This document shows, piece after piece, positions 1 through 64,000 of a stretch of 64,000 bases of DNA; position 1 is the first letter of the stretch, and each line of letters begins with the position of its first letter. The stretch is from assembly GCA_014879945.1 (NCBI GenBank), contig JACSRE010000199.1, positions 1-64,000 of the forward strand, in the 5' to 3' direction. The position numbers were made by a program, and so were the translations under genes. The stretch comes from Myxococcus sp. (lineage in GTDB: Bacteria; Myxococcota; Myxococcia; Myxococcales; Myxococcaceae). The notes under the pieces were generated by a model. It was not told the origin of the DNA. It ran no database searches and saw nothing but the letters and a program-made list of their open reading frames with translations.

Positions 1-19
1 AGATGTGTATAAGAGACAG
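1..19 (+). other. Tn5/Nextera mosaic-end adapter remnant
   Basis: The first 19 bases, AGATGTGTATAAGAGACAG, are exactly the Tn5 transposase mosaic end used in Nextera tagmentation libraries. They sit at the very edge of the window, directly joined to GC-rich coding sequence. This is untrimmed library adapter, not genome. Any reading frame or start codon placed inside it (the GTG at position 5) is artificial. Confidence 0.96.
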
Positions 20-601
20 CACTTCGACGAGGCGAAGTTCGACGCGCTCGTCGCGCACGCCGAGAACGGGGTGATGACGACCGACAGCTTCGCCAACGCC
101 ATCGCCGACAACTACCGGCGCGACCGGGCGGCGGGCGCGGGCTTCGTCGACTCTGCGGTGCGGGGCCTCAACTTCGCCCAGCTCGAGTTCGCGGGCCTGC
201 TGTCGGTCTTCGGCAAGAAGGACCCGGCCACCGGCAAGACGGGCATCAAGGTGGAGGACCTGCGCACCCTCTACGAGAAGGGCACCATTCCCCCCGGCAT
301 GCAGGGCGGCAAGTCGAGCGTCATCGAGGCCATGGCGCTGCAGGCCTCGCTCGCCATCAAGTCAGACGCCAACGTCGCCCGCGGCGCGATGGCCTCGGTC
401 TTCACCGCGACGGGCCTGTCGAGCGCCGGCGCGCGGCTGGCCGGGGGGGGGCCCGCCGAGTCGGAGCGCACCGCAGGCCAGCTCGCCTCGATGGGCGCAG
501 GCAAGGCGGCGTCGTGCCCGCACATGGCGGGCGCGAAGAAGATGCCGGCGCAGCCCGCCGACGTCGTCAACGCGCATACGCCGGCCGGCATGGGCCGCTG
601 A
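20..601 (+). CDS. Hypothetical protein, 5'-truncated at contig edge
   Basis: An open frame of about 193 codons continues from the adapter junction to a TGA at 601; the true start lies outside the contig. I do not recognise the family. The visible part is Ala/Gly-rich and mostly helical in character. It has a DPATGKTGIKVEDL segment around residue 70 that resembles a degenerate EF-hand-like loop, and a Cys-Pro-His-Met motif near the C-terminus. Strong G/C at third positions supports real coding. A link to heme peroxidase-like proteins crossed my mind but the visible part does not support it. Confidence 0.55.
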   Translation, partial: HFDEAKFDALVAHAENGVMTTDSFANAIADNYRRDRAAGAGFVDSAVRGLNFAQLEFAGLLSVFGKKDPATGKTGIKVEDLRTLYEKGTIPPGMQGGKSSVIEAMALQASLAIKSDANVARGAMASVFTATGLSSAGARLAGGGPAESERTAGQLASMGAGKAASCPHMAGAKKMPAQPADVVNAHTPAGMGR

Positions 602-757
602 GCCTTCCTGGTCAGCGCCGCCTGGAGCCCCCTGGGCCGACGTCGCGCCGACTCCGATTGGCAGGGACCGCACCCGGTCCGAGGCGAGCCACGGCCAGCG
701 CTCGCTCGAGGCCTGGGCGGTCGAGGTGGGGAGCCCCGGCGCCGCGCTCCCAAAGCT

Positions 758-1240
758 TCACAGCTCGTCGGAGCGGCTCAGCATCGAGGGGCGCTTGAGC
801 AGCCTGCGCTCGAGCGCCTCCATCTTCTTCGCCTCGGGCTTGCTGTGGTGATCGTACCCGAGCAGGTGCAGCAGCCCGTGCGCGAGGTAGAGGTCGAGCT
901 CCTCATCGAGGGTGGTGCCGAAGTCCTTCGCGGCGGCGCGGGCGGTGTCGATCGAGATGACGACGTCGCCCAGCACGCGGCGCCCCGGGCCCGGCATCTC
1001 ACCGCCGGGGAACGAGAGCACGTCGGTGGGCTTGTTCTTCTTTCGCCAGAGCGCGTTGAGCTGCTTCATCTCGTCGTCGCGCACCAGGCTCAGCGACAGC
1101 TCGACCCCCGAGAGCTTCAGCGCCTTGAAGAAGCGCCCGGCCAGCTTCACCAGGCGGTCGCCTTGCGCGTCTGCGCCCCGGCCTCCACGCGACGAGTCGA
1201 GCCACACCTTGTTCGCCACGATCTTCGTTCGAGCCGGCAC
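758..1240 (-). CDS. ybeY: Endoribonuclease YbeY (rRNA maturation)
   Basis: YbeY is a single-strand-specific, zinc-dependent endoribonuclease that acts in 16S rRNA 3'-end processing and late 70S ribosome quality control. The 160-residue protein has the family length and its hallmark: HGLLHLLGYDH at residues 121-131, with His121, His125 and His131 as metal ligands. The conserved TDVLSFP stretch lies at 72-78. The start is GTG, ten bases after the end of the upstream lipoprotein gene. It is the last gene of a leftward run that includes the PgpH-like phosphodiesterase, a ybeY neighbourhood seen in many bacteria. Confidence 0.95.
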   Translation of the reverse strand: MPARTKIVANKVWLDSSRGGRGADAQGDRLVKLAGRFFKALKLSGVELSLSLVRDDEMKQLNALWRKKNKPTDVLSFPGGEMPGPGRRVLGDVVISIDTARAAAKDFGTTLDEELDLYLAHGLLHLLGYDHHSKPEAKKMEALERRLLKRPSMLSRSDEL

Positions 1241-1250
1241 GGGGAGCCTT

Positions 1251-1813
1251 CTACTTCGTCACGACGATGCTGACCCGCACGTTGTTTGGGGCGGGGCTGC
1301 CCAGGGTGGGCCGCAGCTGGCGTCGAGCTGCAGGGTGAAGCGCAGCTGCGCGCCCCCGCCCGCCGTCGCCAGCCGGCCCGTCACCTCGTTCACCCGGAAG
1401 CTGAAGGCCGCGGGCTCGACCATCATCGCCTTCGACGCCACGAAGCTGTTGCCGGTGGGCCCGTCGTCGACCAGCAGCTCGCTGGCCAGCACCTCGTCCA
1501 TCCACGGGTAGCTCTTGCCGGCCTCGGGCTCGAGCGGCACCTTCACCGAGAAGTTCACCTCGGGGTTCCGGTCGCGGGTGTTGGCGGTGACGGTGAGGGT
1601 GGTGTTGTTGGGCGCGCCCCTGGCGAAGACGGCCGAGGCCACGCACTCGAAGGTGCCGGTCACCGCGCCCACCACCGACGCCCGGCACGACAGGTGCTGC
1701 CCGAGGGAGCCCGCGTCGACGGCGGGCGTCATCACCGTCGAGCCGCCGTCGGGCGTCGGCACCGAAGGCCCGCACGCGGCGCCCAGCAGCAGCGCCGCCA
1801 GCGCCGGCCTCAC
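1251..1813 (-). pseudogene. Secreted lipoprotein gene with an apparent frameshift near its 3' end
   Basis: GTG at 1813 overlaps the stop of the PgpH-like gene (GTGA). The N-terminus is a signal peptide ending LLLGAACG, a lipobox with Cys about residue 15, so the product should be an envelope lipoprotein of unknown function. The starting frame ends at 1259 with an A-rich-wobble, Cys-containing tail. The neighbouring frame continues to a TAG at 1251 with nearly all codons ending in G/C and a plausible beta-strand tail (NNVRVSIVVTK). One missing base near 1310-1313 (GCCAG for GCCCAG) would join the two. It could be an assembly error or a real mutation. The gene lies between pgpH-like and ybeY in a tightly packed run. 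Confidence 0.6.
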
Positions 1814-4236
1814 GCTCCGGCCTTCTTGGGGCCCTGCCCCTCGTCGTTCTTCACCACCACCAGGCCCGGGCCGTGCGCGCGGAGGGCGCCTGGCGGGTAC
1901 TCGGGGCGCGCGTGGTAGATGCCGTCGAGCGTGCGCACCATCGACTCGGCGACCGCGGCGAGGTCCTTCAGCGTCAGGTCGCACTCGTCGAGCTGCCCCT
2001 CGCTCGAGATGAGGTTGATCATCTTCTGCACCTGGGCGCGCAGCTTCTCGCTGGTGGGCTCGACGATGCTGCGGCACGAGGCCTCGACGGCGTCGGCGAT
2101 CATGCAGAGCGCCGCCTCCTGGAACTGCGGGCGCGGGCCGGGGTAGCGGTAGATCGACTCGTCGATGGGCGGCGGGTCGTCGAGGCCCTCCTGCTCCCGC
2201 TGCGCGCGGTGGAAGAAGTAGCCCACCACCCGGGTGCCATGGTGCTGGGGAATCGCGTCGGCCACCCGGCGCGGCAGCTTGTACTGGCGCGCCATCTCGA
2301 GGCCCTCGGTGACGTGGCGCTTGATGATGACGGCGCTCATCTGCGGGGCCAGGCCGTCGTGCGCGTTCGAGCCCTTCTGGTTCTCGCCGAAGAAGGCCGG
2401 GTTCCGGCCCTTGCCGATGTCGTGGTAGTAGGCGCAGCTGCGCGCGAGCAGCGGGTTGGCGCCGATCGCCTCGGCGGCCGCCTCGACCAGCGAGCCCATG
2501 ATGATGCTGTGGTGGTAGGTGCCGGGCGCCTGGAGCACCAGCTCCTTGAGCGCCGGGTGGTTCAGGTTCGCCAGCTCGAGCAGCTTCAGGTCCGACGCGT
2601 AGCCGAAGGCGACCTCGGCGATGGGGGTCAGCGTCAGCACCAGCATCGGCGCCGCGACGGCGGCCGAGGCCGCGGCCAGCAGCGCGCCCCACGCCGTCTC
2701 GGCGCCGACGCCGCGCCCCGAGGCCATGCCCATGAACAGCACCATCGCGATGCCGGTGACGCCGGCGATGGCCCCCGCGCGGAACAGCCCTGCGCGATCT
2801 CGCACCCGCGACATGCGGTCGGCCGCCACCAGCGAGGTGACGAGCGTGAAGAGGAAGGCGGCCAGCGAGTTGCCCAGCATGATGCCGGCCAGCGCCGAGA
2901 AGCAGAGCGCGAAGTACAGCGACGCCTCTTCCGACAGCACGAAGCGCACCAGCATCGCCCCCGCCGCCACCGGGAAGGCCAGGTGCAGCGCCTCGAGCGG
3001 CAGCGCGGGGTAGCGGTCGTGCAGCGCGTCGCTCACCGCCAGCCAGAACTGGAGCAGCCCCAGCATGGCGATGGCCGTCAGGCCCATGAAGAGCGCGTCG
3101 CGTTTGCTGGGCCTGAAGCGGCGCAGGGCCGTCTGAAACGCCAGCCAGGCGCCGGCCAGCACCAGCGCCACCATGCCCGCGCCGCCGATCTGCAGCTGCA
3201 GGCGATCGAAGTCGCTCATCTGCTCGCGCAGCCCCTTGAGCAGCAGCAGGTGCGTCTCGGTCACCAGCTCGCCGTCGGCGATGACGCGCTGGCCCTTCTT
3301 CACCTGGAGCAGCACCGGCTTCACCGCGGCGGCGGCGGCCTCGCGGCGGGCCTCGGTCTCGGCGGCGTTGATCGACAGGTTCGAGCGCACCTGGCGCTTG
3401 GCCAACCGCAGCACCGCGCGGCGCAGCAGCGGCGGGGCCTCGGGCAGCAGGTTGCCGGGCACCGACGCGAAGCGGTCGAGCTCGGCCGACACCTCGCGCA
3501 CGTCAGAGACCTGCGGCGAGCTCATCGCCAGCTGGCTCTCGCTGCGGCCCCCCAGCATGCGCACGGTGATGCCGTTGGCGTCGACGCGAGAGAGCTCGTC
3601 GCGCGAGGGCACCACCTTGCCGCGCGAGGCGAGCTCGAGCAGCGCCAGCGTGGCCTGCTCCACCTCGGGGCTGAAGCGGGCCTGCGCCAGCACCAGGAAG
3701 TCGGCGTCGTCGGCCAGCGGGGCCAGCTCCTCGAAGCGACGGCGCGCCTCGACCAGCGCCGCGGTCAGCTCGGCCTCGACCTGCTCGCGGGTGGGCTCGG
3801 GCGCCGGGGCGGGCGCGCCGGCCTTCGGCCGAACGGGCGCAGGCGCGCCGACCGGGGTGGTCGCCGCCACCGGGTGCGCGGCGCGGAACTCGGCGACCAG
3901 CTCCTGCATCGCCTCGAAGCCCGCGCGCACGTCGCGCTTGGTGCGGGTCTCGATGGTGGGATCGTAGTCGAACACCGGCAGCACCCGCTGGCGGGCCTCG
4001 AGGCGCCGCTGGTTGGTGCGCTGCTCGTCTGACACCTCGAAGTCGCGCGAGGCCTTGAACCCGGCGGGCGACGACGCGCGAAACGGCCGGCCGAGGTCTT
4101 CGACGCCCAGCTCGGGCACCTGCTGGGTGGACAGCCCCGACGACAGGAAGAAGCCCGACGACAGCGACACCAGCGCCAGCACGCCGATGAGCGCCACCGA
4201 GTGCCGAATTCCACCCAACGCCTGTCCTGGACTCAT
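1810..4236 (-). CDS. 7TM-HD family cyclic-di-nucleotide phosphodiesterase (PgpH-like)
   Basis: The 808-residue membrane protein has the 7TMR-HD architecture. There is one N-terminal membrane segment (about 14-32), a large extracytoplasmic region with an Ala/Pro-rich stretch near 135-165, a block of hydrophobic segments (about 350-540), and a C-terminal cytoplasmic HD domain. HD motifs visible are TYHHSI, then YYHDIGKG near residue 605, NAHDG, and QHHGT. The relatives PgpH of Listeria and other Firmicutes hydrolyse c-di-AMP; that substrate here is an inference. Start is ATG at 4236. The neighbours are a ThiS-like gene upstream and a lipoprotein gene then ybeY downstream. Confidence 0.88.
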   Translation of the reverse strand: MSPGQALGGIRHSVALIGVLALVSLSSGFFLSSGLSTQQVPELGVEDLGRPFRASSPAGFKASRDFEVSDEQRTNQRRLEARQRVLPVFDYDPTIETRTKRDVRAGFEAMQELVAEFRAAHPVAATTPVGAPAPVRPKAGAPAPAPEPTREQVEAELTAALVEARRRFEELAPLADDADFLVLAQARFSPEVEQATLALLELASRGKVVPSRDELSRVDANGITVRMLGGRSESQLAMSSPQVSDVREVSAELDRFASVPGNLLPEAPPLLRRAVLRLAKRQVRSNLSINAAETEARREAAAAAVKPVLLQVKKGQRVIADGELVTETHLLLLKGLREQMSDFDRLQLQIGGAGMVALVLAGAWLAFQTALRRFRPSKRDALFMGLTAIAMLGLLQFWLAVSDALHDRYPALPLEALHLAFPVAAGAMLVRFVLSEEASLYFALCFSALAGIMLGNSLAAFLFTLVTSLVAADRMSRVRDRAGLFRAGAIAGVTGIAMVLFMGMASGRGVGAETAWGALLAAASAAVAAPMLVLTLTPIAEVAFGYASDLKLLELANLNHPALKELVLQAPGTYHHSIIMGSLVEAAAEAIGANPLLARSCAYYHDIGKGRNPAFFGENQKGSNAHDGLAPQMSAVIIKRHVTEGLEMARQYKLPRRVADAIPQHHGTRVVGYFFHRAQREQEGLDDPPPIDESIYRYPGPRPQFQEAALCMIADAVEASCRSIVEPTSEKLRAQVQKMINLISSEGQLDECDLTLKDLAAVAESMVRTLDGIYHARPEYPPGALRAHGPGLVVVKNDEGQGPKKAGA

Positions 4237-4246
4237 CGTGACCTCC

Positions 4247-4492
4247 TCAGCTCCGGGCAGCCGGCGGCGACGCGGTGAACAGAAACAGCTTTCGGCCCGC
4301 CTGCGCCACCGCGAAGTGCTGCTTCTGCGGCCGCCGCTCGTTGGCGACGAAGGCCTTGAGGCCCGGGTAGAGCGCCATCAAGGTGTGCAGCACGTCGGCG
4401 ATGTCACTGGTCGGCGGCACCCCCAGCTCGATCTTCGCCCGCCCTTCACAGGCCGACTGGAGCGAGCGGGGGATGATGACCGTGACGTTCAT
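4247..4492 (-). CDS. ThiS/MoaD-like small beta-grasp protein
   Basis: This 81-residue protein begins with a beta strand (MNVTVIIPRSL) and has a central DIADVLHTLMALYPGLKAFV helix, the usual layout of ThiS/MoaD sulfur-carrier proteins. It lacks the C-terminal Gly-Gly needed for adenylation and thiocarboxylation and ends in Ala-Arg-Ser, so it may not be a functional sulfur carrier. Its ATG overlaps the stop of the upstream SPFH gene (ATGA), showing translational coupling. Family assignment rests on length and pattern only. Confidence 0.55.
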   Translation of the reverse strand: MNVTVIIPRSLQSACEGRAKIELGVPPTSDIADVLHTLMALYPGLKAFVANERRPQKQHFAVAQAGRKLFLFTASPPAARS

Positions 4493-5436
4493 TCCTCCTG
4501 GAGCCTACGCCGAACCGCCGGCGCAGCCGTCACCGTCTTCACCTCGTGCACGTTCGCCGCCAAGAGCGGGGTCAGCAGCGCGCTCTTCTCGCCGGTGGGC
4601 AGCAGCGTCACCTGCGCGCCCGACTCGAGGAGCTTCTGGGTCTCGAGCAGCTCGAACATCGACTCCATCACCTCGGCGTCGGCGGCGATGCGGGTGAGGG
4701 CCTGGCCGACGATGAGCGGGCGCTGCGCGGCGGCGCGGGCGAACTCGGTGGCCGCCTGCCGGTCGGCGGTGGACTTGATGATGTTCACCTGGTTCGCGCC
4801 GTCCTGCTTGATGGCGCTGGTGACCTGCCGCAGCCGGTTGACGACCTTCTCTTCGATCTGCCGAATCATCGCGAGGTCGCGGAAGTGCACCTTGCGGATG
4901 TAGACGCTGCCGAGCTGGTAGCCCCACTCCTCGGCGCGCGGCTGCACCTCTTTGCGCACCGCCACGCTCATCACGTGCCGGGTCTCGAGCATCGAGTCGA
5001 GCTTCATGTTCGAGAGCGTGCGCACCGCCGAGTTGGCGACGTTCGCCTCGAGCGAGCCGCGGGGGTCGGCGTTCTTGAAGAGGAACGACGCCGGGTCCTT
5101 GACGGCCATCTCGTACCAGATGCCGATGCCCATCGGCGCGCCCTCCTCCGAGTTGACGGCCTGGCTGCGCAGGTACTGTTGGTCGAGCCGCAGATCGACC
5201 GTGTACACCTTGCCGAAGATGGGGATCAGCACGGCCTTGACGCCCAGCTTCGCCCACAAGAAGTGCAGGCCGGGCTCGTCGATGGTGCCGATCACCTCGC
5301 CGAAGAGCGTGAAGACCTTGGCGCGCCGCTCATCGATCGCGACGTAGGCCCCGAAGGCCCGGGCGAGCGCGAAGGCGATGGGCACGCCGATGAGACAGCC
5401 GAAGAACGCCAGGAACGCAGAGAGGAGGAAGTTCAC
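4489..5436 (-). CDS. SPFH/Band-7 domain membrane protein (second of pair)
   Basis: A 315-residue protein with an N-terminal membrane helix (about 3-25) followed by a Band-7 type domain (GTIDEPGLHFLW, then a VYTVDLRLDQQ strand) and a helical region from about 150. SPFH proteins oligomerise on membranes and organise microdomains or protease complexes. The GTG start at 5436 overlaps the stop of the first SPFH gene, so the two are translationally coupled and probably form hetero-oligomers like HflK/HflC. It lacks the HflC sequence signature, so I do not use that name. The ThiS-like gene follows with an ATGA overlap. Confidence 0.8.
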   Translation of the reverse strand: MNFLLSAFLAFFGCLIGVPIAFALARAFGAYVAIDERRAKVFTLFGEVIGTIDEPGLHFLWAKLGVKAVLIPIFGKVYTVDLRLDQQYLRSQAVNSEEGAPMGIGIWYEMAVKDPASFLFKNADPRGSLEANVANSAVRTLSNMKLDSMLETRHVMSVAVRKEVQPRAEEWGYQLGSVYIRKVHFRDLAMIRQIEEKVVNRLRQVTSAIKQDGANQVNIIKSTADRQAATEFARAAAQRPLIVGQALTRIAADAEVMESMFELLETQKLLESGAQVTLLPTGEKSALLTPLLAANVHEVKTVTAAPAVRRRLQEE

Positions 5437-6458
5437 TTGTTCACCTCCATGAAGGCCGCGCGGGCCTTGGTGAAGAGCTGGAGCTTGACGTTGCGGACGT
5501 AGGCCTTGAGCAGCCCGGGGCCCGAGCCGTTGCGCTTGAGCTCCGAGAGCTGGTTGGCGAGCTGGAGCAGCGGCTCGACCTCGGCCTGGGCGTTGAGCGT
5601 CTCGATCTCGACGGCGCGGCGCGACTGCACGATCTTCTGATCGGCGCCGGCGCGCGCGAGGCTGACCTCGGAGCCCACGTGGTTGTGGGCGGTGTTGATG
5701 GCGGCCAGCGCGCTGTCCACCTCGGGCGGCGGGTCGATGCCGGTGATGAGCGAGGCGTCGAGCACGATGCCGTAGCGGGCCGACGACGAGAGGCACTCCC
5801 GGTCCATGCGCTCGTTGAGGTCGCGCAGGTTCTTTCGCAGGTCGTTGATCGAGATGCCCTCGGCGCCCTTGAGGTCGATGTTGATGGCCGCGTTCTCGCC
5901 GGCGGGCAGGGCCTTGAGCTCCTGGGTCGGCGCCTCGAACGAGGCGATCTTCTGCCGGAGGATGGAGATGAAGTAGCCCAGCACGTGCACCAGCGGGCGC
6001 TTCACCCCGAAGAGGTACGCGTAGAGGTTCTGCTCGGCCACGCGCCAGCGCAGCTGCCCCACCAGGCCGATGTTGAGCTGGTCCTTGGTGACGGCCTCGA
6101 GCATCGAGCCGCCGCGGTTGGCGTTGGGGTCTTCGGGGTCGAAGGCGAGGTTGGCCGTCTCGGTGGCGACCTTCACCTTGTGCACCTTCTCCCACGGCCA
6201 CTTGAAGTACGGGCCGCCGGGAGGGATCACCCGGACCTGCGGGTAGCGGTAGCGCTCGCGCTCGTCGGGCCGCAGGTGCTCGGCCATGGGGTTGTCGAGC
6301 GTGGTGGTCTGCAGGCGCTGCGCGCGCCCGAACGAGGTCTTCACCGCGCGCTCGTCCTGGTTCACCGTGAAGAACCCGAAGATCACGTAGCGCAAGGTGA
6401 ACCACCCCAGCGCTCCGAACATCAGGCCTGCCAACGAGATCGAGATTTCGTCATCCAT
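5433..6458 (-). CDS. SPFH/Band-7 domain membrane protein (first of pair)
   Basis: A 341-residue protein starting at the ATG of MDDEISISLAG, which has a strong Shine-Dalgarno (GGGAGGA) seven bases upstream; the longer frame to 6485 is therefore not used. One membrane helix (about 9-30) is followed by a Band-7 region (TVNQDERAVKTSFGRAQ and PPGGPYFKWPWEKVHKVKV), typical of the HflK/stomatin class. A long helical segment follows, including the Ala/Glu-rich NAQAEVEPLLQLANQLSELK. It leads a three-gene coupled unit with the second SPFH protein and the ThiS-like protein. The role is likely membrane scaffold; client unknown. Confidence 0.82.
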   Translation of the reverse strand: MDDEISISLAGLMFGALGWFTLRYVIFGFFTVNQDERAVKTSFGRAQRLQTTTLDNPMAEHLRPDERERYRYPQVRVIPPGGPYFKWPWEKVHKVKVATETANLAFDPEDPNANRGGSMLEAVTKDQLNIGLVGQLRWRVAEQNLYAYLFGVKRPLVHVLGYFISILRQKIASFEAPTQELKALPAGENAAINIDLKGAEGISINDLRKNLRDLNERMDRECLSSSARYGIVLDASLITGIDPPPEVDSALAAINTAHNHVGSEVSLARAGADQKIVQSRRAVEIETLNAQAEVEPLLQLANQLSELKRNGSGPGLLKAYVRNVKLQLFTKARAAFMEVNK

Positions 6459-6555
6459 GTGTGTTCCTCCCCGACGGGGGACCATACGCGAGGGTTCGCC
6501 CGCAGGTATGAACAGTCGGCGGCCCGCGCACCTCGCGCGCCTGCCCGTCTGGAGC

Positions 6556-7317
6556 TCAGCCCCTGAAGGTGGCGATCACCGGGGCGTGGTCGCTGGGCAG
6601 CTTGCCCTCGCGCGCCTGGCGATCGACCTCGATGGACACGCAGCGCTCGACCAGGTCGGGCGTCACCAGCACGTGGTCGATGCGCAGGCCCTTGTTCTTC
6701 GGGAAGCCCCCCTCGCGGTAGTCCCACCAGGTGAAGTGCTGCTCGCCGGGGTGCCGGTGGCGGAGCAGATCGACCAGGCCGTGCGCGTCGATGAGGGCCT
6801 GGAGCGCCGCGCGCTCCTTCGGGGAGAACAGCGTCTGGCCGGTGAAGCGCGGCACGTCGTAGACATCGAGCTCGTCGGGCGCGACGTTGAAGTCACCGCA
6901 CACCACCGTGGGCGTGCCCCTGGCGAACGAGAGCCACCGGGTGAGGTTGGCGTACCACTGCAGCTTGTACTGGTACGCCTCGGCGCCGATGGACTGGCCG
7001 TTGGGCGCGTAGAGGCCCACCACGCGAACGCCGCCGGCCAGCGCCGAGATGACGCGGGCCTGCTCGTCGTCGTCGCCCAGGTTGCGGCGCACGTCGGTGA
7101 CGGGCTGCTTCGAGAGCAGGGCGACGCCGTTGTACGACTTCTGGCCGAAGAGCTGCGCGTGGTACCCGGCGGCGCGCACCTCGAGCGAGGGGAACTGCTC
7201 ATCGGTGCACTTGGTCTCTTGCAGGCACACCACGTCGGGCGCGCGCGTCTGGAGCCACTCGACGAGCCGATCGACGCGGGCGCGAACGCTGTTGATGTTC
7301 CAGGTGGCGAGCTTCAC
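6556..7317 (-). CDS. xth: Exodeoxyribonuclease III / AP endonuclease
   Basis: The 253-residue protein is a typical XthA/ExoA enzyme of base-excision repair: it cleaves DNA 5' to abasic sites and removes 3' blocking groups. Visible motifs: WNINSVRAR at the start (Asn7), LQETK with the metal-binding Glu34, LYAPNG, the CGDFNVAP loop, LRIDHVLV, and the C-terminal SDHAPV catalytic His motif. Length is normal for the family. It stands alone, with the SPFH operon downstream on the same strand. Confidence 0.95.
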   Translation of the reverse strand: MKLATWNINSVRARVDRLVEWLQTRAPDVVCLQETKCTDEQFPSLEVRAAGYHAQLFGQKSYNGVALLSKQPVTDVRRNLGDDDEQARVISALAGGVRVVGLYAPNGQSIGAEAYQYKLQWYANLTRWLSFARGTPTVVCGDFNVAPDELDVYDVPRFTGQTLFSPKERAALQALIDAHGLVDLLRHRHPGEQHFTWWDYREGGFPKNKGLRIDHVLVTPDLVERCVSIEVDRQAREGKLPSDHAPVIATFRG

Positions 7318-7388
7318 GGGGCCGGGGCTTACCGCCGCCGCGCAGCTCAGTCACCCGGCGCCGACTGGCCCATCTCGAGAAAGCACCG

Positions 7389-8513
7389 TCAGCCGGTCTT
7401 GCGTTTGCTCTTGTCGTTGAACGCCGTGCCCACGTGCGAGAGCTCGTCTTTGAGCCGGGTGTCGAGCGAGCGCAGCACGTAGGCGTTCACGCCGAGGGCC
7501 GCGCAGCTCTGGTTCACCTCGTCGCGAATGGCCTCGAAGCGCCAGGGGTGCCGGCGGAACTGCACCAGCGCGCTCACCAGCCGCACGATGTGCACGTCGA
7601 CGTACTCGCCGTCGGCGGGCAGCTCGAGGTCGTGGTGGCGCATGGCCACCAGCGTGGGGAAGCGCGGCAGGCTCCAGGCGACGTGCACCTCGCCGCCGAT
7701 CTCGACGTGCACCCGCTCGATGACGCGGTCGATGTGGTGCAGGTCGTCTTCGTCGAGGTCTTCGCCACCCACCGCGATCGCCGCGATGGAGCGCAGCGCC
7801 ACCGGCCGCCCGAGATCGTGGAGCATGCCCGCCACGAAGACGTGATCGGAGCGCCCCTTGCGCAGCTGCATCGACAGCCACGCCGAGCCGCGCGCCGAGG
7901 TGACGGAGTCGGTGAAGAGGTCGCTCCAGGTGTTGACGAAGTGCGAGAACTCGCTGCGCACCTGGGGCTGAAAGAGCGAGCGCGCCGCCACCATGCCCGC
8001 CACCCGCCCCACCTCGGCCAGGCCCAGCCGCGTCACCGCGTCTCGGAGCGTCTGGATCTCCTGGGCGCCGACGTAGGCCGGGCTGTTGGCCACCTTGAGC
8101 ACGCCGGCGGCCAGCGCGGGGTCTTGCGACACCAGGCGCGAGAGCTCGGCCAGCGACAGGTTCGGCTCGGCGATGGCGTTGAGCACCTGCAGCGACACCG
8201 CGGGCAGCGACGACGGGGCCGGCCGGTTCTTGCGAAAGTGCTCGACCACCCGGGTCGCGAGCGCCTCATCACGCTCCAGATCGGCCTGAGTCAGCACGAA
8301 CCGATCGGGTGCCTCCAGACCCAGCCACGAGAGGAGCTGGTCAAAAGGCGTGCCCTCGTCGCGGCCGCCGGGCAACACGGTGAGCGGGGGCCGGGGGGTC
8401 GCAACCGCCTGAGACTGGGTCGGCTTGGCAGGTACGACGGGCGCCGACACGCGCGGCCTGGGCGGCGGCTGCGCGCCAAAGAACCGCCGTACACCCTCCC
8501 ACCAGGAGCCCAT
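7389..8513 (-). CDS. HDOD domain protein
   Basis: A 374-residue cytoplasmic protein; I take the ATG at 8513 (MGSWWEGVRRFFG), because sequence upstream lies in the promoter region shared with the divergent hydrolase. Residues 1-60 are a Pro-rich linker. The rest is an HDOD domain: LPAVSLQVLNAI, the DPALAAGVLKVANSPAY stretch, and a retained HD-like motif MLHDLGRPVAL. HDOD proteins are mostly non-catalytic signalling proteins often tied to chemotaxis, motility or c-di-GMP control. No partner gene is adjacent. Confidence 0.88.
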   Translation of the reverse strand: MGSWWEGVRRFFGAQPPPRPRVSAPVVPAKPTQSQAVATPRPPLTVLPGGRDEGTPFDQLLSWLGLEAPDRFVLTQADLERDEALATRVVEHFRKNRPAPSSLPAVSLQVLNAIAEPNLSLAELSRLVSQDPALAAGVLKVANSPAYVGAQEIQTLRDAVTRLGLAEVGRVAGMVAARSLFQPQVRSEFSHFVNTWSDLFTDSVTSARGSAWLSMQLRKGRSDHVFVAGMLHDLGRPVALRSIAAIAVGGEDLDEDDLHHIDRVIERVHVEIGGEVHVAWSLPRFPTLVAMRHHDLELPADGEYVDVHIVRLVSALVQFRRHPWRFEAIRDEVNQSCAALGVNAYVLRSLDTRLKDELSHVGTAFNDKSKRKTG

Positions 8514-8562
8514 GCCCAGAGGCACTGCACCTTCATTGCCAACGCGCGTGCTACGGCGAGGC

Positions 8563-9741
8563 ATGCCCACGCGCGCCGAAGAGCTGAGGGAAGCGGTTCG
8601 CCTGGCGGTGGACGCGACGCTGGGGGTGACCGACGTCGTCAAGAAGATGCACCACACCATCGGCGCGGGGCCGGCGATTCTGGGCAAGCCGCTCGAGGGC
8701 GTGGTGAAGCTGTTGTCGGCGCCGGCCTACGCGGGCGTGAAGCTGGTGACACACCTGGTGGGCGCGGGGCTCGACAAGGTGCTGGAGCAGCTGGGGCCCG
8801 CGCTCGGGCCCGGCAGCGACAGCGTGGAGCAGGACCTGGTGGTGGGCGCGCTCAACGGCGTGGTGGGCGACATCCTCGCCGAGCGCGGCTCGACGCTGGC
8901 CATCGCCACCGCGTTCCGGCGGGCCGGCAAGCCGCTCGACGTCGCGGCGCTGGGCGCGGTGACGGGGCGCCTGCTGGTGTTGGTGCACGGCTCCTCCGCC
9001 ACCGACGCCTCGTGGTCGCGCGAAGGCACCCACCACGGCGAGGCGCTGGAGCAGGACGAGTCGCTCGGCTTCACCTGGGTGGCGCTGCGCTACAACTCGG
9101 GCCGGCACGTCTCGACCAACGGCCGCGAGTTCGCGCGGGCCCTCGAGGGCCTGGTGACGTCGTGGCCGGTGCCGGTGACCGAGGTGGTGATCGTCGCGCA
9201 CAGCATGGGCGGGCTGGTGACGCGCTCGGCGTGCGAGGTGGCCGAGGCGGCGCAGCTGACCTGGCGACGGCTCCTCTCGACCATCGTCTTCGTGGGCACG
9301 CCGCACCAGGGCGCGCCGCTGGAGCGGGTGGGCAACGTGGTGGGCTCGTTGTTGGGCGTCAGCCGGTACAGCGCGCCGTTGATCACGCTGGCGCAGATCC
9401 GCAGCGCGGGGGTGACCGACCTGCGCTTCGGGCTGACGCGAGACGAGGAGTGGCAGGGCGTCGATCGCTTCGCGCTCGAGCAGGACCCACGCACGCGCGC
9501 GGCGCTCCCGGCGGGCGTGACGTGCTTCGCCATCGCCGCCACCACCTCAAAGGAGCCCGGGCCCTCACCCGTTGGCGATGGCCTGGTGCCGGTGGACAGC
9601 GCGCTCGGGAGGCACGCGCGGCCCGAGCTGACGCTGGCGTTCGCGCCGGAGCGTCAGGTGCTGCTGTCGGGGCTCAACCACCAGGAGCTGCTGAGCGACG
9701 CGCGGGTGACGGCCCAGCTGAAGACGTGGCTTTCTCGCTGA
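8563..9741 (+). CDS. Alpha/beta-hydrolase (lipase/esterase-like)
   Basis: A 392-residue protein starting at MPTRAEELREAVRLAV. The first 140 residues are helical and Gly/Val-rich. The catalytic domain follows: LLVLVHGSS (oxyanion region), the nucleophile elbow VAHSMGG with Ser near residue 214, TPHQGAP, a GDGLVPVDS segment carrying the probable acid Asp, and LNHQELL with the probable His. This is the triacylglycerol-lipase-like layout; the substrate is unknown. No signal peptide is evident, so it may be cytoplasmic or membrane associated. It is divergent from the HDOD gene. Confidence 0.85.
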   Translation: MPTRAEELREAVRLAVDATLGVTDVVKKMHHTIGAGPAILGKPLEGVVKLLSAPAYAGVKLVTHLVGAGLDKVLEQLGPALGPGSDSVEQDLVVGALNGVVGDILAERGSTLAIATAFRRAGKPLDVAALGAVTGRLLVLVHGSSATDASWSREGTHHGEALEQDESLGFTWVALRYNSGRHVSTNGREFARALEGLVTSWPVPVTEVVIVAHSMGGLVTRSACEVAEAAQLTWRRLLSTIVFVGTPHQGAPLERVGNVVGSLLGVSRYSAPLITLAQIRSAGVTDLRFGLTRDEEWQGVDRFALEQDPRTRAALPAGVTCFAIAATTSKEPGPSPVGDGLVPVDSALGRHARPELTLAFAPERQVLLSGLNHQELLSDARVTAQLKTWLSR

Positions 9742-9744
9742 CCG

Positions 9745-10440
9745 TCAGATCGCAGGCGGCGGCAGGGAGCCCGGGAAGGTGGTGCGCGCGCCCTCCCGGA
9801 GCGCGGTGTAGATGGCGCCCTCGAGGTCACGCAGCACGCGCTGCTGCCGGTCTTCGCCGGCCACCACGGTGACGTCTTCTTTGTTGGCGGCGTCGACCTG
9901 GTACGAGCCCACTGACTTCCCGGTGGTGAGATCGATCGCGACGACCTCGGCGCGGTAGAGCCCGGGCACGAACTTCGCCTCGCCGACCTCGGGCGGCTTG
10001 AAGGCCTTGCCCTGAATGATCAGCACGTAGCGCAGGCGGGTGCAGCCCGAGAGGTACGCCCTGGCGATGGTGGGCGTGAGGGTGGCCTGGGTGAGCCGCA
10101 CCTGGGGCGCGCCGGGGTAGAGCTTCTCGGTGTCGAGCAGCGAGCCGCACTGCACTAGCGGCAGCGAGTCCATGGTGCGCAGGGGCACCTCGGCCGCCGA
10201 GCCGGGCTTCGCGAGGTCCTCCTGGTAGATGAACATGGCGTTGACGGCGTCGTTGGCCGCGCGCTGGAGCACCAGCGGCACCGGGGGCGCCTCGCTGCCA
10301 GCCGGCGGGAGCTTCACGGCGCGAATGGCGTCGAAGGTTCGCTCGACCGCCGGGCGGTGCTCCTTGATCAGCCCGGGCACGGAGTCGGACGTGCAACCGA
10401 GCACACAGCAGATCGTCACCACGAGGCAGAGCGGGCGCAT
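9745..10440 (-). CDS. Hypothetical lipoprotein
   Basis: A 231-residue protein whose N-terminus is a lipoprotein signal with lipobox CVLGCTS (Cys16), so it is probably anchored in the envelope. The body is alpha/beta with YVLIIQGKAF and FVPGLYRAEVVAIDLTTGK strands and no recognised catalytic motif. It converges on the upstream-facing hydrolase gene, whose stop is 3 bases away. The family is not recognised. Confidence 0.75.
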   Translation of the reverse strand: MRPLCLVVTICCVLGCTSDSVPGLIKEHRPAVERTFDAIRAVKLPPAGSEAPPVPLVLQRAANDAVNAMFIYQEDLAKPGSAAEVPLRTMDSLPLVQCGSLLDTEKLYPGAPQVRLTQATLTPTIARAYLSGCTRLRYVLIIQGKAFKPPEVGEAKFVPGLYRAEVVAIDLTTGKSVGSYQVDAANKEDVTVVAGEDRQQRVLRDLEGAIYTALREGARTTFPGSLPPPAI

Positions 10441-10556
10441 GCCGCGCAGGATTGCACACCCTGCGCCATGTGGTGTCTCGGAGCGCGTGGTGAGGCGAAT
10501 GCAGAAGCTGCGCAGGGGCGGCCCGGAGCGCAGCACCTTCGTTCGGACGCCCACTG

Positions 10557-11330
10557 TCACCGGGAATCGCCGGCGACCTGCAGGGGCGACTTGCCGTCGG
10601 TGACGATCACCTTGGCGTTGGGAGACAGTGACAGCGCCTTGAAGGCCTCGAGGGCGCGCAGCCGGAGGACGGGCTCGGTGAGCCCCTCGGCGACGATCTT
10701 CTGGGCGTCGCGCTGGCCCTCGGCCTCGATGCGCTTGCGGTCGGCCTCGAGCCGCTCTCGCTGAATGGTGAACTGCATGCGCTCGGCGTCTTGCTCGGCG
10801 GCGAGCTTGGTCTCGATGGCCCGCGCGAGGCCGGCTGGGAGCACGATGGACTTCATCAGCACGGCCTCGACGATGAAGCCGCGCCCGGCCAGCACCTCGG
10901 TCATCAGCTTCTTGATCTCCTTCTCGATGCGCCCGCGCTCGGAGGAGTAGAGATCTCGGGCGAAGAAGTGGGCGCTGACGTCGGCGGCGGCGGAGCGGAA
11001 GACGGCGACCACCAGCTCCTCTTCGTAGTTCTCGCCGATGGAGCCCAGCACCTGCGGCGCCTTCTCGGCCTCGACCCGGTAGAGGATGCTGATCTGCGCG
11101 TCCACGTTCAGGCCCTCTTTCGAGGGCAGCGTGAAGTCGACGGTGACGGTGGTCAGGCGCACCGGCACCCGCAGCATCTGGGTGGAGACGGGCTCGAAGA
11201 AGACGAGGCCGGGGGCGACGGGCTGCTCGTCGAGCTTGCCCCACCGGCGGAGCACGCCGACCTCGCCCTGGTTGATGACCGCACAGCTCGGCAGCAGCGA
11301 CACGACGGTGACGAGGAGGAGGGCACGCAT
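10557..11330 (-). CDS. Prohibitin/SPFH-family protein with a lipobox
   Basis: A 257-residue Band-7 protein of prohibitin type: INQGEVGVLRRWGK, the LNVDAQISILYRVE strand pair, and a C-terminal Gln/Glu/Arg-rich helix (about 160-215). Instead of the usual N-terminal transmembrane helix it begins MRALLLVTVVSLLPSCAV, a signal peptide with a credible lipobox and Cys16. It would then be a lipid-anchored periplasmic or outer-membrane-facing ring former, an unusual location for the family. Start ATG at 11330. Confidence 0.82.
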   Translation of the reverse strand: MRALLLVTVVSLLPSCAVINQGEVGVLRRWGKLDEQPVAPGLVFFEPVSTQMLRVPVRLTTVTVDFTLPSKEGLNVDAQISILYRVEAEKAPQVLGSIGENYEEELVVAVFRSAAADVSAHFFARDLYSSERGRIEKEIKKLMTEVLAGRGFIVEAVLMKSIVLPAGLARAIETKLAAEQDAERMQFTIQRERLEADRKRIEAEGQRDAQKIVAEGLTEPVLRLRALEAFKALSLSPNAKVIVTDGKSPLQVAGDSR

Positions 11331-11369
11331 GAGCGGGGAGTAACGACGAGCCGCTCCCGCGCCACGTCG

Positions 11370-12065
11370 TCAGAAGGCGAGGCCGACCAGGCCGCCGAAG
11401 CCGAAGCCCCGGGTGAACTGCGAGAGGGCGACGTACTCGGCGGTGGCGGCGACGTTGAGGCTGACGATGCTGCCGAGGCCGCCCTCCTCCGAGAGGTCGA
11501 GCACGCCGAGGTGGCCGCCCAGGCGCACCCGCACCAGGGCCTCCCACCAGGCGTCTCCGGGGGCGAGCGGGGCCTGCGAGACGTCGACGATGCCGCCGAG
11601 CGCCGCCACCTGCACGTAGAGCATGCGCACGGGGCGCACCACGCCGCCCTCCCGCTCCACGCCGACGCCGTGGCCGAACTTGAGGCCGGGGCCGATGACG
11701 AAGCGATCGCCGCAGACGCGCGCGCCCTGGCACAGCGGGCCGCTCAACCCGCCGACGCTGGCTTCGATGAGGGGCATCACGAGCCACCCCGAGGCGACGC
11801 GCTCGCGGCGGGTGGGCTTGACCGGCGCGCCGAGTGGAACACCGGCGACGAGGTCGACCCCGAAGAAGGCGTTGGCGCGGCCGGTGAGCAGCGCGCTCAG
11901 CTCGAACGAGGCCAGCGGCCACTGGGGCTGCGTGCGCAAGCGGGTGCTGGTGTACGACTTCGCGCGGGTGGGCCGCACCGGGCTGGCCGGCGTGGGGTCG
12001 GGCTCCTCGTCCTGAGCGTGCGCGAAGCTCGCGGCGAGACCGAGGGTGAGCAGCACGAGGCGCAC
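11370..12065 (-). CDS. Exported hypothetical protein, probable outer-membrane beta protein
   Basis: The 231-residue product has a clear signal peptide (MRLVLLTLGLAASFAHA, cut after residue 17). A short acidic/Pro linker is followed by alternating hydrophobic strands (FELSALLTGRANAFFGVDLVAGV, VRMLYVQVAALGGIV) ending in a C-terminal aromatic Phe after GFGFGGLVGLA, a pattern of small outer-membrane barrels. A Cys pair (CQGARVC) may form a disulfide. Function unknown; it is 39 bases upstream of the prohibitin-like gene on the same strand and could be cotranscribed. Confidence 0.72.
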   Translation of the reverse strand: MRLVLLTLGLAASFAHAQDEEPDPTPASPVRPTRAKSYTSTRLRTQPQWPLASFELSALLTGRANAFFGVDLVAGVPLGAPVKPTRRERVASGWLVMPLIEASVGGLSGPLCQGARVCGDRFVIGPGLKFGHGVGVEREGGVVRPVRMLYVQVAALGGIVDVSQAPLAPGDAWWEALVRVRLGGHLGVLDLSEEGGLGSIVSLNVAATAEYVALSQFTRGFGFGGLVGLAF

Positions 12066-12116
12066 CAGGCGCAGGTAGTGACGAGGGGGCCGCGCGTCAC
12101 CTGAAACCGAGGCTGG

Positions 12117-13031
12117 TCAGCCTTTTGGGGCTGGCCGCCCGAGGCAGCACTGCTTGTGCTTCTTGCCCGAGCCGCAGGGGCACGGGTCGTTTCGCCCGAC
12201 GCGGGCGGGCGCGCGCTTCGGGGTTGCGGCGGTCGCGGCGGCGTGGGCCTGGGTGAGCGCAGCGACGGCGCGCCGGCGCGCGTGGAGCCGCTCGCCGAGT
12301 CGTCGATGGCGGGCCCGGTAGGCGCTCCACACCGCGTCGAGCGCGGCGGGGTCCCCGCTCGGCCTCCGCTCGAGGACGTCGCCGGTTGGCAGGCCGACCC
12401 GGACGAAGCCGACGAGCCGCGCCTCTTCGTCGTCGCTCAAGTCGACGAACTCGAGCTGGGCCTCGGCGCACGAGCAGGCGGGGTTGGGGCAGTAGAGGTC
12501 GGCCGCGACGAAGAAGCGGCCTTCGAGCTCGAAGGCGTCGGGGCGATCTTCGGGGTGGAGGTCTTCCCACGCGAGCATCTCGTCCGACTCGACGGTGGGC
12601 CAGTCGATCTCGGGCCAGGTGGGCGAGTGGCGCCCCTTCTGGGCGAGCCACTGCGCGTGGAAGAGGTCGAGGAGCTCTCCATCGATCGCGGACTCGAGCC
12701 ACTGCAGCCATTCGTCTGACAGCGGGCGGTAGACGGGGTCGTCGTCAGGGTCGACGGCGCCCGAGTCGAGGCTGAGGAAGGCCCGCATCGGGCTGGCGGC
12801 GCCGAGCAGCGCGCGCGCGGCCTCGCTGGTGAGCGGGGTGGCGTCGCGCGCGCCGAGCTCGAGCCCGACCGCGCTGAGCGTGACCTCGAAGCAGTCGCAG
12901 CTGGGCCTCGCGCAGTACCGGGTTCGGCACACCAACTGCCTGCGGGTCCCCGAGGGGCCGGGCGGGCGCTCGAAGAGGACGAGATCGGGCGCGAGGAGCG
13001 TCCACGGGGCCTGGTTGGCGGTGACGTTCAT
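12117..13031 (-). CDS. SEC-C metal-binding motif protein
   Basis: A 304-residue protein starting at MNVTANQAPWTLLAP; the longer frame runs into CRISPR repeats and is rejected. The C-terminus is a textbook SEC-C zinc-binding motif (GRNDPCPCGSGKKHKQCC), found at the end of SecA and of many stand-alone proteins. Upstream are two more Cys clusters, CRTRYCARPSCDC near residue 40 and CPNPACSC near 180, suggesting further metal sites. The central region is acidic. Role unknown; the start codon lies about 50 bases from the trailer end of the array, and the gene reads away from it. Confidence 0.82.
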   Translation of the reverse strand: MNVTANQAPWTLLAPDLVLFERPPGPSGTRRQLVCRTRYCARPSCDCFEVTLSAVGLELGARDATPLTSEAARALLGAASPMRAFLSLDSGAVDPDDDPVYRPLSDEWLQWLESAIDGELLDLFHAQWLAQKGRHSPTWPEIDWPTVESDEMLAWEDLHPEDRPDAFELEGRFFVAADLYCPNPACSCAEAQLEFVDLSDDEEARLVGFVRVGLPTGDVLERRPSGDPAALDAVWSAYRARHRRLGERLHARRRAVAALTQAHAAATAATPKRAPARVGRNDPCPCGSGKKHKQCCLGRPAPKG

Positions 13032-13081
13032 GGGGCCGACATGCCACGGGCGCGGTGTGGGTTTCCACCGTCCGAGTACGC

Positions 13082-13190
13082 GGCTCGACGGGGCGGCCCC
13101 ATGGGGGCTCGGAGAACCCGAGACCGACGCCAGCGCCGAGGGAGCCGCGTTCTTACTTCCACGGAGCCGAGCCACGAGGCCTCGGAGAAC
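13082..13190 (-). repeat. Two degenerate leader-distal CRISPR repeats
   Basis: Positions 13155-13190 match the consensus repeat with three changes (first base, one A to C, and a broken GGGCTC stem). Positions 13082-13117 match at about 27 of 36 bases, best at the GGGCTCGGAGAAC end. Both sit exactly one repeat-spacer unit apart (spacers 37 and 41 nt), so they are real eroded array units, marking the oldest, leader-distal end. Confidence 0.85.
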
Positions 13191-16059
13191 TCGAGGTACG
13201 GGGCCGGCGCCTCCCCGCCCGTGTTGAGGACCCTTCAACGGAGCCGAGCCACGAGGGCTCGGAGAACACCTGCTCGCGGCGCGGCATCTCGTCGAGGCGG
13301 AAGGAGCTTCAACGGAGCCGAGCCACGAGGGCTCGGAGAACCCAGAAGCCAGGTGAACAACAACACCGCCCTCAAGTCGCTTCAACGGAGCCGAGCCACG
13401 AGGGCTCGGAGAACGCTTGGCGCCCGTGGGCTTCTTCGACTTCCTGCGCTCGCTTCAACGGAGCCGAGCCACGAGGGCTCGGAGAACTCCGTGAATCTGC
13501 ATGCCGCGAATCTGCGCATCGCCGATGGCTTCAACGGAGCCGAGCCACGAGGGCTCGGAGAACGTCTACGTCGGCTTCTCCGGCCTCGCCTTCTCCACTG
13601 GGCTTCAACGGAGCCGAGCCACGAGGGCTCGGAGAACACTCGGAGGCCCCAACCCCCGTCTTTCAGTTTTGCGAATGCTTCAACGGAGCCGAGCCACGAG
13701 GGCTCGGAGAACGCGTGCCGCGCCCAAGCGCGCCGCTCCGGGCAAGCGGTGCTTCAACGGAGCCGAGCCACGAGGGCTCGGAGAACTGCGGGCAGTGACT
13801 CCGCGCGTGGTCGGAATCCCCGGCTTCAACGGAGCCGAGCCACGAGGGCTCGGAGAACGGCGCGCATTGCCGTCGTTTCAGTCTCACACAGGAGGCTTCA
13901 ACGGAGCCGAGCCACGAGGGCTCGGAGAACTGTGGACGCACGAGCGCTGCCGCAAGTGCGGCGCCTACTTGCTTCAACGGAGCCGAGCCACGAGGGCTCG
14001 GAGAACAGCTTGCGGTTGATGCCACGCCCCGCGCCTTTCGTGAGGCTTCAACGGAGCCGAGCCACGAGGGCTCGGAGAACAAGGTAAGCGCGCTGCCACG
14101 GGGTTGATTGATGCGCTGCTTCAACGGAGCCGAGCCACGAGGGCTCGGAGAACCCGTGCAACGAAAAGGCGTGGGCGAAGCTGTGCCCGAAGCCGCTTCA
14201 ACGGAGCCGAGCCACGAGGGCTCGGAGAACGCGTCGACAACGGCTCGGTGCACTGGCGCTACGAAATGCTTCAACGGAGCCGAGCCACGAGGGCTCGGAG
14301 AACCCGTCCTGCGCAGCCTCCTGCGTCTGAAGCGTGAGCTTCAACGGAGCCGAGCCACGAGGGCTCGGAGAACGCGATTCTCATTCGCCTGACGAAGACT
14401 GTCGGCACCGTGCTTCAACGGAGCCGAGCCACGAGGGCTCGGAGAACTCGTCGTCCAGCAGGTAGGCCAGCTCCGTCAGCAAGTCGGCTTCAACGGAGCC
14501 GAGCCACGAGGGCTCGGAGAACCGGCGCCCTCGTCGTCGTTGGCGAGTCTCATCCATGCTTCAACGGAGCCGAGCCACGAGGGCTCGGAGAACCACCTCG
14601 CCGGGCAGACGGCCGGTGACGGGGTGAGTCCAGCTTCAACGGAGCCGAGCCACGAGGGCTCGGAGAACTGGGGCTGATGGCCGTCACCGCGACGCCCACC
14701 ACCTGGCTTCAACGGAGCCGAGCCACGAGGGCTCGGAGAACGAGGGCGCTGCCCATCTGCTTGCCGACCGTCTTGCCGCTTCAACGGAGCCGAGCCACGA
14801 GGGCTCGGAGAACTCGACGACGGGACGAAGGACCTCGCTCGGCCGGTCAACGAGCTTCAACGGAGCCGAGCCACGAGGGCTCGGAGAACGCCCGAGCCGC
14901 CTCCCGTCGTCGAGTAGAACGTCGTGCTTCAACGGAGCCGAGCCACGAGGGCTCGGAGAACCGGAAGCTCGGCGATGACGACATGAGCGACTTCACCATG
15001 CTTCAACGGAGCCGAGCCACGAGGGCTCGGAGAACTGGCGTGATGCTCCCGCTGCAGCACGACGCCTTGCTCTCGGCTTCAACGGAGCCGAGCCACGAGG
15101 GCTCGGAGAACCGAGGTACGGCCCCGGGCTCACCTTCTCGATGATGGCTTCAACGGAGCCGAGCCACGAGGGCTCGGAGAACTCGGCTGCTCTCGCGCGT
15201 TGTCGACGGTCGAGACCGCGCTTCAACGGAGCCGAGCCACGAGGGCTCGGAGAACGACGCCAGAAGTAGCTGGTGCGCTCCCAGTCGTCGCTTCAACGGA
15301 GCCGAGCCACGAGGGCTCGGAGAACGGAAGAATCGCTTCCCGCACCTCGACGACTTCAGCGCGCTTCAACGGAGCCGAGCCACGAGGGCTCGGAGAACCT
15401 GGTCGGCCTCGACGAGCGAATGGGCGAGGGGAAGCGGCTTCAACGGAGCCGAGCCACGAGGGCTCGGAGAACGTCACCAGCGCCCCGCCCCGCTGCGCCC
15501 GCATGCGGCTTCAACGGAGCCGAGCCACGAGGGCTCGGAGAACCGCCGCCTGGTGCGCACGTCGACGGGCGACGAGGCCGTGTCGCTTCAACGGAGCCGA
15601 GCCACGAGGGCTCGGAGAACCGTGTGAACGAGACGCGCGAGTGTCTGGGCTCTCTCGGCTTCAACGGAGCCGAGCCACGAGGGCTCGGAGAACCTCGGTG
15701 GACGGCTGGAACGCCGCCCTGTGCTTCGTCGCTTCAACGGAGCCGAGCCACGAGGGCTCGGAGAACCGCCTCGGCCACCAGCCGCGTGCCCTCGGCGTTC
15801 ACCGCTTCAACGGAGCCGAGCCACGAGGGCTCGGAGAACCTCTGGGGACAGACGTCGCGCATGGCCGAGTCCTCCTAGCTTCAACGGAGCCGAGCCACGA
15901 GGGCTCGGAGAACCCCACGGAGATGGCAGCCGCGCCGCCGCCCAGCCACGAGCTTCAACGGAGCCGAGCCACGAGGGCTCGGAGAACCGGTCGTCGGCAT
16001 CGGCTGCGCTAGAACGACAGCGAGCTTCAACGGAGCCGAGCCACGAGGGCTCGGAGAAC

Positions 16060-16098
16060 CAGCCCTGGGCGGGAGTCGAACCCGCTACGCACGGTTTA
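16060..16098 (-). other. CRISPR spacer matching the 3' half of a tRNA
   Basis: Read on the crRNA strand this 39-nt spacer contains GCGGGTTCGACTCCCGC, a perfect tRNA T-arm (5-bp stem, TTCGACT loop). It is preceded by a short variable-loop-like stretch after an anticodon-stem-like AAACCGT, and followed by CCAGGGCT, which fits a 3' acceptor strand. The protospacer is therefore a tRNA gene or a tRNA-derived site, for example a phage tRNA or an attachment site in an integrated element. No full tRNA is present here, so this is not a tRNA gene. Confidence 0.8.
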
Positions 16099-19000
16099 GC
16101 TTCAACGGAGCCGAGCCACGAGGGCTCGGAGAACGCCTGCGCGGCGCCGTCTACGTGATTCAGCGCGAACTGCTTCAACGGAGCCGAGCCACGAGGGCTC
16201 GGAGAACTACTCGGGCAGTTCGATGGGCTCCAGCGGCGTCACCATGCTTCAACGGAGCCGAGCCACGAGGGCTCGGAGAACCAGGGCCCCGAGCGGGCCG
16301 CAGACGCGTGCAGGCGCGCTTCAACGGAGCCGAGCCACGAGGGCTCGGAGAACAGGAGGCCATCCGAGAGCTCGGCTGCGCCGCTGAGGCGCTTCAACGG
16401 AGCCGAGCCACGAGGGCTCGGAGAACCGCACGCCACCTCGTAGCAGCCGCCACCGCTGAAGGTGGCTTCAACGGAGCCGAGCCACGAGGGCTCGGAGAAC
16501 CCGGTGTCGCCGACGGCAACGAGGGTGGGCAGCGGCGTGCTTCAACGGAGCCGAGCCACGAGGGCTCGGAGAACTCGTCGTCGTTACCACGGCATCACCT
16601 CCATCAGCCTGCTTCAACGGAGCCGAGCCACGAGGGCTCGGAGAACCGTCCGGGCTCCCGGTCGTCGCGTCTGACGTGCCCGCGCTTCAACGGAGCCGAG
16701 CCACGAGGGCTCGGAGAACATCAGCGGGCGTAGGGTTGCGCGCGCCGGGCCCCCGCGCTTCAACGGAGCCGAGCCACGAGGGCTCGGAGAACCACCTTCA
16801 CCACCTACGCGCCCGTGTCGCCTGGGTGGAACATGCTTCAACGGAGCCGAGCCACGAGGGCTCGGAGAACCTCGCCGGCAGAAGGAAGGGGACATGGCAC
16901 TGACGAAGCTTCAACGGAGCCGAGCCACGAGGGCTCGGAGAACTCGATGAACGCGCCTCGACACGACGAGTCCCTGCGCCTGCTTCAACGGAGCCGAGCC
17001 ACGAGGGCTCGGAGAACCTGAGGTGACTCTTGTCTGAGCCAGCCCCCGACCCGAAGCGCTTCAACGGAGCCGAGCCACGAGGGCTCGGAGAACACCGCGA
17101 CCGCCGCGAACGTCGCGACCACGAACATCCAGCTTCAACGGAGCCGAGCCACGAGGGCTCGGAGAACCCGGCGGTACGCCGCCAACGCGCTCAACGCCAT
17201 CCTCGCTTCAACGGAGCCGAGCCACGAGGGCTCGGAGAACGCCGTGTCGAACCACGTCATCTACACGGTGGACGAGGTGCTTCAACGGAGCCGAGCCACG
17301 AGGGCTCGGAGAACCGTCACCTCGCCGTCCTCGTGCCGCAGCGGCTCAACCCCGCTTCAACGGAGCCGAGCCACGAGGGCTCGGAGAACACCACCCGAAG
17401 GCGGCCAGCGTGCGCGCCAAGCTGGAGTCGATGCTTCAACGGAGCCGAGCCACGAGGGCTCGGAGAACACCGGCACCGCCACCAGCTCCGTGGTGGGCAG
17501 AGAGCTTCAACGGAGCCGAGCCACGAGGGCTCGGAGAACAGGCATTCGCGCATACGTAACCGACCCGTTTCAGGAAGTGCTTCAACGGAGCCGAGCCACG
17601 AGGGCTCGGAGAACCGGAAGACGCCGGCCTTCCACAGCGCGCCCGGAACATCTTGCTTCAACGGAGCCGAGCCACGAGGGCTCGGAGAACAAGGCCCAGG
17701 AGGCGCTCAAGGGAAACTGAGGCGCGGCGCTTCAACGGAGCCGAGCCACGAGGGCTCGGAGAACGAGCGCACTCTCGGACGGGACTCGCTTCGGATCGTC
17801 CGGCTTCAACGGAGCCGAGCCACGAGGGCTCGGAGAACGAGAACGTCTCTTTGGGACGGTAGACGGGCATCTCTTCGGCTTCAACGGAGCCGAGCCACGA
17901 GGGCTCGGAGAACGACACCTCGTGCTGGTGCTGGAGGCCCTGCGCAAGGCGCTTCAACGGAGCCGAGCCACGAGGGCTCGGAGAACTGAGTCGTCGTCGT
18001 CTGCTGCCCGTCGAGGAGCCTCTTGCTTCAACGGAGCCGAGCCACGAGGGCTCGGAGAACTTGCCGAGCGCCCCGCGCCCGGTGCGTGTCGCGTTGTAGC
18101 TTCAACGGAGCCGAGCCACGAGGGCTCGGAGAACCCGCATGCGCCCGGCGGCCAGCGGCGGCGGCGGCCTGCTTCAACGGAGCCGAGCCACGAGGGCTCG
18201 GAGAACAGCGCGTAGCCATAGGTCGGCAGCAATACGCCAAGACTCGCTTCAACGGAGCCGAGCCACGAGGGCTCGGAGAACCACGTCGACTCGCACCAGC
18301 CCGGCAGGGCCATGCTGGCTTCAACGGAGCCGAGCCACGAGGGCTCGGAGAACTCACCGAGTCGGCCCTCAACCCCCGCAAGGAGTTCGCGCTTCAACGG
18401 AGCCGAGCCACGAGGGCTCGGAGAACTGTCGGCCGTCGCGCGCCCGATGCGGCCCGGCACGCTTCAACGGAGCCGAGCCACGAGGGCTCGGAGAACCCCG
18501 CTCAGCTCCTCAACCTCCGAGATGGATGCACCCGCTTCAACGGAGCCGAGCCACGAGGGCTCGGAGAACGAACGAGCCTTTTTGTGTCTGTCCTGCCGCT
18601 TTGGCGCTTCAACGGAGCCGAGCCACGAGGGCTCGGAGAACGGCAATGGAGCCCGGGCAACAGAGGAAGACATGATGGCTTCAACGGAGCCGAGCCACGA
18701 GGGCTCGGAGAACGACTCCCAGCGCCTCCGGGAAGACGGTCCCACAACACGTGCTTCAACGGAGCCGAGCCACGAGGGCTCGGAGAACCTGGTGTGCCGC
18801 TCGCCGGTGCGCACGCTTCGCACGCAGCTTCAACGGAGCCGAGCCACGAGGGCTCGGAGAACATGTTTCGGAGGTGGCGCTGGTCATACTGGTACACGGA
18901 GCTTCAACGGAGCCGAGCCACGAGGGCTCGGAGAACTACTACGAGACGGCCTCGGGCTCGGCCGGCATGCTGCTTCAACGGAGCCGAGCCACGAGGGCTC

Positions 19001-20247
19001 GGAGAACCACCCAAAGGCCGCAGATGATCTCTAAGCCGGTGTTGCTTCAACGGAGCCGAGCCACGAGGGCTCGGAGAACCTACGCTGCGCAGTCCATCTA
19101 CGACTGGATGGACGATGGGCTTCAACGGAGCCGAGCCACGAGGGCTCGGAGAACCGTCTGGGAGCACGCCGTCGCCGACTGGTTGTCCGATGCTTCAACG
19201 GAGCCGAGCCACGAGGGCTCGGAGAACCACGATCTCTGTGCGTGCCCCTCGTGCCCTGATCGCTTCAACGGAGCCGAGCCACGAGGGCTCGGAGAACAGT
19301 CTGATCTTGAGGCATCATTTCGGGCCACGTTCGGGCTTCAACGGAGCCGAGCCACGAGGGCTCGGAGAACTCATCCTCCCCTCTGAAAGGACTCACCATG
19401 GACACCTCGCTTCAACGGAGCCGAGCCACGAGGGCTCGGAGAACTGAGTCCCTCAAGAGTTTCGAACTCGTGCCCCTCACGCTTCAACGGAGCCGAGCCA
19501 CGAGGGCTCGGAGAACTCACCGAGGTCGAGCGTCAGCGCCTCCAGCGGGTACTGGCTTCAACGGAGCCGAGCCACGAGGGCTCGGAGAACAGCGTCACGC
19601 GCCCGGCGACGAAGAACGGCTCTTCCGCTTCAACGGAGCCGAGCCACGAGGGCTCGGAGAACTTCACCAGCTTGACCCCTTTGGCCATGTCCTCAGCATC
19701 GCTTCAACGGAGCCGAGCCACGAGGGCTCGGAGAACCTCTGAGGGCGTGTGGTTCGTGGGCACCGGGGATCGGCTTCAACGGAGCCGAGCCACGAGGGCT
19801 CGGAGAACCGGGGGATCACTCGGTGCCGGTCCAATCGGCCCAGGTTGCTTCAACGGAGCCGAGCCACGAGGGCTCGGAGAACTTGTCTGGTCACCACCTG
19901 ACGAACCAGCCACCACGAGCTTCAACGGAGCCGAGCCACGAGGGCTCGGAGAACATCTGCGGTCTCTGCGTAGCGATCCAAATCCTTTTTGCTTCAACGG
20001 AGCCGAGCCACGAGGGCTCGGAGAACCGCCGCGGGCGCGAAGTACCCGGGGTACAAGACGTACTTGCTTCAACGGAGCCGAGCCACGAGGGCTCGGAGAA
20101 CCTTCGGCTTTAAAGATGGTCGTGTTTCTTATATAGCTGCTTCAACGGAGCCGAGCCACGAGGGCTCGGAGAACCGCTGAGCACACCTTCCCCAACAGTC
20201 ACGAGCCGCTCGCTTCAACGGAGCCGAGCCACGAGGGCTCGGAGAAC

Positions 20248-20382
20248 TAACCCCACATTTCTACCAACAAACCCGCGCACTTCAGCCCCCAATTTCGAGC
20301 ACCCCTCCCGCTCAACCCGCCACCACCCTTCCCAGCGCGAGAACCCTGCAGCCATCCACTTGATCCACTTCACGAAAACAGC
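20248..20382 (-). promoter_or_regulatory. Putative CRISPR leader / array promoter region
   Basis: The non-coding stretch next to the last perfect repeat is noticeably less GC-rich than the surroundings and, on the minus strand, purine-rich, as leaders often are. It contains a direct repeat ATCCACTT at 20354-20361 and 20363-20370 (AAGTGGAT on the transcribed strand), possibly a protein-binding site. I cannot define -35/-10 boxes with confidence. Its place between the array and cas2, at the end with unmutated repeats, is what marks it as the leader. Confidence 0.7.
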
Positions 20383-20427
20383 CTGCGAGCGGCCTCGGGG
20401 ACCCGGTCGTCACCTCGCCGCTCGCAG
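20383..20427 (-). terminator. Hairpin terminator of the cas4/cas1-cas2 operon
   Basis: A perfect 11-bp inverted repeat, CTGCGAGCGGC (20383-20393) and GCCGCTCGCAG (20417-20427), starts 28 bases after the cas2 stop. On the minus strand the stem is followed within three bases by TTTT (GCTGTTTTC). This is consistent with intrinsic termination that separates cas transcription from the array leader. Confidence 0.65.
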
Positions 20428-20454
20428 CTATTCAGTTCCCACAGAACCCATGGG

Positions 20455-20751
20455 CTACACGATCTTCGGCCCCTTCTCCGGCGGCCTGGTCGCGCGGCCC
20501 AGACACTCGAACGACGTCATACCACGGCCATCTGACGGGCCGACGTCGACGATGAGGACGGCGTCCTCCTCGTGATGCATCACGCGCCTCAACGCGCTCT
20601 TCATCAACACGATCGTCATCTCGGTCAGGTCGCACGAGAAGACGGACAACTGCAGGTGGGTACCGAAGCCCTTCATCACCTTGAACACCTGCCGCAGCCG
20701 CTTGGGATCCGACACGTCGTACGTCACCAGGTACCTGTTGCGCATCTTCAC
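20455..20751 (-). CDS. cas2: CRISPR-associated endonuclease Cas2
   Basis: The 98-residue protein has the Cas2 ferredoxin-like start RYLVTYDVSDPKRLRQVF with the conserved Asp after YLVTYD, and HLQLSVFSCDLT in the second half. Cas2 forms the central dimer of the Cas1-Cas2 spacer integrase. The GTG at 20751 overlaps the stop of the cas4-cas1 gene; an in-frame ATG two codons later is an alternative start. It is the last gene before the array leader. Confidence 0.96.
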   Translation of the reverse strand: MKMRNRYLVTYDVSDPKRLRQVFKVMKGFGTHLQLSVFSCDLTEMTIVLMKSALRRVMHHEEDAVLIVDVGPSDGRGMTSFECLGRATRPPEKGPKIV

Positions 20752-22415
20752 CTCGTCTTGAAGCCCGGGTAGTCAGGGAGCTCGCCGCGCAGGTGTCGCG
20801 CCAGCAACCTGCACTGCACCTCGAAGATCCTCCGGTACGACACGCGGTACCCAAAGAGCGGATGGGTCACCTGCTCCGAGACGCGGCGCTCCCACGCCTT
20901 GAGCACCTTCTTTCGGCCCTCGGCGTTCAGCGTCACGCCGACACCTCGACGAATGAAGTCCTTCGCGGTGACGACGCCCATGTTGATGACGTTCACCACC
21001 ACCGAGTCAGCGACGATGGGCCGCAGCTCCTCCATCACGTCGAGGGCGAGTGAGAAGCGGCCCGCGCGCGGTTGATGGAGGAACCCCAGGTACGGGTCGA
21101 AGCCCACCAGCCGCGCCGCCACCGCCACGTCCTTGGTCAGCATCGAGTACGCGAACGACAGGAGCGCGTTCACCGCGTCTTTCGGAGGCCGCCGGTTGCG
21201 GGTGGTGAAGTCGAAGGTGCCCAGGGCATCAGTCTTGAGGAGCCGGCCGAAGTTCTCGAAGTACAGCCGCGCCGCGTTGCCTTCGAGGCCCAGGAGCGTC
21301 TCGAGTGACTCCGCAGCCGCAGCGCGCTCGGCCAGGCTGGCGAGCTCCAACATCAACCCGGGTTCATCATCCCCGAGGTTGCGCCGGAGGAAGGTGCGCG
21401 AGTTGACGATCTTGGTGGCGACGAAGACGCGCGCGAGGGCCAGTCGGCGCTCCGGCGACGCGGCGGCGGCGTATTGGGCCTGGCGCAACGCCACCTGGCC
21501 GTGGCCCAGCCCGTCGAGCAGCCCTGACAGCCAGCCCCCCGTGCTCAGCCACGCCACCGGCACGCCCCGGCTCGACACCTCGCGGATCGCCTGCGAGCTG
21601 ATCTGCACGTTCCCCATCAGCACCACGTGCGAGACGTCAACCAGCGGCGCGTCGAGGAGCTTCTTCTGCTCCCGGTCCTTCACCTGCAGGCAGTGCCCGC
21701 TCACGCCGACCTTCGCGCCGAGCTCCTGCACGTAGAGCGGCTGGGCGTCGTCTCGGGCAGGCAGCAGCGCCCGCGGGGGCCCGCTCCCCTCGACCCCCGA
21801 CAGCAGGTTCACCTCATCGGGCAGACACAGGCCAGACAACGAGCACCCCACGCACTTCGGGCTCGCGATGAGCGGCGGCGGGGGCACGGCGCTTCGCGAG
21901 ACGGTCCGCGCGAGCTTCACCGCCTCGCGCGTGCGGGCGATGAGGCCCTCGTCGAAGCGCACCTCGACGCGCCGTCGTGACTTCGCGAAGTAGAACTCGC
22001 CCCGCTCGACCCGATAGCCGGCCTCTCGCAGGAGCAACCCGTACAGGCACAACTGCACCAGCTCCGGCTCGTAGGCGCCCTCGGGAACGTCGGGGGCCTC
22101 GCCGCGCTTGGTCTCGACGGGCATCACCTCGCCGTCGGCCGCCTCGACGAGATCGATCTTCGCGCTGACCCCGAGCGCAACGGAGGAGAGCTCGACGCTC
22201 CGCGCCTGCCACGGGCGGTCGGCGTCGGCCAGCGGCGCCGTGGGCTCGCCCTCATCCACCCGCTCGTGCACCGCGCGGCCCTCGACGGTGAAGTGGTTGT
22301 CGTCGAAGTCGCGGTCGACCCACTCCAGGTAGAAGAGCCGTGGGCAGTACGAGACCTCGTTGATCATCCGCGCAGGAATCGGCGGCACCGCGACATCCCC
22401 AATGTCGTCGTGCAT
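20748..22415 (-). CDS. cas4-cas1: Cas4-Cas1 fusion (spacer acquisition nuclease/integrase)
   Basis: The 555-residue fusion is the hallmark adaptation protein of type I-G/I-U systems. Cas4 part (about 1-205): NEVSYCPRLFYLEW with the first Cys, SAKIDLVEA and VETKRG nuclease residues, and KCVGCSLSGLC, completing an Fe-S Cys set. Cas1 part (about 225-555): LEGNAARLYF with the catalytic Glu, then FLHQPRAGRFSLALDVMEE with the His and Asp. In relatives Cas4 selects PAM-bearing prespacers and Cas1 integrates them. I use the ATG at 22415 (MHDDIGDV); no good ribosome site is visible, and upstream in-frame starts to 22511 are possible. Coupled to cas2. Confidence 0.95.
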   Translation of the reverse strand: MHDDIGDVAVPPIPARMINEVSYCPRLFYLEWVDRDFDDNHFTVEGRAVHERVDEGEPTAPLADADRPWQARSVELSSVALGVSAKIDLVEAADGEVMPVETKRGEAPDVPEGAYEPELVQLCLYGLLLREAGYRVERGEFYFAKSRRRVEVRFDEGLIARTREAVKLARTVSRSAVPPPPLIASPKCVGCSLSGLCLPDEVNLLSGVEGSGPPRALLPARDDAQPLYVQELGAKVGVSGHCLQVKDREQKKLLDAPLVDVSHVVLMGNVQISSQAIREVSSRGVPVAWLSTGGWLSGLLDGLGHGQVALRQAQYAAAASPERRLALARVFVATKIVNSRTFLRRNLGDDEPGLMLELASLAERAAAAESLETLLGLEGNAARLYFENFGRLLKTDALGTFDFTTRNRRPPKDAVNALLSFAYSMLTKDVAVAARLVGFDPYLGFLHQPRAGRFSLALDVMEELRPIVADSVVVNVINMGVVTAKDFIRRGVGVTLNAEGRKKVLKAWERRVSEQVTHPLFGYRVSYRRIFEVQCRLLARHLRGELPDYPGFKTR

Positions 22416-22544
22416 GCATGAGAGTGTGGCGCGCAATTCTGCTTGCGCGAGTTCTGCGCCATGGCGCATCGTCTGCCCCGCTCGAACCCATGGGGGGGCC
22501 GGGCAACCCAACAGCGCAGCGCTGAACGATGAGGAGACCTGACC
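22416..22544. promoter_or_regulatory. Divergent promoter region between cas4-cas1 and unknown helical gene
   Basis: This 129-base gap separates two genes pointing away from each other, so it must hold promoters in both directions. AATTCT and TTGCGCG elements occur near 22435-22448 but no convincing promoter pair can be named. A GAGGAG ribosome site lies just before the 22545 start. Confidence 0.45.
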
Positions 22545-23348
22545 ATGCCCGTCATTGACGAGACCCTTGCCGTGACCGTGAAGCCCCTACGCGTGCCGCT
22601 CGACGCGCCGACGGAGCAGTCGTTGGCCGCCGAAGCAGCCGCGCTGGGAGACGCCTACTCCGAGGTCACGGCGCATCCGGCCGATCTGCTGGCCGACGCT
22701 GCCGAGATGTTGAAGGCGAAGAGCGACGCCGCGGCGCTCGCGGAGCGCGGGTACGCCATCTCTCCCGGGGTCTTCACGCGCATCGAGCTGCTGGCAGGCG
22801 CGCTGACGCCGATGAGCGCGCAGCAGGTGCGTCAGGTCGAGGCGAGCAAGGTGAAGACGGCCGAGGCCGAGGCGGCGCGCGAGCGGTTGTTGACGATTCG
22901 CGGCGAGATCGCGCGCATCGGCCACGCCGCGGGCCTGCCGACCGGCGTGTTCTCGCTCGAGACCGACCGCACCCAGCGGCTCAACGTGGTGATGATGAAG
23001 ATGGAGGAGGTGCTCCTCAACGTCGCCGCCTACTGGGCCCACCTGCCGGACAAGAAGCGCCTCGAAGCGCTGGTGACCGAGGCCCGCGCGTTGATCGACG
23101 CGCAGAAGGCCGCTCGCCAGGATGCCAGGCTGCTTCGCACCGACCGCAGCCTCGACTCGAGGAAGGCCGGCCGCTACGAGCGCCTGTTGCTCAACGCCAT
23201 GCAGCACGTCTCGGCCCAGGGCCTGGCTGCGTTCCCCAATGATCCGGTGCGCGAGCCCGTGTACCGGCTCGATCACGTGTACGGCCGCAAGGCGAGCAAG
23301 GTCGCCGACCCGGGGGCTGGCAAAGACACCGGCGCGCCTCCCGCCTGA
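22545..23348 (+). CDS. Unknown helical protein embedded in the CRISPR locus
   Basis: A 267-residue protein starting at ATG 22545 with GAGGAG ten bases upstream. I do not recognise the family. It looks almost wholly alpha-helical: Ala/Glu/Lys-rich heptad-like stretches at about 85-125 (QVRQVEASKVKTAEAEAARERLL) and 170-215, no Cys, no signal peptide and no membrane segment. The C-terminus (PVYRLDHVYGRKASK) is basic. Codon use is as G/C-biased as the host's. It lies between the adaptation operon and the toxin-antitoxin pair, so it is either an unrelated insertion or a CRISPR accessory protein. Confidence 0.75.
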   Translation: MPVIDETLAVTVKPLRVPLDAPTEQSLAAEAAALGDAYSEVTAHPADLLADAAEMLKAKSDAAALAERGYAISPGVFTRIELLAGALTPMSAQQVRQVEASKVKTAEAEAARERLLTIRGEIARIGHAAGLPTGVFSLETDRTQRLNVVMMKMEEVLLNVAAYWAHLPDKKRLEALVTEARALIDAQKAARQDARLLRTDRSLDSRKAGRYERLLLNAMQHVSAQGLAAFPNDPVREPVYRLDHVYGRKASKVADPGAGKDTGAPPA

Positions 23349-23396
23349 GCGATGCCCTGGCCCGCCGTGTGGGGTGGCGACGCACGGTGGAGGGCT

Positions 23397-23476
23397 GGCG
23401 GGGCTCGCAGGGCGGGTGGCGGAGCCCGCAGGCGTAGGTGGCGGGGCCCGCAGGCGTGGGTGGCGGGGCCCGCAGG
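23397..23476. repeat. 22-bp tandem repeat, about 3.7 copies
   Basis: Units starting GGCGGGGCCCGCAGG at 23397 (21 bp), 23418, 23440 and a partial copy at 23462 form a short imperfect minisatellite in the gap after the helical gene. Each unit contains the GGGCCC palindrome (GGGCTC or GAGCCC in the first two). The rest of this 224-base gap (23349-23572) holds nothing I can assign. Confidence 0.8.
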
Positions 23477-23572
23477 AGCACGATTTCAACGGGTTGGGGA
23501 GCTGTGGCCTTGGGTGTCAGCCCTGTGTGGTTGCCTCACACCCTGCCGACGATGAGTTCGCCGCTCGAGGGG

Positions 23573-24136
23573 TCACCCGTGAAGCAGTCGTTCGATGGTC
23601 GCGAGGGGGAGGTAGAGCCGGCGTCGCTCCCCGCTCGAGCCGAGCCTCGCGAATCCGTACCGCTCGTAGAAACCAGCCGCGCGCTCATGCTTCGCGTCGA
23701 CCAACACCCCTGCGCAACCGGCCAGCACGCCCACCTGCCGACACCGCTTGAGCGCGTCGAAGATGAGCGCGCGGCCCAGGCCTGCCCCTTTCGCGCTGAT
23801 GTGCCGGCCCAGGCGAGCAATGAGCACCGCGCCGAGCTGTTGGTAGTTCGGCAATCGCTTCGGGTGATGCGGGCCGACCTCAGCAGGGGTCGCCGACGCA
23901 ACGGCCAGCGTGTAGAAGCCCAGAATCCGCGGTTGGCCTTCGTCGAGCATCACGAAGGTCCTGCTGACCGTGCCCTCGTTCTTGAGGGCGTAGCGACGCA
24001 AGAACTCGTCAAGCTCCGGTTCGCCGGAGTCGAAATCACGGGTCGGATGGCTCGGCAGCAGCGGAACGGCGAGAAAGCCATCGGCCGTGTTCGGCGGCGG
24101 CTTTTCGGAGCTCTGCGGTGGGTTCGGGGGGCTCAC
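23573..24136 (-). CDS. GNAT acetyltransferase toxin (TacT-like)
   Basis: A 187-residue GNAT protein. The N-terminal FDSGEPELDEFLRRYALKNE block is typical of TacT/KacT-class toxins, which acetylate the amino group of charged tRNAs and stop translation. The acetyl-CoA loop is visible as KGAGLGRALI and the conserved Tyr lies in FYERYGFARL near the C-terminus. The GTG at 24136 has a GGAGGGG ribosome site eight bases upstream and overlaps the antitoxin gene by 101 bases. The first 18 residues (Pro-rich) are unusual for the family, but no other in-frame start is available. Start codon and part of the ribosome site lie in a palindrome (24128-24147). Confidence 0.85.
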   Translation of the reverse strand: MSPPNPPQSSEKPPPNTADGFLAVPLLPSHPTRDFDSGEPELDEFLRRYALKNEGTVSRTFVMLDEGQPRILGFYTLAVASATPAEVGPHHPKRLPNYQQLGAVLIARLGRHISAKGAGLGRALIFDALKRCRQVGVLAGCAGVLVDAKHERAAGFYERYGFARLGSSGERRRLYLPLATIERLLHG

Positions 24137-24422
24137 GCGTGAGCCCCTCCATCGCAGCGAACTCCTGGGCGCTCACCTTCAACTCCACCGAGGTGGCCGC
24201 CCACTCGAGGTTGGTCAGGGTCGGCGTCATCAGCTCGCAATCGGGGGCGCGACGCGCGGGGTCCACCGTCAAGACACGGCGGCCTCGCCGGACCTCGAGC
24301 ACCACCTTCAAGAAGAGCGCGAGCGCTTCGTCGACCAACTGGCTGCGACTCAGGCCCAGCTCGTCGGCCAATTCGTTCACGGCGGCACCCCGGCTGTCGG
24401 GCAATGTGGCTTCGATTCGCAT
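24036..24422 (-). CDS. RHH-type antitoxin paired with GNAT toxin
   Basis: A 128-residue protein beginning MRIEATLPDSRGAAVNELADELGLSRSQLVDEAL, a ribbon-helix-helix DNA-binding module like those in DUF1778-class antitoxins. The remaining residues (EWAATSVELKVSAQEFAAM and an Arg/Ala-rich tail) would wrap the toxin. Antitoxin-first order and overlap with the GNAT gene fit a TacA/TacT-like module that represses its own promoter. The overlap of 101 bases is longer than the usual few bases. Confidence 0.75.
   Translation of the reverse strand: MRIEATLPDSRGAAVNELADELGLSRSQLVDEALALFLKVVLEVRRGRRVLTVDPARRAPDCELMTPTLTNLEWAATSVELKVSAQEFAAMEGLTREPPEPTAELRKAAAEHGRWLSRRSAAAEPSDP
24128..24147 (-). promoter_or_regulatory. 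Perfect 20-bp palindrome covering the toxin start codon
   Basis: GGGGCTCACGCGTGAGCCCC is a perfect palindrome inside the antitoxin reading frame. In the mRNA the 5' arm contains most of the GGAGGGG ribosome site and the 3' arm begins with the toxin GTG. A hairpin here would hide the toxin start until ribosomes translating the antitoxin open it. Confidence 0.6.
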
Positions 24423-24646
24423 TGGGATGGAGCAGAGCGTAACCCGGTTCGTGCGTGGAAATCCCGCAAATCTCCGCAATCATCCGGGCAGCGTCGTGCA
24501 GGTCGACCTCTCCCGTCAAGCGATATGGCCTCCTCTTCACTCCACCGTCTCAACAAGGCATATTCCATCGGCTGGGCTTCGTTGAAGCTTGAGTCGGTGG
24601 AGAGCCCCATCTTTCCCAGCGTCGTTTCAACCGAAAGGACCACCCC
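24423..24646. promoter_or_regulatory. Divergent intergenic region before the interference operon
   Basis: This 224-base gap separates the TA pair (minus) from csb1 (plus) and should carry both promoters. It is less GC-rich than the genes. A clear ribosome site GAAAGGA is present at 24632-24638 for csb1. I see no repeat resembling the CRISPR repeat and no reliable -35/-10 pair. Confidence 0.5.
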
Positions 24647-25858
24647 ATGGCGATGACCCTCGAAGCACTTCGGCAACTCACCCAGGAAGCAGTCGCGATT
24701 CGCGGAAAGGCAACGCTCGACCCCGCCGGTGGCCCCTCGGACAAAGTGTTCCCGCCAACGCACTCGGTGAAGGAAGGCCAGAACCGCTACGCCCTCGAGA
24801 CCCGGAGAATCGATGGCGAGACCGTCCAGTGCGTGCTCCTCGACTCGGTTCAGAGTCAGGCCAACCGCATGGAGGAAGCGCTCCAGAGCCTCTGGGCTGA
24901 TCGGCAAATCAGCCTGCCCGTGGTCGCCGTCGACTTCGGAGCCATCGCCCCCGAGGTGGGCATGCTGACTTCGCTGACCGCGCCGCACCGCGTGTCCGAT
25001 GCGCTCCTTCGGGACAGCATGCTCGGAGATACACTCTTCAGGCTCTCACCGCTGGGGAAGTCCTTCACCGACGCGACGCCAAGGTACGCGGCTCCGCTCT
25101 TCAAGATCTGCCCCACGGCGCTGGTCTTTGGGCTCTGGGACAGCACCGGCCCCAAGGGCGGCCTCGGCTCCAAGTTCGCGCGCTCGCTGGTCTCGGAGAT
25201 CGTCGGCATCGGCGCCGTCAGCGGCGCGAAGACTGCCAGCCGCATCGACCCGACCGGCATCGTCACCAAGGCCGGCGAGGTGCTCGAAGCCAAGGACCCC
25301 AACCAACGCTGGACGCTCGACCCCAACGAGGCGCGAGTCGACAAGAAGGGCAAGGTCGTGAAGGTCGGAGACGGGAAGGTCTCTGAGGTCAACCACAGCA
25401 ACATCCCGCCGACGATCGACCTCACGTCGGGCGGCGTCACCGTCGACCGAATCGAACACTCAGTCGTGCTCTCTCTGGCCGCGCTCAGGAAGTTGAGCTT
25501 CGGCAAAGCAGACACCGAGGCGCGAACGGTGCTCGCCGCCCTCGGCCTCCTCGCGGTGGTGGCGAGCGAGGCACGCGGCCACGATCTCCGCAGCCGGTGT
25601 CTGCTGATTCCCCGAAAGGGTCAGGCGCTCAAGCTCGAGTCGATGGATCGCTTTGGTGAGTGCAAGTCGATCGACCTCGATCTCAATGGAGCCGTCGCGC
25701 TCTTCAAAGCGGCAGTTGATGCTCTTCCACCTGAGTTGAAGTTCGACAAGCAGCCGGGAGAACCCCTGGCGACCCTGACGCCCTCAGAGAAGCTCGCCTC
25801 GCTCATCACGAAGAGCCGCGAGCTCGCCGCTGCCGGAGCCGATGTCGAGGCCGAGTGA
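24647..25858 (+). CDS. csb1: Csb1, Cas7-family backbone subunit of type I-G Cascade
   Basis: The 403-residue protein matches the GSU0053/Csb1 family, the Cas7-group subunit that coats crRNA in type I-G (I-U) effectors. Features seen: an N-terminal helical segment, ETVQCVLLDSVQSQANRME, PHRVSDALLRDS, a FGLWDSTGPKGGLGSKFARSLVSEIVG core that is highly typical of the family, and IEHSVVLSLAALRKLSF. Start ATG 24647 with GAAAGGA upstream. First gene of the csb1-csb2-cas3-csb3 operon. Third-position G/C is somewhat lower than in the housekeeping genes, with more A/T-ending codons. Confidence 0.93.
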   Translation: MAMTLEALRQLTQEAVAIRGKATLDPAGGPSDKVFPPTHSVKEGQNRYALETRRIDGETVQCVLLDSVQSQANRMEEALQSLWADRQISLPVVAVDFGAIAPEVGMLTSLTAPHRVSDALLRDSMLGDTLFRLSPLGKSFTDATPRYAAPLFKICPTALVFGLWDSTGPKGGLGSKFARSLVSEIVGIGAVSGAKTASRIDPTGIVTKAGEVLEAKDPNQRWTLDPNEARVDKKGKVVKVGDGKVSEVNHSNIPPTIDLTSGGVTVDRIEHSVVLSLAALRKLSFGKADTEARTVLAALGLLAVVASEARGHDLRSRCLLIPRKGQALKLESMDRFGECKSIDLDLNGAVALFKAAVDALPPELKFDKQPGEPLATLTPSEKLASLITKSRELAAAGADVEAE

Positions 25859-27483
25859 TGCTCTCGATACAGGTCGAGCTGCTCACGGGCCGGTACGTCG
25901 CGACCGCGCACGACGATCGACGCAGTGCCGAGTGGCCCCCCCACCCCGCGCGTTTGTTCTCGGCGCTGGTGGCAGCGCACTACGAGGCCACGAGCACCAG
26001 CCCCGCTGAACGCGAGGCCCTGCTGTGGCTCGAGGCACAACCAGCACCGTCGCTGCGCGTCGTCGGTGGCGCCGGGCGACGGGACATCCACGACGTCTTC
26101 GTTCCGGTCAACGACGTCACCACAGTGGGCGATCTCGGGGCGCCCCTCGAAGAGAGTCAGACTGCGCTTGAGGCGATCAAGGCGGCCGGCGGTTCAGCTG
26201 CAGAGATCAAGAAGGCCGAAAAGGCCGTCGAGAAGCGACGCAAGCAATTGGCTGACTCGCTCGCCGACCTGTCGAGGCCTGAGCCATCTCCCGCCACCTC
26301 GACTCTCGCCGCGGCGCGCGCGCTCCTCCCCGAACGTCGGACGCGACAGATGCGTACGTTTCCCGTCGTGATCCCTGATGAGCCGACGCTCTCGTTCATC
26401 TGGCAGGCCGACGCGCCGGCGGCGGTCAAGCAGGCGCTGGAGAGCTTGTGTGCGCGGGTCACGCGACTTGGCCACTCGTCATCTCTGGTCTGGTGTCGGG
26501 TCGATGATCGGCCGGTGACACCGACGCTGGTGCCGCGCCCCGATGGCGAGCTTGTCCTCAGAACCGTTGGGCCGGGCCAACTCGAGCGGCTCGACGCCGC
26601 CTTCGCCGAACACCAGGGCGTTCGCGGCCGCGTACTCCCGGCCGTGCCGCAACGCTACGGAGCACCGGCCGAGCCGAAAAGGCCCAGGCCGGCCTCGGTG
26701 TTCGCCGCCGACTGGATCGTGTTCGAGCGTGTCGCAGGGGCGCGCGTCGTCGGCTCGAAGTCCGTCGACCTCACCCGTGCGCTCCGAGCAGCAATTCTGG
26801 AACAGCACGGCAAGCCTGGAATGCCCCCGAGCTTGTCCGGCCACGACTCCACCGGAAAACCAACGACGCAGCCGCACCTCGCCTTCCTCGCCCTCCCCTT
26901 CGTCGGCAGCGAATACGCCGACGGCTCGATCAAGGGTGTCGCGATCGTGCCTCCGCGAGAGCTCTCGGAAGCGGATCGCGAGCTGTTGTACCGGCTCATC
27001 GCGCAATGGGAGCGCGACCAGCCCGAGGGCCGACTCACGCTGGCTGGGCCCGGGCTGCCACCCGTGACCTTCAAGCGCGTTGCCGTGCCATCAATGGAGG
27101 CGGCCAGACCGACGCGCTGGTGTCAGAGCTCGACGCGTTTCATCACGGCGACCCCAATCGCCCTCGACCGAAACCCCGGCAATCTGCGGAGCAACCTCGA
27201 ACGAACCGCCCACAAAGCGGCGGAGGAGGCGAGAGAGAGCATCGCGGCCTCCTGCGAGTCGATCGGCCTGCCGAGGCCGTCGGGGGTCGAGCTCTCGTTT
27301 GCCCCGCTGCTGCAAGGTGGCCAGTCGTCGATGGCGTACCTCGCGGCGCGGGCCGGCAAAGCCCAGCGAGTTCGCATTCACGCGGAGCTTCGGTTCGACG
27401 AGCCCGTTCGCGGGCCACTCCTCATCGGCGCCGGAAGACACTTCGGCCTCGGGCTGTGCCTCCCGGTTGGAGAGACTCGATGA
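25858..27483 (+). CDS. csb2: Csb2, Cas5-Cas6 fusion of type I-G
   Basis: A 541-residue protein of the GSU0054/Csb2 family, a Cas5-like RAMP joined to a Cas6-like RAMP. It would both cap the crRNA 5' end and process pre-crRNA, explaining why no separate cas6 is present. The N-terminus (LSIQVELLTGRYVATAHDDR, AEWPPHPARLFSALVAA) is characteristic. The C-terminus has the glycine-rich RAMP loop GPLLIGAGRHFGLGLC. The ATG at 25858 overlaps the csb1 stop (TGATG). A helical, charged insert lies around residues 95-150. Confidence 0.92.
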   Translation: MLSIQVELLTGRYVATAHDDRRSAEWPPHPARLFSALVAAHYEATSTSPAEREALLWLEAQPAPSLRVVGGAGRRDIHDVFVPVNDVTTVGDLGAPLEESQTALEAIKAAGGSAAEIKKAEKAVEKRRKQLADSLADLSRPEPSPATSTLAAARALLPERRTRQMRTFPVVIPDEPTLSFIWQADAPAAVKQALESLCARVTRLGHSSSLVWCRVDDRPVTPTLVPRPDGELVLRTVGPGQLERLDAAFAEHQGVRGRVLPAVPQRYGAPAEPKRPRPASVFAADWIVFERVAGARVVGSKSVDLTRALRAAILEQHGKPGMPPSLSGHDSTGKPTTQPHLAFLALPFVGSEYADGSIKGVAIVPPRELSEADRELLYRLIAQWERDQPEGRLTLAGPGLPPVTFKRVAVPSMEAARPTRWCQSSTRFITATPIALDRNPGNLRSNLERTAHKAAEEARESIAASCESIGLPRPSGVELSFAPLLQGGQSSMAYLAARAGKAQRVRIHAELRFDEPVRGPLLIGAGRHFGLGLCLPVGETR

Positions 27484-30275
27484 AGGCCGCTGACTTTGGG
27501 GCGTTCCACCTCGCAGTTCACGGCCGAGCCCCGTTCGACTGGCAGCAGCGACTCCTGGAGCAGGTCGTTCGCCAACGGGCCTGGCCATCGGTTCTCGATC
27601 TGCCGACAGGCGCGGGGAAGACGACCTGCCTCGACATTGCCGTGTTCGCCCTGGCGCTCGACTCCGAGAGCGCCACGCCGTGGTGTGCGAGACGCATCGC
27701 GATGGTGGTCGACCGCCGCGTCGTCGTCGACCAGGTCGCGGAGCGAGGCCGACGTCTGGCTCAGGCGCTGCTGAACCCAGGTGGTGCGGTCCTCGGCGAG
27801 GTCGCGCGTCGTTTGGGCGCGATGAGTCGAGAGCAGGCGCCGCTCGCGGTGTACACCCTGCGCGGCGGCATTCCGAAGGATGACGGCTGGGCACGGACAC
27901 CCGACCAGCCGTTGATCATCGCGTCGACAGTGGACCAGCTCGGCTCGCGACTGCTGATGCAGGGCTACGGCGTCAGCGCAGGCATGGCGCCAGTGCACGC
28001 CGGGCTCATCGGAAACGACACCTTGCTGCTGCTCGACGAGGTTCATCTGTCGGGGCCCTTCGCGGAGACCCTCGAGGCGTTGCAGCGGCTGCGGAGCCGC
28101 TTCGTGCGCACCCGTTTTCAATGCGCCTTCCTGTCAGCGACACCGGTCGCACAGGTGAGCGAGCCCTTCAAACTGAGCGGGGCTGATACGGCCGAAGACA
28201 GTGTCCTGGGCAAGCGACTCCGCGCGCCGAAACCCGCGATGCTGGCCGAGGCCGCGGGTCGCACCGCGCTCGAGTCACAGTGCGTCGACGCAGCGCGCGA
28301 CCTCATCGCACGGCACAACACCGTCGCCGTCGTGCTGAACCGGGTCGGGAGCGCCCTGACGGTCGCAAGGCAACTCCAGGAGTGCCTGAAGGACGAAGCC
28401 GACGTCGAGGTGTTGACCGGCCGAATGCGACCAATCGATCGAGATGCGCTGGTCGCGCGCCTGAAGCCGAGAATTCTGGCGGGGCGACGTCGAGACGAGG
28501 TCGCGAGGCCTTTGATCGTGGTCGCGACCCAATGCGTCGAAGCAGGCGCCGACTTCGACTTCGATGCGCTCGTAACGGAGGCCGCGAGTCTGGCTGCGCT
28601 CAGACAACGATTCGGTCGCGTCGACCGGCTTGGTGAGTACGGCAAAGCAGAGGGCCTCATCATCCGCGACCGGGCGGGCAAGAACGACCCCATCTACGGC
28701 AAAGCCCTCGATGAGACCGCCGCGTGGCTGAAAGAGCACCTCGACAAGAAGCGACGCTCCATCGACTTCGGGCCCCTGAATCTCCCGTCGGCGTCCGCCG
28801 AGGAATTGGAGTTGATGCGGGGCCCGGAGAAGCACGCACCCGTCTTGCTGCCCGCCTACCTCGACCTCTGGGCCCAGACAGGCCCGGCCCCTGAGCTCGT
28901 TCCAGAGGTGTCGTTGTTCCTCCACGGCCCCGAGTCTGGTCCTCCCGACATTCAAGTCATCTGGCGCGCCGACGTCGAGCCGGAGATGCCAGCCGAGCTG
29001 TTGGTCGAGGTCATCTCGGCGATTCGCCCGTCGAGCCTCGAGGCCGTCTCGGTCCCTTTCGGGGCGGCGCGCCGATGGCTCTCAAAGAGCGCCAGCGAGG
29101 ACGGCGAGATCGCCGATCTCGAAGGGACTACTGGCGACGATGAGGCCATCGAAGGTGATCAGCACGTCTTCCGTTGGCGGGGGGAAGACAGCGCGGTCGT
29201 GCGAGTCGAGGCGCTCCGGCCAGGTGACACCGTCATCGTGCCCGCCGGGCGTGGTGGGCTCTGGCGCGGCTGCTTCAGCCCCGAGTGCCGGGAACCGGTC
29301 CGCGACCTCGCAGAACAAGGCGCGCTCCTGGCCCGAGGCCGGGCAATGCTGCGAGTCCAGCCGGAGGTGCTCTCTGGCCTTGGTCTGCCGCGAGCGGCCG
29401 CCCGCGACCCTGAAGCCCTGGAAGACGCCCTCGAGGGCCTGCAGGGGAACGAGCCATGGATGAAGCCGTGGGCTGAGCGACTCCGGAAGCGTGGCCGGCC
29501 GTTTGTCGTCACCTCAGGCGAAACGGGCTGGTCGTGCCTCGATGGCGGCCTGATCGGCAGAGCGGCGCTGAGGGTCCTGGCGATCGATCCTGAAGCAGAC
29601 GTGACGACCGACGACGAGGAGTCCTCCTTTCTCGGAAGGTCGGTGCCCCTCGATGAGCACTCCGCCGACGTCCGCGCGTTCGCTCGGGACTTCGCGGCGA
29701 CCCTCAAGCTGCCAAAGCCGCTCGCCTCAGACCTCGAGTTGGCAGGGTGGCTGCACGACATCGGGAAGGCAGACCGTCGATTTCAACTCCTGCTTCGGCG
29801 CGGCGACCCGATCGAGTTCTTCAAGGACGAGCGCCCATGGGCCAAGTCGGCACTGACACCCGGCGCTCGATACGAACAGCGCCTCGCCCAACGGAAGAGT
29901 GGCTACCCCAGCGGAACCAGACACGAGGTTCAATCGGTCGCGATGTTGGAGGCACACCGGAGCGAGCTGGTCCAGCGGGCCCACGACCCTGAGCTCGTGC
30001 TCCACCTCGTCGCGACTCATCACGGCCACTGTCGGCCGTTCGCGCCACCGGTGCTCGACGAAGAGCCAGTTGACGTCGCGCTCGAGCACGGAGACTGGAA
30101 GTTCGGACCCGTGTCCTCTGCCAACGGGCTGCACCGACTCGACTCGACCATTGCTGACCGGTTCTGGCGGCTGGTCGAGAAGTACGGCTGGCTCGAGCTC
30201 TGTTGGCTCGAGGCGGTCTTGCGGCTGGCTGACCATCGCGCAAGTGAGGCGGAACAGAGGGGAGCGGAGTCATGA
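27480..30275 (+). CDS. cas3: Cas3 helicase-nuclease, C-terminal HD (type I-G)
   Basis: The 931-residue protein has SF2 helicase motifs first: Walker A LPTGAGKTT (41-49), DEVH (about 187-190), SATP (about 220), and motif VI QRFGRVDRLG (about 376). The HD nuclease comes last: GWLHDIGKADRRF (about 755), ATHHGHC (about 845) and LADHRAS near the end. Helicase-then-HD is the order known for the GSU0051-type Cas3 of this subtype, the reverse of most Cas3 proteins. It degrades target DNA once recruited by the effector. The ATG overlaps the csb2 stop (ATGA). All core motifs are intact, so the protein should be active. Confidence 0.95.
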   Translation: MKAADFGAFHLAVHGRAPFDWQQRLLEQVVRQRAWPSVLDLPTGAGKTTCLDIAVFALALDSESATPWCARRIAMVVDRRVVVDQVAERGRRLAQALLNPGGAVLGEVARRLGAMSREQAPLAVYTLRGGIPKDDGWARTPDQPLIIASTVDQLGSRLLMQGYGVSAGMAPVHAGLIGNDTLLLLDEVHLSGPFAETLEALQRLRSRFVRTRFQCAFLSATPVAQVSEPFKLSGADTAEDSVLGKRLRAPKPAMLAEAAGRTALESQCVDAARDLIARHNTVAVVLNRVGSALTVARQLQECLKDEADVEVLTGRMRPIDRDALVARLKPRILAGRRRDEVARPLIVVATQCVEAGADFDFDALVTEAASLAALRQRFGRVDRLGEYGKAEGLIIRDRAGKNDPIYGKALDETAAWLKEHLDKKRRSIDFGPLNLPSASAEELELMRGPEKHAPVLLPAYLDLWAQTGPAPELVPEVSLFLHGPESGPPDIQVIWRADVEPEMPAELLVEVISAIRPSSLEAVSVPFGAARRWLSKSASEDGEIADLEGTTGDDEAIEGDQHVFRWRGEDSAVVRVEALRPGDTVIVPAGRGGLWRGCFSPECREPVRDLAEQGALLARGRAMLRVQPEVLSGLGLPRAAARDPEALEDALEGLQGNEPWMKPWAERLRKRGRPFVVTSGETGWSCLDGGLIGRAALRVLAIDPEADVTTDDEESSFLGRSVPLDEHSADVRAFARDFAATLKLPKPLASDLELAGWLHDIGKADRRFQLLLRRGDPIEFFKDERPWAKSALTPGARYEQRLAQRKSGYPSGTRHEVQSVAMLEAHRSELVQRAHDPELVLHLVATHHGHCRPFAPPVLDEEPVDVALEHGDWKFGPVSSANGLHRLDSTIADRFWRLVEKYGWLELCWLEAVLRLADHRASEAEQRGAES

Positions 30276-31168
30276 GGAAGGTCGTATTGACTGGCCTGAC
30301 GGGCACCAATCCGCTCCATTTTCTCGCCAGCGTTGGGCTGCTTCGCATCGCGGCACGCGTGCACGACCGGGCGCGACTCGCCTTCCTCGACGACGGCAGC
30401 TATCGACCCTTCGTCGAAGGCATTGACGAGTCACTCGCAGGGTTGGTCGCGCGTGATGCCACTGAACAGGCGGGGCCGCAGCCCTGGCGCCTGCAGTACG
30501 GCAAGGTCGAGAAGCGCGGCGAGAAGTTCGTCGAAGACCTGAAGCCACCACCCGAGACGTTCCGCTCGTTCCTCGACAGCGCCCTGTCTCGATGGGTTGA
30601 GACCGGCGACAGTGAGGGAGCCGCGTATGCCGCCGCCTATGGCACCAGCACTGCCGTGGACAACAAGGGCAACACCAAGCCAACGGCCTTTCACTTCACG
30701 GCTGCGAACCAACAGTTCCTCGGGGCGATCGAAGCCATCAGGGCCTCGATTGACGAGGATTGGTGCAGAGCAGCGCTGTTTGAGGCCAACGCATTGCGAC
30801 CCGGCGGAAACGTGCGCTGGGACCCGGGAGCGGACCGGAACTACGCGCTGATGGCTGACGACCCCAATACCGAAGGCACGAGCGTCAACGCACCGCTGGA
30901 GTGGCTTGCGTTTCGAGCCCTGCCGCTCTTGCCGTGTGTGCCCATCAAGGCGCGGGTCTTCACGACCGCGGTCTCTGGTCGAGGCGATAGCGCGGCGTTT
31001 AGCTGGCCTCTGTGGCGCGCACCTGCGTCGCTCCGCACGGTCGCGAGCCTGCTTCGACTACCCGCTGAAGCCGATGCTCGGCGGGGCCTGTTCGCCGCCG
31101 TGCGCGCCTCGATTCGGCGAACCAGTCAGGGCTTCGGCAACTTCGGTCCGGGCTCCGTCTCGGCTTGA
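30272..31168 (+). CDS. csb3: Csb3, short Cas8-type subunit of type I-G
   Basis: A 298-residue protein starting LTGLTGTNPLHFLASVGLLRIA, the signature opening of the Csb3/GSU0052 and Csx17 families, the large-subunit position of type I-G/I-U complexes. At under 300 residues it is the short Csb3 form rather than Csx17. Other features: AAYGTSTAVDNKGNTKPTAFHFTAANQQFL and EWLAFRALPLLPCVP. ATG overlaps the cas3 stop. It would recognise the PAM and stabilise the R-loop, by analogy with Cas8. It ends the operon 9 bases from a converging gene. Confidence 0.85.
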   Translation: MRKVVLTGLTGTNPLHFLASVGLLRIAARVHDRARLAFLDDGSYRPFVEGIDESLAGLVARDATEQAGPQPWRLQYGKVEKRGEKFVEDLKPPPETFRSFLDSALSRWVETGDSEGAAYAAAYGTSTAVDNKGNTKPTAFHFTAANQQFLGAIEAIRASIDEDWCRAALFEANALRPGGNVRWDPGADRNYALMADDPNTEGTSVNAPLEWLAFRALPLLPCVPIKARVFTTAVSGRGDSAAFSWPLWRAPASLRTVASLLRLPAEADARRGLFAAVRASIRRTSQGFGNFGPGSVSA

Positions 31169-31177
31169 ATCGCCGCC

Positions 31178-31972
31178 TCACCCGCCCGCTGACGTGTAGT
31201 GGCCGATCGCCCTCAGCCACACCACCCGCGCCACCGCGGCGAACACCGCGGTGCCCACCAGCGCGCCCAGCAACGCCTGCGGGGCGAGCCTGCCCAACAT
31301 CGCCTCGGCCGGGAACGTCGTCATCAGCGTCAACGGCAAGACGAAGGTGAACACCCACCGCACCACCTTCGGGAACACGCTCGACGGCCAGCGCGCGGCG
31401 TCGAAGATGCTCGAGAAGAGGTACGTCAGGTTGTCCACCTTCACCACGAAGAAGGCCGCCGAGACGATGAGGATCCACAACGAGTAGAGCAGCAGCGTCG
31501 CCGACACCAGGAGCACGCCCGAGGCCGCCACGTCGACGAGCCTCGGCCCGTGCCCGATGCGATCGAACGCCACGGCGAACACCACCAGCCCCGCCACCAC
31601 GCTCGTCACCCGCCACACGTGGAACTTCGACGTCGACACCAGGAACTGCGCGTCGGCCGGCTTGAGCAACACGAAGTCGAGGGTGCCCTTGCGAATGTGC
31701 TCGATCACCGCCTGCAGCCCCGGGTTCACCGCGCCGTCGAGCACGCCCTGCAGCAGAATGAACCAGCCGGTGACGACCAGCGCCTCACCGAAGCTCCACC
31801 CTGGAATGCCCGCGCGCGAGCCGTCGCCGTACACCACGAACAGCGGCACGATCGCCGTCGCCATGAAGAACAGCGACACCACGCCATCGACGAGGAAGTC
31901 CCACCGGTACTGCGCCGCCAGCAGCCCCGAGGTGCGTAGCTGCAGGCCCAACAGCGTCAGGTAGCGCCGCAT
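31178..31972 (-). CDS. ABC-2 type transporter permease (second)
   Basis: A 264-residue membrane protein with about six hydrophobic helices (for example FLVDGVVSLFFMATAIVPLFVV and SATLLLYSLWILIVSAAFFVV) and an IRKGTLDFVLLKPAD motif between helices 2 and 3. This is typical of the COG3694-like permease paired with a daunorubicin-type ABC ATPase. ATG 31972 begins five bases after the stop of the first permease. Substrate unknown. No signal peptide and no periplasmic domain. Confidence 0.88.
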   Translation of the reverse strand: MRRYLTLLGLQLRTSGLLAAQYRWDFLVDGVVSLFFMATAIVPLFVVYGDGSRAGIPGWSFGEALVVTGWFILLQGVLDGAVNPGLQAVIEHIRKGTLDFVLLKPADAQFLVSTSKFHVWRVTSVVAGLVVFAVAFDRIGHGPRLVDVAASGVLLVSATLLLYSLWILIVSAAFFVVKVDNLTYLFSSIFDAARWPSSVFPKVVRWVFTFVLPLTLMTTFPAEAMLGRLAPQALLGALVGTAVFAAVARVVWLRAIGHYTSAGG

Positions 31973-31977
31973 CGCCG

Positions 31978-32787
31978 TCAGCCCCCGTACGCCTGAAAGC
32001 GCCGGAGCCCGAAGCTCCACACCGAGAGCGCCAGCACCACCAACGCCCCCGCCCACGCCCACTGCTGCAACAGCAACGGCAGCGCCGACTCGAGCGTGTG
32101 CACCCCCGTCATCAACTCCACCGGCAGGCCGATCTGGTACCGGAACGGCAACCACCGCGCGATGGCGCTCAGCCAGTCGGGGAAGAGGTCGAGCGGGAAG
32201 AGGTACCCCGAGAAGACGAAGAACGCCGCCAGCCACACCTCCATCAGCTTGACGCTCGACTCCATGAACAGGCTCAACGAGCCGATGGCCACGTTCGCGA
32301 AGAAGGTAATCAACCACCCGCCGAACAACGCGAAGGGGAACAGCGCCCACACCCGCCAGTCGCGCGTGAGGTGCTCCCGCGCCTGGGTGAGGAGCAGCAG
32401 CACCACCACCGGCAGCGTCACGCCCGCGCGCAACGGGAGCGCCGCGAGGTTGCCCACCGCGTAGGTGAGGATGGGGTGAATGGGCCGCAGCAGCCGCATC
32501 GCCAGGGTGCCCTGCCGCACCTCGTAGTTCATCTCCCAGCACGCCCACGCCGAGATGAGCTGCCGCACCGTGAAGACGCACAGGAAGTAGGCGATGAACG
32601 CCGTCGAGCCCCACGCCTTGCCGCCGCCGCCTACCACCGGCACCGCCTCGGCCACCGCCGTCCACAGCACCATCATCACCAGGGGCATGGTGGTGGCGAA
32701 GACCCAGACGATCATCTCGGCCCGGTACGCCAGCGACTCCACGAAGCCGACCCGCATCAGCGCCGGCAGCGCCTTCAACGCCCTCAC
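31978..32787 (-). CDS. ABC-2 type transporter permease (first)
   Basis: A 269-residue integral membrane protein with six predicted helices. The EVRQGTLAMRLLRPIHP stretch corresponds to the coupling region of COG4587-like permeases, and FSGYLFPLDLFPDWL precedes the last helices. The GTG start at 32787 overlaps the ATPase stop (GTGA), so it is translationally coupled to the ATPase. With the second permease it makes a heterodimeric exporter; substrates of such systems in myxobacteria are not known. Confidence 0.88.
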   Translation of the reverse strand: MRALKALPALMRVGFVESLAYRAEMIVWVFATTMPLVMMVLWTAVAEAVPVVGGGGKAWGSTAFIAYFLCVFTVRQLISAWACWEMNYEVRQGTLAMRLLRPIHPILTYAVGNLAALPLRAGVTLPVVVLLLLTQAREHLTRDWRVWALFPFALFGGWLITFFANVAIGSLSLFMESSVKLMEVWLAAFFVFSGYLFPLDLFPDWLSAIARWLPFRYQIGLPVELMTGVHTLESALPLLLQQWAWAGALVVLALSVWSFGLRRFQAYGG

Positions 32788-33776
32788 GCGGCCTGCTCCC
32801 GCGTCGCGCGGCTGCGCGAGAAGAGCTCGCTCATCACCTCTTCCAGCGGCGGGTTCTCGACGTTCAGGTCCACCACCGGCAGCGACGCCAGCGCCCGGCC
32901 CACCACGGCGTTCACCTGGTCGTGGCTCACCTGCAGCACCGCCTGCGCGCCCTCGCAGCGCACCACCTGGCCCAGCGGCGTCACCTGCTCCAGCGTCACC
33001 GGCTGCGAGAAGCGCAGCGTCACCCGCTTGTCGGGCCGCACCTGCTTGACCAGCACGTCGAGCGCGCCGTCGAACGAGAGCGTGCCCTTGTCAATGACGA
33101 TGACGCGCGGGCAGAGCGCGGCCACGTCGTCCATGTAGTGGCTGGTGAGGATGAGGGTCGCGCCGGTCGTCTCGTTGTAGCGGCGAATGAAGTCGCGCAT
33201 CACCACCTGCATCGAGACGTCGAGGCCGATGGTGGGCTCGTCGAGGAAGAGCACCTTCGGGCCGTGCACCAGCGCCGCCGCGAGCTCACACTTCATGCGC
33301 TCGCCCAGCGACAGCTGCCGCGTCGGCTTGTTCACCAGGTCGCCCAGCTCCAGCAGCTCGCTCAGCTCCTTCATGCGGCGCACGAAGTCAGGCCGCGGCA
33401 CGTCGTAGATGGCGCGGTTCAGCTCGAAGGTCTCGGCGGGCGGCAGGTCCCACAGCAGTTGCTGCTTCTGCCCCATCACCAACATGATCTTCTTCAGGTA
33501 CTCGGCCTCGCGCTTCTGGGGCACGTGGCCGTCGACGCGCACCTCGCCGCTCGAGGGGTGGAGCAGCCCCGCCAGCGTCTTGAGCGTCGTCGTCTTCCCC
33601 GCGCCGTTGGGGCCGAGGAAGCCGACCCGCTCCCCGGGCTTGATGGCGAAGGTGATGCCGTCGACCGCCTTCACCGTCGTGTACTCGCGCTTGAAGAGCG
33701 ACTTCACCGCCGCGGCCAGGCCGGGCGGGCGCTTGTGCACGCGGTAGTGCTTGGTGAGGTTTCGCACTTCGATCAT
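32784..33776 (-). CDS. ABC transporter ATP-binding protein
   Basis: The 330-residue ATPase shows Walker A GPNGAGKTT (about 56-64), the signature LSLGERMKCELAA, Walker B VLFLDEPTIGLD, and the switch His in LTSHYMDD. The C-terminal 90 residues form an extra regulatory-type domain. The long Lys/Arg-rich insert after the first strand (KHYRVHKRPPGLAAAVKSLF) is typical of the COG4586 group that partners with the two permeases downstream. Start ATG 33776, 22 bases after the cytochrome gene. Confidence 0.93.
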   Translation of the reverse strand: MIEVRNLTKHYRVHKRPPGLAAAVKSLFKREYTTVKAVDGITFAIKPGERVGFLGPNGAGKTTTLKTLAGLLHPSSGEVRVDGHVPQKREAEYLKKIMLVMGQKQQLLWDLPPAETFELNRAIYDVPRPDFVRRMKELSELLELGDLVNKPTRQLSLGERMKCELAAALVHGPKVLFLDEPTIGLDVSMQVVMRDFIRRYNETTGATLILTSHYMDDVAALCPRVIVIDKGTLSFDGALDVLVKQVRPDKRVTLRFSQPVTLEQVTPLGQVVRCEGAQAVLQVSHDQVNAVVGRALASLPVVDLNVENPPLEEVMSELFSRSRATREQAA

Positions 33777-33798
33777 GCGCGGGTGTGTAGCCGAGACG

Positions 33799-34800
33799 TC
33801 AGCGGCGCGCCCTCAAACCCGCGCTCCGGACGACGGGCAGCGAGGACAGCTCGACCAGCTCGTCTTCGCGGGTCAACAGCGGCCGGGGCCGCGGCGACGC
33901 GTCGGTGAAGTGCCAGGTCAGCCGTACCCGCCTGGCGCCGGCGGGCACCTGCACCCGCACCGGCACGTCGGGCTCGAGGCGGGTGTCTCGCACCACGCCG
34001 ACGCCGGGCCGCCCCTGGGCGTCCTCCGTGCGCCCGAGCTCGAGGCCGAAGCGCCGCAGCGGCTCGTCGTCGGCCCACAGCACGAGGTGGCGGAACACGT
34101 CACCGGTCGGCACCCGGTGGCCCACGTCGTGCGCGGTGACGATCGCGACGCCGCCCTCGAGCTCGAGCCGCACCGCGCCGCGCACGAAGTCGACGTCGTG
34201 GCCCCCGCGCACGCGGTGCGAGGCCCCTGGCATGTGGCAGCCCTGGCAGGTCTGCGCGCCGCCCCACGCGCGCCACTCCGAGAGCGTCGTCTGCATCGGC
34301 AGCGCGTTCAGGCGCGTCGCGCCGTCGATGACGGCGTGGCCGGTGAACTCGTGACAGGTGCCGCAGAACTCGCTGGTGCGCAGCGCCGGGGTGAAGCGCA
34401 CCGGGTGCCCATACGGGAGCGCCGCAGCGCTCGGCGCCAGCACCTCGCCGTCGCGCACGTGGCAGACCGCGCAGGTGATGCCCTCGTGCACCGGCGAGCC
34501 TTCCGGCGGCAGGGCGCCTCGAGCGAGCAGATGGCGCGAAGTCCAGGAGTGCTTCAGCTGCGCCTCGAGCGGCCCGTGGCAGACGAGGCAGCGCCGCTGC
34601 GGCTCCGCCGAGAAGCCGTCGAGGAAGACGCGGCTGGTCAGGCTCTGGCGGTGCATCGAGGCCCGCCACTCGGCGGCGCGCTGCGGGTGACACGCGGCGC
34701 AGGCCGCGGCGCCCGGCGCGTCGAGCTGGAGCGGTCGCGTGAAGCCCGCGACGTCGAACGACGGCTGGGCCAACACCACCCACAGCAGCAGCGCGCTCAC
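33799..34800 (-). CDS. Multiheme c-type cytochrome (five CxxCH)
   Basis: A 333-residue secreted protein with five heme-c motifs, CAACH, CLVCH, CAVCH, CGTCH and CQGCH, all in the first two thirds. The N-terminal MSALLLWVVLAQPS is a short, weak signal peptide, so export is likely but cleavage uncertain. The last third is beta-rich without hemes (VRVQVPAGARRVRLTWHF). The arrangement resembles cytochrome c554-like periplasmic electron carriers. GTG start overlaps the stop of the upstream exported protein (GTGA). The pairing with that protein and an ABC exporter is unexplained. Confidence 0.87.
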   Translation of the reverse strand: MSALLLWVVLAQPSFDVAGFTRPLQLDAPGAAACAACHPQRAAEWRASMHRQSLTSRVFLDGFSAEPQRRCLVCHGPLEAQLKHSWTSRHLLARGALPPEGSPVHEGITCAVCHVRDGEVLAPSAAALPYGHPVRFTPALRTSEFCGTCHEFTGHAVIDGATRLNALPMQTTLSEWRAWGGAQTCQGCHMPGASHRVRGGHDVDFVRGAVRLELEGGVAIVTAHDVGHRVPTGDVFRHLVLWADDEPLRRFGLELGRTEDAQGRPGVGVVRDTRLEPDVPVRVQVPAGARRVRLTWHFTDASPRPRPLLTREDELVELSSLPVVRSAGLRARR

Positions 34801-36281
34801 CTCGCGGCGGCCTGCGTCGGCAGCGCCGTGAAGACGGCGCCGAGCTGGCTGACGCCCTCGTCGGCCTGGAGCCCCTCGATCGAGGTGGGGTCACCGAAGC
34901 TCGACCGCAGCGCCTGCCGAGAGACGGCGGCGATCTTCGCGTCGGCCACCGTGAAGCGCCACACCTCGACCGCGCGGTGGGTGAGCGTTCGCACCTCGGG
35001 GGGCACGGCCTTCGGGTCGACGCCGGCCTCCATCATGCGGCCGCCCCCCGAGATCTCTGCCTCGTCGCGCCACACCGTCACCCGCTTCAGCAGGCCCTCG
35101 TCACCCCAGTCGATCAGCAGCCAGCTCGTCAGCTCGTAGTCGGAGCGCTCGAAGACGACCTCGACGTGCTTGGCGAAGACGCGCCGGGGCGCGACGGCCG
35201 TGCCCTCGAGGAGCCTCACGGTGGACAGCGCGGCCTCACGCGGCACCGCGCCCCGTCGAATGACGGGCTTGAGCTTGAGCTCGAGGCCGTCGGCGCGCGC
35301 CTCGAACAGCGTCACCTCGCTCGCCCGCACCAGCGCCATCACCTCGGGCAGGAGCAGATCGTCGAGCCCGTCGGGCAGCCGCACCGGCCTGGCCGAGGCC
35401 GAGAACCACCTGCCGCCCTTCGGCGACGCCATCAGCTCCCGCAGCGCCTTCAGGGCGGCGCGATCGTCGGCGTCGAACTCGGGCGGCAACACGCCGCGCT
35501 CGACCCTCACGTCGAGCTCGACGAAGGCCGGGTCGCGCTCGCCCTTGAGCCAGCCGCCCTCGCCGTTCGACTCCGACACCCGGGCGTAGCGACGGCCGAG
35601 CACCCTGACGGGCAGGTCCTTCACCCGAAAGGCGCTCGAGGCGAAGGGGTACGTCGCGGGGAGGGCGCCGAAGTACTTCGCGGCCGAGAGGCGCTCCTGC
35701 TTCCACGCGAGCATGGCCTGGCGCTTGGCGTCTTCGACGCGCTTGTCGTAGGGCACCTCGCTGTCGACGAACAGCTGCACGTCGGACAGGCAGGTGTCGC
35801 GGTACTTCGTGCCGGGCTTCACGGCGGTGACGCGCAAGGTGATTGACGCCAGCCCGCCCTTGAGCGGCACCTCGAACGTCTGCGCACCCCACCGCGGCGC
35901 GAGGGTCAACGCCTGCTGCGCGGTGATGGCCTCGGCGGCGTCGCGCACGGTCACCTCGAGGCCCGTCGGCGTGCCGTTGGCGGTGAAGAGCGCCTTCGAC
36001 TTCTGGTAGCCGGGGGTGATCACCAGCTTCAACGTCTTTGCTGCCCTCAACGCCGACACCCGTACCGACAACGACTCTCCGACACCGTCGCCGTCGACGC
36101 CCTCGACCCACGCCGTCGCCGGGTCGTCATCGAGCACGTAGGTGGGGTGGTAGTTCTCCTGGTACTTGTTCCAGTTGCTCTCGAGGAAGCTGCTGGCGGT
36201 GGCGCGCTCGGCGTGCAGCCGCTTGAAGTCGGCGAGGGCAGGCGCGGCGAGCGTCAGGGCTGCGAGGACGAGCGGTCTCAT
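34797..36281 (-). CDS. Exported protein with NADase-type glycan-binding (discoidin-like) domain
   Basis: A 494-residue product with signal peptide MRPLVLAALTLAAPALA. Residues about 25-160 carry a discoidin-like carbohydrate-binding fold: TASSFLESNWNKYQENYHP, VLDDDPATAWVEGVDGDGVGE and LKLVITPGYQKS, the pattern described as the NADase-type glycan-binding domain. The remaining 330 residues are unassigned, mixed alpha/beta. Start ATG 36281. It heads the leftward run with the pentaheme cytochrome and ABC exporter. Probably binds surface polysaccharide; no enzyme motif is visible. Confidence 0.78.
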   Translation of the reverse strand: MRPLVLAALTLAAPALADFKRLHAERATASSFLESNWNKYQENYHPTYVLDDDPATAWVEGVDGDGVGESLSVRVSALRAAKTLKLVITPGYQKSKALFTANGTPTGLEVTVRDAAEAITAQQALTLAPRWGAQTFEVPLKGGLASITLRVTAVKPGTKYRDTCLSDVQLFVDSEVPYDKRVEDAKRQAMLAWKQERLSAAKYFGALPATYPFASSAFRVKDLPVRVLGRRYARVSESNGEGGWLKGERDPAFVELDVRVERGVLPPEFDADDRAALKALRELMASPKGGRWFSASARPVRLPDGLDDLLLPEVMALVRASEVTLFEARADGLELKLKPVIRRGAVPREAALSTVRLLEGTAVAPRRVFAKHVEVVFERSDYELTSWLLIDWGDEGLLKRVTVWRDEAEISGGGRMMEAGVDPKAVPPEVRTLTHRAVEVWRFTVADAKIAAVSRQALRSSFGDPTSIEGLQADEGVSQLGAVFTALPTQAAAR

Positions 36282-36491
36282 GGCGATGACTGTAGTTGGT
36301 CGAAGATCGTCGTGGGAGCGCTGCGTCTCCCCGGCGCCCTCCCTCGGCGCCGAAGCCGGCGAGCTGCTACCGCTGCCCCCACGCCCGGCATCTCCGCCGC
36401 CGTCGAGCCAGGGCGCGGGCGAGCTGGCATGGGAGCCATCGCGGGCAGCGGGCGAGGCCCCGTGGCGGCCCCTCCGCCTACGCTTCGCTGC
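36282..36491. promoter_or_regulatory. Divergent intergenic region
   Basis: This 210-base gap between two divergently oriented genes must carry promoters for the exported protein (minus) and the CPBP protease (plus). It is Arg/Pro-codon-like GC-rich sequence without convincing promoter boxes, repeats or hairpins. Confidence 0.4.
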
Positions 36492-37394
36492 GTGAGCCAT
36501 GACCCGACGCCGGAGCCTCCGCTCGCCGCACCCACGCCGACCGCGGCCCAGCCCGTCCCAGAGGTCAAGGGCGTCTTCGCGTCGTTGATCGTCGCGACGC
36601 TCGCGCAGCTTGGCTCCAGTTGCTTCGTCGCCGCGGCGTACACGCCCACCGGCCCGGTCGAGGGCCTCACCCGCGACGAGCGGCTCGCCCGCATGCTCGC
36701 GGACCCCCAGTTCGTCGTCGTCAGCCTGGTGCTCGCCCAGGCCGCCGTCGTGCTGGCCCTCTGGAAGGCCCCTCGACGGTTCGAGTCGATTCCACCCGGC
36801 GGCATGGCGGCGCGGCTGGGCTGGTCGGAGACGGCGATTCGTTGGCGCGAGGTGGCGCTCGTCTTCGCGGGGACCCTGGCGACTGGGAGCATCGCCATCG
36901 TCCCCATCAAGCACTTGATGAAGCCAGGCGCCGGGGCGCTCGAGGCGCTGGCGACGACCGCGAATGAGGCGAGCCTCTCTCAGTTCGCGGTGCTCCTGCT
37001 CGTCGGCGCCGTCATCGCGGGCCTCGTCGAGGAGCTGCTGTTTCGCGGCCTCGTGATGCGACGGCTCGTCGAGCGGTGGGGCCCGCTCAAGGGCGTGGTG
37101 GTGACGGCGGTGCTCTTCGGCCTCTGGCACCTCGACCTCGAGCAGGGCCTCGTCGCGGCCGCGCTCGGCCTCTGGCTCGGGGTCGCCGCCCTGTGGACGC
37201 GGTCGACCGTCCCCGGGGCGCTCGCCCACATCGGCAACAACCTGGTCTCGTTCCTCGGGTCTCGCCTCTTCGAGCAGCACCCCGAAGAGACCGAGCCGCT
37301 CGCCTTCGTCGTCGGCGTCGTCGTGTTGGCCCTGTGCGCGTGGGGCCTTCGGCGGCTGACGTCGAGGTCCGCGGCGCCAGAGGTGTCCCGGTGA
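36492..37394 (+). CDS. CPBP-family intramembrane glutamic protease
   Basis: A 300-residue membrane protein; I take the GTG at 36492 (VSHDPTPEPP) because upstream sequence is shared with the divergent gene. About seven hydrophobic segments follow a Pro-rich cytoplasmic start. Catalytic motifs of the CPBP (CAAX protease/bacteriocin-processing, Abi) family are present: VEELLFRG near residue 180, FGLWHLD, and HIGNN. Bacterial members cleave membrane or lipidated peptides; the target is unknown. Confidence 0.85.
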   Translation: MSHDPTPEPPLAAPTPTAAQPVPEVKGVFASLIVATLAQLGSSCFVAAAYTPTGPVEGLTRDERLARMLADPQFVVVSLVLAQAAVVLALWKAPRRFESIPPGGMAARLGWSETAIRWREVALVFAGTLATGSIAIVPIKHLMKPGAGALEALATTANEASLSQFAVLLLVGAVIAGLVEELLFRGLVMRRLVERWGPLKGVVVTAVLFGLWHLDLEQGLVAAALGLWLGVAALWTRSTVPGALAHIGNNLVSFLGSRLFEQHPEETEPLAFVVGVVVLALCAWGLRRLTSRSAAPEVSR

Positions 37395-37614
37395 CGTTCT
37401 CGCAGCCGTCGCCCAACGGAACGTCGAAGGCCCGGCCACGGGCACCTTCTTCCTCTTGCTCTCGGCAGCGCTCGAGTTCGAGGTCGTGCTCTCGGAGCGG
37501 GCGATGTTCGGGGTCGGCGCCTCCGAAGCCTCGAGGCGCCGCCGTGCACGGCTGACGGGCGGCGCGGTCTCATGTCGATGACTGAACGTCGTCGCCGGGG
37601 CATACAGTGCCCAC
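37395..37614. other. Intergenic stretch without recognisable features
   Basis: These 220 bases lie between two same-strand genes. Neither strand shows a credible gene, hairpin or repeat. A promoter for the 37615 gene is expected but not identifiable. Confidence 0.4.
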
Positions 37615-38796
37615 ATGTCTGGCGACGCAGCGCGCGACCTCGAAGAGTGGATTCCCAGGCTCATCACCCTGTGGCGTCAGCAGCGCGCGGCGCGCACGAA
37701 GGGCCCACGCCCGCCCCCGCGCGGCCGACACGTCGAAGAGGCGCCTTCCGCGAAGCTGACGCCGCAAGAGATCAAAGAGGTGGGCGCCGGCATCAAGCGC
37801 CTCTCGCACGGGCTGACCCGCGAGCGCGAGCTGGCGGGCGCGAAGTACATGGACGACCCGGCCCTGCTCGGCGCGTACCTGTTGTTCTACTGGCCGGTCT
37901 CGTACGCACAGTCGCGGTCGCTGCTGTCCGAGCTCCCCGCGCGGCCCCGCTCGTTGCTCGACCTCGGCTCGGGCCCCGGCCCGCTCGCCTTCGCGGGCAT
38001 CGACGCCGGCGCGAGAGAGACGATCGCCGCCGATCGCAGCAAGCCCGCGCTCGAGCTGGCCCGACAGCTCGCCATCGCGTCGTCGGAGTCTCTCGGGACG
38101 CGCGAGTGGAGCCCCGAGCGCCCGCTCCCCGAGGGCACCTTCGACGTCATCACCATGGGCCACGTGCTCAACGAGCTCTTCGCCGGTGACGTCGAGAAGC
38201 GCGCGGCCCTGGTCGAGCGGGTGCTCGAGCGGCTCAAGCCCGGTGGCTCGCTGGTGGTGATGGAGCCGGCGCTCCGCGACACCTCACGCGCGCTGCTCCA
38301 GGTGCGCGACGTGTTGGTGGCGAAGGGCTACGCGGTGCGCGCGCCCTGCCTGTTCCGCGGCGCCTGCCCTGCCCTCATCAAGCCCTCGGACTGGTGCCAC
38401 GCCGAGCGGCCGTGGCGAATGCCCGCGCTGACCGAGGCGCTCGCGCGCTCCGCTAGCCTGCACAAGGAGTCGCTCAAGATGAGCTACCTGGTGCTGGCCC
38501 CGAAGGGCGAGGCGTGGGCCGAGCCGCCGAAGGGGCGCGTGCTGCGCATCGTCTCCGAGGCGCTCGAGGGCAAGGGGCGGCAGCGCTTCATGGGCTGTGG
38601 GCCCGAGGGCCGCATCGGGCTGGCCCTGCAGGACAAGCACCGCAACCCGGGCAACGAGAAGTTCTTCCACCTGCAGCGCGGCGAGGTGATTCGCATCGGC
38701 GGCGTGCTCGAGGAGAAGGGCGACGGCGCGGGCCTGTCTGATCAATCGACCGTCGAGCTCGTCGCGCGCGCTGGGCAAGCGGTGCCGAAGCCGTGA
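37615..38796 (+). CDS. Rsm22-like (METTL17-family) methyltransferase
   Basis: A 393-residue protein with the Rossmann SAM-binding motif LLDLGSGPGPLAFAG (about residue 115), the HVLNELF segment, and a Cys/His cluster CLFRGACPAL...DWCHAERPW (about 245-265) that marks the Rsm22 family. Mitochondrial homologues bind the small ribosomal subunit and carry Fe-S clusters. Bacterial members are presumed ribosome-related methyltransferases. An extra C-terminal beta domain (from about 300) contains GCGPEGRIGLALQDK. Its stop overlaps the next gene's GTG. Confidence 0.85.
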   Translation: MSGDAARDLEEWIPRLITLWRQQRAARTKGPRPPPRGRHVEEAPSAKLTPQEIKEVGAGIKRLSHGLTRERELAGAKYMDDPALLGAYLLFYWPVSYAQSRSLLSELPARPRSLLDLGSGPGPLAFAGIDAGARETIAADRSKPALELARQLAIASSESLGTREWSPERPLPEGTFDVITMGHVLNELFAGDVEKRAALVERVLERLKPGGSLVVMEPALRDTSRALLQVRDVLVAKGYAVRAPCLFRGACPALIKPSDWCHAERPWRMPALTEALARSASLHKESLKMSYLVLAPKGEAWAEPPKGRVLRIVSEALEGKGRQRFMGCGPEGRIGLALQDKHRNPGNEKFFHLQRGEVIRIGGVLEEKGDGAGLSDQSTVELVARAGQAVPKP

Positions 38797-39464
38797 CGAC
38801 CCACGAGAAGTGGATCATCGACGAGTCGGCGATGGGGCTGCGCGACTTCGCCGATCGGTACCGCTTCGGCGGCGAGGGCCCGGCGCCCTTCGTCCACTAC
38901 ACCGGTGGCAGCATCACCTGGCAGGCGCACCAGGAGCGCTTTCAGACCGAGCCGACCGCGATCGTGAACGAGTTCCGCGGGGCCTGGGAGCGCAGCGGCG
39001 TGCCGCGCGTCGACCTCGTCGTCTCCTCCGCGCCGCCGCCGGGGAAGGCGCCCCGCCCCGAGCCGCTCGAGTCCTTCCTCGAGTATGTGATGGACCAGCT
39101 GGTGCCGAAGGTGGCCGAGAAGCCGACCGGCTACGGGTTCGTCGGCTACTCCCTGGGCGGCTCGTTCGCCACCTACCTGGCGGGCGTGACGGTGCGCGCC
39201 CGCGGGCTGGCGGTCTTCGGTGGGGCGGGCGTCGTCGAGGCGGCGCGCGAGGTGAGGCCGGTGCTGGCGAAAGACCTGGCGACCGCGCTGTTCCGCAACG
39301 AGGAGGACCCGCTCCAGGACCCGGCGACCGCGGCCCCGCAGCTGCCGCCTGGCTACCACCCGCGCGCGATGGCGCGTCGGGCGGGCGCTCACCCCTTCGC
39401 CGAGTACGCCAGCAACGGCACCGTGGCCGACGCCTTCGCCTTCGTGCTCGGCAGGCTGCGGTGA
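38793..39464 (+). CDS. Alpha/beta-hydrolase-like protein
   Basis: A 223-residue protein with one clear catalytic feature, the nucleophile elbow VGYSLGGSFA (Ser near residue 117), and a possible catalytic His in AGAHPFAEYASNGT near the C-terminus. It lacks a signal peptide. The GTG start overlaps the stop of the Rsm22-like gene, so the two are coupled, suggesting a related task, but no substrate can be named. Confidence 0.7.
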   Translation: MTTHEKWIIDESAMGLRDFADRYRFGGEGPAPFVHYTGGSITWQAHQERFQTEPTAIVNEFRGAWERSGVPRVDLVVSSAPPPGKAPRPEPLESFLEYVMDQLVPKVAEKPTGYGFVGYSLGGSFATYLAGVTVRARGLAVFGGAGVVEAAREVRPVLAKDLATALFRNEEDPLQDPATAAPQLPPGYHPRAMARRAGAHPFAEYASNGTVADAFAFVLGRLR

Positions 39465-39543
39465 GCCGTCGCTGCCCCGGGTCGAGGACCCTGCGCGGTC
39501 CGTGCCCTTCACCTTCGTGCTCTGGCGCGCCGCGGGTAGGCCG

Positions 39544-41235
39544 TCACTGCCCGAGCGCCGCGCGCGCCTCATCGGCGTAGCGGCCCTTCGGCCACGCCTC
39601 GAGGTACTTGGCGTACTCGCTCATGGCCTGACGAGGCCGCAGCTCCGCCTCGAAGCAGCGGGCCCGGAGCACCCGCGCGCGCTGGGCCGCGTCGCGAGAC
39701 TCGAGCACGAGGTCTTCCAGGCCGGGGAGGAAGCGCTCGCAGCCGCCCTTCTCGAGGCTCGCCTCGGCCTTCTCGAGGAAGAGCTCCTCGAGCGACTTCG
39801 AGGGGCCACGCGGCGTGACGGGGCGGGCGGGCGCGTGGGCCGCCTCTGGCTCGAGCGAAGGGACTACCAACATCGGGGGCAGCGGCGCTGCGCGCGCGGG
39901 GCTCGGCAGCGTCGCCCACTCCGACTCCTCGCTCGCCGCGATGTCTCCCGACTTCAACGGCGCCGAGCTGGGTCCCGACGACGAGCCGGGTACGGACAGC
40001 GAGCCCGGTCCCGACACCGAGCCGGGCGCCTTCTCCGACGGCCCCGGGCCGGGAGCCAGCTCCACCGGCCGAGGCGACTCGACCCGCGGAGGCACGCCGC
40101 GCGTGAAGCCACCGGCCAACGAGGGGAACACGGTGCCCGGGCCATCCCACGGCTCGTCCGCCTGTGGCTGGCCCTCGGCTGTGGGGGCCGGGGTCGGCGC
40201 CACCATCGCCTCGGGCTCCACCACCCGCGCCTTCGACTCTTCAGGCGTCAGCCGCGGCAGCGCCCCGGGCGCCGCACGCGGGCCTGCTCCTCCCCCCTTC
40301 GCGGCCACGACGGCCACCTGCTGCTCCGCGCTCGACACCGCTTCGGCGAGGCCCTGCACCTCGTTCAGCTCGCGCTCCAACGCCGGCGTCAACGCGCGCA
40401 GCTTGGCCTTGCCTCGCGGGTCGATGAGCAGGCGCTGCCCCGCCACCACGCTCGCCTGCCCTGCCTCGCCCGAGGCCACCCGCACCGCGCCCTCCGACAC
40501 CGCCACCTCGACGCCCTCGGGCCCGTTCGAGACCGAGAAGACGGTGCCCACGACGTAGACCGCCACGTCACCGGCGTGCACGACGAAGCGCCGGCGCGCC
40601 GCGTGAGACGCCCGCACCGCGATGCGGCCGCGGCTCACCGTCAAGGCGACGTCGTCGGGCTCGGCGCGGGTCAACGCGAACTGCGTCGCCGCCGACACCC
40701 GCAGGTGGCTCGAGTCGGGGAGGTGCATGAAGGCCCGCCCCGCGACGCCGGTGCGCAGCACGTCGCCGCTCTCCAACCGCGCGCCCGCCACCACCGGCTC
40801 CGACTCGGCCGACACCCGCGTCAGCCCGCGCGCGACCTCGACGCGAATCGTCTTCGGCGCCTCGACCTCGACGAGCGGCGGCTCCGACGGGAGCGCGCTG
40901 TCCCCCTGCGGTGAGGCCGGCCACAGCAGCACGGTGAGCGCCGCCGCGACGGCCACCAGGCTGCCCGCGGCGGCCCACGGCATCCACCTCGGCCGGGCCA
41001 GCGCGCGCATGCGCTTCTCGACCAGGGCGCCCACCCGCGCGTCGGTCTGCGCCCAGTCGAGCGAAGGCGCGCTCAGCCGCGCGGTCGAAAGCGCCCGCCG
41101 CGCCAGGCGCACCGCCTCGAGGGAGTCGGTGCACTCCGGGCAGTCCGACAGGTGCAGCTCGACGTAGCGCTTGTCCTCGAGGTCGAGCTCGTCGGCGGCG
41201 AGCGCCCACAGCCGCTCCGTCTCGTGGCGCATCAT
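39544..41235 (-). CDS. FecR-domain transmembrane anti-sigma/regulator
   Basis: A 563-residue protein. Residues 1-45 hold a zinc-finger anti-sigma motif (HLSDCPECTDSL), a membrane helix lies near 85-105 (WAAAGSLVAVAAALTVLLW), a FecR-type beta domain at about 130-250 (GDVLRTGVAGRAFMHLPDSS, VVGTVFSVSN), then a long Pro/Gly/Ser-rich low-complexity linker. It ends with a helical TPR-like tail (EYAKYLEAWPKGRYADEARAAL). The ATG overlaps the sigma factor stop (ATGA). It probably holds the ECF sigma factor at the membrane and releases it on an envelope signal. Confidence 0.87.
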   Translation of the reverse strand: MMRHETERLWALAADELDLEDKRYVELHLSDCPECTDSLEAVRLARRALSTARLSAPSLDWAQTDARVGALVEKRMRALARPRWMPWAAAGSLVAVAAALTVLLWPASPQGDSALPSEPPLVEVEAPKTIRVEVARGLTRVSAESEPVVAGARLESGDVLRTGVAGRAFMHLPDSSHLRVSAATQFALTRAEPDDVALTVSRGRIAVRASHAARRRFVVHAGDVAVYVVGTVFSVSNGPEGVEVAVSEGAVRVASGEAGQASVVAGQRLLIDPRGKAKLRALTPALERELNEVQGLAEAVSSAEQQVAVVAAKGGGAGPRAAPGALPRLTPEESKARVVEPEAMVAPTPAPTAEGQPQADEPWDGPGTVFPSLAGGFTRGVPPRVESPRPVELAPGPGPSEKAPGSVSGPGSLSVPGSSSGPSSAPLKSGDIAASEESEWATLPSPARAAPLPPMLVVPSLEPEAAHAPARPVTPRGPSKSLEELFLEKAEASLEKGGCERFLPGLEDLVLESRDAAQRARVLRARCFEAELRPRQAMSEYAKYLEAWPKGRYADEARAALGQ

Positions 41236-41855
41236 GACGACACCAAAGCGTCGTGAACGAGGGCCTTCATCGCGCGGGTGAAGTCGAGCCGCGCGCTGTG
41301 CAGGCGGGAGCGCACGGTGTTGTACGAGGCGCCAACCGCCTGGGCGATCTCCTCGGGGCCCATGCCGCACAGCTCGTGGTACACGAACACGACGCGCTTC
41401 TTCGCCGACAGCGTCTCGAGCGCCCGGTGCACCAGCCGCGTCGCCTGCGCCTGCTGGGCCGCGCGCTCGGGGTCGGCGCCCTGAAAGAGCTGCTCCGGCA
41501 CCTCGTCGCTCAGGTCTTCACGTCGCCGCCGCCACCAGCGCAGGTGCATCAGCGCCACGTTCCCGCACACCCGGTAGAGGAAGGTCTTGAACTGCGACTC
41601 TCCGCGAAACGCCGGCACCGCGCGCAGCAGCCGCACGTAGGTCTCCTGCACCAGGTCGTCGAGATCGTTCCGCCGGCCGGTGAGGTGAAAGAGCGTGCGG
41701 GCCACGTCATCGCGGGTGAGGCGGTACAGCTCCTCGAACGCCAGCGCGTCGTCGGCCTTGATGCGCTCGACCAACCGCAGGAGCCGCGCCTCTCCATGGC
41801 CAGTGGGAGGGGGCGTCGGGACCAGCCTCGGCATCGGGAGCGCGTCTGCGGTCAT
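41232..41855 (-). CDS. ECF-type RNA polymerase sigma factor
   Basis: The 207-residue protein has region 2 (LAFEELYRLTRDDVARTLFHLT, then DDLVQETYVRLLRAV) and region 4 (LSAKKRVVFVYHELCGMGPEEIAQAVG with SYNTVRSRLHSARL), the usual sigma-70 family ECF layout. A helix at FLYRVCGNVALMHLRWWRRRR is typical of region 2.4. I choose ATG 41855; another in-frame ATG lies nine codons upstream. Translationally coupled to its FecR-type anti-sigma partner, and likely autoregulated from the 165-base upstream gap. Confidence 0.93.
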   Translation of the reverse strand: MTADALPMPRLVPTPPPTGHGEARLLRLVERIKADDALAFEELYRLTRDDVARTLFHLTGRRNDLDDLVQETYVRLLRAVPAFRGESQFKTFLYRVCGNVALMHLRWWRRRREDLSDEVPEQLFQGADPERAAQQAQATRLVHRALETLSAKKRVVFVYHELCGMGPEEIAQAVGASYNTVRSRLHSARLDFTRAMKALVHDALVSS

Positions 41856-42020
41856 CTGGGGTCTCCGGGCGAACACCTCCATCGGTTGCCGGTGCGCCCC
41901 GAAGTGATCGACGGCCCTGCAGCGCGCGGTCCCAACGCGCCCGACGATCAGTTCCGAAGCACCCGGCAACGAAGTCTGTGCGTGCGCCGATGAGCGCGCC
42001 ATTGACCGGGAAAGAACGCC

Positions 42021-43010
42021 ATGAACGCGCAGAGACTCCGAACCCTGATGCTGCTCACCGTGCCCCTGCTCGTCACCAGCGGGTGCACCATCATCGACTA
42101 CGACGACGCCTACGCCGACTGCACCTTCGGGTGTCCGGGGGCGACCTGCTCAGGCAACGACGAGTGTCACTCGACCTGCTCGTGCTCCGCGGGGCGCTGT
42201 ACGCCCAAGCCGCGCTGCACCACCACCGCGCAGTGCGCCAGCGGCAGCTCGTGCGTCTCGGGCCGCTGCGTCGCGGCCTGCACCCAGAACAGTGACTGCT
42301 CGACGGGCAACTTCTGCCTCGCCGGCACCTGCCGCGCCGTTCCTGATGGCGCGCGCACCTGCAGCTCGAACGCCCAGTGCGGCCTCGACCCCTGCATCAA
42401 CGGCTACTGCGTGCGCCCCTGCTCGAGCGCCACCGACTGCGGCGGCGCGCTCGTCTGCGCCAACGGCTTCTGCGCCAACCCGCCCGCGACTGACGGCGGC
42501 GCGGGTGGCGGCGCGGCGAACACCGGCGGCGGCACGGCGAACACCGGCGGCGGCGCGGCGAACACCGGCGGCGGCGCGGCCAACACCGGCGGCGGCGCGG
42601 CGAACACCGGCGGCGGCGCGGCGAACACCGGCGGCGGCGCGGCCTCGAGCGACGCCGGGGTGCCCACGACGTGCACCTTCAACGCCGACTGCGGCGTCGG
42701 CGCGTGGTGCGTGAACGCCAGGTGCCTCTTCGGCTGCTCGGCCGACACCGACTGCACCACCGGTAACTCGTGCCAGGGCGGCCTCTGCAAGCCCCGCCCG
42801 GCCGGCACCTGCAGCACCTCGGCCCACTGCACCACCGGCCAGGACTGCGTCAACGGCGCGTGCGCCACCAGCTGCACCAGCCAGGCGACCTGCACCGGCG
42901 CCACGGTGTGCCGCATCGGCTACTGCCTGCCGCCTGCCACCAGCGTCTGCACCACCAACTGCGACTGCCCCACCAGCCAGCGGTGCGTGATGGGCACCTG
43001 CCAGCCGTGA
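42021..43010 (+). CDS. Cys-rich repeat lipoprotein with AANTGGG linker
   Basis: A 329-residue lipoprotein (lipobox VTSGC, Cys22). Two Cys-rich blocks (about 33-150 and 215-329) are built from Dickkopf-like units of the pattern CTxxxxCxxGxxCxxGxC, very common in Myxococcota cell-surface proteins. They are joined by a Gly/Ala/Asn/Thr linker of six heptads (AANTGGG). Many disulfides are expected. Surface exposure and adhesion are plausible but unproven. Two strong hairpins follow the gene. Confidence 0.85.
   Translation: MNAQRLRTLMLLTVPLLVTSGCTIIDYDDAYADCTFGCPGATCSGNDECHSTCSCSAGRCTPKPRCTTTAQCASGSSCVSGRCVAACTQNSDCSTGNFCLAGTCRAVPDGARTCSSNAQCGLDPCINGYCVRPCSSATDCGGALVCANGFCANPPATDGGAGGGAANTGGGTANTGGGAANTGGGAANTGGGAANTGGGAANTGGGAASSDAGVPTTCTFNADCGVGAWCVNARCLFGCSADTDCTTGNSCQGGLCKPRPAGTCSTSAHCTTGQDCVNGACATSCTSQATCTGATVCRIGYCLPPATSVCTTNCDCPTSQRCVMGTCQP
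42513..42638 (+). repeat. 21-bp coding tandem repeat (six units)
   Basis: Six in-frame 21-bp units encode AANTGGG (second unit TANTGGG) within the Cys-rich lipoprotein. Units differ by only one or two bases, so copy number may vary by slippage, which would change the length of the surface linker without breaking the frame. Confidence 0.9.
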
Positions 43011-43022
43011 CGCGCCCCCTCT

Positions 43023-43094
43023 GACGCGGGCCTTCCCTCCCCCTGCCCGCGTCGTTCGAGCCGCCTGAGAGAGCCTCCGCGCTCCCTCAGGCGG
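43023..43094. terminator. Two consecutive strong hairpins between convergent genes
   Basis: First stem: GACGCGGGC (43023-43031) with GCCCGCGTC (43045-43053). Second stem: CCGCCTGAG (43061-43069) with CTCAGGCGG (43086-43094), followed on the plus strand by TTCGTCTTTG. Both have nine perfect pairs. They lie between the stops of the Cys-rich lipoprotein and the M20 peptidase, so they probably terminate transcription from both sides. Confidence 0.7.
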
Positions 43095-43110
43095 TTCGTC
43101 TTTGTGGCGC

Positions 43111-44502
43111 TCACTTCTTCGGCAGCACCGCGGCCAGCTCTTCGTAGAGGTGAATGGCGCTCTTCACCGACTTGTCGAAGTCGCCCAGGTGCAGGCTCTC
43201 GTTCTCGCTGTGCGCGTTGGTGTACGGGTCTTCGACGCCGATGAGCAGCGCGGGCACGCCGCCGAGCTCGAGGCTGAAGGGCTCGACGAAGGGAATGGAG
43301 CCGCCGCACCCGATGGCCACCGACTTGACGCCGTAGCCCTTCTCGAGCGCGCGGAACGCCGCCTGAAACGCGGGCCCGGACGACTCGGTGTACCACCACT
43401 TGCCGGCCTTCTCGGACTCGACGTGCACCTCGACGCCCCACGGCGCGGCCTGCTTGATGGCGGCGATCAGCTTCGTCTGCACGTCAACCGGGTCGAGGTC
43501 GGGCACGATGCGCACGCCGACGCGGGCCCACGCCGACTCGCACACGATGTTTCGCGCGTCCTTCTTCGAGCTGGCCTGCATGGCGTTGATGCTGAGCGAG
43601 GGCTGGCGCCAGTTCGTCTCCCACACGTGGCGATCGCCGCCCATCACCTCGACGCCGGGCAACAGGCCCGCCTGCTTGCGGAAGGTGTCTCGGTCGCCGG
43701 GCAGCGACTGAATCGACGCACGCTCGGCGGCGGTCAGCGGCTTCACCTTCTCAGCGATGCCGGGGATGGCGATGGTGCCGTCGGCGTGGGTGAGCGACGC
43801 GAGCATCTTGCACAGCGCCATGGTGGCGTCGGGCACTGGCCCGCCCCACATGCCCGAGTGCAGCGACTGCTTGAGCGCCCGCACCTCGACGTCCACCGTC
43901 ACCAGGCCGCGCAGCGCGGTGGTGATGCTGGGCAGCCCGGTGTCGAAGTTGCTGGTGTCGGTCAACACGATGGCGTCGGCCGAGAGCAGCGCCCGGTGCG
44001 TGCGCAGGAAGGTCGAGAGGTGGTTGGAGCCGATCTCCTCCTCGCCCTCGATGATGACCTTCACGTTGAGCGGCATCGCGCCCGCCGCGAGCCACGACGC
44101 CACCGCGCTGGAGTGCACCACGATGCCGGCCTTGTCGTCGGCGGCGCCGCGGCCCCAGAGGCGGCCGTCACGCTCCACCGGCTCGAAGGGCGGCGACTTC
44201 CACGCGCGCTCGTCACCGGCCGGCTGCACGTCGTGGTGCGCGTAGAGGAGCAGCGTCGGCTTGCCCGGCGCCTTCATCAGCTCGCCGAAGACGTAGGGGT
44301 GCGCGCCCTCGACCTCGAGCAGCTGCACGTTCTCGAAGCCGCGCTTCTTGAGCAGCTCGGCCGTCGCCAGCGCGCTCTCACGCACGTGCTTCGGATCGAA
44401 GCCGTCGAAGCTGACCGAGGGAATGCGCACGAGCGCCTTCAGATCGTCGAGGAACGCGGCGCGGTGCTGCTCGTAGTGGGACAGGGCCTTGGTGACGGAC
44501 AT
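43111..44502 (-). CDS. M20-family metallopeptidase (dipeptidase-like)
   Basis: The 463-residue protein is a cytosolic M20 peptidase. Visible metal-binding and catalytic elements: [22 protein letters not shown], the EGEEEIGS catalytic Glu pair, DTSN, and the late His in [11 protein letters not shown]. The dimerisation/lid domain lies about 200-360. Relatives hydrolyse dipeptides or small peptides, usually C-terminal residues. Start ATG 44502; length is normal. Confidence 0.92.
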
Positions 44503-44543
44503 GCCCCAGCCTGTAACTCAAGGCGGTGCTTCGAGGCTACGCG

Positions 44544-44915
44544 TCAGCGCGACAACTGCGCGCGCGCCCAGCTCAACGCCTCGGCCTCCGTCTGGTGCAC
44601 CTCGACCGCGATGGGCTGCCGGCGCATCGTCTGCGCCAACTTGAAGCCACCCGCAGCGATGCGCACCGCGACCGAGCGCGCGATGATCGACATCGCCCGG
44701 AGCGGCAGCCGGTCGGTGGCGTCGAGCCAGAACGAAGGCACCGAGAGCTCCACCATGTGCACGTCTTTGCCGACGTCGAAGACGATGGCGACCGGGCCGG
44801 CCTCGAGGGCGCGCTCCACCGCGTCGATGAGGCCCGTCTGGGCCTCGGGCGCCAGATCGGCGGCGGTGGGGTACCGCACCACGAAGAGCCCGGGGGCGAG
44901 GGTGTCGAAGGTCAT
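44544..44915 (-). CDS. Small STAS/SpoIIAA-like protein
   Basis: A 123-residue protein that begins LFVVRYPTAADLAPEA and has VAIVFDVGKDVHMVELSVPSFWLD, a beta-alpha pattern like STAS or SpoIIAA-like domains, with a final QTEAEALSWARAQL helix. No conserved phosphorylatable Ser is obvious at the usual place. The ATG overlaps the stop of the upstream rRNA methyltransferase gene. Family assignment is by fold pattern only. Confidence 0.6.
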   Translation of the reverse strand: MTFDTLAPGLFVVRYPTAADLAPEAQTGLIDAVERALEAGPVAIVFDVGKDVHMVELSVPSFWLDATDRLPLRAMSIIARSVAVRIAAGGFKLAQTMRRQPIAVEVHQTEAEALSWARAQLSR

Positions 44916-45961
44916 GGAACCCGTCCTGTGACGACCTGACACCAGAGCCCACCGTTCTTGACGGGCGCCCTCGCGTCGAGAGCGAGGCCGAGGGCGTCTT
45001 CCCCCTCTTGAAGGAGGAACCCGAAGCGCCAGCCCGAGAACCCACGCCGCAGCGCCGCGCCCACGCCCTGGTAGAGCCCGTGCAAGTCGAACTTCGCGCC
45101 CACGCGCTTTCCGTACGGCAGGTTGGCGACGATGAGGCCCGGCGCCGTCTGCGGGCGCACCAGCGTGGTGGCGTCGACGCGCGCGAGGGTGATGGCCTCG
45201 AACACGCCGCCGCGCCTGGCGTTTCGTCGCGCGACGCCGAGCGCGCCTGCGTTGAGGTCGGAGCCGTGCAGCCACGTCTTCACCGCGGGCCCCGGCAGCC
45301 GCGCCTCGTCCAGCGCCTGCGCCGTGACCGAGGGGAAGGCCTGGAACGCGAAGGGGCGCGCGCGGCCCGGCTGCAGCCCCAGGCTCTGCTCGGCGGCCTC
45401 GATGACGATGGTGCCGCTGCCGCACGTCACGTCCCACAGGGGCTCGCCGGGCTTCCACCCGCAGAGCTTCAGCACGCCCGACGCCAGCGTCTCGCGCAGC
45501 GGCGCCTTGCCCGTCTCTTGGCGCGCGCCGCGCTGGTAGAGCAACGCCCCCGAGGTGTCGACGCTGACGGCGCACCCGGCCCGGCTCAACCGGAACGACA
45601 GCTCCGGCCCTTCGCCGAGCGCGCCCCACGCCTTCACCGCGGCGTTGCGCCAGACCTCGGCGGGCACCGCGCAGCGGGCGCCCGGCTCCTCCGAGATGCC
45701 GAGCTGAAAGGGCCCCGGGCCCAGCAGCGCGCTGACGGGGAGCCTCGCGAGCGCGGCCGGCGTCTCGAGCTGCCCCAGGCGCCACGCCACCCGGCTGGCC
45801 AGGCGGCTCTGCACGTTGACGCGCACGAAGCTGCCCTGGGGCGCGTCGGCCACCTCACAGCCACCGGTGACGACGCGCGCCGCGAGGCCCAGCGCGGCAA
45901 GCTCGACGGCCAGCGGCGCCTCGAGGCCCGGAGTGCAGCTGACGAAGAGCGACTCGGTCAC
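44912..45961 (-). CDS. THUMP-type RNA guanine-N2 methyltransferase (RlmL/Trm11-like)
   Basis: A 349-residue protein with an N-terminal THUMP-like region (LFVSCTPGLEAPLAVELAALG, the usual opening of RlmL-type enzymes), then a class I methyltransferase domain with motif I LWDVTCGSGTIVIEAA (about residue 190) and the catalytic motif LIVANLPYGKRV (usually NPPYG, here NLPYG). It should transfer methyl from SAM to a guanine N2 of rRNA or tRNA. GTG start overlaps the upstream methyltransferase stop. Confidence 0.85.
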   Translation of the reverse strand: MTESLFVSCTPGLEAPLAVELAALGLAARVVTGGCEVADAPQGSFVRVNVQSRLASRVAWRLGQLETPAALARLPVSALLGPGPFQLGISEEPGARCAVPAEVWRNAAVKAWGALGEGPELSFRLSRAGCAVSVDTSGALLYQRGARQETGKAPLRETLASGVLKLCGWKPGEPLWDVTCGSGTIVIEAAEQSLGLQPGRARPFAFQAFPSVTAQALDEARLPGPAVKTWLHGSDLNAGALGVARRNARRGGVFEAITLARVDATTLVRPQTAPGLIVANLPYGKRVGAKFDLHGLYQGVGAALRRGFSGWRFGFLLQEGEDALGLALDARAPVKNGGLWCQVVTGRVP

Positions 45962-46809
45962 GCGCAGGCCTGCTCCTCGCCCCACAGCACCCGCACCGCC
46001 TTCGGCCGCACGCCCGTCGCCAGCAGCAGCTGCTCCAGCCGCTGGCGCGCCTCGCGGCTCTCTTTGTGCACCCGGCGCCCGAGGATCAGCTCGTTCTTGA
46101 GCGAGTGCTCCCAGCCGGCGAGCTCGGTGACGGTGACCTGGTAGCCGAAGCTCTCGAGCAGCAGCGCGCGGATGACGTTGGTGAGGTGAGAGCCGAACTC
46201 GCGGCGGTGCCAGGCGTGGGCGAACAGGGCGCTCATCTCGGGCTTCACCGCCCGGCGCGCGTCCTTGAGCTGCTGCGCCACCTCGGCCTGACAGCACGGC
46301 ACCAGCGCGACGTGGTCGGCCTTGTGCCGCACCGCCTGCACGATGGCGTCGTCGGTGGCCGTGTCACAGGCGTGGAGCGCGGTCAGCACGTGCACGCGCT
46401 CGGGCAGCACGCTGGCCTCGATGCTGGCCTCGTCGAACGTCATGCGCGCGTAGGCGAGCTGGCTGGCCCGCTCCCGCGAGCGCTTCACCAGGTCGGCCCG
46501 CGACTCGACGTTCTTGAGCTCGCCCGCGTCTCGCTTCGCGAAGAACAGCTCGTACAAGACGAAGCCCAGGTACGAGTTGCCGCTGCCCACGTCCACCACC
46601 AGCGGCGCGGGGTAGCGCGCGAAGACGTCGTCGAGCGCCGGCTGCACCAGGCCCACCAGGTGGTTGACCTGCTTGAGCTTGCGCCGCGCGTCGGCGTTCA
46701 GGTCGCCGTCCCGGGTCAACAGGTGCAGCGTCTTGAGGAGCTCTGCCGATTGCTCGGGCAGCAGCTCGGCGCGAACGTGCCGCGCCTCGACCTTCTCGCG
46801 GGCCTTCAC
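45958..46809 (-). CDS. SAM-dependent methyltransferase of the Methyltransf_32 type
   Basis: A 283-residue protein with a SAM motif PLVVDVGSGNSYLGFVLYEL (about residue 68), LTALHACDTATDD, and VALVPCCQAEVAQQL, the Cys-Cys motif found in the GSTCD/Methyltransf_32 family. The target is probably RNA, inferred from its coupling to an RNA methyltransferase gene. GTG at 46809 (VKAREKVEARHV) is chosen because it starts two bases after the Nfu-like stop. Confidence 0.78.
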   Translation of the reverse strand: MKAREKVEARHVRAELLPEQSAELLKTLHLLTRDGDLNADARRKLKQVNHLVGLVQPALDDVFARYPAPLVVDVGSGNSYLGFVLYELFFAKRDAGELKNVESRADLVKRSRERASQLAYARMTFDEASIEASVLPERVHVLTALHACDTATDDAIVQAVRHKADHVALVPCCQAEVAQQLKDARRAVKPEMSALFAHAWHRREFGSHLTNVIRALLLESFGYQVTVTELAGWEHSLKNELILGRRVHKESREARQRLEQLLLATGVRPKAVRVLWGEEQACA

Positions 46810-46811
46810 GG

Positions 46812-47375
46812 TCAGACCGCGATGACCTCGACGATTTCGGGAATCGCCTCGCGCAGCCGCGTCTCGATGCCCATGCGCAGCGTCGCCGTCGACGACGGGC
46901 ACCCCGCGCAGCTGCCCTGCATGTGGAGGTAGACGTTGCCGTTCTCGATGCGGTCGAGGGTGATGTCGCCGCCGTCCTGGGCCACCGCCGGGCGAATCTC
47001 GGCGTCGAGGATCTCGCGAACGCGCTGCTCCATCTCGGTGCCGCCGGTGGCGACCTTCGCGGCCATCTCGGCCAGCGCCTCGGGCTTCACCACCGTCTCG
47101 TTGGCCGAGAGGTGCTGATCGAGGGTGAGCATCACGCCGTCGTTCATCTCGTCCCACTCGCCCTCGTCGCCCTTGGTGACGGTGACGAAGTTGGTGCCCA
47201 GCATCACCGCGGTGACGCCCTTGATGTCGAACAGGCGCGAGGCCAGCGGCGAGCGCTCGACGGCGATCTCACGGGTGGTGAAGTTCATCGCGCCCCGCGG
47301 CAACAGCTGCGTGTCGACGACGTACTTCAGGGTGCTGGGGTTCGGGGTCCACTCGAGCTGGATGTTGACGGACAC
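46812..47375 (-). CDS. NifU/Nfu-like iron-sulfur scaffold protein
   Basis: The 187-residue protein joins an Nfu N-terminal domain (EWTPNPSTLKYVVD, residues 1-90) to a NifU C-terminal domain (REILDAEIRPAVAQDGGDITLDRIENGNVYLHMQGSCAGCPSS) with the Fe-S binding CAGC. It should carry and deliver Fe-S clusters. GTG start with AAGGAG ten bases upstream. It leads a four-gene coupled unit with two methyltransferases and a STAS-like gene. Confidence 0.9.
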   Translation of the reverse strand: MSVNIQLEWTPNPSTLKYVVDTQLLPRGAMNFTTREIAVERSPLASRLFDIKGVTAVMLGTNFVTVTKGDEGEWDEMNDGVMLTLDQHLSANETVVKPEALAEMAAKVATGGTEMEQRVREILDAEIRPAVAQDGGDITLDRIENGNVYLHMQGSCAGCPSSTATLRMGIETRLREAIPEIVEVIAV

Positions 47376-47428
47376 GGGGCGGCTCCTTCTTGCAAGTGCA
47401 ACACCTGTAAGGACGAACGGCCTCGAAA

Positions 47429-48547
47429 TCAACCCCCGCCCTGCCCGAGCAACACCCCTTCGGACTCGAAGTCTCCGAGGTCGAGCTCGAGCTCGAGGGG
47501 CAGCGCGCTCTCGATCTCGAGCTCGGGCGCCTCGACGAGCTCGAGGTCGGAGCGCTCGGGCGCCGTGGGCAACATCTGCTCGACGGGCCTGGCGCTGCGG
47601 GCGGGGCCCGAGGGTCTGCCCGGCAAGGGGAGCATCTGGTTGGCCTCGCGCACGTGCGAGACGAGCTGGCGCGCCACCAGATCGACCATCTGGTAGGCGA
47701 ACCGGTGGCCCGAGGCGAAGAGGGTGTCGAAGTGCCGCTCCGACATGCGGAACAGCCTGGCGGGGCCGGTGGTGAGGCAGCTGGCCGAGCGCAGGCCGTT
47801 GTCGATGCACGCCACCACGCCGAACATGGTGCCCGGCGGCAGGTTGGCGAGCGTCTTGCCGTTGCGCCCCACCGAGACCTCGCCCTCGACGAGGAAGTAG
47901 GCGCCGTCGTTGGGCTCGCCCTCGGCGAACAGCGGCGTCAGCTCGTGGAACTCGTAGACGTCGAGCTTCTGCGCGAGCGCCAGCTTCACCACCGCGGGCA
48001 GCGCCTTGAAGGCGGGGAAGGCGTCGAGCTCCTTCACCTCGGGGCGGCGGCCGGGCGGCAGCGGGGGCGTCTTCACCACCTGCTTGCCCGAGGGCACGAT
48101 GCGCTCGTTGGTGGCGCGCAGGCGGCGGCAGAGATCCATCGAGATCTTCCGCAGCACCTTGAAGGCCGCCGGCACGAAGGTGCTGCGCATGGCGTGGAAC
48201 TCCTGCGCGTCGATCTCGTGGGCGGTGCCGTCCTGGGTGACGACGGCGGTGGCGGAGCGCGAGCCGTCGTCCACCAGCGCCATCTCGCCCAGCACGTCGC
48301 CCTTGCGCGCGTAGGCCACCGCGACCGGCCGCTTGCTGCCCTGGGTGGTGCTGATCGAAACCTCGGCGCCCTCGCCCAGCACCCACATCGCGCGGCCCGG
48401 CTCCCCTTCGCGGAAGAGCACGTCACCGGCGGTGAGCTGAACGGGCCGCAGCACGCGCAGCACCTCGTGCATGTCTTCGGGCCCGACCAGCTCGAAGAGC
48501 GGAATGCCGCGAATGAACTGCTCGAGCGCAGACGGAGCGGTGGTCAC
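47429..48547 (-). CDS. Tandem cyclic-nucleotide-binding domain protein
   Basis: A 372-residue protein with two cNMP-binding (CRP-like) domains. First, about 12-130: FREGEPGRAMWVLGEGAEVSI and GDVLGEMALVDDGSRSATAVV. Second, about 175-295: FAEGEPNDGAYFLVEGEVSVG. The first keeps the phosphate-binding cassette pattern GEMAL..RSAT; the second is weaker (FGVVACIDNGLRSAS). There is no DNA-binding helix-turn-helix; the C-terminus is acidic and Leu/Glu-rich. Likely a cytoplasmic sensor. Confidence 0.85.
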   Translation of the reverse strand: MTTAPSALEQFIRGIPLFELVGPEDMHEVLRVLRPVQLTAGDVLFREGEPGRAMWVLGEGAEVSISTTQGSKRPVAVAYARKGDVLGEMALVDDGSRSATAVVTQDGTAHEIDAQEFHAMRSTFVPAAFKVLRKISMDLCRRLRATNERIVPSGKQVVKTPPLPPGRRPEVKELDAFPAFKALPAVVKLALAQKLDVYEFHELTPLFAEGEPNDGAYFLVEGEVSVGRNGKTLANLPPGTMFGVVACIDNGLRSASCLTTGPARLFRMSERHFDTLFASGHRFAYQMVDLVARQLVSHVREANQMLPLPGRPSGPARSARPVEQMLPTAPERSDLELVEAPELEIESALPLELELDLGDFESEGVLLGQGGG

Positions 48548-48591
48548 AATTGCTTCCTTAGCACGCCTGCGCGGCTACACTCCCCGCCTCC

Positions 48592-49884
48592 ATGCGAGCT
48601 CTTCTGTGGGTCGCGCTCCTCGCCTCGGCTCCGGCCCTCGCGCAGCGCATCGGCGTCGTTCCTTTCGCCGGGCCGAACGCCGCGGCCGTGCGGAACCAGC
48701 TGGTCACGGCGATCTGCGACACCGCCGACTGCGTCAACAGCGCCAAGGTCACCACCGGCAACAAGCCCGACTGGAAGAAGGCGAAGAAAGAGGCGCTGCA
48801 GTTCTTCGTGACCGGCACCGTCGCCAAGAAGGGCCGCGCGCAGACGCTGACGCTCGAGGTGCTCTCGAAGCCGGGCGCGCCGAAGCTGAAGAAGTCGTTC
48901 CCGGTGAACGCCGACGGGCTGGCGGCGAAGACGCTGCAGCAGGCCATCGACGCGCTCAAGGGGGCCTTCGGAGGCGCCGAGGCGCCCGAGGCCGCGCCCG
49001 CCGAAGCGACGCCGCCGGTGAGGGCGACGCCCAGCGAGCCTGTCCGGACCAGCGGGGCGGCGGCCAAGCCCACGCCCGCCGCGACGCCGGCGCCGAGCGA
49101 GCCTGCCCCCGAGCCCACGCCCGAGCCCGCGCCGGTGGTGAGCGGCGCCCGTCGCCTGCCGTTCATCGCCGTGGAGGGCGGCGTCGACCTGCTCAACCGG
49201 AGCTTCAGCTACGTGCAGCCGGTCACCAACCTGCGCCGCTACGGCCTGCCGCTCTTCCCGCTGGGCATGGTGAAGGTGGAGTTCTACCCGCTGGCGCTGT
49301 CGCGTCAGGACCTGCTCGGGGGCCTCGGCCTCGAGGCGCAGGCCTCGTTCGCGCCCTGGCTGCGCTCGCGCCGCGAGTCGACGATGGACGACGTGTACCC
49401 GACCTCGACGGTGCGCATCGACGCGGGGCTCTCGTGGCGGATCATGCCGGTCAAGACGCTCAACCTCTCGCTCATTCCACTGCTCGGCATTCGCTCGCAC
49501 TCGTTCACCGTCGCGCCCAACGCCATGGGCACGCGGCTCGACCTGTTGCCCAACCTCTCGTACCTGGGCCTCAAGGCGGGCCTGGGCTTCGAGGTGGGCC
49601 TGGCCGACGACTTCTTCTTCGTCTTCGGGCGCTTCGCCGCGGTGCCGGTGTTCTCGAGCGGAGAGATCATCTCGGCGGCGTTCTTCCCCAACGGGTCGAA
49701 CTTCGGCCTCGACGGCAACGTGGGCGTGGGGGTGGCGCTGCTGAAGAGCCTCCAGGTGCGCGCGGCCTTCGACTTCATTCGCTACGGCCTGACCTTCCGC
49801 ACCGAGCCCACCGACGCCTTCGTCGCCCAGGGCGCGGTCGATCAGTACCTCGGCGGCACGGTGTCGCTGCGCTTCCAGTACTGA
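48592..49884 (+). CDS. Exported outer-membrane-type protein
   Basis: A 430-residue product with signal peptide MRALLWVALLASAPALA. A first domain (about 18-130) is lysine-rich alpha/beta (RIGVVPFAGPNAAAVRNQL). It is followed by an Ala/Pro/Glu linker (about 130-185), then a C-terminal domain of amphipathic strands ending in the outer-membrane-type terminal aromatic, LGGTVSLRFQY. The layout suggests a periplasmic domain plus beta-barrel. No family is recognised. Confidence 0.8.
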   Translation: MRALLWVALLASAPALAQRIGVVPFAGPNAAAVRNQLVTAICDTADCVNSAKVTTGNKPDWKKAKKEALQFFVTGTVAKKGRAQTLTLEVLSKPGAPKLKKSFPVNADGLAAKTLQQAIDALKGAFGGAEAPEAAPAEATPPVRATPSEPVRTSGAAAKPTPAATPAPSEPAPEPTPEPAPVVSGARRLPFIAVEGGVDLLNRSFSYVQPVTNLRRYGLPLFPLGMVKVEFYPLALSRQDLLGGLGLEAQASFAPWLRSRRESTMDDVYPTSTVRIDAGLSWRIMPVKTLNLSLIPLLGIRSHSFTVAPNAMGTRLDLLPNLSYLGLKAGLGFEVGLADDFFFVFGRFAAVPVFSSGEIISAAFFPNGSNFGLDGNVGVGVALLKSLQVRAAFDFIRYGLTFRTEPTDAFVAQGAVDQYLGGTVSLRFQY

Positions 49885-49891
49885 GGCCTCT

Positions 49892-50773
49892 TCAGCCGAC
49901 CACCTTGTTGCGGCCGGTCTTCTTGGCCTTGTACAGGTTCTGGTCGGCCACCTTGATGAACTGCAGCGGCTCGGTCATCTCGCCGGTCAGGTCGGCCACG
50001 CCGAGCGAGATGGTGACGTTGATGTCCTTGTTCTCGAAGGTGAAGCGGTGGTCTTCGACCATCTTGCGAATCTTCTCGCCGAACTTGCGCGCGTTCTCGG
50101 AGCCCGCCTCGGGCATCACGATGGCGAACTCCTCGCCGCCGTAGCGCGCGAAGCACTCTTCCCGGCGGATGCGCGGCTTGAGGGTCTGCGACAGCTCGCG
50201 CAAGACGTAGTCACCGGCGAGGTGGCCGTTGGTGTCGTTGATCGCCTTGAAGTGATCGATGTCGAACATGATCAGCGACAGCGAGCGGTTGTAGCGGTGG
50301 CAGCGGCCCATCTCGCGCTCGAGGTACTCGAGGAAGTAGCGCTTGTTGTTGATCTGGGTGAGGCCGTCCGAGATCGTCAGCTGGTAGATCTCTTCGTGGT
50401 ACAGCGTCTCGATGTTCCCGCCCTGCAGGAACTTGAAGATCGCCCCGCCCACCTTGACCAGATCGCCCGAGCGCAGCGGCTGCTCCTCGTGGATCTCGTC
50501 GTCGTTGAGGTAGGTGCCGTTGGTCGAGGTGAGGTCCTTCACGAAGAACTTGCCCTCGCGCACCGACACCAGCGCGTGGCGCCGCGAGACGTTGTCGAGG
50601 TCGATGACGATGGTGTTCTTCTCGTCGCGGCCGATGCTCAGCTCGTCGCCTTCGATGACGAACTTCTTGCCCAGCTCCGGGCCGTGGATCTCGACCAGGC
50701 AGCTCTCTCCGCTGACCTGGATCTGATCTTTGAGCCTGCGGATGGTGGTGACGCGTGTCTCGTGACCCGCCAT
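49892..50773 (-). CDS. FHA-GGDEF diguanylate cyclase
   Basis: A 293-residue protein. FHA domain about 25-115: LSIGRDEKNTIVIDLDNVSRRHALV and LTSTNGTYLNDD, which binds phosphothreonine peptides. GGDEF domain about 130-290: DGLTQINNKRYFLEYL, FDIDHFKAINDTNGHLAGD, and the active-site YGGEEFAI. The intact GGEEF loop predicts synthesis of c-di-GMP, switched by Ser/Thr kinase signalling through the FHA domain. The inhibitory RxxD site is not evident just upstream of the loop. Confidence 0.93.
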   Translation of the reverse strand: MAGHETRVTTIRRLKDQIQVSGESCLVEIHGPELGKKFVIEGDELSIGRDEKNTIVIDLDNVSRRHALVSVREGKFFVKDLTSTNGTYLNDDEIHEEQPLRSGDLVKVGGAIFKFLQGGNIETLYHEEIYQLTISDGLTQINNKRYFLEYLEREMGRCHRYNRSLSLIMFDIDHFKAINDTNGHLAGDYVLRELSQTLKPRIRREECFARYGGEEFAIVMPEAGSENARKFGEKIRKMVEDHRFTFENKDINVTISLGVADLTGEMTEPLQFIKVADQNLYKAKKTGRNKVVG

Positions 50774-50898
50774 GAGGAGTCGATTCCTACCACACCCTCG
50801 CGCGCCCTCAGTGGGCGTCGTTGTCGCACCCTTTGCTACCTGCGGCGCACGAAAGCCAAAGCGGCGCTCGAGGCCGTGCCTGCTAGCTTGCGCGCGCC

Positions 50899-51705
50899 AT
50901 GATCCCTCTCCGACTCACTGCGCTCTGTCTCTGCGTGCTCTCGAGCGCCTGCGTGAAGCGCGTCGTCACGCCGCCCCCCGAGGCCTTCGTCACCCTGGGC
51001 AGCGACCGCGCCAGCTACCGCGACTGGTCGCGCGTGGGCGATCTCTGCGCCGTCGACCCGAAGCTGGTGCAGCAGGACTTCGACTCGATGAACACCCTGC
51101 TCGCCAACTTCCTCGGGCAGACCTCGGCGGGCCCCGACGGCGTGTGGGGCGAAGAGCACGTCGCGCTCCTCGAAGAGGCGCAGCGCGTGCTGCCGGTCGC
51201 GCTCGATCTGCAGAAGCGCGGGCTCAACCAGGCCGCCAGGGCCGGCTGCAGGTTCGAAGGCCTCACCCGCACCCAGGAGCTCACTGACCTGGGCCGCAAG
51301 CGCCTGGCCGAGGCGCCCGAGCTGCTCGAGGTCGTCAAGGCGAAGAAGGCGCTCGCGGCGTGGCGCGACGGGCGCCTGGGCGCACAGCAGGCGGCCAGCG
51401 AGAAGGCGTGCGCGCCGGTGAAGGGGCGGCCGCCCGGCCCGGTGGTCTACGCGGCGTTCGAAGACGAGAAGGGCCGCACCGAGTGGATGTTCTGCGACGG
51501 CAGCAAGGTGGCCGCCTCACCCGGGAGCCTCCCCGCCTACGAGCCCCCCGCCCCCGACGCCGCAGCCAAGAAGCCGAAGAAGCCCGCCGAGCCGAAGGCC
51601 TACCTCGACGCGCAGGCGAAGTTCCCGTCGGCCGAGGTGAGCCGCGCGCCACGCCTGCCGGTGAAGAAGCTGGTCCGAAAAGACGACGCGCCCGAGCCGG
51701 AGTGA
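50899..51705 (+). CDS. Hypothetical lipoprotein
   Basis: A 268-residue protein with lipobox VLSSACV (Cys19). The central part is helical (LVQQDFDSMNTLLANFLGQ, DLQKRGLNQAARAGCRFEGL), with a beta segment VVYAAFEDEKGRTEWMFCDGSKV around 195-215. The C-terminus is a Lys/Pro/Ala-rich tail. Not assigned to a family. The three extra Cys residues could pair in the periplasm. Confidence 0.75.
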   Translation: MIPLRLTALCLCVLSSACVKRVVTPPPEAFVTLGSDRASYRDWSRVGDLCAVDPKLVQQDFDSMNTLLANFLGQTSAGPDGVWGEEHVALLEEAQRVLPVALDLQKRGLNQAARAGCRFEGLTRTQELTDLGRKRLAEAPELLEVVKAKKALAAWRDGRLGAQQAASEKACAPVKGRPPGPVVYAAFEDEKGRTEWMFCDGSKVAASPGSLPAYEPPAPDAAAKKPKKPAEPKAYLDAQAKFPSAEVSRAPRLPVKKLVRKDDAPEPE

Positions 51706-51857
51706 CCTCCGACGCAGGGTCTGCAGGCCGCGGAGCGGAAGAAGGCCTTTTGCGCAACTGCTGCACCACCTGCGCTTGCTGAACTCAGAAGTCGGCGCGG
51801 CGGTGCGGCGACGTGTCGCATCCCGCTCTGGATCAATTCGCGACACCTTGCGACGCG

Positions 51858-52772
51858 ATGACGCGCCGCCTGCTCGCCCTGGCCTTCGTACTGACGCTGA
51901 CGCCCGGCGTGGCGCGCGCCGCGGCCTGCTGCATGTCGGCGACCTCGTTCGGGGTCGGGCGCCTGCTGGTGTGGGAAGACTTCGCGACGGGCGTGACGCT
52001 CGGCCACACCCGCGTCGTCGGGCAGTGGGACCCGTCGGGCACGCTCCGGCTCCTGGGCAGCGACTTCAGCGACGGGATCTCGCGGGTCGAGCCGTGGGCC
52101 ATCGTGCGCCTGGCCGAGCGCGTTCAGGTTCAGGCGCGCCTGCCGCTGCTGCTCAACGACCGGGCTGCCGGGTCGCTCGCGCAGACCGCGGGCGGCCTCG
52201 GTGACGTCGGCGCCGCCGTGCGCGTCGAGGCCATCATGCTGGGCGAGTACGACCGCCTGCCGTCGCTGGGCTTCACGGTGGGGGCGCTGCTCCCCACGGG
52301 CCGCCGCGCGGAGCAGACCCTGGGGCCGCTGGGCGCTGGGGTGACCGGGCGCGGGGCGTGGGGCGCGTCCTTCGCGCTCGAGAGCGAGTACACCTGGCTG
52401 CCCTGGTTTCTGCGGCTCGACGCCGGCGTCACGCTCTTCGCGCCCTTCAAGCGCACCGACACGCAGGCGGTGCAGGGCTTCGGCCCGGTGGTGCAGGCGG
52501 CCCTCTCGAGCGGCCGCGAGCTGGTCGCCGACAAGCTGGTGCTGGCGGTCTCGGCCCAGGTGGAGTTCGAGGGGGCGCTGCGCATGGACGGCGAGGTGCA
52601 GCCGGCCTCGAGCGGCTTCGTGCCCTCGCTCGTCACCTCGCTCTCGTGGCGCCCGGCGCCGCACTGGACGCTCGTCACCAGCGTCAACACCAGCGTCTGG
52701 CCCAGCGGCGTGGCCTTCAACCGCGACGCCCGCGTGGGGCTCGTCATCGGAGGTCGCTATGGCCACTTCTAG
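51858..52772 (+). CDS. Exported beta-barrel-like protein (redoxin cluster)
   Basis: A 304-residue product; ATG 51858 gives the signal peptide MTRRLLALAFVLTLTPGVARA, preferred over the upstream in-frame ATG. A Cys pair (ACCMSATSFG) directly follows the cleavage site, which is unusual. The rest is a chain of amphipathic strands with turns like GAGVTGRGAWGASFALESEYTW and a last strand GLVIGGRYGHF. It overlaps the redoxin-like gene by 14 bases. Probably an outer membrane channel or receptor. Confidence 0.78.
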   Translation: MTRRLLALAFVLTLTPGVARAAACCMSATSFGVGRLLVWEDFATGVTLGHTRVVGQWDPSGTLRLLGSDFSDGISRVEPWAIVRLAERVQVQARLPLLLNDRAAGSLAQTAGGLGDVGAAVRVEAIMLGEYDRLPSLGFTVGALLPTGRRAEQTLGPLGAGVTGRGAWGASFALESEYTWLPWFLRLDAGVTLFAPFKRTDTQAVQGFGPVVQAALSSGRELVADKLVLAVSAQVEFEGALRMDGEVQPASSGFVPSLVTSLSWRPAPHWTLVTSVNTSVWPSGVAFNRDARVGLVIGGRYGHF

Positions 52773-53358
52773 ACTGCTCGTCGGCGGCCTGCTGTGCCTG
52801 CTGGGCTGCGCGGGGAGCACCGGCACCACCCGGGCCACGCCCCCGCCGGCGCTGACGTCGGCGCGCGGCGCCGTCACCCTCGACACGCTCGCCGCGACGC
52901 ACGACGCGACGGTGCTCGTCTTCTGGAGCGCCGGCTGCCCCTGCGTGCGGCGCTACCAGGCCCGCGTCGACGCGCTCCTCACCCGCGCGCCCGGCCGCGT
53001 GCAGGTGGTGGCCGTCTCGAGCAACGCGGGTGAGTCGTTCGAAGAGGCCCAGCGCGTCGCGGCCGAGCGGGGCGTCAAGGTGCCCCTGTGGCGCGACCCC
53101 GGCGGCGAGGTGGCCCGCCTGGTCGGCGCCCGCAGCACCCCCACCGCCGTGGTGCTCGACCGCCGCGGCGTCGTGCGCTTCGTGGGGTGGATCGACAACG
53201 AGCGCGAGCCCGGCGCCGACGACCGCGAGCCGTGGCTCGAGCGCGCCATCGACGGCGTGCTCGCCAACGGGGCCTTCGCCGCGCGCACGCCCACCTGGGG
53301 CTGCACCATCACCCGCGCCGCCTTCAGCAGCTCTCCGCAGCACTGCAGTGCCCCCTGA
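52759..53358 (+). CDS. Thioredoxin-fold (redoxin) lipoprotein
   Basis: A 199-residue lipoprotein (lipobox CLLGCAG, Cys17). The thioredoxin-like domain has VLVFWSAGCPCVRRYQARVD, with a CPC motif in place of CxxC, so the peroxidatic or resolving arrangement is not classical. STPTAVVLDRRGVVRFVGWIDN carries the cis-Pro loop. Two more Cys residues lie near the C-terminus. It probably reduces disulfides or binds metal at the membrane. Confidence 0.82.
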   Translation: MATSRLLVGGLLCLLGCAGSTGTTRATPPPALTSARGAVTLDTLAATHDATVLVFWSAGCPCVRRYQARVDALLTRAPGRVQVVAVSSNAGESFEEAQRVAAERGVKVPLWRDPGGEVARLVGARSTPTAVVLDRRGVVRFVGWIDNEREPGADDREPWLERAIDGVLANGAFAARTPTWGCTITRAAFSSSPQHCSAP

Positions 53359-53378
53359 CGTCACCAAGGACAACCGCC

Positions 53379-54164
53379 ATGCCTCGTCTCCTCGCCCTCG
53401 TCACCCTCGCGCTCCTCGCCGTCGCCTGCGGCCCGCAGCAGACCACGCCGACGCCGCCGCCCCGCACCGTGCTGGGCACCTCGACCGCCGACGGTCTCAC
53501 GGCCGAGCTGAGCGCCACCGCCGCGCTCTCGACCGGCCTCACCACCGTGTGGGTGAAGCTGGCGCAAGACGGCAAGCCCGTCACCGACGCCGCGCTGACG
53601 CTCCTGCCGGTGATGACGATGCCGACGAAGTCGCACGCCTGCCCGGTGGTGGGCGAGGTCGTCTCAGAGGGCGACGGCGTCTACCGCGGCCAGCTCGTCT
53701 TCCAGATGGCCAGCGCCGACATGGGCACCTGGACGCTGGGCGTGAAGGTGGCGCGCGGCGCGGTCGAGCAGAAGCTGGGCTTCGACGTGGTGGTGGGCGA
53801 CGGCGGGCGGGTGCACAGCTTCACCATGGCCGACCCGGCCAACGCGGCGATGACGAACAAGTACGTGATGAGCGTGTCGTTCCCCGAGGGCACGAAGGTG
53901 GGCCCCAACCCGGTCGTCGTCACGCTCCACCGCATGAAGGACATGATGACCTTCCCCGGCGTCGACGACGCGACCATCGAGATGGTGCCCGAGATGCCCG
54001 CGCACGGGCACGGCTCGTCGAACAACGTGGCCCCGACGCTGAAGGCGCCCGGCCGCTACGAGGGCTCGGTCAACTTCACCATGCCCGGCGAGTGGAAGAC
54101 GACCTTCACCCTCAAGGCCGGCGGCGCCACGATGACGACGAAGGCCTTCGACACGCTCCTCTGA
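53379..54164 (+). CDS. YtkA/FixH-like lipoprotein
   Basis: A 261-residue lipoprotein (lipobox LLAVACG, Cys17) with two beta-sandwich repeats of YtkA-like type (ELSATAALSTGLTTVWVKL; MGTWTLGVKV and EGSVNFTMPGEWKTTFTLKAGG). It is rich in Met and His (MPTKSHAC, HRMKDMMTFPG, MPEMPAHGHG), a composition that often goes with copper handling. It follows the redoxin gene by 20 bases and is likely cotranscribed with it. Confidence 0.78.
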   Translation: MPRLLALVTLALLAVACGPQQTTPTPPPRTVLGTSTADGLTAELSATAALSTGLTTVWVKLAQDGKPVTDAALTLLPVMTMPTKSHACPVVGEVVSEGDGVYRGQLVFQMASADMGTWTLGVKVARGAVEQKLGFDVVVGDGGRVHSFTMADPANAAMTNKYVMSVSFPEGTKVGPNPVVVTLHRMKDMMTFPGVDDATIEMVPEMPAHGHGSSNNVAPTLKAPGRYEGSVNFTMPGEWKTTFTLKAGGATMTTKAFDTLL

Positions 54165-54173
54165 GGGGGCGCG

Positions 54174-55721
54174 TCAGACGGCCTGGCCGATGTGGGTGGC
54201 GGCCCAGCGCGCGATGCCGAAGATGGTCTCTTGCGGGTTGACGCCCAGCGAGGTGGGGAAGACCGAGCCGTCGACGACGAAGAGGTTGTCGAGCGAGTGG
54301 TACTTCAGGTGCGGGTCCACCACCGAGGTGGCCGGGTCCTTCCCCATTCGGCAGCCGCCCATCTGGTGCGCGGTGGCCACGCGCACCTGCATGGCCTCCC
54401 ACTTCGCGTCGTCGAGCTTGTCCACCTCGGCCGCCGAGTCGAGGGTGACCGGCGAGAGGTGCAGCGAGCGCACCTGCTTCGCGCCCGCGGCGAACTGGAG
54501 CTTCGCCATCTCTTTGCACGACGAGCGAAACGCCTCCCAGTGCGCCGGCGTGAAGCCGTACTTGATGGCGTAGCGGGAGTGCGCCCCGTCGCGCAGCCGC
54601 ACGGTGCCGCCCTCTTCGTCAGGCAAGAGCCCGTCGACGTGAATGGCGAGCATCACGTTGAGGTGCTTGAGCTTCGCCATCAGCTCGAGCGTCTCGGGGC
54701 CCGTGCCGGTCAGCACCGTCGAGGCCAGCATGGGCTGCACCGGCGGCACCTCGAGGAAGTACCCCATCTTGCCCGGCCCGCGCTCGATGAAGTGGTGCGA
54801 GTACACGCTCTGCGGCGCGCCGTGAAACGCGTTCACCTCGTGCTCGAAGAGGCCCATCATCATCAGCACCGGGTGGAACCACGTCTTCTCGCCGACGCGC
54901 CCCTCGGACAAGAGCTGCGAGCGCATCAGCAGCCCGGGTGAGTTGATGGCGCCGCCGCTGACGACGGTGAGCTTCGGCTTCACCACCACCTTCACGCCGG
55001 TGGGCTTGCGGGTGGCGTCGTCGATCACCTCGGCCCGCACCGCCGTCACCCGGCGCCCGTCCCAGTCGAGCACCCGCGCCGAGGTGTTGGCGTAGACGGT
55101 GAGGCCCTGCTCGACCGCGTCGGGGATGACGGTGACGAGCATCGACTGCTTGGCGTCGACCGGGCAGCCGAGGCCGCAGTAGCCGAGGTTGAGGCAGTTG
55201 TTGACGTTGCGGCGAATCAACCCGCGCTCGTACCCCAGCGCGCCAAGGCCCTCCCACAGCACCTTGTTGTTCGCGTTCATCATCTCTTGCGGCCAGGTGG
55301 CGATGCGCAGCCGCTGCTCCACCGCCTCCCAGTGGGGCGTCAGCGTGGCCGCCGAGAGCGTGTCGATGCCGTGGCGCTCCCTCCACACCTTCAAGATGCG
55401 CTCGGGCGTGCGGAAGCTGGAGCACCAGTTGACGGTGGTGCCGCCGCCCACGCTGCGCCCCTGCAAGATGGTGATGGACTGGTCGTCGGCGGCCCGGTTG
55501 CCCAGCTCCTGGTAGAGGTTCTGGAACGCGCGGGGCTCGGTCATGTCGAACTCGCGGCGCGTGTGGTACCCGCCCTCTTCGAGCATCACCACCGTCTTGC
55601 CCTGCTTCACCAGCTCGTGCGCCGTCCACGCGCCGCCGGCGCCGGAGCCGATGACGCAGACGTCGCACTCCACCGTCAGGTCCCGGGTCAGCTCGTCACC
55701 GGTGAAGATGCGGCCGCTCAT
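54174..55721 (-). CDS. GMC-family FAD-dependent oxidoreductase
   Basis: A 515-residue flavoprotein with the FAD-binding CDVCVIGSGAGGAWTAHELV (about 19-38), GRSVGGGTTVNWCSSF, and the GMC C-terminal HQMGGCRMG and NPQETIFGIARWAATHI segments. Such enzymes oxidise alcohols or sterol-like compounds. A Cys cluster NCLNLGYCGLGCPVDAKQ near 185 is typical of the long-chain/cholesterol-type subgroup. ATG 55721 overlaps the stop of its Tat-exported partner. It has no own signal, so it may be carried out with the partner. Confidence 0.9.
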   Translation of the reverse strand: MSGRIFTGDELTRDLTVECDVCVIGSGAGGAWTAHELVKQGKTVVMLEEGGYHTRREFDMTEPRAFQNLYQELGNRAADDQSITILQGRSVGGGTTVNWCSSFRTPERILKVWRERHGIDTLSAATLTPHWEAVEQRLRIATWPQEMMNANNKVLWEGLGALGYERGLIRRNVNNCLNLGYCGLGCPVDAKQSMLVTVIPDAVEQGLTVYANTSARVLDWDGRRVTAVRAEVIDDATRKPTGVKVVVKPKLTVVSGGAINSPGLLMRSQLLSEGRVGEKTWFHPVLMMMGLFEHEVNAFHGAPQSVYSHHFIERGPGKMGYFLEVPPVQPMLASTVLTGTGPETLELMAKLKHLNVMLAIHVDGLLPDEEGGTVRLRDGAHSRYAIKYGFTPAHWEAFRSSCKEMAKLQFAAGAKQVRSLHLSPVTLDSAAEVDKLDDAKWEAMQVRVATAHQMGGCRMGKDPATSVVDPHLKYHSLDNLFVVDGSVFPTSLGVNPQETIFGIARWAATHIGQAV

Positions 55722-56377
55722 GGCGTACCTCCGTCGACGGCGGCTGGCGCTGGTGGTGGGAGGAAGGTGCCGTTGCCGAGGGGCCGCTCGGCGCCGTTGC
55801 CCTTCCACACCGGCGCGTTCGGGTCGTAGATGCCCGGCTGTGGGCCCGGGTAGCCCAGGCCCGGCCAGGTGGTGTCTGACGAGAAGTAGGCGGCCATCAC
55901 CAGCGAGCGCAGCGCGGTGAAGCCCGAGCGCCGCACGGTGATGCGGCTGTGCTGCCACTCCGAGAGCACCGCGTCCTGGTCGTCGGTGGACATGGTGGTG
56001 AAGGTCGCGGCGCGCCGGCCGAAGAGGAAGTTGGGGAGCGCGTTCTCGAGCAGCACCAGCAGCTGCTTCGTCTCGGTGAGCGCGGTGGGGTCGACGAGGG
56101 TGAGAATGCGGTCGCACCCGCGCGCCACCTGCACCAGCTCGACGGTGGGAAACCCCTCGCGGCGCGGGAGCAGCCGGTACGAGAGCGACGTCAGCACCGC
56201 GAACTCCCGGGCCGTCAGCACCTTCAGCCCGTCGGCCGGCGGCTCGACCTCGACCGACTTGCGGGTGAAGAGGAACGCGCCGCCGCCCAGCGCGAGCAGC
56301 GCGCCGCCGAGCAGGCCCTTCTTGAGCACACCGCGCCGCGACGGCTTCGACCCTGGAGGAGGCAGGTACATCTTCAT
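55718..56377 (-). CDS. Tat-exported gluconate 2-dehydrogenase subunit 3-like protein
   Basis: A 219-residue protein with a twin-arginine-type signal ([21 protein letters not shown], residues 13-33) followed by a helical domain ([19 protein letters not shown] and [31 protein letters not shown]) characteristic of the small subunit that pairs with GMC dehydrogenases. It should export and anchor the GMC flavoprotein encoded next. Overlaps it by four bases. Confidence 0.85.
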
Positions 56378-56453
56378 GACGCGGCACCCTAGCGCAGCGG
56401 GCGGAGGAGCGATGCAGACCCGGCGGAGCGACCCGCGGTGGTACGCTGTGGCC

Positions 56454-57686
56454 ATGCTCGGACGAACGATGGCGATGGTGCTCGCTGGCGGCGCTGGGAC
56501 CCGACTCGAACCCCTCACCCGCGAGCGCGCCAAGCCGGCGGTGCCCTTCGCCGGGCGCTACCGCATCATCGACTTCTGCCTCTCGAACTTCGTCAACTCG
56601 AGCATCTTCCGCATCAAGGTGCTGACCCAGTACAAGTCAGACTCGCTCAACAACCACCTCTCGCGCGCCTGGCGCATGACGGCCTTCCTGGGGCACTACT
56701 GCGAGACGGTGCCCGCCCAGATGCGCACCGGCGGCGACTGGTACCGGGGCAGCGCCGACGCCATCTACCAGAACCTCAACCTCATCACCGACGAGTCGCC
56801 CGACAACGTCTTCGTCTTCGGCGCCGACCACGTCTACGTGATGGACGTGCGGCAGATGCTCGACTTCCACGTGCAGAAGAGGTCGGACTGCACCGTCGGG
56901 GTGCTGCCGGTGCCCATCGAAGAGGGCGACCAGTTCGGCATTCTCGACGTGGCGCCCGACGGCCGGGTGAAGGCCTTCCTCGAGAAGCCGAAGAACCCGC
57001 CGCCGATGCCGAACGACCCCACCAAGTGCCTGGCCTCGATGGGCAACTACGTCTTCCGCACCGACGCGCTGGTGAGCGAGGTGGTGAACGACGCGAAGGT
57101 CGAGGGCTCGGCCCACGACTTCGGCAAGTCGATTCTCTCGTCGATGCACCAGCGCGCCAACGTCTACGCCTACGACTTCTTCTCGAACGTGGTGCCCGGT
57201 CAGGGCCAGCGCGAGCGCGGGTACTGGCGCGACGTCGGCAACCTCGACGCCTACTTCCAGTGCAACATGGACCTGGTGGGCGTGGAGCCGATCTTCAACC
57301 TCTACAACGCCGACTGGCCCATCCACACCGCCAACTCCACGCTGCCGCCGGCCAAGTTCGTCTTCAACGACGTCGAGAAGAAGCGCGTGGGGCGCGCCAC
57401 CGACTCGCTGGTGAGCGAGGGCTGCATCATCTCGGGCAGCTCGGTGCACCGCTCGGTGCTCTCGCCGCGCGTGCGGGTCAACTCGTGGGCCCAGGTCACC
57501 GACAGCGTGCTGATGGAGGGCGTCGAGATCGGCCGTCACTCCGTCATTCGCCGCGCCATCATCGACAAGAACGTCACCATTCCTCCAGGCACCGAGATCG
57601 GCGTCGACCTCGAGCAGGACAAGAAGCGCTTCACCGTCACCGAGTCGGGCATCGTGGTGATCCCCAAGGGCGCGCGCGTCGGCTGA
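56454..57686 (+). CDS. glgC: Glucose-1-phosphate adenylyltransferase
   Basis: The 410-residue enzyme makes ADP-glucose for glycogen synthesis. Motifs: [26 protein letters not shown] (nucleotide and activator sites), [36 protein letters not shown], and a C-terminal left-handed beta-helix region ([36 protein letters not shown]). Start is ATG 56454 ([12 protein letters not shown]). It is a single gene followed by a palindrome. Confidence 0.96.
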
Positions 57687-57689
57687 CCC

Positions 57690-57707
57690 TGCCACCTCGA
57701 GGTGGCA
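57690..57707. promoter_or_regulatory. Perfect 18-bp palindrome after glgC
   Basis: TGCCACCTCGAGGTGGCA lies directly after the glgC stop. No T-run follows, so it is a weak terminator candidate or a protein-binding site for the next transcription unit. Confidence 0.45.
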
Positions 57708-57793
57708 CCCCTGGGCACCACAGGCACCAGGCGCGGCCCCGTCGGCTCGGAATGTTGTGGGGTTCTGGCATGATGCGCGTCATGCCACGCGGC

Positions 57794-59497
57794 ATGAAGG
57801 GTGCTGTGAGATCGCCGATGCGTCACCTGTTGAGCGCCACCCTGCTGCTGACCGCTTGCGAAGGGGCGCTGCTCGGCGGCGCGGTCACCCCCGAAGCCCC
57901 CGCCGAGCCCGCGCCGGTCGCTCCGATGGCGATGCCCACCGGCGGTGGCGTGGCAGCGCCCCTCGAGCCCACCTTCCCCACCTTCGCGCCCGGCGTCTTG
58001 CGGCCGCGCGTGATGCTGGGCCAGTGGTACCGCAACACCGTGCGCGACGTGCTGGGCGACGCGGCGATGAACGCCGTGTCGGTGACGCCCGACCTCACCG
58101 AGGGCGGCCTCGTCACCATCGGCGCCAGCAGCAAGAGCGTCACCCCCACCGACGTCACCCGCTTCGAAGACAACGGCTTCCTCGCGGCGCAGGCGGTGCT
58201 GGGCGACGCCACCGGGCGCGCGCGCGTCATTCCCTGCACGCCGGCCAACGCCACCGACTCGGCCTGCATGCAGCAGGTCGTCACCACCCTCGGCCGCCGA
58301 CTGTTCCGCCGCCCGCTCAGCACCGACGAGGTGACGCGCTGGCGCGGCATCGGGCTCTCGGCGGCGCAGGGCTACTCGAGCTTCACCCGCGGGGTGGAGT
58401 TCGTCATCGCCGGCTTCCTGCAGTCGCCCAACTTCATCTACCTCGACGAGCGCGGGGCCGCCGACGCCGCGACGGGGTGGCAGAAGCTCGACCCGTACGA
58501 GCTGGCCAGCCGCCTCTCGTTCTTCCTGGTGCAGTCGACGCCCGACGACGCGCTGCTCGACGCGGCGGCGACCGGTGGGCTCTCGACCGTCGAGGGCGTG
58601 CGCGCCCAGGCCGAGCGGCTCTTGCGCCGCACCGAGGCGCGCGACGCCGTCTCGTCGCTCTTCGACGAGGTGTTCGAGCTCGAGGGGTTGATGTCGGCGC
58701 AGAAGAGCGACCCGGCCTTCACCCGTGAGGTGGCGACCTCGATGCGACAGGAGCTGCGCTATCTGTTCGCCCACGTCGCGCTCGACCCCGGCAACGACTT
58801 CCGCGACCTGCTGACGACGCGCATGGGCTTCGTCGACCGCCGCATCGCGCCGCTGTACGGCGTGCCGGGCCCGATGAGCGGCTTCCAGCCGGTGGAGCTG
58901 CCCGAGGCGCGCGCCGGCGTGCTGACGCGCCTGGGCTACCTCGCGAACAAGGCCCACGACGCCGACACCTCGCCCACCCACCGCGGCAAGCTGGTGCGGC
59001 AGCGCCTGCTCTGCATGGCCGTCGCGATGGCGCCGCCCGACGTGGTGGCGGTGGTGCCGCCCCCCGACCAGATGAACCGGCGCACCTTCCGCCAGCGCCT
59101 CGAGGAGCGCACCGCCGAGCCGCGCTGCCAGGGCTGCCACCAGCTGATGGACCCCTTCGGCTTCCCCTTCGAGGGCTTCGACTCGCTCGGCCGCCCCCGC
59201 ACCCTGGACAACGGGCTGCCCATCGACTCCACCGGCGCCTTCGACCCCATCTTCAGCCGCCACGAGCGCTACACCGGCGCGAAGGACTTCGCGGCGCTGC
59301 TCCACGACGACCCCCGCTTCACCGAGTGCATGACGACCACCGTGTTCCGCCAGGCGACCGGCCGCTTCGAGGCCGAGTCCGAGGGCCGCGCCCTCTACGA
59401 GCTCCACCGCGCCTGGAAGCAGACCGGCTACCGCTACGCCGATCTGGTGGTGGCCGTGGTGACGAGCGACGCCTTCCGCTTCGGCACGGTGGAGTGA
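57794..59497 (+). CDS. DUF1592/DUF1588/DUF1585-domain lipoprotein with one CxxCH
   Basis: A 567-residue lipoprotein (lipobox LLTACEG). Start ATG 57794 gives a 22-residue signal; ATG 57818 would also work. The order is that of planctomycete/myxobacterial cytochrome-like proteins: a PSD-type segment (CTPANATDSACMQQVVTTLGRRLFRRPLS), DUF1592 (SPNFIYLDERG, LDPYELASRLSFFL), DUF1588 (MGFVDRRIAPLYGVPG, HRGKLVRQRLLC), a single heme motif RCQGCHQLMDPFGF, then DUF1585. The DUF1552 gene begins nine bases downstream, as is usual. Confidence 0.88.
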   Translation: MKGAVRSPMRHLLSATLLLTACEGALLGGAVTPEAPAEPAPVAPMAMPTGGGVAAPLEPTFPTFAPGVLRPRVMLGQWYRNTVRDVLGDAAMNAVSVTPDLTEGGLVTIGASSKSVTPTDVTRFEDNGFLAAQAVLGDATGRARVIPCTPANATDSACMQQVVTTLGRRLFRRPLSTDEVTRWRGIGLSAAQGYSSFTRGVEFVIAGFLQSPNFIYLDERGAADAATGWQKLDPYELASRLSFFLVQSTPDDALLDAAATGGLSTVEGVRAQAERLLRRTEARDAVSSLFDEVFELEGLMSAQKSDPAFTREVATSMRQELRYLFAHVALDPGNDFRDLLTTRMGFVDRRIAPLYGVPGPMSGFQPVELPEARAGVLTRLGYLANKAHDADTSPTHRGKLVRQRLLCMAVAMAPPDVVAVVPPPDQMNRRTFRQRLEERTAEPRCQGCHQLMDPFGFPFEGFDSLGRPRTLDNGLPIDSTGAFDPIFSRHERYTGAKDFAALLHDDPRFTECMTTTVFRQATGRFEAESEGRALYELHRAWKQTGYRYADLVVAVVTSDAFRFGTVE

Positions 59498-59506
59498 GAG
59501 ACGACC

Positions 59507-60859
59507 ATGGCCTTCCGACTCGCACGACGAACGATGCTCAAGGGCGCCGGCGCCGCCATCGCGCTGCCGACCCTCGAGGCGATGCTCAACAGCCACGGCA
59601 CCGCGTACGCGCAGGGCCAGCAGTTCCCCAAACGCTACCTGATGTGGTTCTTCGGCAACGGGGTGAACCTGCCGCGGTGGCGCCCCTCGGCGCAGGGCCA
59701 GGGCGCCGCGTGGCAGCTCTCGGAGCAGCTCCAGCCGCTGGCCATGCACAAGGACCTGCTGACGGTGGTGGGCGGCTGCAACGTGCGCATCGCGAGCAAG
59801 CGCGGCCACCACGACGGCGTCGCGGCCATGGTGTCGGGCGCCGAGATCTTCCCGCTCCCCGCAGGCAACGCGCCCTACGCGTCGCGGCTGACCCAGCGCT
59901 CCATCGACCAGGACCTCGCCGACGTCATCGGCGCCCAGACGCGCTTCAAGTCGATGCAGCTGCGGGTGTCCAAGCGCATCGTGCGCGGAGAAGGGCCGAC
60001 GCTCGCCTTCCTCTCGCACGCCTCGCCGACCGCGCCGCTCGAGGCCACCGAGAACCCCGTCACCCTCTTCAACCAGCTCTTCACCGGGGTGATGAACTCG
60101 CCCAACGACCCCCGCAACACGCTGCGCACCAGCGTGCTCGACGCGGTGCGCGACGAGGCCCGCGCGCTCCACGGCAAGCTGGGCGCCGCAGACCGCGCCC
60201 GGCTCGATCAGCACCTCACCGGCATCGCCGAGCTGCGCCAGCGCGTGCAGCAGCTGCCCGCGGCCCCGACCGGCGCGTGCCGGGTGCCCGGCGCGCCCAC
60301 CCAGACCAACGCCGACGTGAGCGGCCAGGAGCAGATCGAAGCGGTCAACGGCGTGATGAGCGACCTGATGGCGATGGCGCTGGCGTGCGATCTGACCCGC
60401 GTCGTCACCTACCAGTTCTCGGGCTCGGTCGGCTTTCACACCTTCAACTGGCTGGGCACCGGCCCCCGCGCGTCGGAGCACTCGCTCACCCACGACCAGA
60501 ACGAGCAGGGCAAGGTGCACGACTCGGTGGTGTTCTCGATGCGCTGCTTCGCGCGAACGCTGACGGCCATGCGCGCCATCACCGAGGGGCCCTCGACGGT
60601 GCTGGGCAACAGCGCGGTGCTGTGCACCTCCGACGTCTCCGAGGGCTTCACCCACTCGGGGCAGGACTACCCGATTCTGGTGGCGGGCGCGGCGGGCGGC
60701 GCGCTGCGCACCAACATGCACTACCGGGCCACCGGCGGGCGCAACACCAGCGACGTGCTGCTGGCGCTGCTGCAGGCGGTGGGCGGGCCCACCTTCACCG
60801 GCGTCGGGGCGGGCGGCGGCCGCAGCACCACGCCGATGCGCGAGATCATGACGAGCTGA
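59507..60859 (+). CDS. DUF1552 exported protein (Tat signal)
   Basis: The 450-residue protein begins with a twin-arginine signal (LARRTMLKGAGAAIALPTLEAML). The DUF1552 body includes FPKRYLMWFFGNGVNLPRW, HHDGVAAMVSGAE, SIDQDLADVIG and MALACDLTRVVTYQFSGSVG. Structurally the family is related to sulfatase/phosphatase-like folds, but no activity is established. It forms a conserved pair with the preceding DUF1592-type protein. Confidence 0.9.
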   Translation: MAFRLARRTMLKGAGAAIALPTLEAMLNSHGTAYAQGQQFPKRYLMWFFGNGVNLPRWRPSAQGQGAAWQLSEQLQPLAMHKDLLTVVGGCNVRIASKRGHHDGVAAMVSGAEIFPLPAGNAPYASRLTQRSIDQDLADVIGAQTRFKSMQLRVSKRIVRGEGPTLAFLSHASPTAPLEATENPVTLFNQLFTGVMNSPNDPRNTLRTSVLDAVRDEARALHGKLGAADRARLDQHLTGIAELRQRVQQLPAAPTGACRVPGAPTQTNADVSGQEQIEAVNGVMSDLMAMALACDLTRVVTYQFSGSVGFHTFNWLGTGPRASEHSLTHDQNEQGKVHDSVVFSMRCFARTLTAMRAITEGPSTVLGNSAVLCTSDVSEGFTHSGQDYPILVAGAAGGALRTNMHYRATGGRNTSDVLLALLQAVGGPTFTGVGAGGGRSTTPMREIMTS

Positions 60860-60907
60860 GCGTCGGCGCCCGTCGACCCCAGGCCCTCCGCGCGCTAGAC
60901 GCACCGC

Positions 60908-62035
60908 GTGTTCGCCGCCCTGCCCCGCTGGAGCCGCCTGGCGCTGATGCTCCTGGGCTCGCGACTGCTCGCGCTGGCCGCCATGGTGGCCGGCAGCTAC
61001 CGGCCCCGCCCCGACGACGACCTCCACTGGATCGGCAACGACGGGCCGTTCTTCTGGGACCAGGTGCCCATTCGGGTGCTCGACGTCTGGGGCCGGTGGG
61101 ACACGATGTTCTACTGGCACATCGCGCGCGAGGGGTACCCGGCGCTCCCGGCAGACGGCGGCTGGGTCTACCACGCGGCCTTCTTCCCCCTTTTCCCCTC
61201 GATGATGCGCGGGCTGTCGGAGCTGCTCCTGGGCGCCGAGCCGTACCTGTGCGGCGTCTTCCTCGCGCAGCTCTTCCTCGTGGGAGCCGTCGTCTACCTC
61301 GACAAGCTGGTGCGGCTCGATCACGACGAGCGCTTCGCCGAGCTCGTCATCGTCTGCCTGATGGCCTACCCGGGCACGCACTTCCTCTCGTGCGTCTACC
61401 CCGAGTCGCTGGCCCTCTTCCTGGCCGTCTTCGGCGTCTACTGCGTGCGCACCGGCAAGTGGTTCGTCGCGGGGCTGGCGTGCATGCTGGCGGCGCTCAC
61501 GCGCTCGTCGGGCGTGGTGATGTGCGTGCCGGTGCTCTACGAGCTGGTGCGCGGCGTACCGGGGCGGTGGCAGCTCTTCACGCCCAGGCTCTTCATCTTC
61601 GCGCTGCCCCTCGCCGCGCTCGCCTTCTGGCTGGCGATGAACCAGGCGATGTTCGGCGACGCGCTCTACTTCGTGCACGTGCAGGCCGGCTGGGGCCGCA
61701 AGCCGAGCTTCTTCCTCGAGCCGCTGCTGTCCACCACCTTGTCGCTCGACTACCACCTCTTCACCCTGGCCTCGGTGGCGGCGGTGGTGTTCGCCATTCG
61801 CAAGAAGGAGCGCCTCGGCTACGTCGGCATGGCGCTGGTGAACGTGATGCTGCCGCTGAGTACGGGCATGCTGCGCGGCATTCACCGGTACATGGCGTCG
61901 AACTTTCCCCTCTTCATCTTCCTCGGCCGCGCGCTCGAGCACCGGCCCCGCTGGCGGGCGGGCTACGTCGTGGTGGGCCTGCTGGTGATGGTGGGCTTCG
62001 CCTACCGCTGGGGCCAGGGGTACCAGCCCAATTGA
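60908..62035 (+). CDS. PIG-V-like mannosyltransferase, integral membrane
   Basis: A 375-residue protein with about ten hydrophobic segments and GTG start. Motifs of the PIG-V family: WGRWDTMFYWHIAREGYP (acidic catalytic region, about residue 60-77), FFPLFPSMMR, and CVYPESLALFLAVF. Eukaryotic PIG-V adds mannose to GPI; bacterial members build surface glycolipids or polysaccharides. Its stop overlaps the TTG start of the O-antigen-ligase-like gene, pointing to a joint job in surface polysaccharide. Confidence 0.87.
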   Translation: MFAALPRWSRLALMLLGSRLLALAAMVAGSYRPRPDDDLHWIGNDGPFFWDQVPIRVLDVWGRWDTMFYWHIAREGYPALPADGGWVYHAAFFPLFPSMMRGLSELLLGAEPYLCGVFLAQLFLVGAVVYLDKLVRLDHDERFAELVIVCLMAYPGTHFLSCVYPESLALFLAVFGVYCVRTGKWFVAGLACMLAALTRSSGVVMCVPVLYELVRGVPGRWQLFTPRLFIFALPLAALAFWLAMNQAMFGDALYFVHVQAGWGRKPSFFLEPLLSTTLSLDYHLFTLASVAAVVFAIRKKERLGYVGMALVNVMLPLSTGMLRGIHRYMASNFPLFIFLGRALEHRPRWRAGYVVVGLLVMVGFAYRWGQGYQPN

Positions 62036-63270
62036 GCGCGCCTGACGCCACCTCGGCCCGCCTGGGCCCCCTGCTCGCGCTCTCGCTGGGCCTCTTCGCG
62101 GTGGGCGTTCAGGTGCACGAGCTGTTCGCCACCATCGGCGGGTGGCTCACCGTGGTGTTCGCCGGGTCCGTCGTGGCGCGCAGGCCTGACTGGCGCGGGG
62201 AGCTCGCGGCCTGGTGGCCGCTGGGCGCGTACGTCGGCTGGAGCCTGCTCGGCCCCCTGTTCTTCAGCGCGCCGCCGACTGGCTCGGGGGTGGCCCGGGT
62301 GATGGACGCGCTCTTCCTCCCCGCCACGGCGTGGGCGGTGGCGGCGCTCCCGGAGCGCGCGCTGCACCGCGTCGGCCTCGTGGCCAGCGCGGCGTTGGTC
62401 GTCTCATGCGCGGTGGCGGGCGCGCAGTTTCTGGGGCTGTGGCCCTCGCGCGAGGCCTTCAGCGGCCTCGAGGCGCTCCACCTCTCGTTCGACCGCGTCT
62501 ACGAGCCGGTGCCAGGCAACGAGCAGCGCTTCATGGGCGGCGGGCTGCTGCTCCACCGCCTGCGCTTCGCCAACGTCACCGGCGCGCTCACCGTGCTGGC
62601 GGCCGCGGGCGCGCTGCGGCTCGAGCAACGGCGCCAGTGGTTGGCGGTCGTCGCCGTCGTCGGGCTGGTGTCGGTGTCGGTCTTCCCCCACGCGCGCGCG
62701 GCCACGGTGTCGCTGGTGCTGGCGCTGCTCGTCGTCGCCGGCGTCGGCGCGGCGCGGCGCAGGCTCGCGCTCGCGGTCGGCGGGGCCATCGTGCTCGTCG
62801 CCGGGCTGGTGGTGGCGCTGGTTCCCTCGGTGCGCACGCGCTTCAGCGCGGGGCTCGAGGGCGACGCGGCGAGCGATCGGTCGTTGCTCCTGGGGGCCGG
62901 GGTGCGCGCGCTCCAGCAGGAGCCGCTCGCGGGCGTGGGGCTGGGCCGGTTCAAGCCCGTCAACTGGGTCTCGCCCGAGGCGCCCGAGAGCGTGCGCACG
63001 CACCAGGGCAAGTCGCACGATCAGTTCCTCACCATCGCCGCCGAGGCCGGGGTGCCGGCGCTGGCGCTGTTCCTGGCGGTGCTCGCCCTCGTCGCCGCCA
63101 GCGCCGTCAAGCGCCTGCCCGCGTCGACGGGCGCCCTGGGCGTGCTGGTCTTCTTCGTCAGCTTGAGCGCGCTCCACGACCCCCTGTTCCACCCCGAGTC
63201 GTCGATGGCCCTCTTCGGCGCGCTGGGCGCGGGGCTGGGCCTGTCTCGACGCGCGAAGGAGGCGCCGTGA
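62032..63270 (+). CDS. O-antigen ligase/polymerase-like membrane protein
   Basis: A 412-residue polytopic protein with about ten helices and a Wzy_C region: FPHARAATVSLVLALLVVAG followed by LQQEPLAGVGLGRFKP and THQGKSHDQFLTIAAEAGVPAL, where the conserved His lies in a large periplasmic loop. It should join or polymerise O-antigen or exopolysaccharide units. TTG at 62032 overlaps the stop of the glycosyltransferase (TTGA); no ATG or GTG gives this coupling. Confidence 0.85.
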   Translation: MSAPDATSARLGPLLALSLGLFAVGVQVHELFATIGGWLTVVFAGSVVARRPDWRGELAAWWPLGAYVGWSLLGPLFFSAPPTGSGVARVMDALFLPATAWAVAALPERALHRVGLVASAALVVSCAVAGAQFLGLWPSREAFSGLEALHLSFDRVYEPVPGNEQRFMGGGLLLHRLRFANVTGALTVLAAAGALRLEQRRQWLAVVAVVGLVSVSVFPHARAATVSLVLALLVVAGVGAARRRLALAVGGAIVLVAGLVVALVPSVRTRFSAGLEGDAASDRSLLLGAGVRALQQEPLAGVGLGRFKPVNWVSPEAPESVRTHQGKSHDQFLTIAAEAGVPALALFLAVLALVAASAVKRLPASTGALGVLVFFVSLSALHDPLFHPESSMALFGALGAGLGLSRRAKEAP

Positions 63271-63689
63271 TCTTGTCGCTCGCGCTGTCGCTGTGCACCG
63301 CGCAGCTCCTGGCGCCGCCGCTGCCGGCCGCGCGGCTCGTCGACGAGCGGGACGCCCTGGTGGTCCGCATCCTGGCGCTGGATCAGCAGCTGCGCGCGCC
63401 GGCGCCGACCTGGGCCGCGCCGCTGACGGGCGGGGGACTGGGCGTGGCGGCGCTCACCTTCGGCCTCACCGCGCTGGGCGTCAGCACCGGGGCGACCGGG
63501 CTGGCCGTGGCGTTCATGGTGCTGGGCTCGATGCTCGGGGTGGTGGCCCTCATCGGGGGCATCGTCGCGGGGCTCTACGGCCACGCCGAGGCCGTCAGGC
63601 GCGCGCAGGTGGAGGAGCGGCGCGAGCGGCTACTGCAGGAGCTCGAGCGCCGCAGCGCTACTTCCGCTGCTGGGCCTCGAAGCGCTTGA
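63267..63689 (+). CDS. Small membrane protein
   Basis: A 140-residue protein with GTG at 63267 overlapping the upstream stop and a GAAGGA ribosome site eight bases before it. The N-terminus is signal-like, two transmembrane helices occupy about 48-110 (GGLGVAALTFGLTALGV, GLAVAFMVLGSMLGVVALIGGIVAGLYG), and the C-terminal helix is Arg/Glu-rich and cytoplasmic. Unknown function. Its last 32 bases overlap the converging adenosine deaminase gene. Confidence 0.75.
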   Translation: MILSLALSLCTAQLLAPPLPAARLVDERDALVVRILALDQQLRAPAPTWAAPLTGGGLGVAALTFGLTALGVSTGATGLAVAFMVLGSMLGVVALIGGIVAGLYGHAEAVRRAQVEERRERLLQELERRSATSAAGPRSA

Positions 63690-64000
63690 GCGTCGCGTCG
63701 ATCTCGGCGTTCACCGACTTGAGCATGTCCTGCTTCTCGCGAAACGGCAGGAAGGCGCTCTTGAAGCCCGAGACGATCACCGTGGTGAGATCCTCCAGCG
63801 ACATGCCCAGCTGCGTGTGCGCGACCCAGTACTCGTTGGTCACCGTGGTGTCGGTGATGAGCCGGTTGTCGGTGTTGATGGTCACCCGCAGGCCGTAGTC
63901 GAAGTAGAACTTCAGCGGGTGGGTGCTCATCTCGTTCACCGCGCGGGTCTGCACGTTCGATGACGGGCAGCACTCGAGCGGGATGCGGTGATCGTTGACG
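63658..64000 (-). CDS. add: Adenosine deaminase, 3' part (cut by window edge)
   Basis: The last 114 codons of an adenosine deaminase-family gene; the 5' part lies beyond position 64000. Seen are PLECCPSSNVQTRAV and THPLKFYFDYGLRVTINTDNR, in which the Asp of NTDNR is the catalytic metal-ligand region of the family, then NEYWVAHTQLGMSLEDL. The enzyme deaminates adenosine to inosine in purine salvage. It ends convergently, overlapping the small membrane protein gene by 32 bases. Confidence 0.92.
   Translation of the reverse strand, partial: VNDHRIPLECCPSSNVQTRAVNEMSTHPLKFYFDYGLRVTINTDNRLITDTTVTNEYWVAHTQLGMSLEDLTTVIVSGFKSAFLPFREKQDMLKSVNAEIDATLKRFEAQQRK

Follow-up and report, generated by a model that had tools for sequence, protein, structure and literature searches.

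A spacer in a type I-G CRISPR array of Myxococcus sp. that very likely derives from a phage tRNA-Arg gene

Type I-G (formerly I-U) CRISPR-Cas systems with a Cas4/1 fusion, such as those of Geobacter sulfurreducens and Thioalkalivibrio sulfidiphilus, combine this fusion with Cas2, Csb1, Csb2, Cas3g and a Cas3-adjacent protein. An 8-nt repeat handle has been described for type I-G, for which a TTN PAM has also been cited, and toxin-antitoxin genes are present within the T. sulfidiphilus locus (PMC9638904). The PAMs listed for other type I-G systems are TTN, TTC, TAC, TAN and AAN (PMC8482600), and that of Bifidobacterium is TAT (PMC12915315). We analyzed a stretch of 64,000 nucleotides (hereafter, the window) from contig JACSRE010000199.1 of Myxococcus sp. 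(GenBank assembly GCA_014879945.1), in which the same set of genes accompanies a CRISPR array (Table 1). The NCBIfam profiles for the Cas4g/Cas1g fusion, Csb1, Csb2, Cas3g and the Cas3-adjacent I-G protein are all matched above their cut-offs, which assigns the locus to type I-G, and the array conforms to this type in its spacer lengths and in its 36-nt repeat, the end of which, GTTGAAGC, likewise corresponds to an 8-nt handle. The Cas3-adjacent protein is, we presume, a small Cas8-like subunit. The true start of cas3 is probably near position 27480, as the matched domain begins at residue 163 of the mechanically predicted ORF.

Table 1. Coordinates of the array, of the spacer under study and its parts, and of the cas genes in the window
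Feature	Position	Strand	Remarks
CRISPR array, 98 repeats and 97 spacers (34-43 nt)	13082..20247	minus	repeats degenerate on the left, far from the leader
36-nt repeat GTTCTCCGAGCCCTCGTGGCTCGGCTCCGTTGAAGC	16024..16059	minus	3' of spacer 57 on the crRNA strand
Spacer 57, counted from the leader	16060..16098	minus	reads, in the crRNA sense, as a tRNA 3' half (tRNA 36-73 and one further base)
Perfect T-arm GCGGG-TTCGACT-CCCGC, 5-bp stem and 7-nt loop	16069..16085	minus	
Variable loop GCGTA (tRNA 44-48)	16086..16090	minus	common to phage tRNAs of L097, L109 and CcrBL10
36-nt repeat	16099..16134	minus	5' of spacer 57 on the crRNA strand; provides the 8-nt handle GTTGAAGC
cas2 (98 aa)	20455..20751	minus	Pfam PF09827
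cas4/cas1 fusion, type I-G	20748..22511	minus	NF049935, 732.6 bits (cut-off 560)
cas7/csb1, type I-G	24647..25858	plus	TIGR02570
csb2 (Cas5-Cas6 fusion), type I-G	25855..27483	plus	TIGR02165
cas3, type I-G	27006..30275 (mechanical ORF)	plus	TIGR02621, 770 bits
Type I-G Cas3-adjacent protein (298 aa)	30272..31168	plus	NF049934, 246.8 bits (cut-off 65)

As in T. sulfidiphilus, toxin-antitoxin-like genes are found here, in this case as a pair located between the adaptation and effector genes: on the minus strand (23573-24479), a gene for a GNAT acetyltransferase overlaps an upstream ORF, the start of which looks like a ribbon-helix-helix antitoxin, and the pair resembles TacT-type toxin-antitoxin modules. 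The region between cas4/1 and csb1 also contains a 267-aa ORF (22545-23348, plus strand) that matches no Pfam or NCBIfam profile, and a 956-aa ORF encoded further downstream (34797-37667, minus strand) shows a Pfam match to the NAD glycohydrolase translocation F5/8-type domain. Degenerate repeats occur only at positions 13082, 13155 and 13232, all at the left end of the array, and cas2 and the cas4/1 fusion are located immediately to its right; the old end of the array is thus on the left and the leader on the right, so that the crRNA strand is the minus strand, in agreement with a preliminary description of this DNA.

The interval 16060-16098 corresponds to exactly one 39-nt spacer with a perfect 36-nt repeat on either side. 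The preliminary description had reported a perfect T-arm on the crRNA strand of this spacer, with variable-loop-like and acceptor-like sequences around it, and had taken the spacer to come from a tRNA gene; each of these points is borne out in finer detail. Read on the minus strand, spacer 57 is TAAACCGTGCGTAGCGGGTTCGACTCCCGCCCAGGGCTG, and every nucleotide can be assigned to a tRNA position with no remainder: T36, A37 and A38, anticodon stem 39-43 (ACCGT), variable loop 44-48 (GCGTA), T-arm 49-65, acceptor 66-72 (CCAGGGC) and T73, with one extra G. The 17-nt T-arm sequence occurs nowhere else in the host genome. Neither ARAGORN nor Rfam (above its threshold) identified a tRNA in the window, as expected for half a tRNA. 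The T-arm hairpin can fold inside the crRNA, spacer 57 ranking only 29th of the 97 spacers by folding energy per base.

For comparison with the tRNAs of the host, ARAGORN was run on 45 places assigned to tRNA by Rfam, yielding 44 distinct tRNAs; tRNA-Ile(GAU), tRNA-Cys and tRNA-Ala(UGC) were not recovered from the assembly (448 contigs, 98.67% complete) and so are left out. The best-fitting host tRNAs among the 44 are tRNA-Arg(UCU) and tRNA-Thr(UGU), each identical to spacer 57 at 28 of 39 positions and aligned in the same register, which was found without any assumption on the PAM. In both cases, TTN (TTC, TTG) precedes the aligned position, and the 11 mismatches include one to two at classic seed positions. 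In the host tRNA-Arg(CCU), the initial seven bases of the spacer are matched, but 16 positions differ overall and the upstream triplet is TCC. The variable loop GCGTA is present in none of the 44 host tRNAs, and neither the host genome nor any of 144 further genomes from the order contains a match to spacer 57 within three mismatches. The preliminary description held that either the PAM or mismatches would have to prevent self-killing. TTN is present at -3 to -1 in both of the best-matching host tRNAs, which points to the mismatches: if TTN, a motif known from other I-G systems, is the working PAM, these two genes appear to be protected by the mismatches, including those in the seed, and not by the absence of a PAM. 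Thus, spacer 57 is similar to self-targeting spacers in that a tRNA target could in principle strike the host, but differs from them in that the host tRNAs are at least 11 positions off, so that by sequence it is not self-targeting.

The closest relative of spacer 57 is a tRNA-Arg(CCU) gene of the uncultivated viral contig IMGVR_UViG_3300046382_000018 (labeled L097 or G145 in our data), which agrees with 35 of the 39 spacer nucleotides in an ungapped alignment that keeps the exact register and starts at tRNA position 36. This contig was the only one returned when IMG/VR viral contigs were scanned with the pattern TAANNNNNGCGTAGCGGGTTCGANTCCCGC, which fixes TAA, GCGTA and the T-arm; of the 14 unconstrained spacer positions (one N in the T-loop not counted), 10 agree compared to 3.5 expected (approximately 3e-4 by a binomial calculated by hand). 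A BLAST search with all 97 spacers as the query and the 50-kb viral record as the only subject gave this match an E-value of 2.1e-9. The spacer and the viral gene have in common GCGTA, four of the five anticodon-stem bases, the whole T-arm, T73 and the lack of an encoded CCA. A 20-kb stretch of the contig encompasses 25 tRNA genes along with a phage-family nicotinamide phosphoribosyltransferase, weak matches to tail proteins and a NUDIX protein that also weakly matches a cytidyltransferase, and in its tRNA genes, the phosphoribosyltransferase and the tail-protein matches, it is similar to the tRNA clusters of large tailed phages, although its closest tRNA is four mismatches off the spacer. One of these mismatches falls on seed position 7, and the CCU anticodon places TCC, not TTN, upstream, so a phage carrying this gene would probably itself escape targeting by spacer 57. 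The other 96 spacers showed no convincing match to the contig, and the array thus provides no further link between it and this host.

The exact protospacer is absent from IMG/VR, the phage collection and the genome collection. Scans of viral and genome contigs with exact and degenerate forms of the protospacer identified, in addition to the 35/39 contig, only a tRNA-Met on viral contig L060 (26/39), a phage tRNA-Arg(UCU) on viral contig L109 (28/39, with TTC preceding position 36 and loop GCGTA) and, in Berkelbacteria, two tRNA-Lys(UUU) genes (27/39); the latter are the only occurrences of TAANNNNNGCGTAGCGGGTTCGANTCCCGC among some 85,000 species of bacteria and archaea, each represented by one genome. 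The odd loop, GCGTA or GCATA, is also found in phage tRNAs, namely in the genes of L060 and L109 and in a tRNA-like stretch of Caulobacter phage CcrBL10. This stretch (1960-2045 of L051), which is unannotated, has the anticodon CTT and the loop GCGTA and lies just before an annotated tRNA-Lys. A BLAST search of the phage collection with spacer 57 yielded only tRNA-arm matches of 24-32 bases (best E-value 0.2), several of them in phage tRNA genes, and 95 other genomes of the family contain no match to this spacer. We set aside a query consisting of an invented full tRNA, the 5' half of which is a supplied consensus, and rejected as a chance hit the one match of the whole array in the phage collection (Pseudomonas phage PAE2), which straddles a repeat. 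The preliminary description had named a full-length match to a non-tRNA phage sequence and the lack of a tRNA score at the protospacer as observations that would speak against a tRNA origin; neither was made in these searches.

Among the sources of spacer 57 that had been suggested, the phage-borne tRNA is supported by the in-register 35/39 match to a tRNA-Arg gene in a tRNA-rich viral contig, and it appears very likely that the spacer was acquired from a phage tRNA-Arg gene and is a record of adaptive immunity, that is, ordinary anti-phage memory. The other two, an attachment site and capture of the host's own DNA, are disfavored by the divergence of the host tRNAs and the lack of any match within three mismatches in the host or the 144 genomes of its order. 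Many integrases recombine in the 3' half of tRNA genes, and spacer 57 covers this half plus one base beyond the discriminator, as would the attachment site of an integrative element; nevertheless, an attP core has to be nearly identical to the host attB, whereas the best host tRNA agrees at only 28 of 39 positions, with mismatches in the variable loop, the T-loop and the acceptor stem, and the closest match found is a complete tRNA gene that forms part of an extensive tRNA cluster on a viral contig, which renders this origin very unlikely. We consider it equally improbable that the spacer goes back to a cellular tRNA gene, of the host or of another bacterium, and drifted after its capture: the host tRNA-Arg(UCU) and tRNA-Thr(UGU) do share its register and have TTN ahead of the aligned part, and the perfect match of spacer 61 to a host gene indicates that capture of self-like DNA may have occurred in this array, but the 11 mismatches to the best host tRNA speak against such a source, as does the presence of GCGTA together with the T-arm in only two of the approximately 85,000 species genomes, both times in tRNA-Lys, and no cellular tRNA identical at 37 or more of the 39 positions was found among the host tRNAs and the searched genomes.

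Two further possibilities are less probable still. That the resemblance to a tRNA is a coincidence is extremely improbable given that the entire spacer aligns with a tRNA gene at 35 of 39 positions, ungapped and in the exact register, even though a T-arm look-alike with four base pairs exists in spacer 11 (about 0.06 expected per array). Perfect T-arms were found in one of the 97 spacers, namely spacer 57, compared to 0.0007 expected per array under the strict consensus and 0.009 under a relaxed one, as estimated by mononucleotide shuffling of all 97 spacers. The chances are similarly slim that the crRNA guides a CRISPR-associated transposon to a tRNA gene or serves as a CreTA-type antitoxin RNA connected with tRNA-Arg(UCU). 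Homing to tRNA genes is a property of some transposon systems, and tRNA-Arg(UCU) is the route by which CreT toxins work, but the locus possesses cas3, cas4/1, cas2 and a 97-spacer array, spacer 57 is located in the middle of this array between perfect repeats, and there is no close match among the host tRNAs.

Under the phage tRNA-Arg reading, the source would be a large tailed phage with many tRNA genes, a relative of that in the viral contig but distinct from it, and the captured gene most likely encoded a tRNA-Arg reading AGA/AGG codons. Cas4/1-Cas2 would have cut the prespacer within the anticodon loop, such that the first base of the spacer is position 36 and the preceding three are positions 33-35; if TTN applies, the invariant U33 would provide the first T and U34 the second. 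The crRNA, which has the sense of the tRNA, would be unable to base-pair with that tRNA and would instead bind the template strand of its gene, and, provided that type I interference proceeds in the usual manner, the effector complex and Cas3 would destroy the phage DNA, with Cas3 degrading outwards. Host tRNA genes would be spared by the differences at 11 or more of the 39 positions, the seed included. In this scheme, the spacer with its tRNA register, the type I-G genes, the 35/39 viral relative and the absence of a close host match are observations, and the exact source phage, the anticodon, the PAM of this strain and the activity of interference are what we infer.

No other external protospacer of the array, from which its PAM could have been read, was found in the phage collection, the 95 family genomes or the viral contig. 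TTN fits tRNA positions 33-35 only with a UNU anticodon: it requires T at 33 and 34 and, U33 being invariant, the condition falls on U34, which together with T36 from the spacer gives UNU and, combined with the Arg identity of the viral relative, UCU. If TTN is needed, the anticodon of the captured tRNA would then be UNU, with Arg(UCU) as the best fit, an assignment to which we would perhaps give even chances. With U33 invariant, every tRNA gene that has U34 presents TTN at its anticodon loop, and one could imagine, as a rather unlikely extension, that type I-G systems repeatedly sample phage tRNA genes at this site, that host tRNAs escape only by divergence, and that phages are pushed to change the anticodon (UCU to CCU) or the seed, the viral relative with its CCU anticodon and seed mismatch being such an escape form.

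A spacer from a phage tRNA gene falls within the known kind of anti-phage spacers. A literature search with partial coverage yielded no dedicated report of a spacer against a phage tRNA, and we make no claim of being the first. The case is a clean worked example of immune memory directed at a highly conserved kind of gene common to phage and host, where a seemingly risky target nonetheless appears safe because the phage tRNA has diverged, and it suggests a rule open to testing, namely that U33 provides a PAM base by default. It also connects the lineage of this bacterium with tRNA-rich phages, for which the collections searched yielded no cultured representative.

Two other spacers of the array deserve mention. 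Spacer 11 (19445-19480) contains the weaker look-alike ACGAG-TTCGAAA-CTCTT, with four of five pairs, and 18 of its bases are identical to the tRNA-Gly of two Escherichia phages; at the chance frequency of such motifs given above, its interpretation as a second tRNA-like spacer is unsupported. Spacer 61 (15767-15803) matches perfectly, over 37 bases, a host gene for an NAD-dependent epimerase/dehydratase (G000:C303:5218-5254). The sequence upstream of this target is GGC, not TTN, which may be the reason why the spacer is tolerated, and the targeted gene is conserved in the genus, with 35-36 of the 37 bases identical in three relatives.
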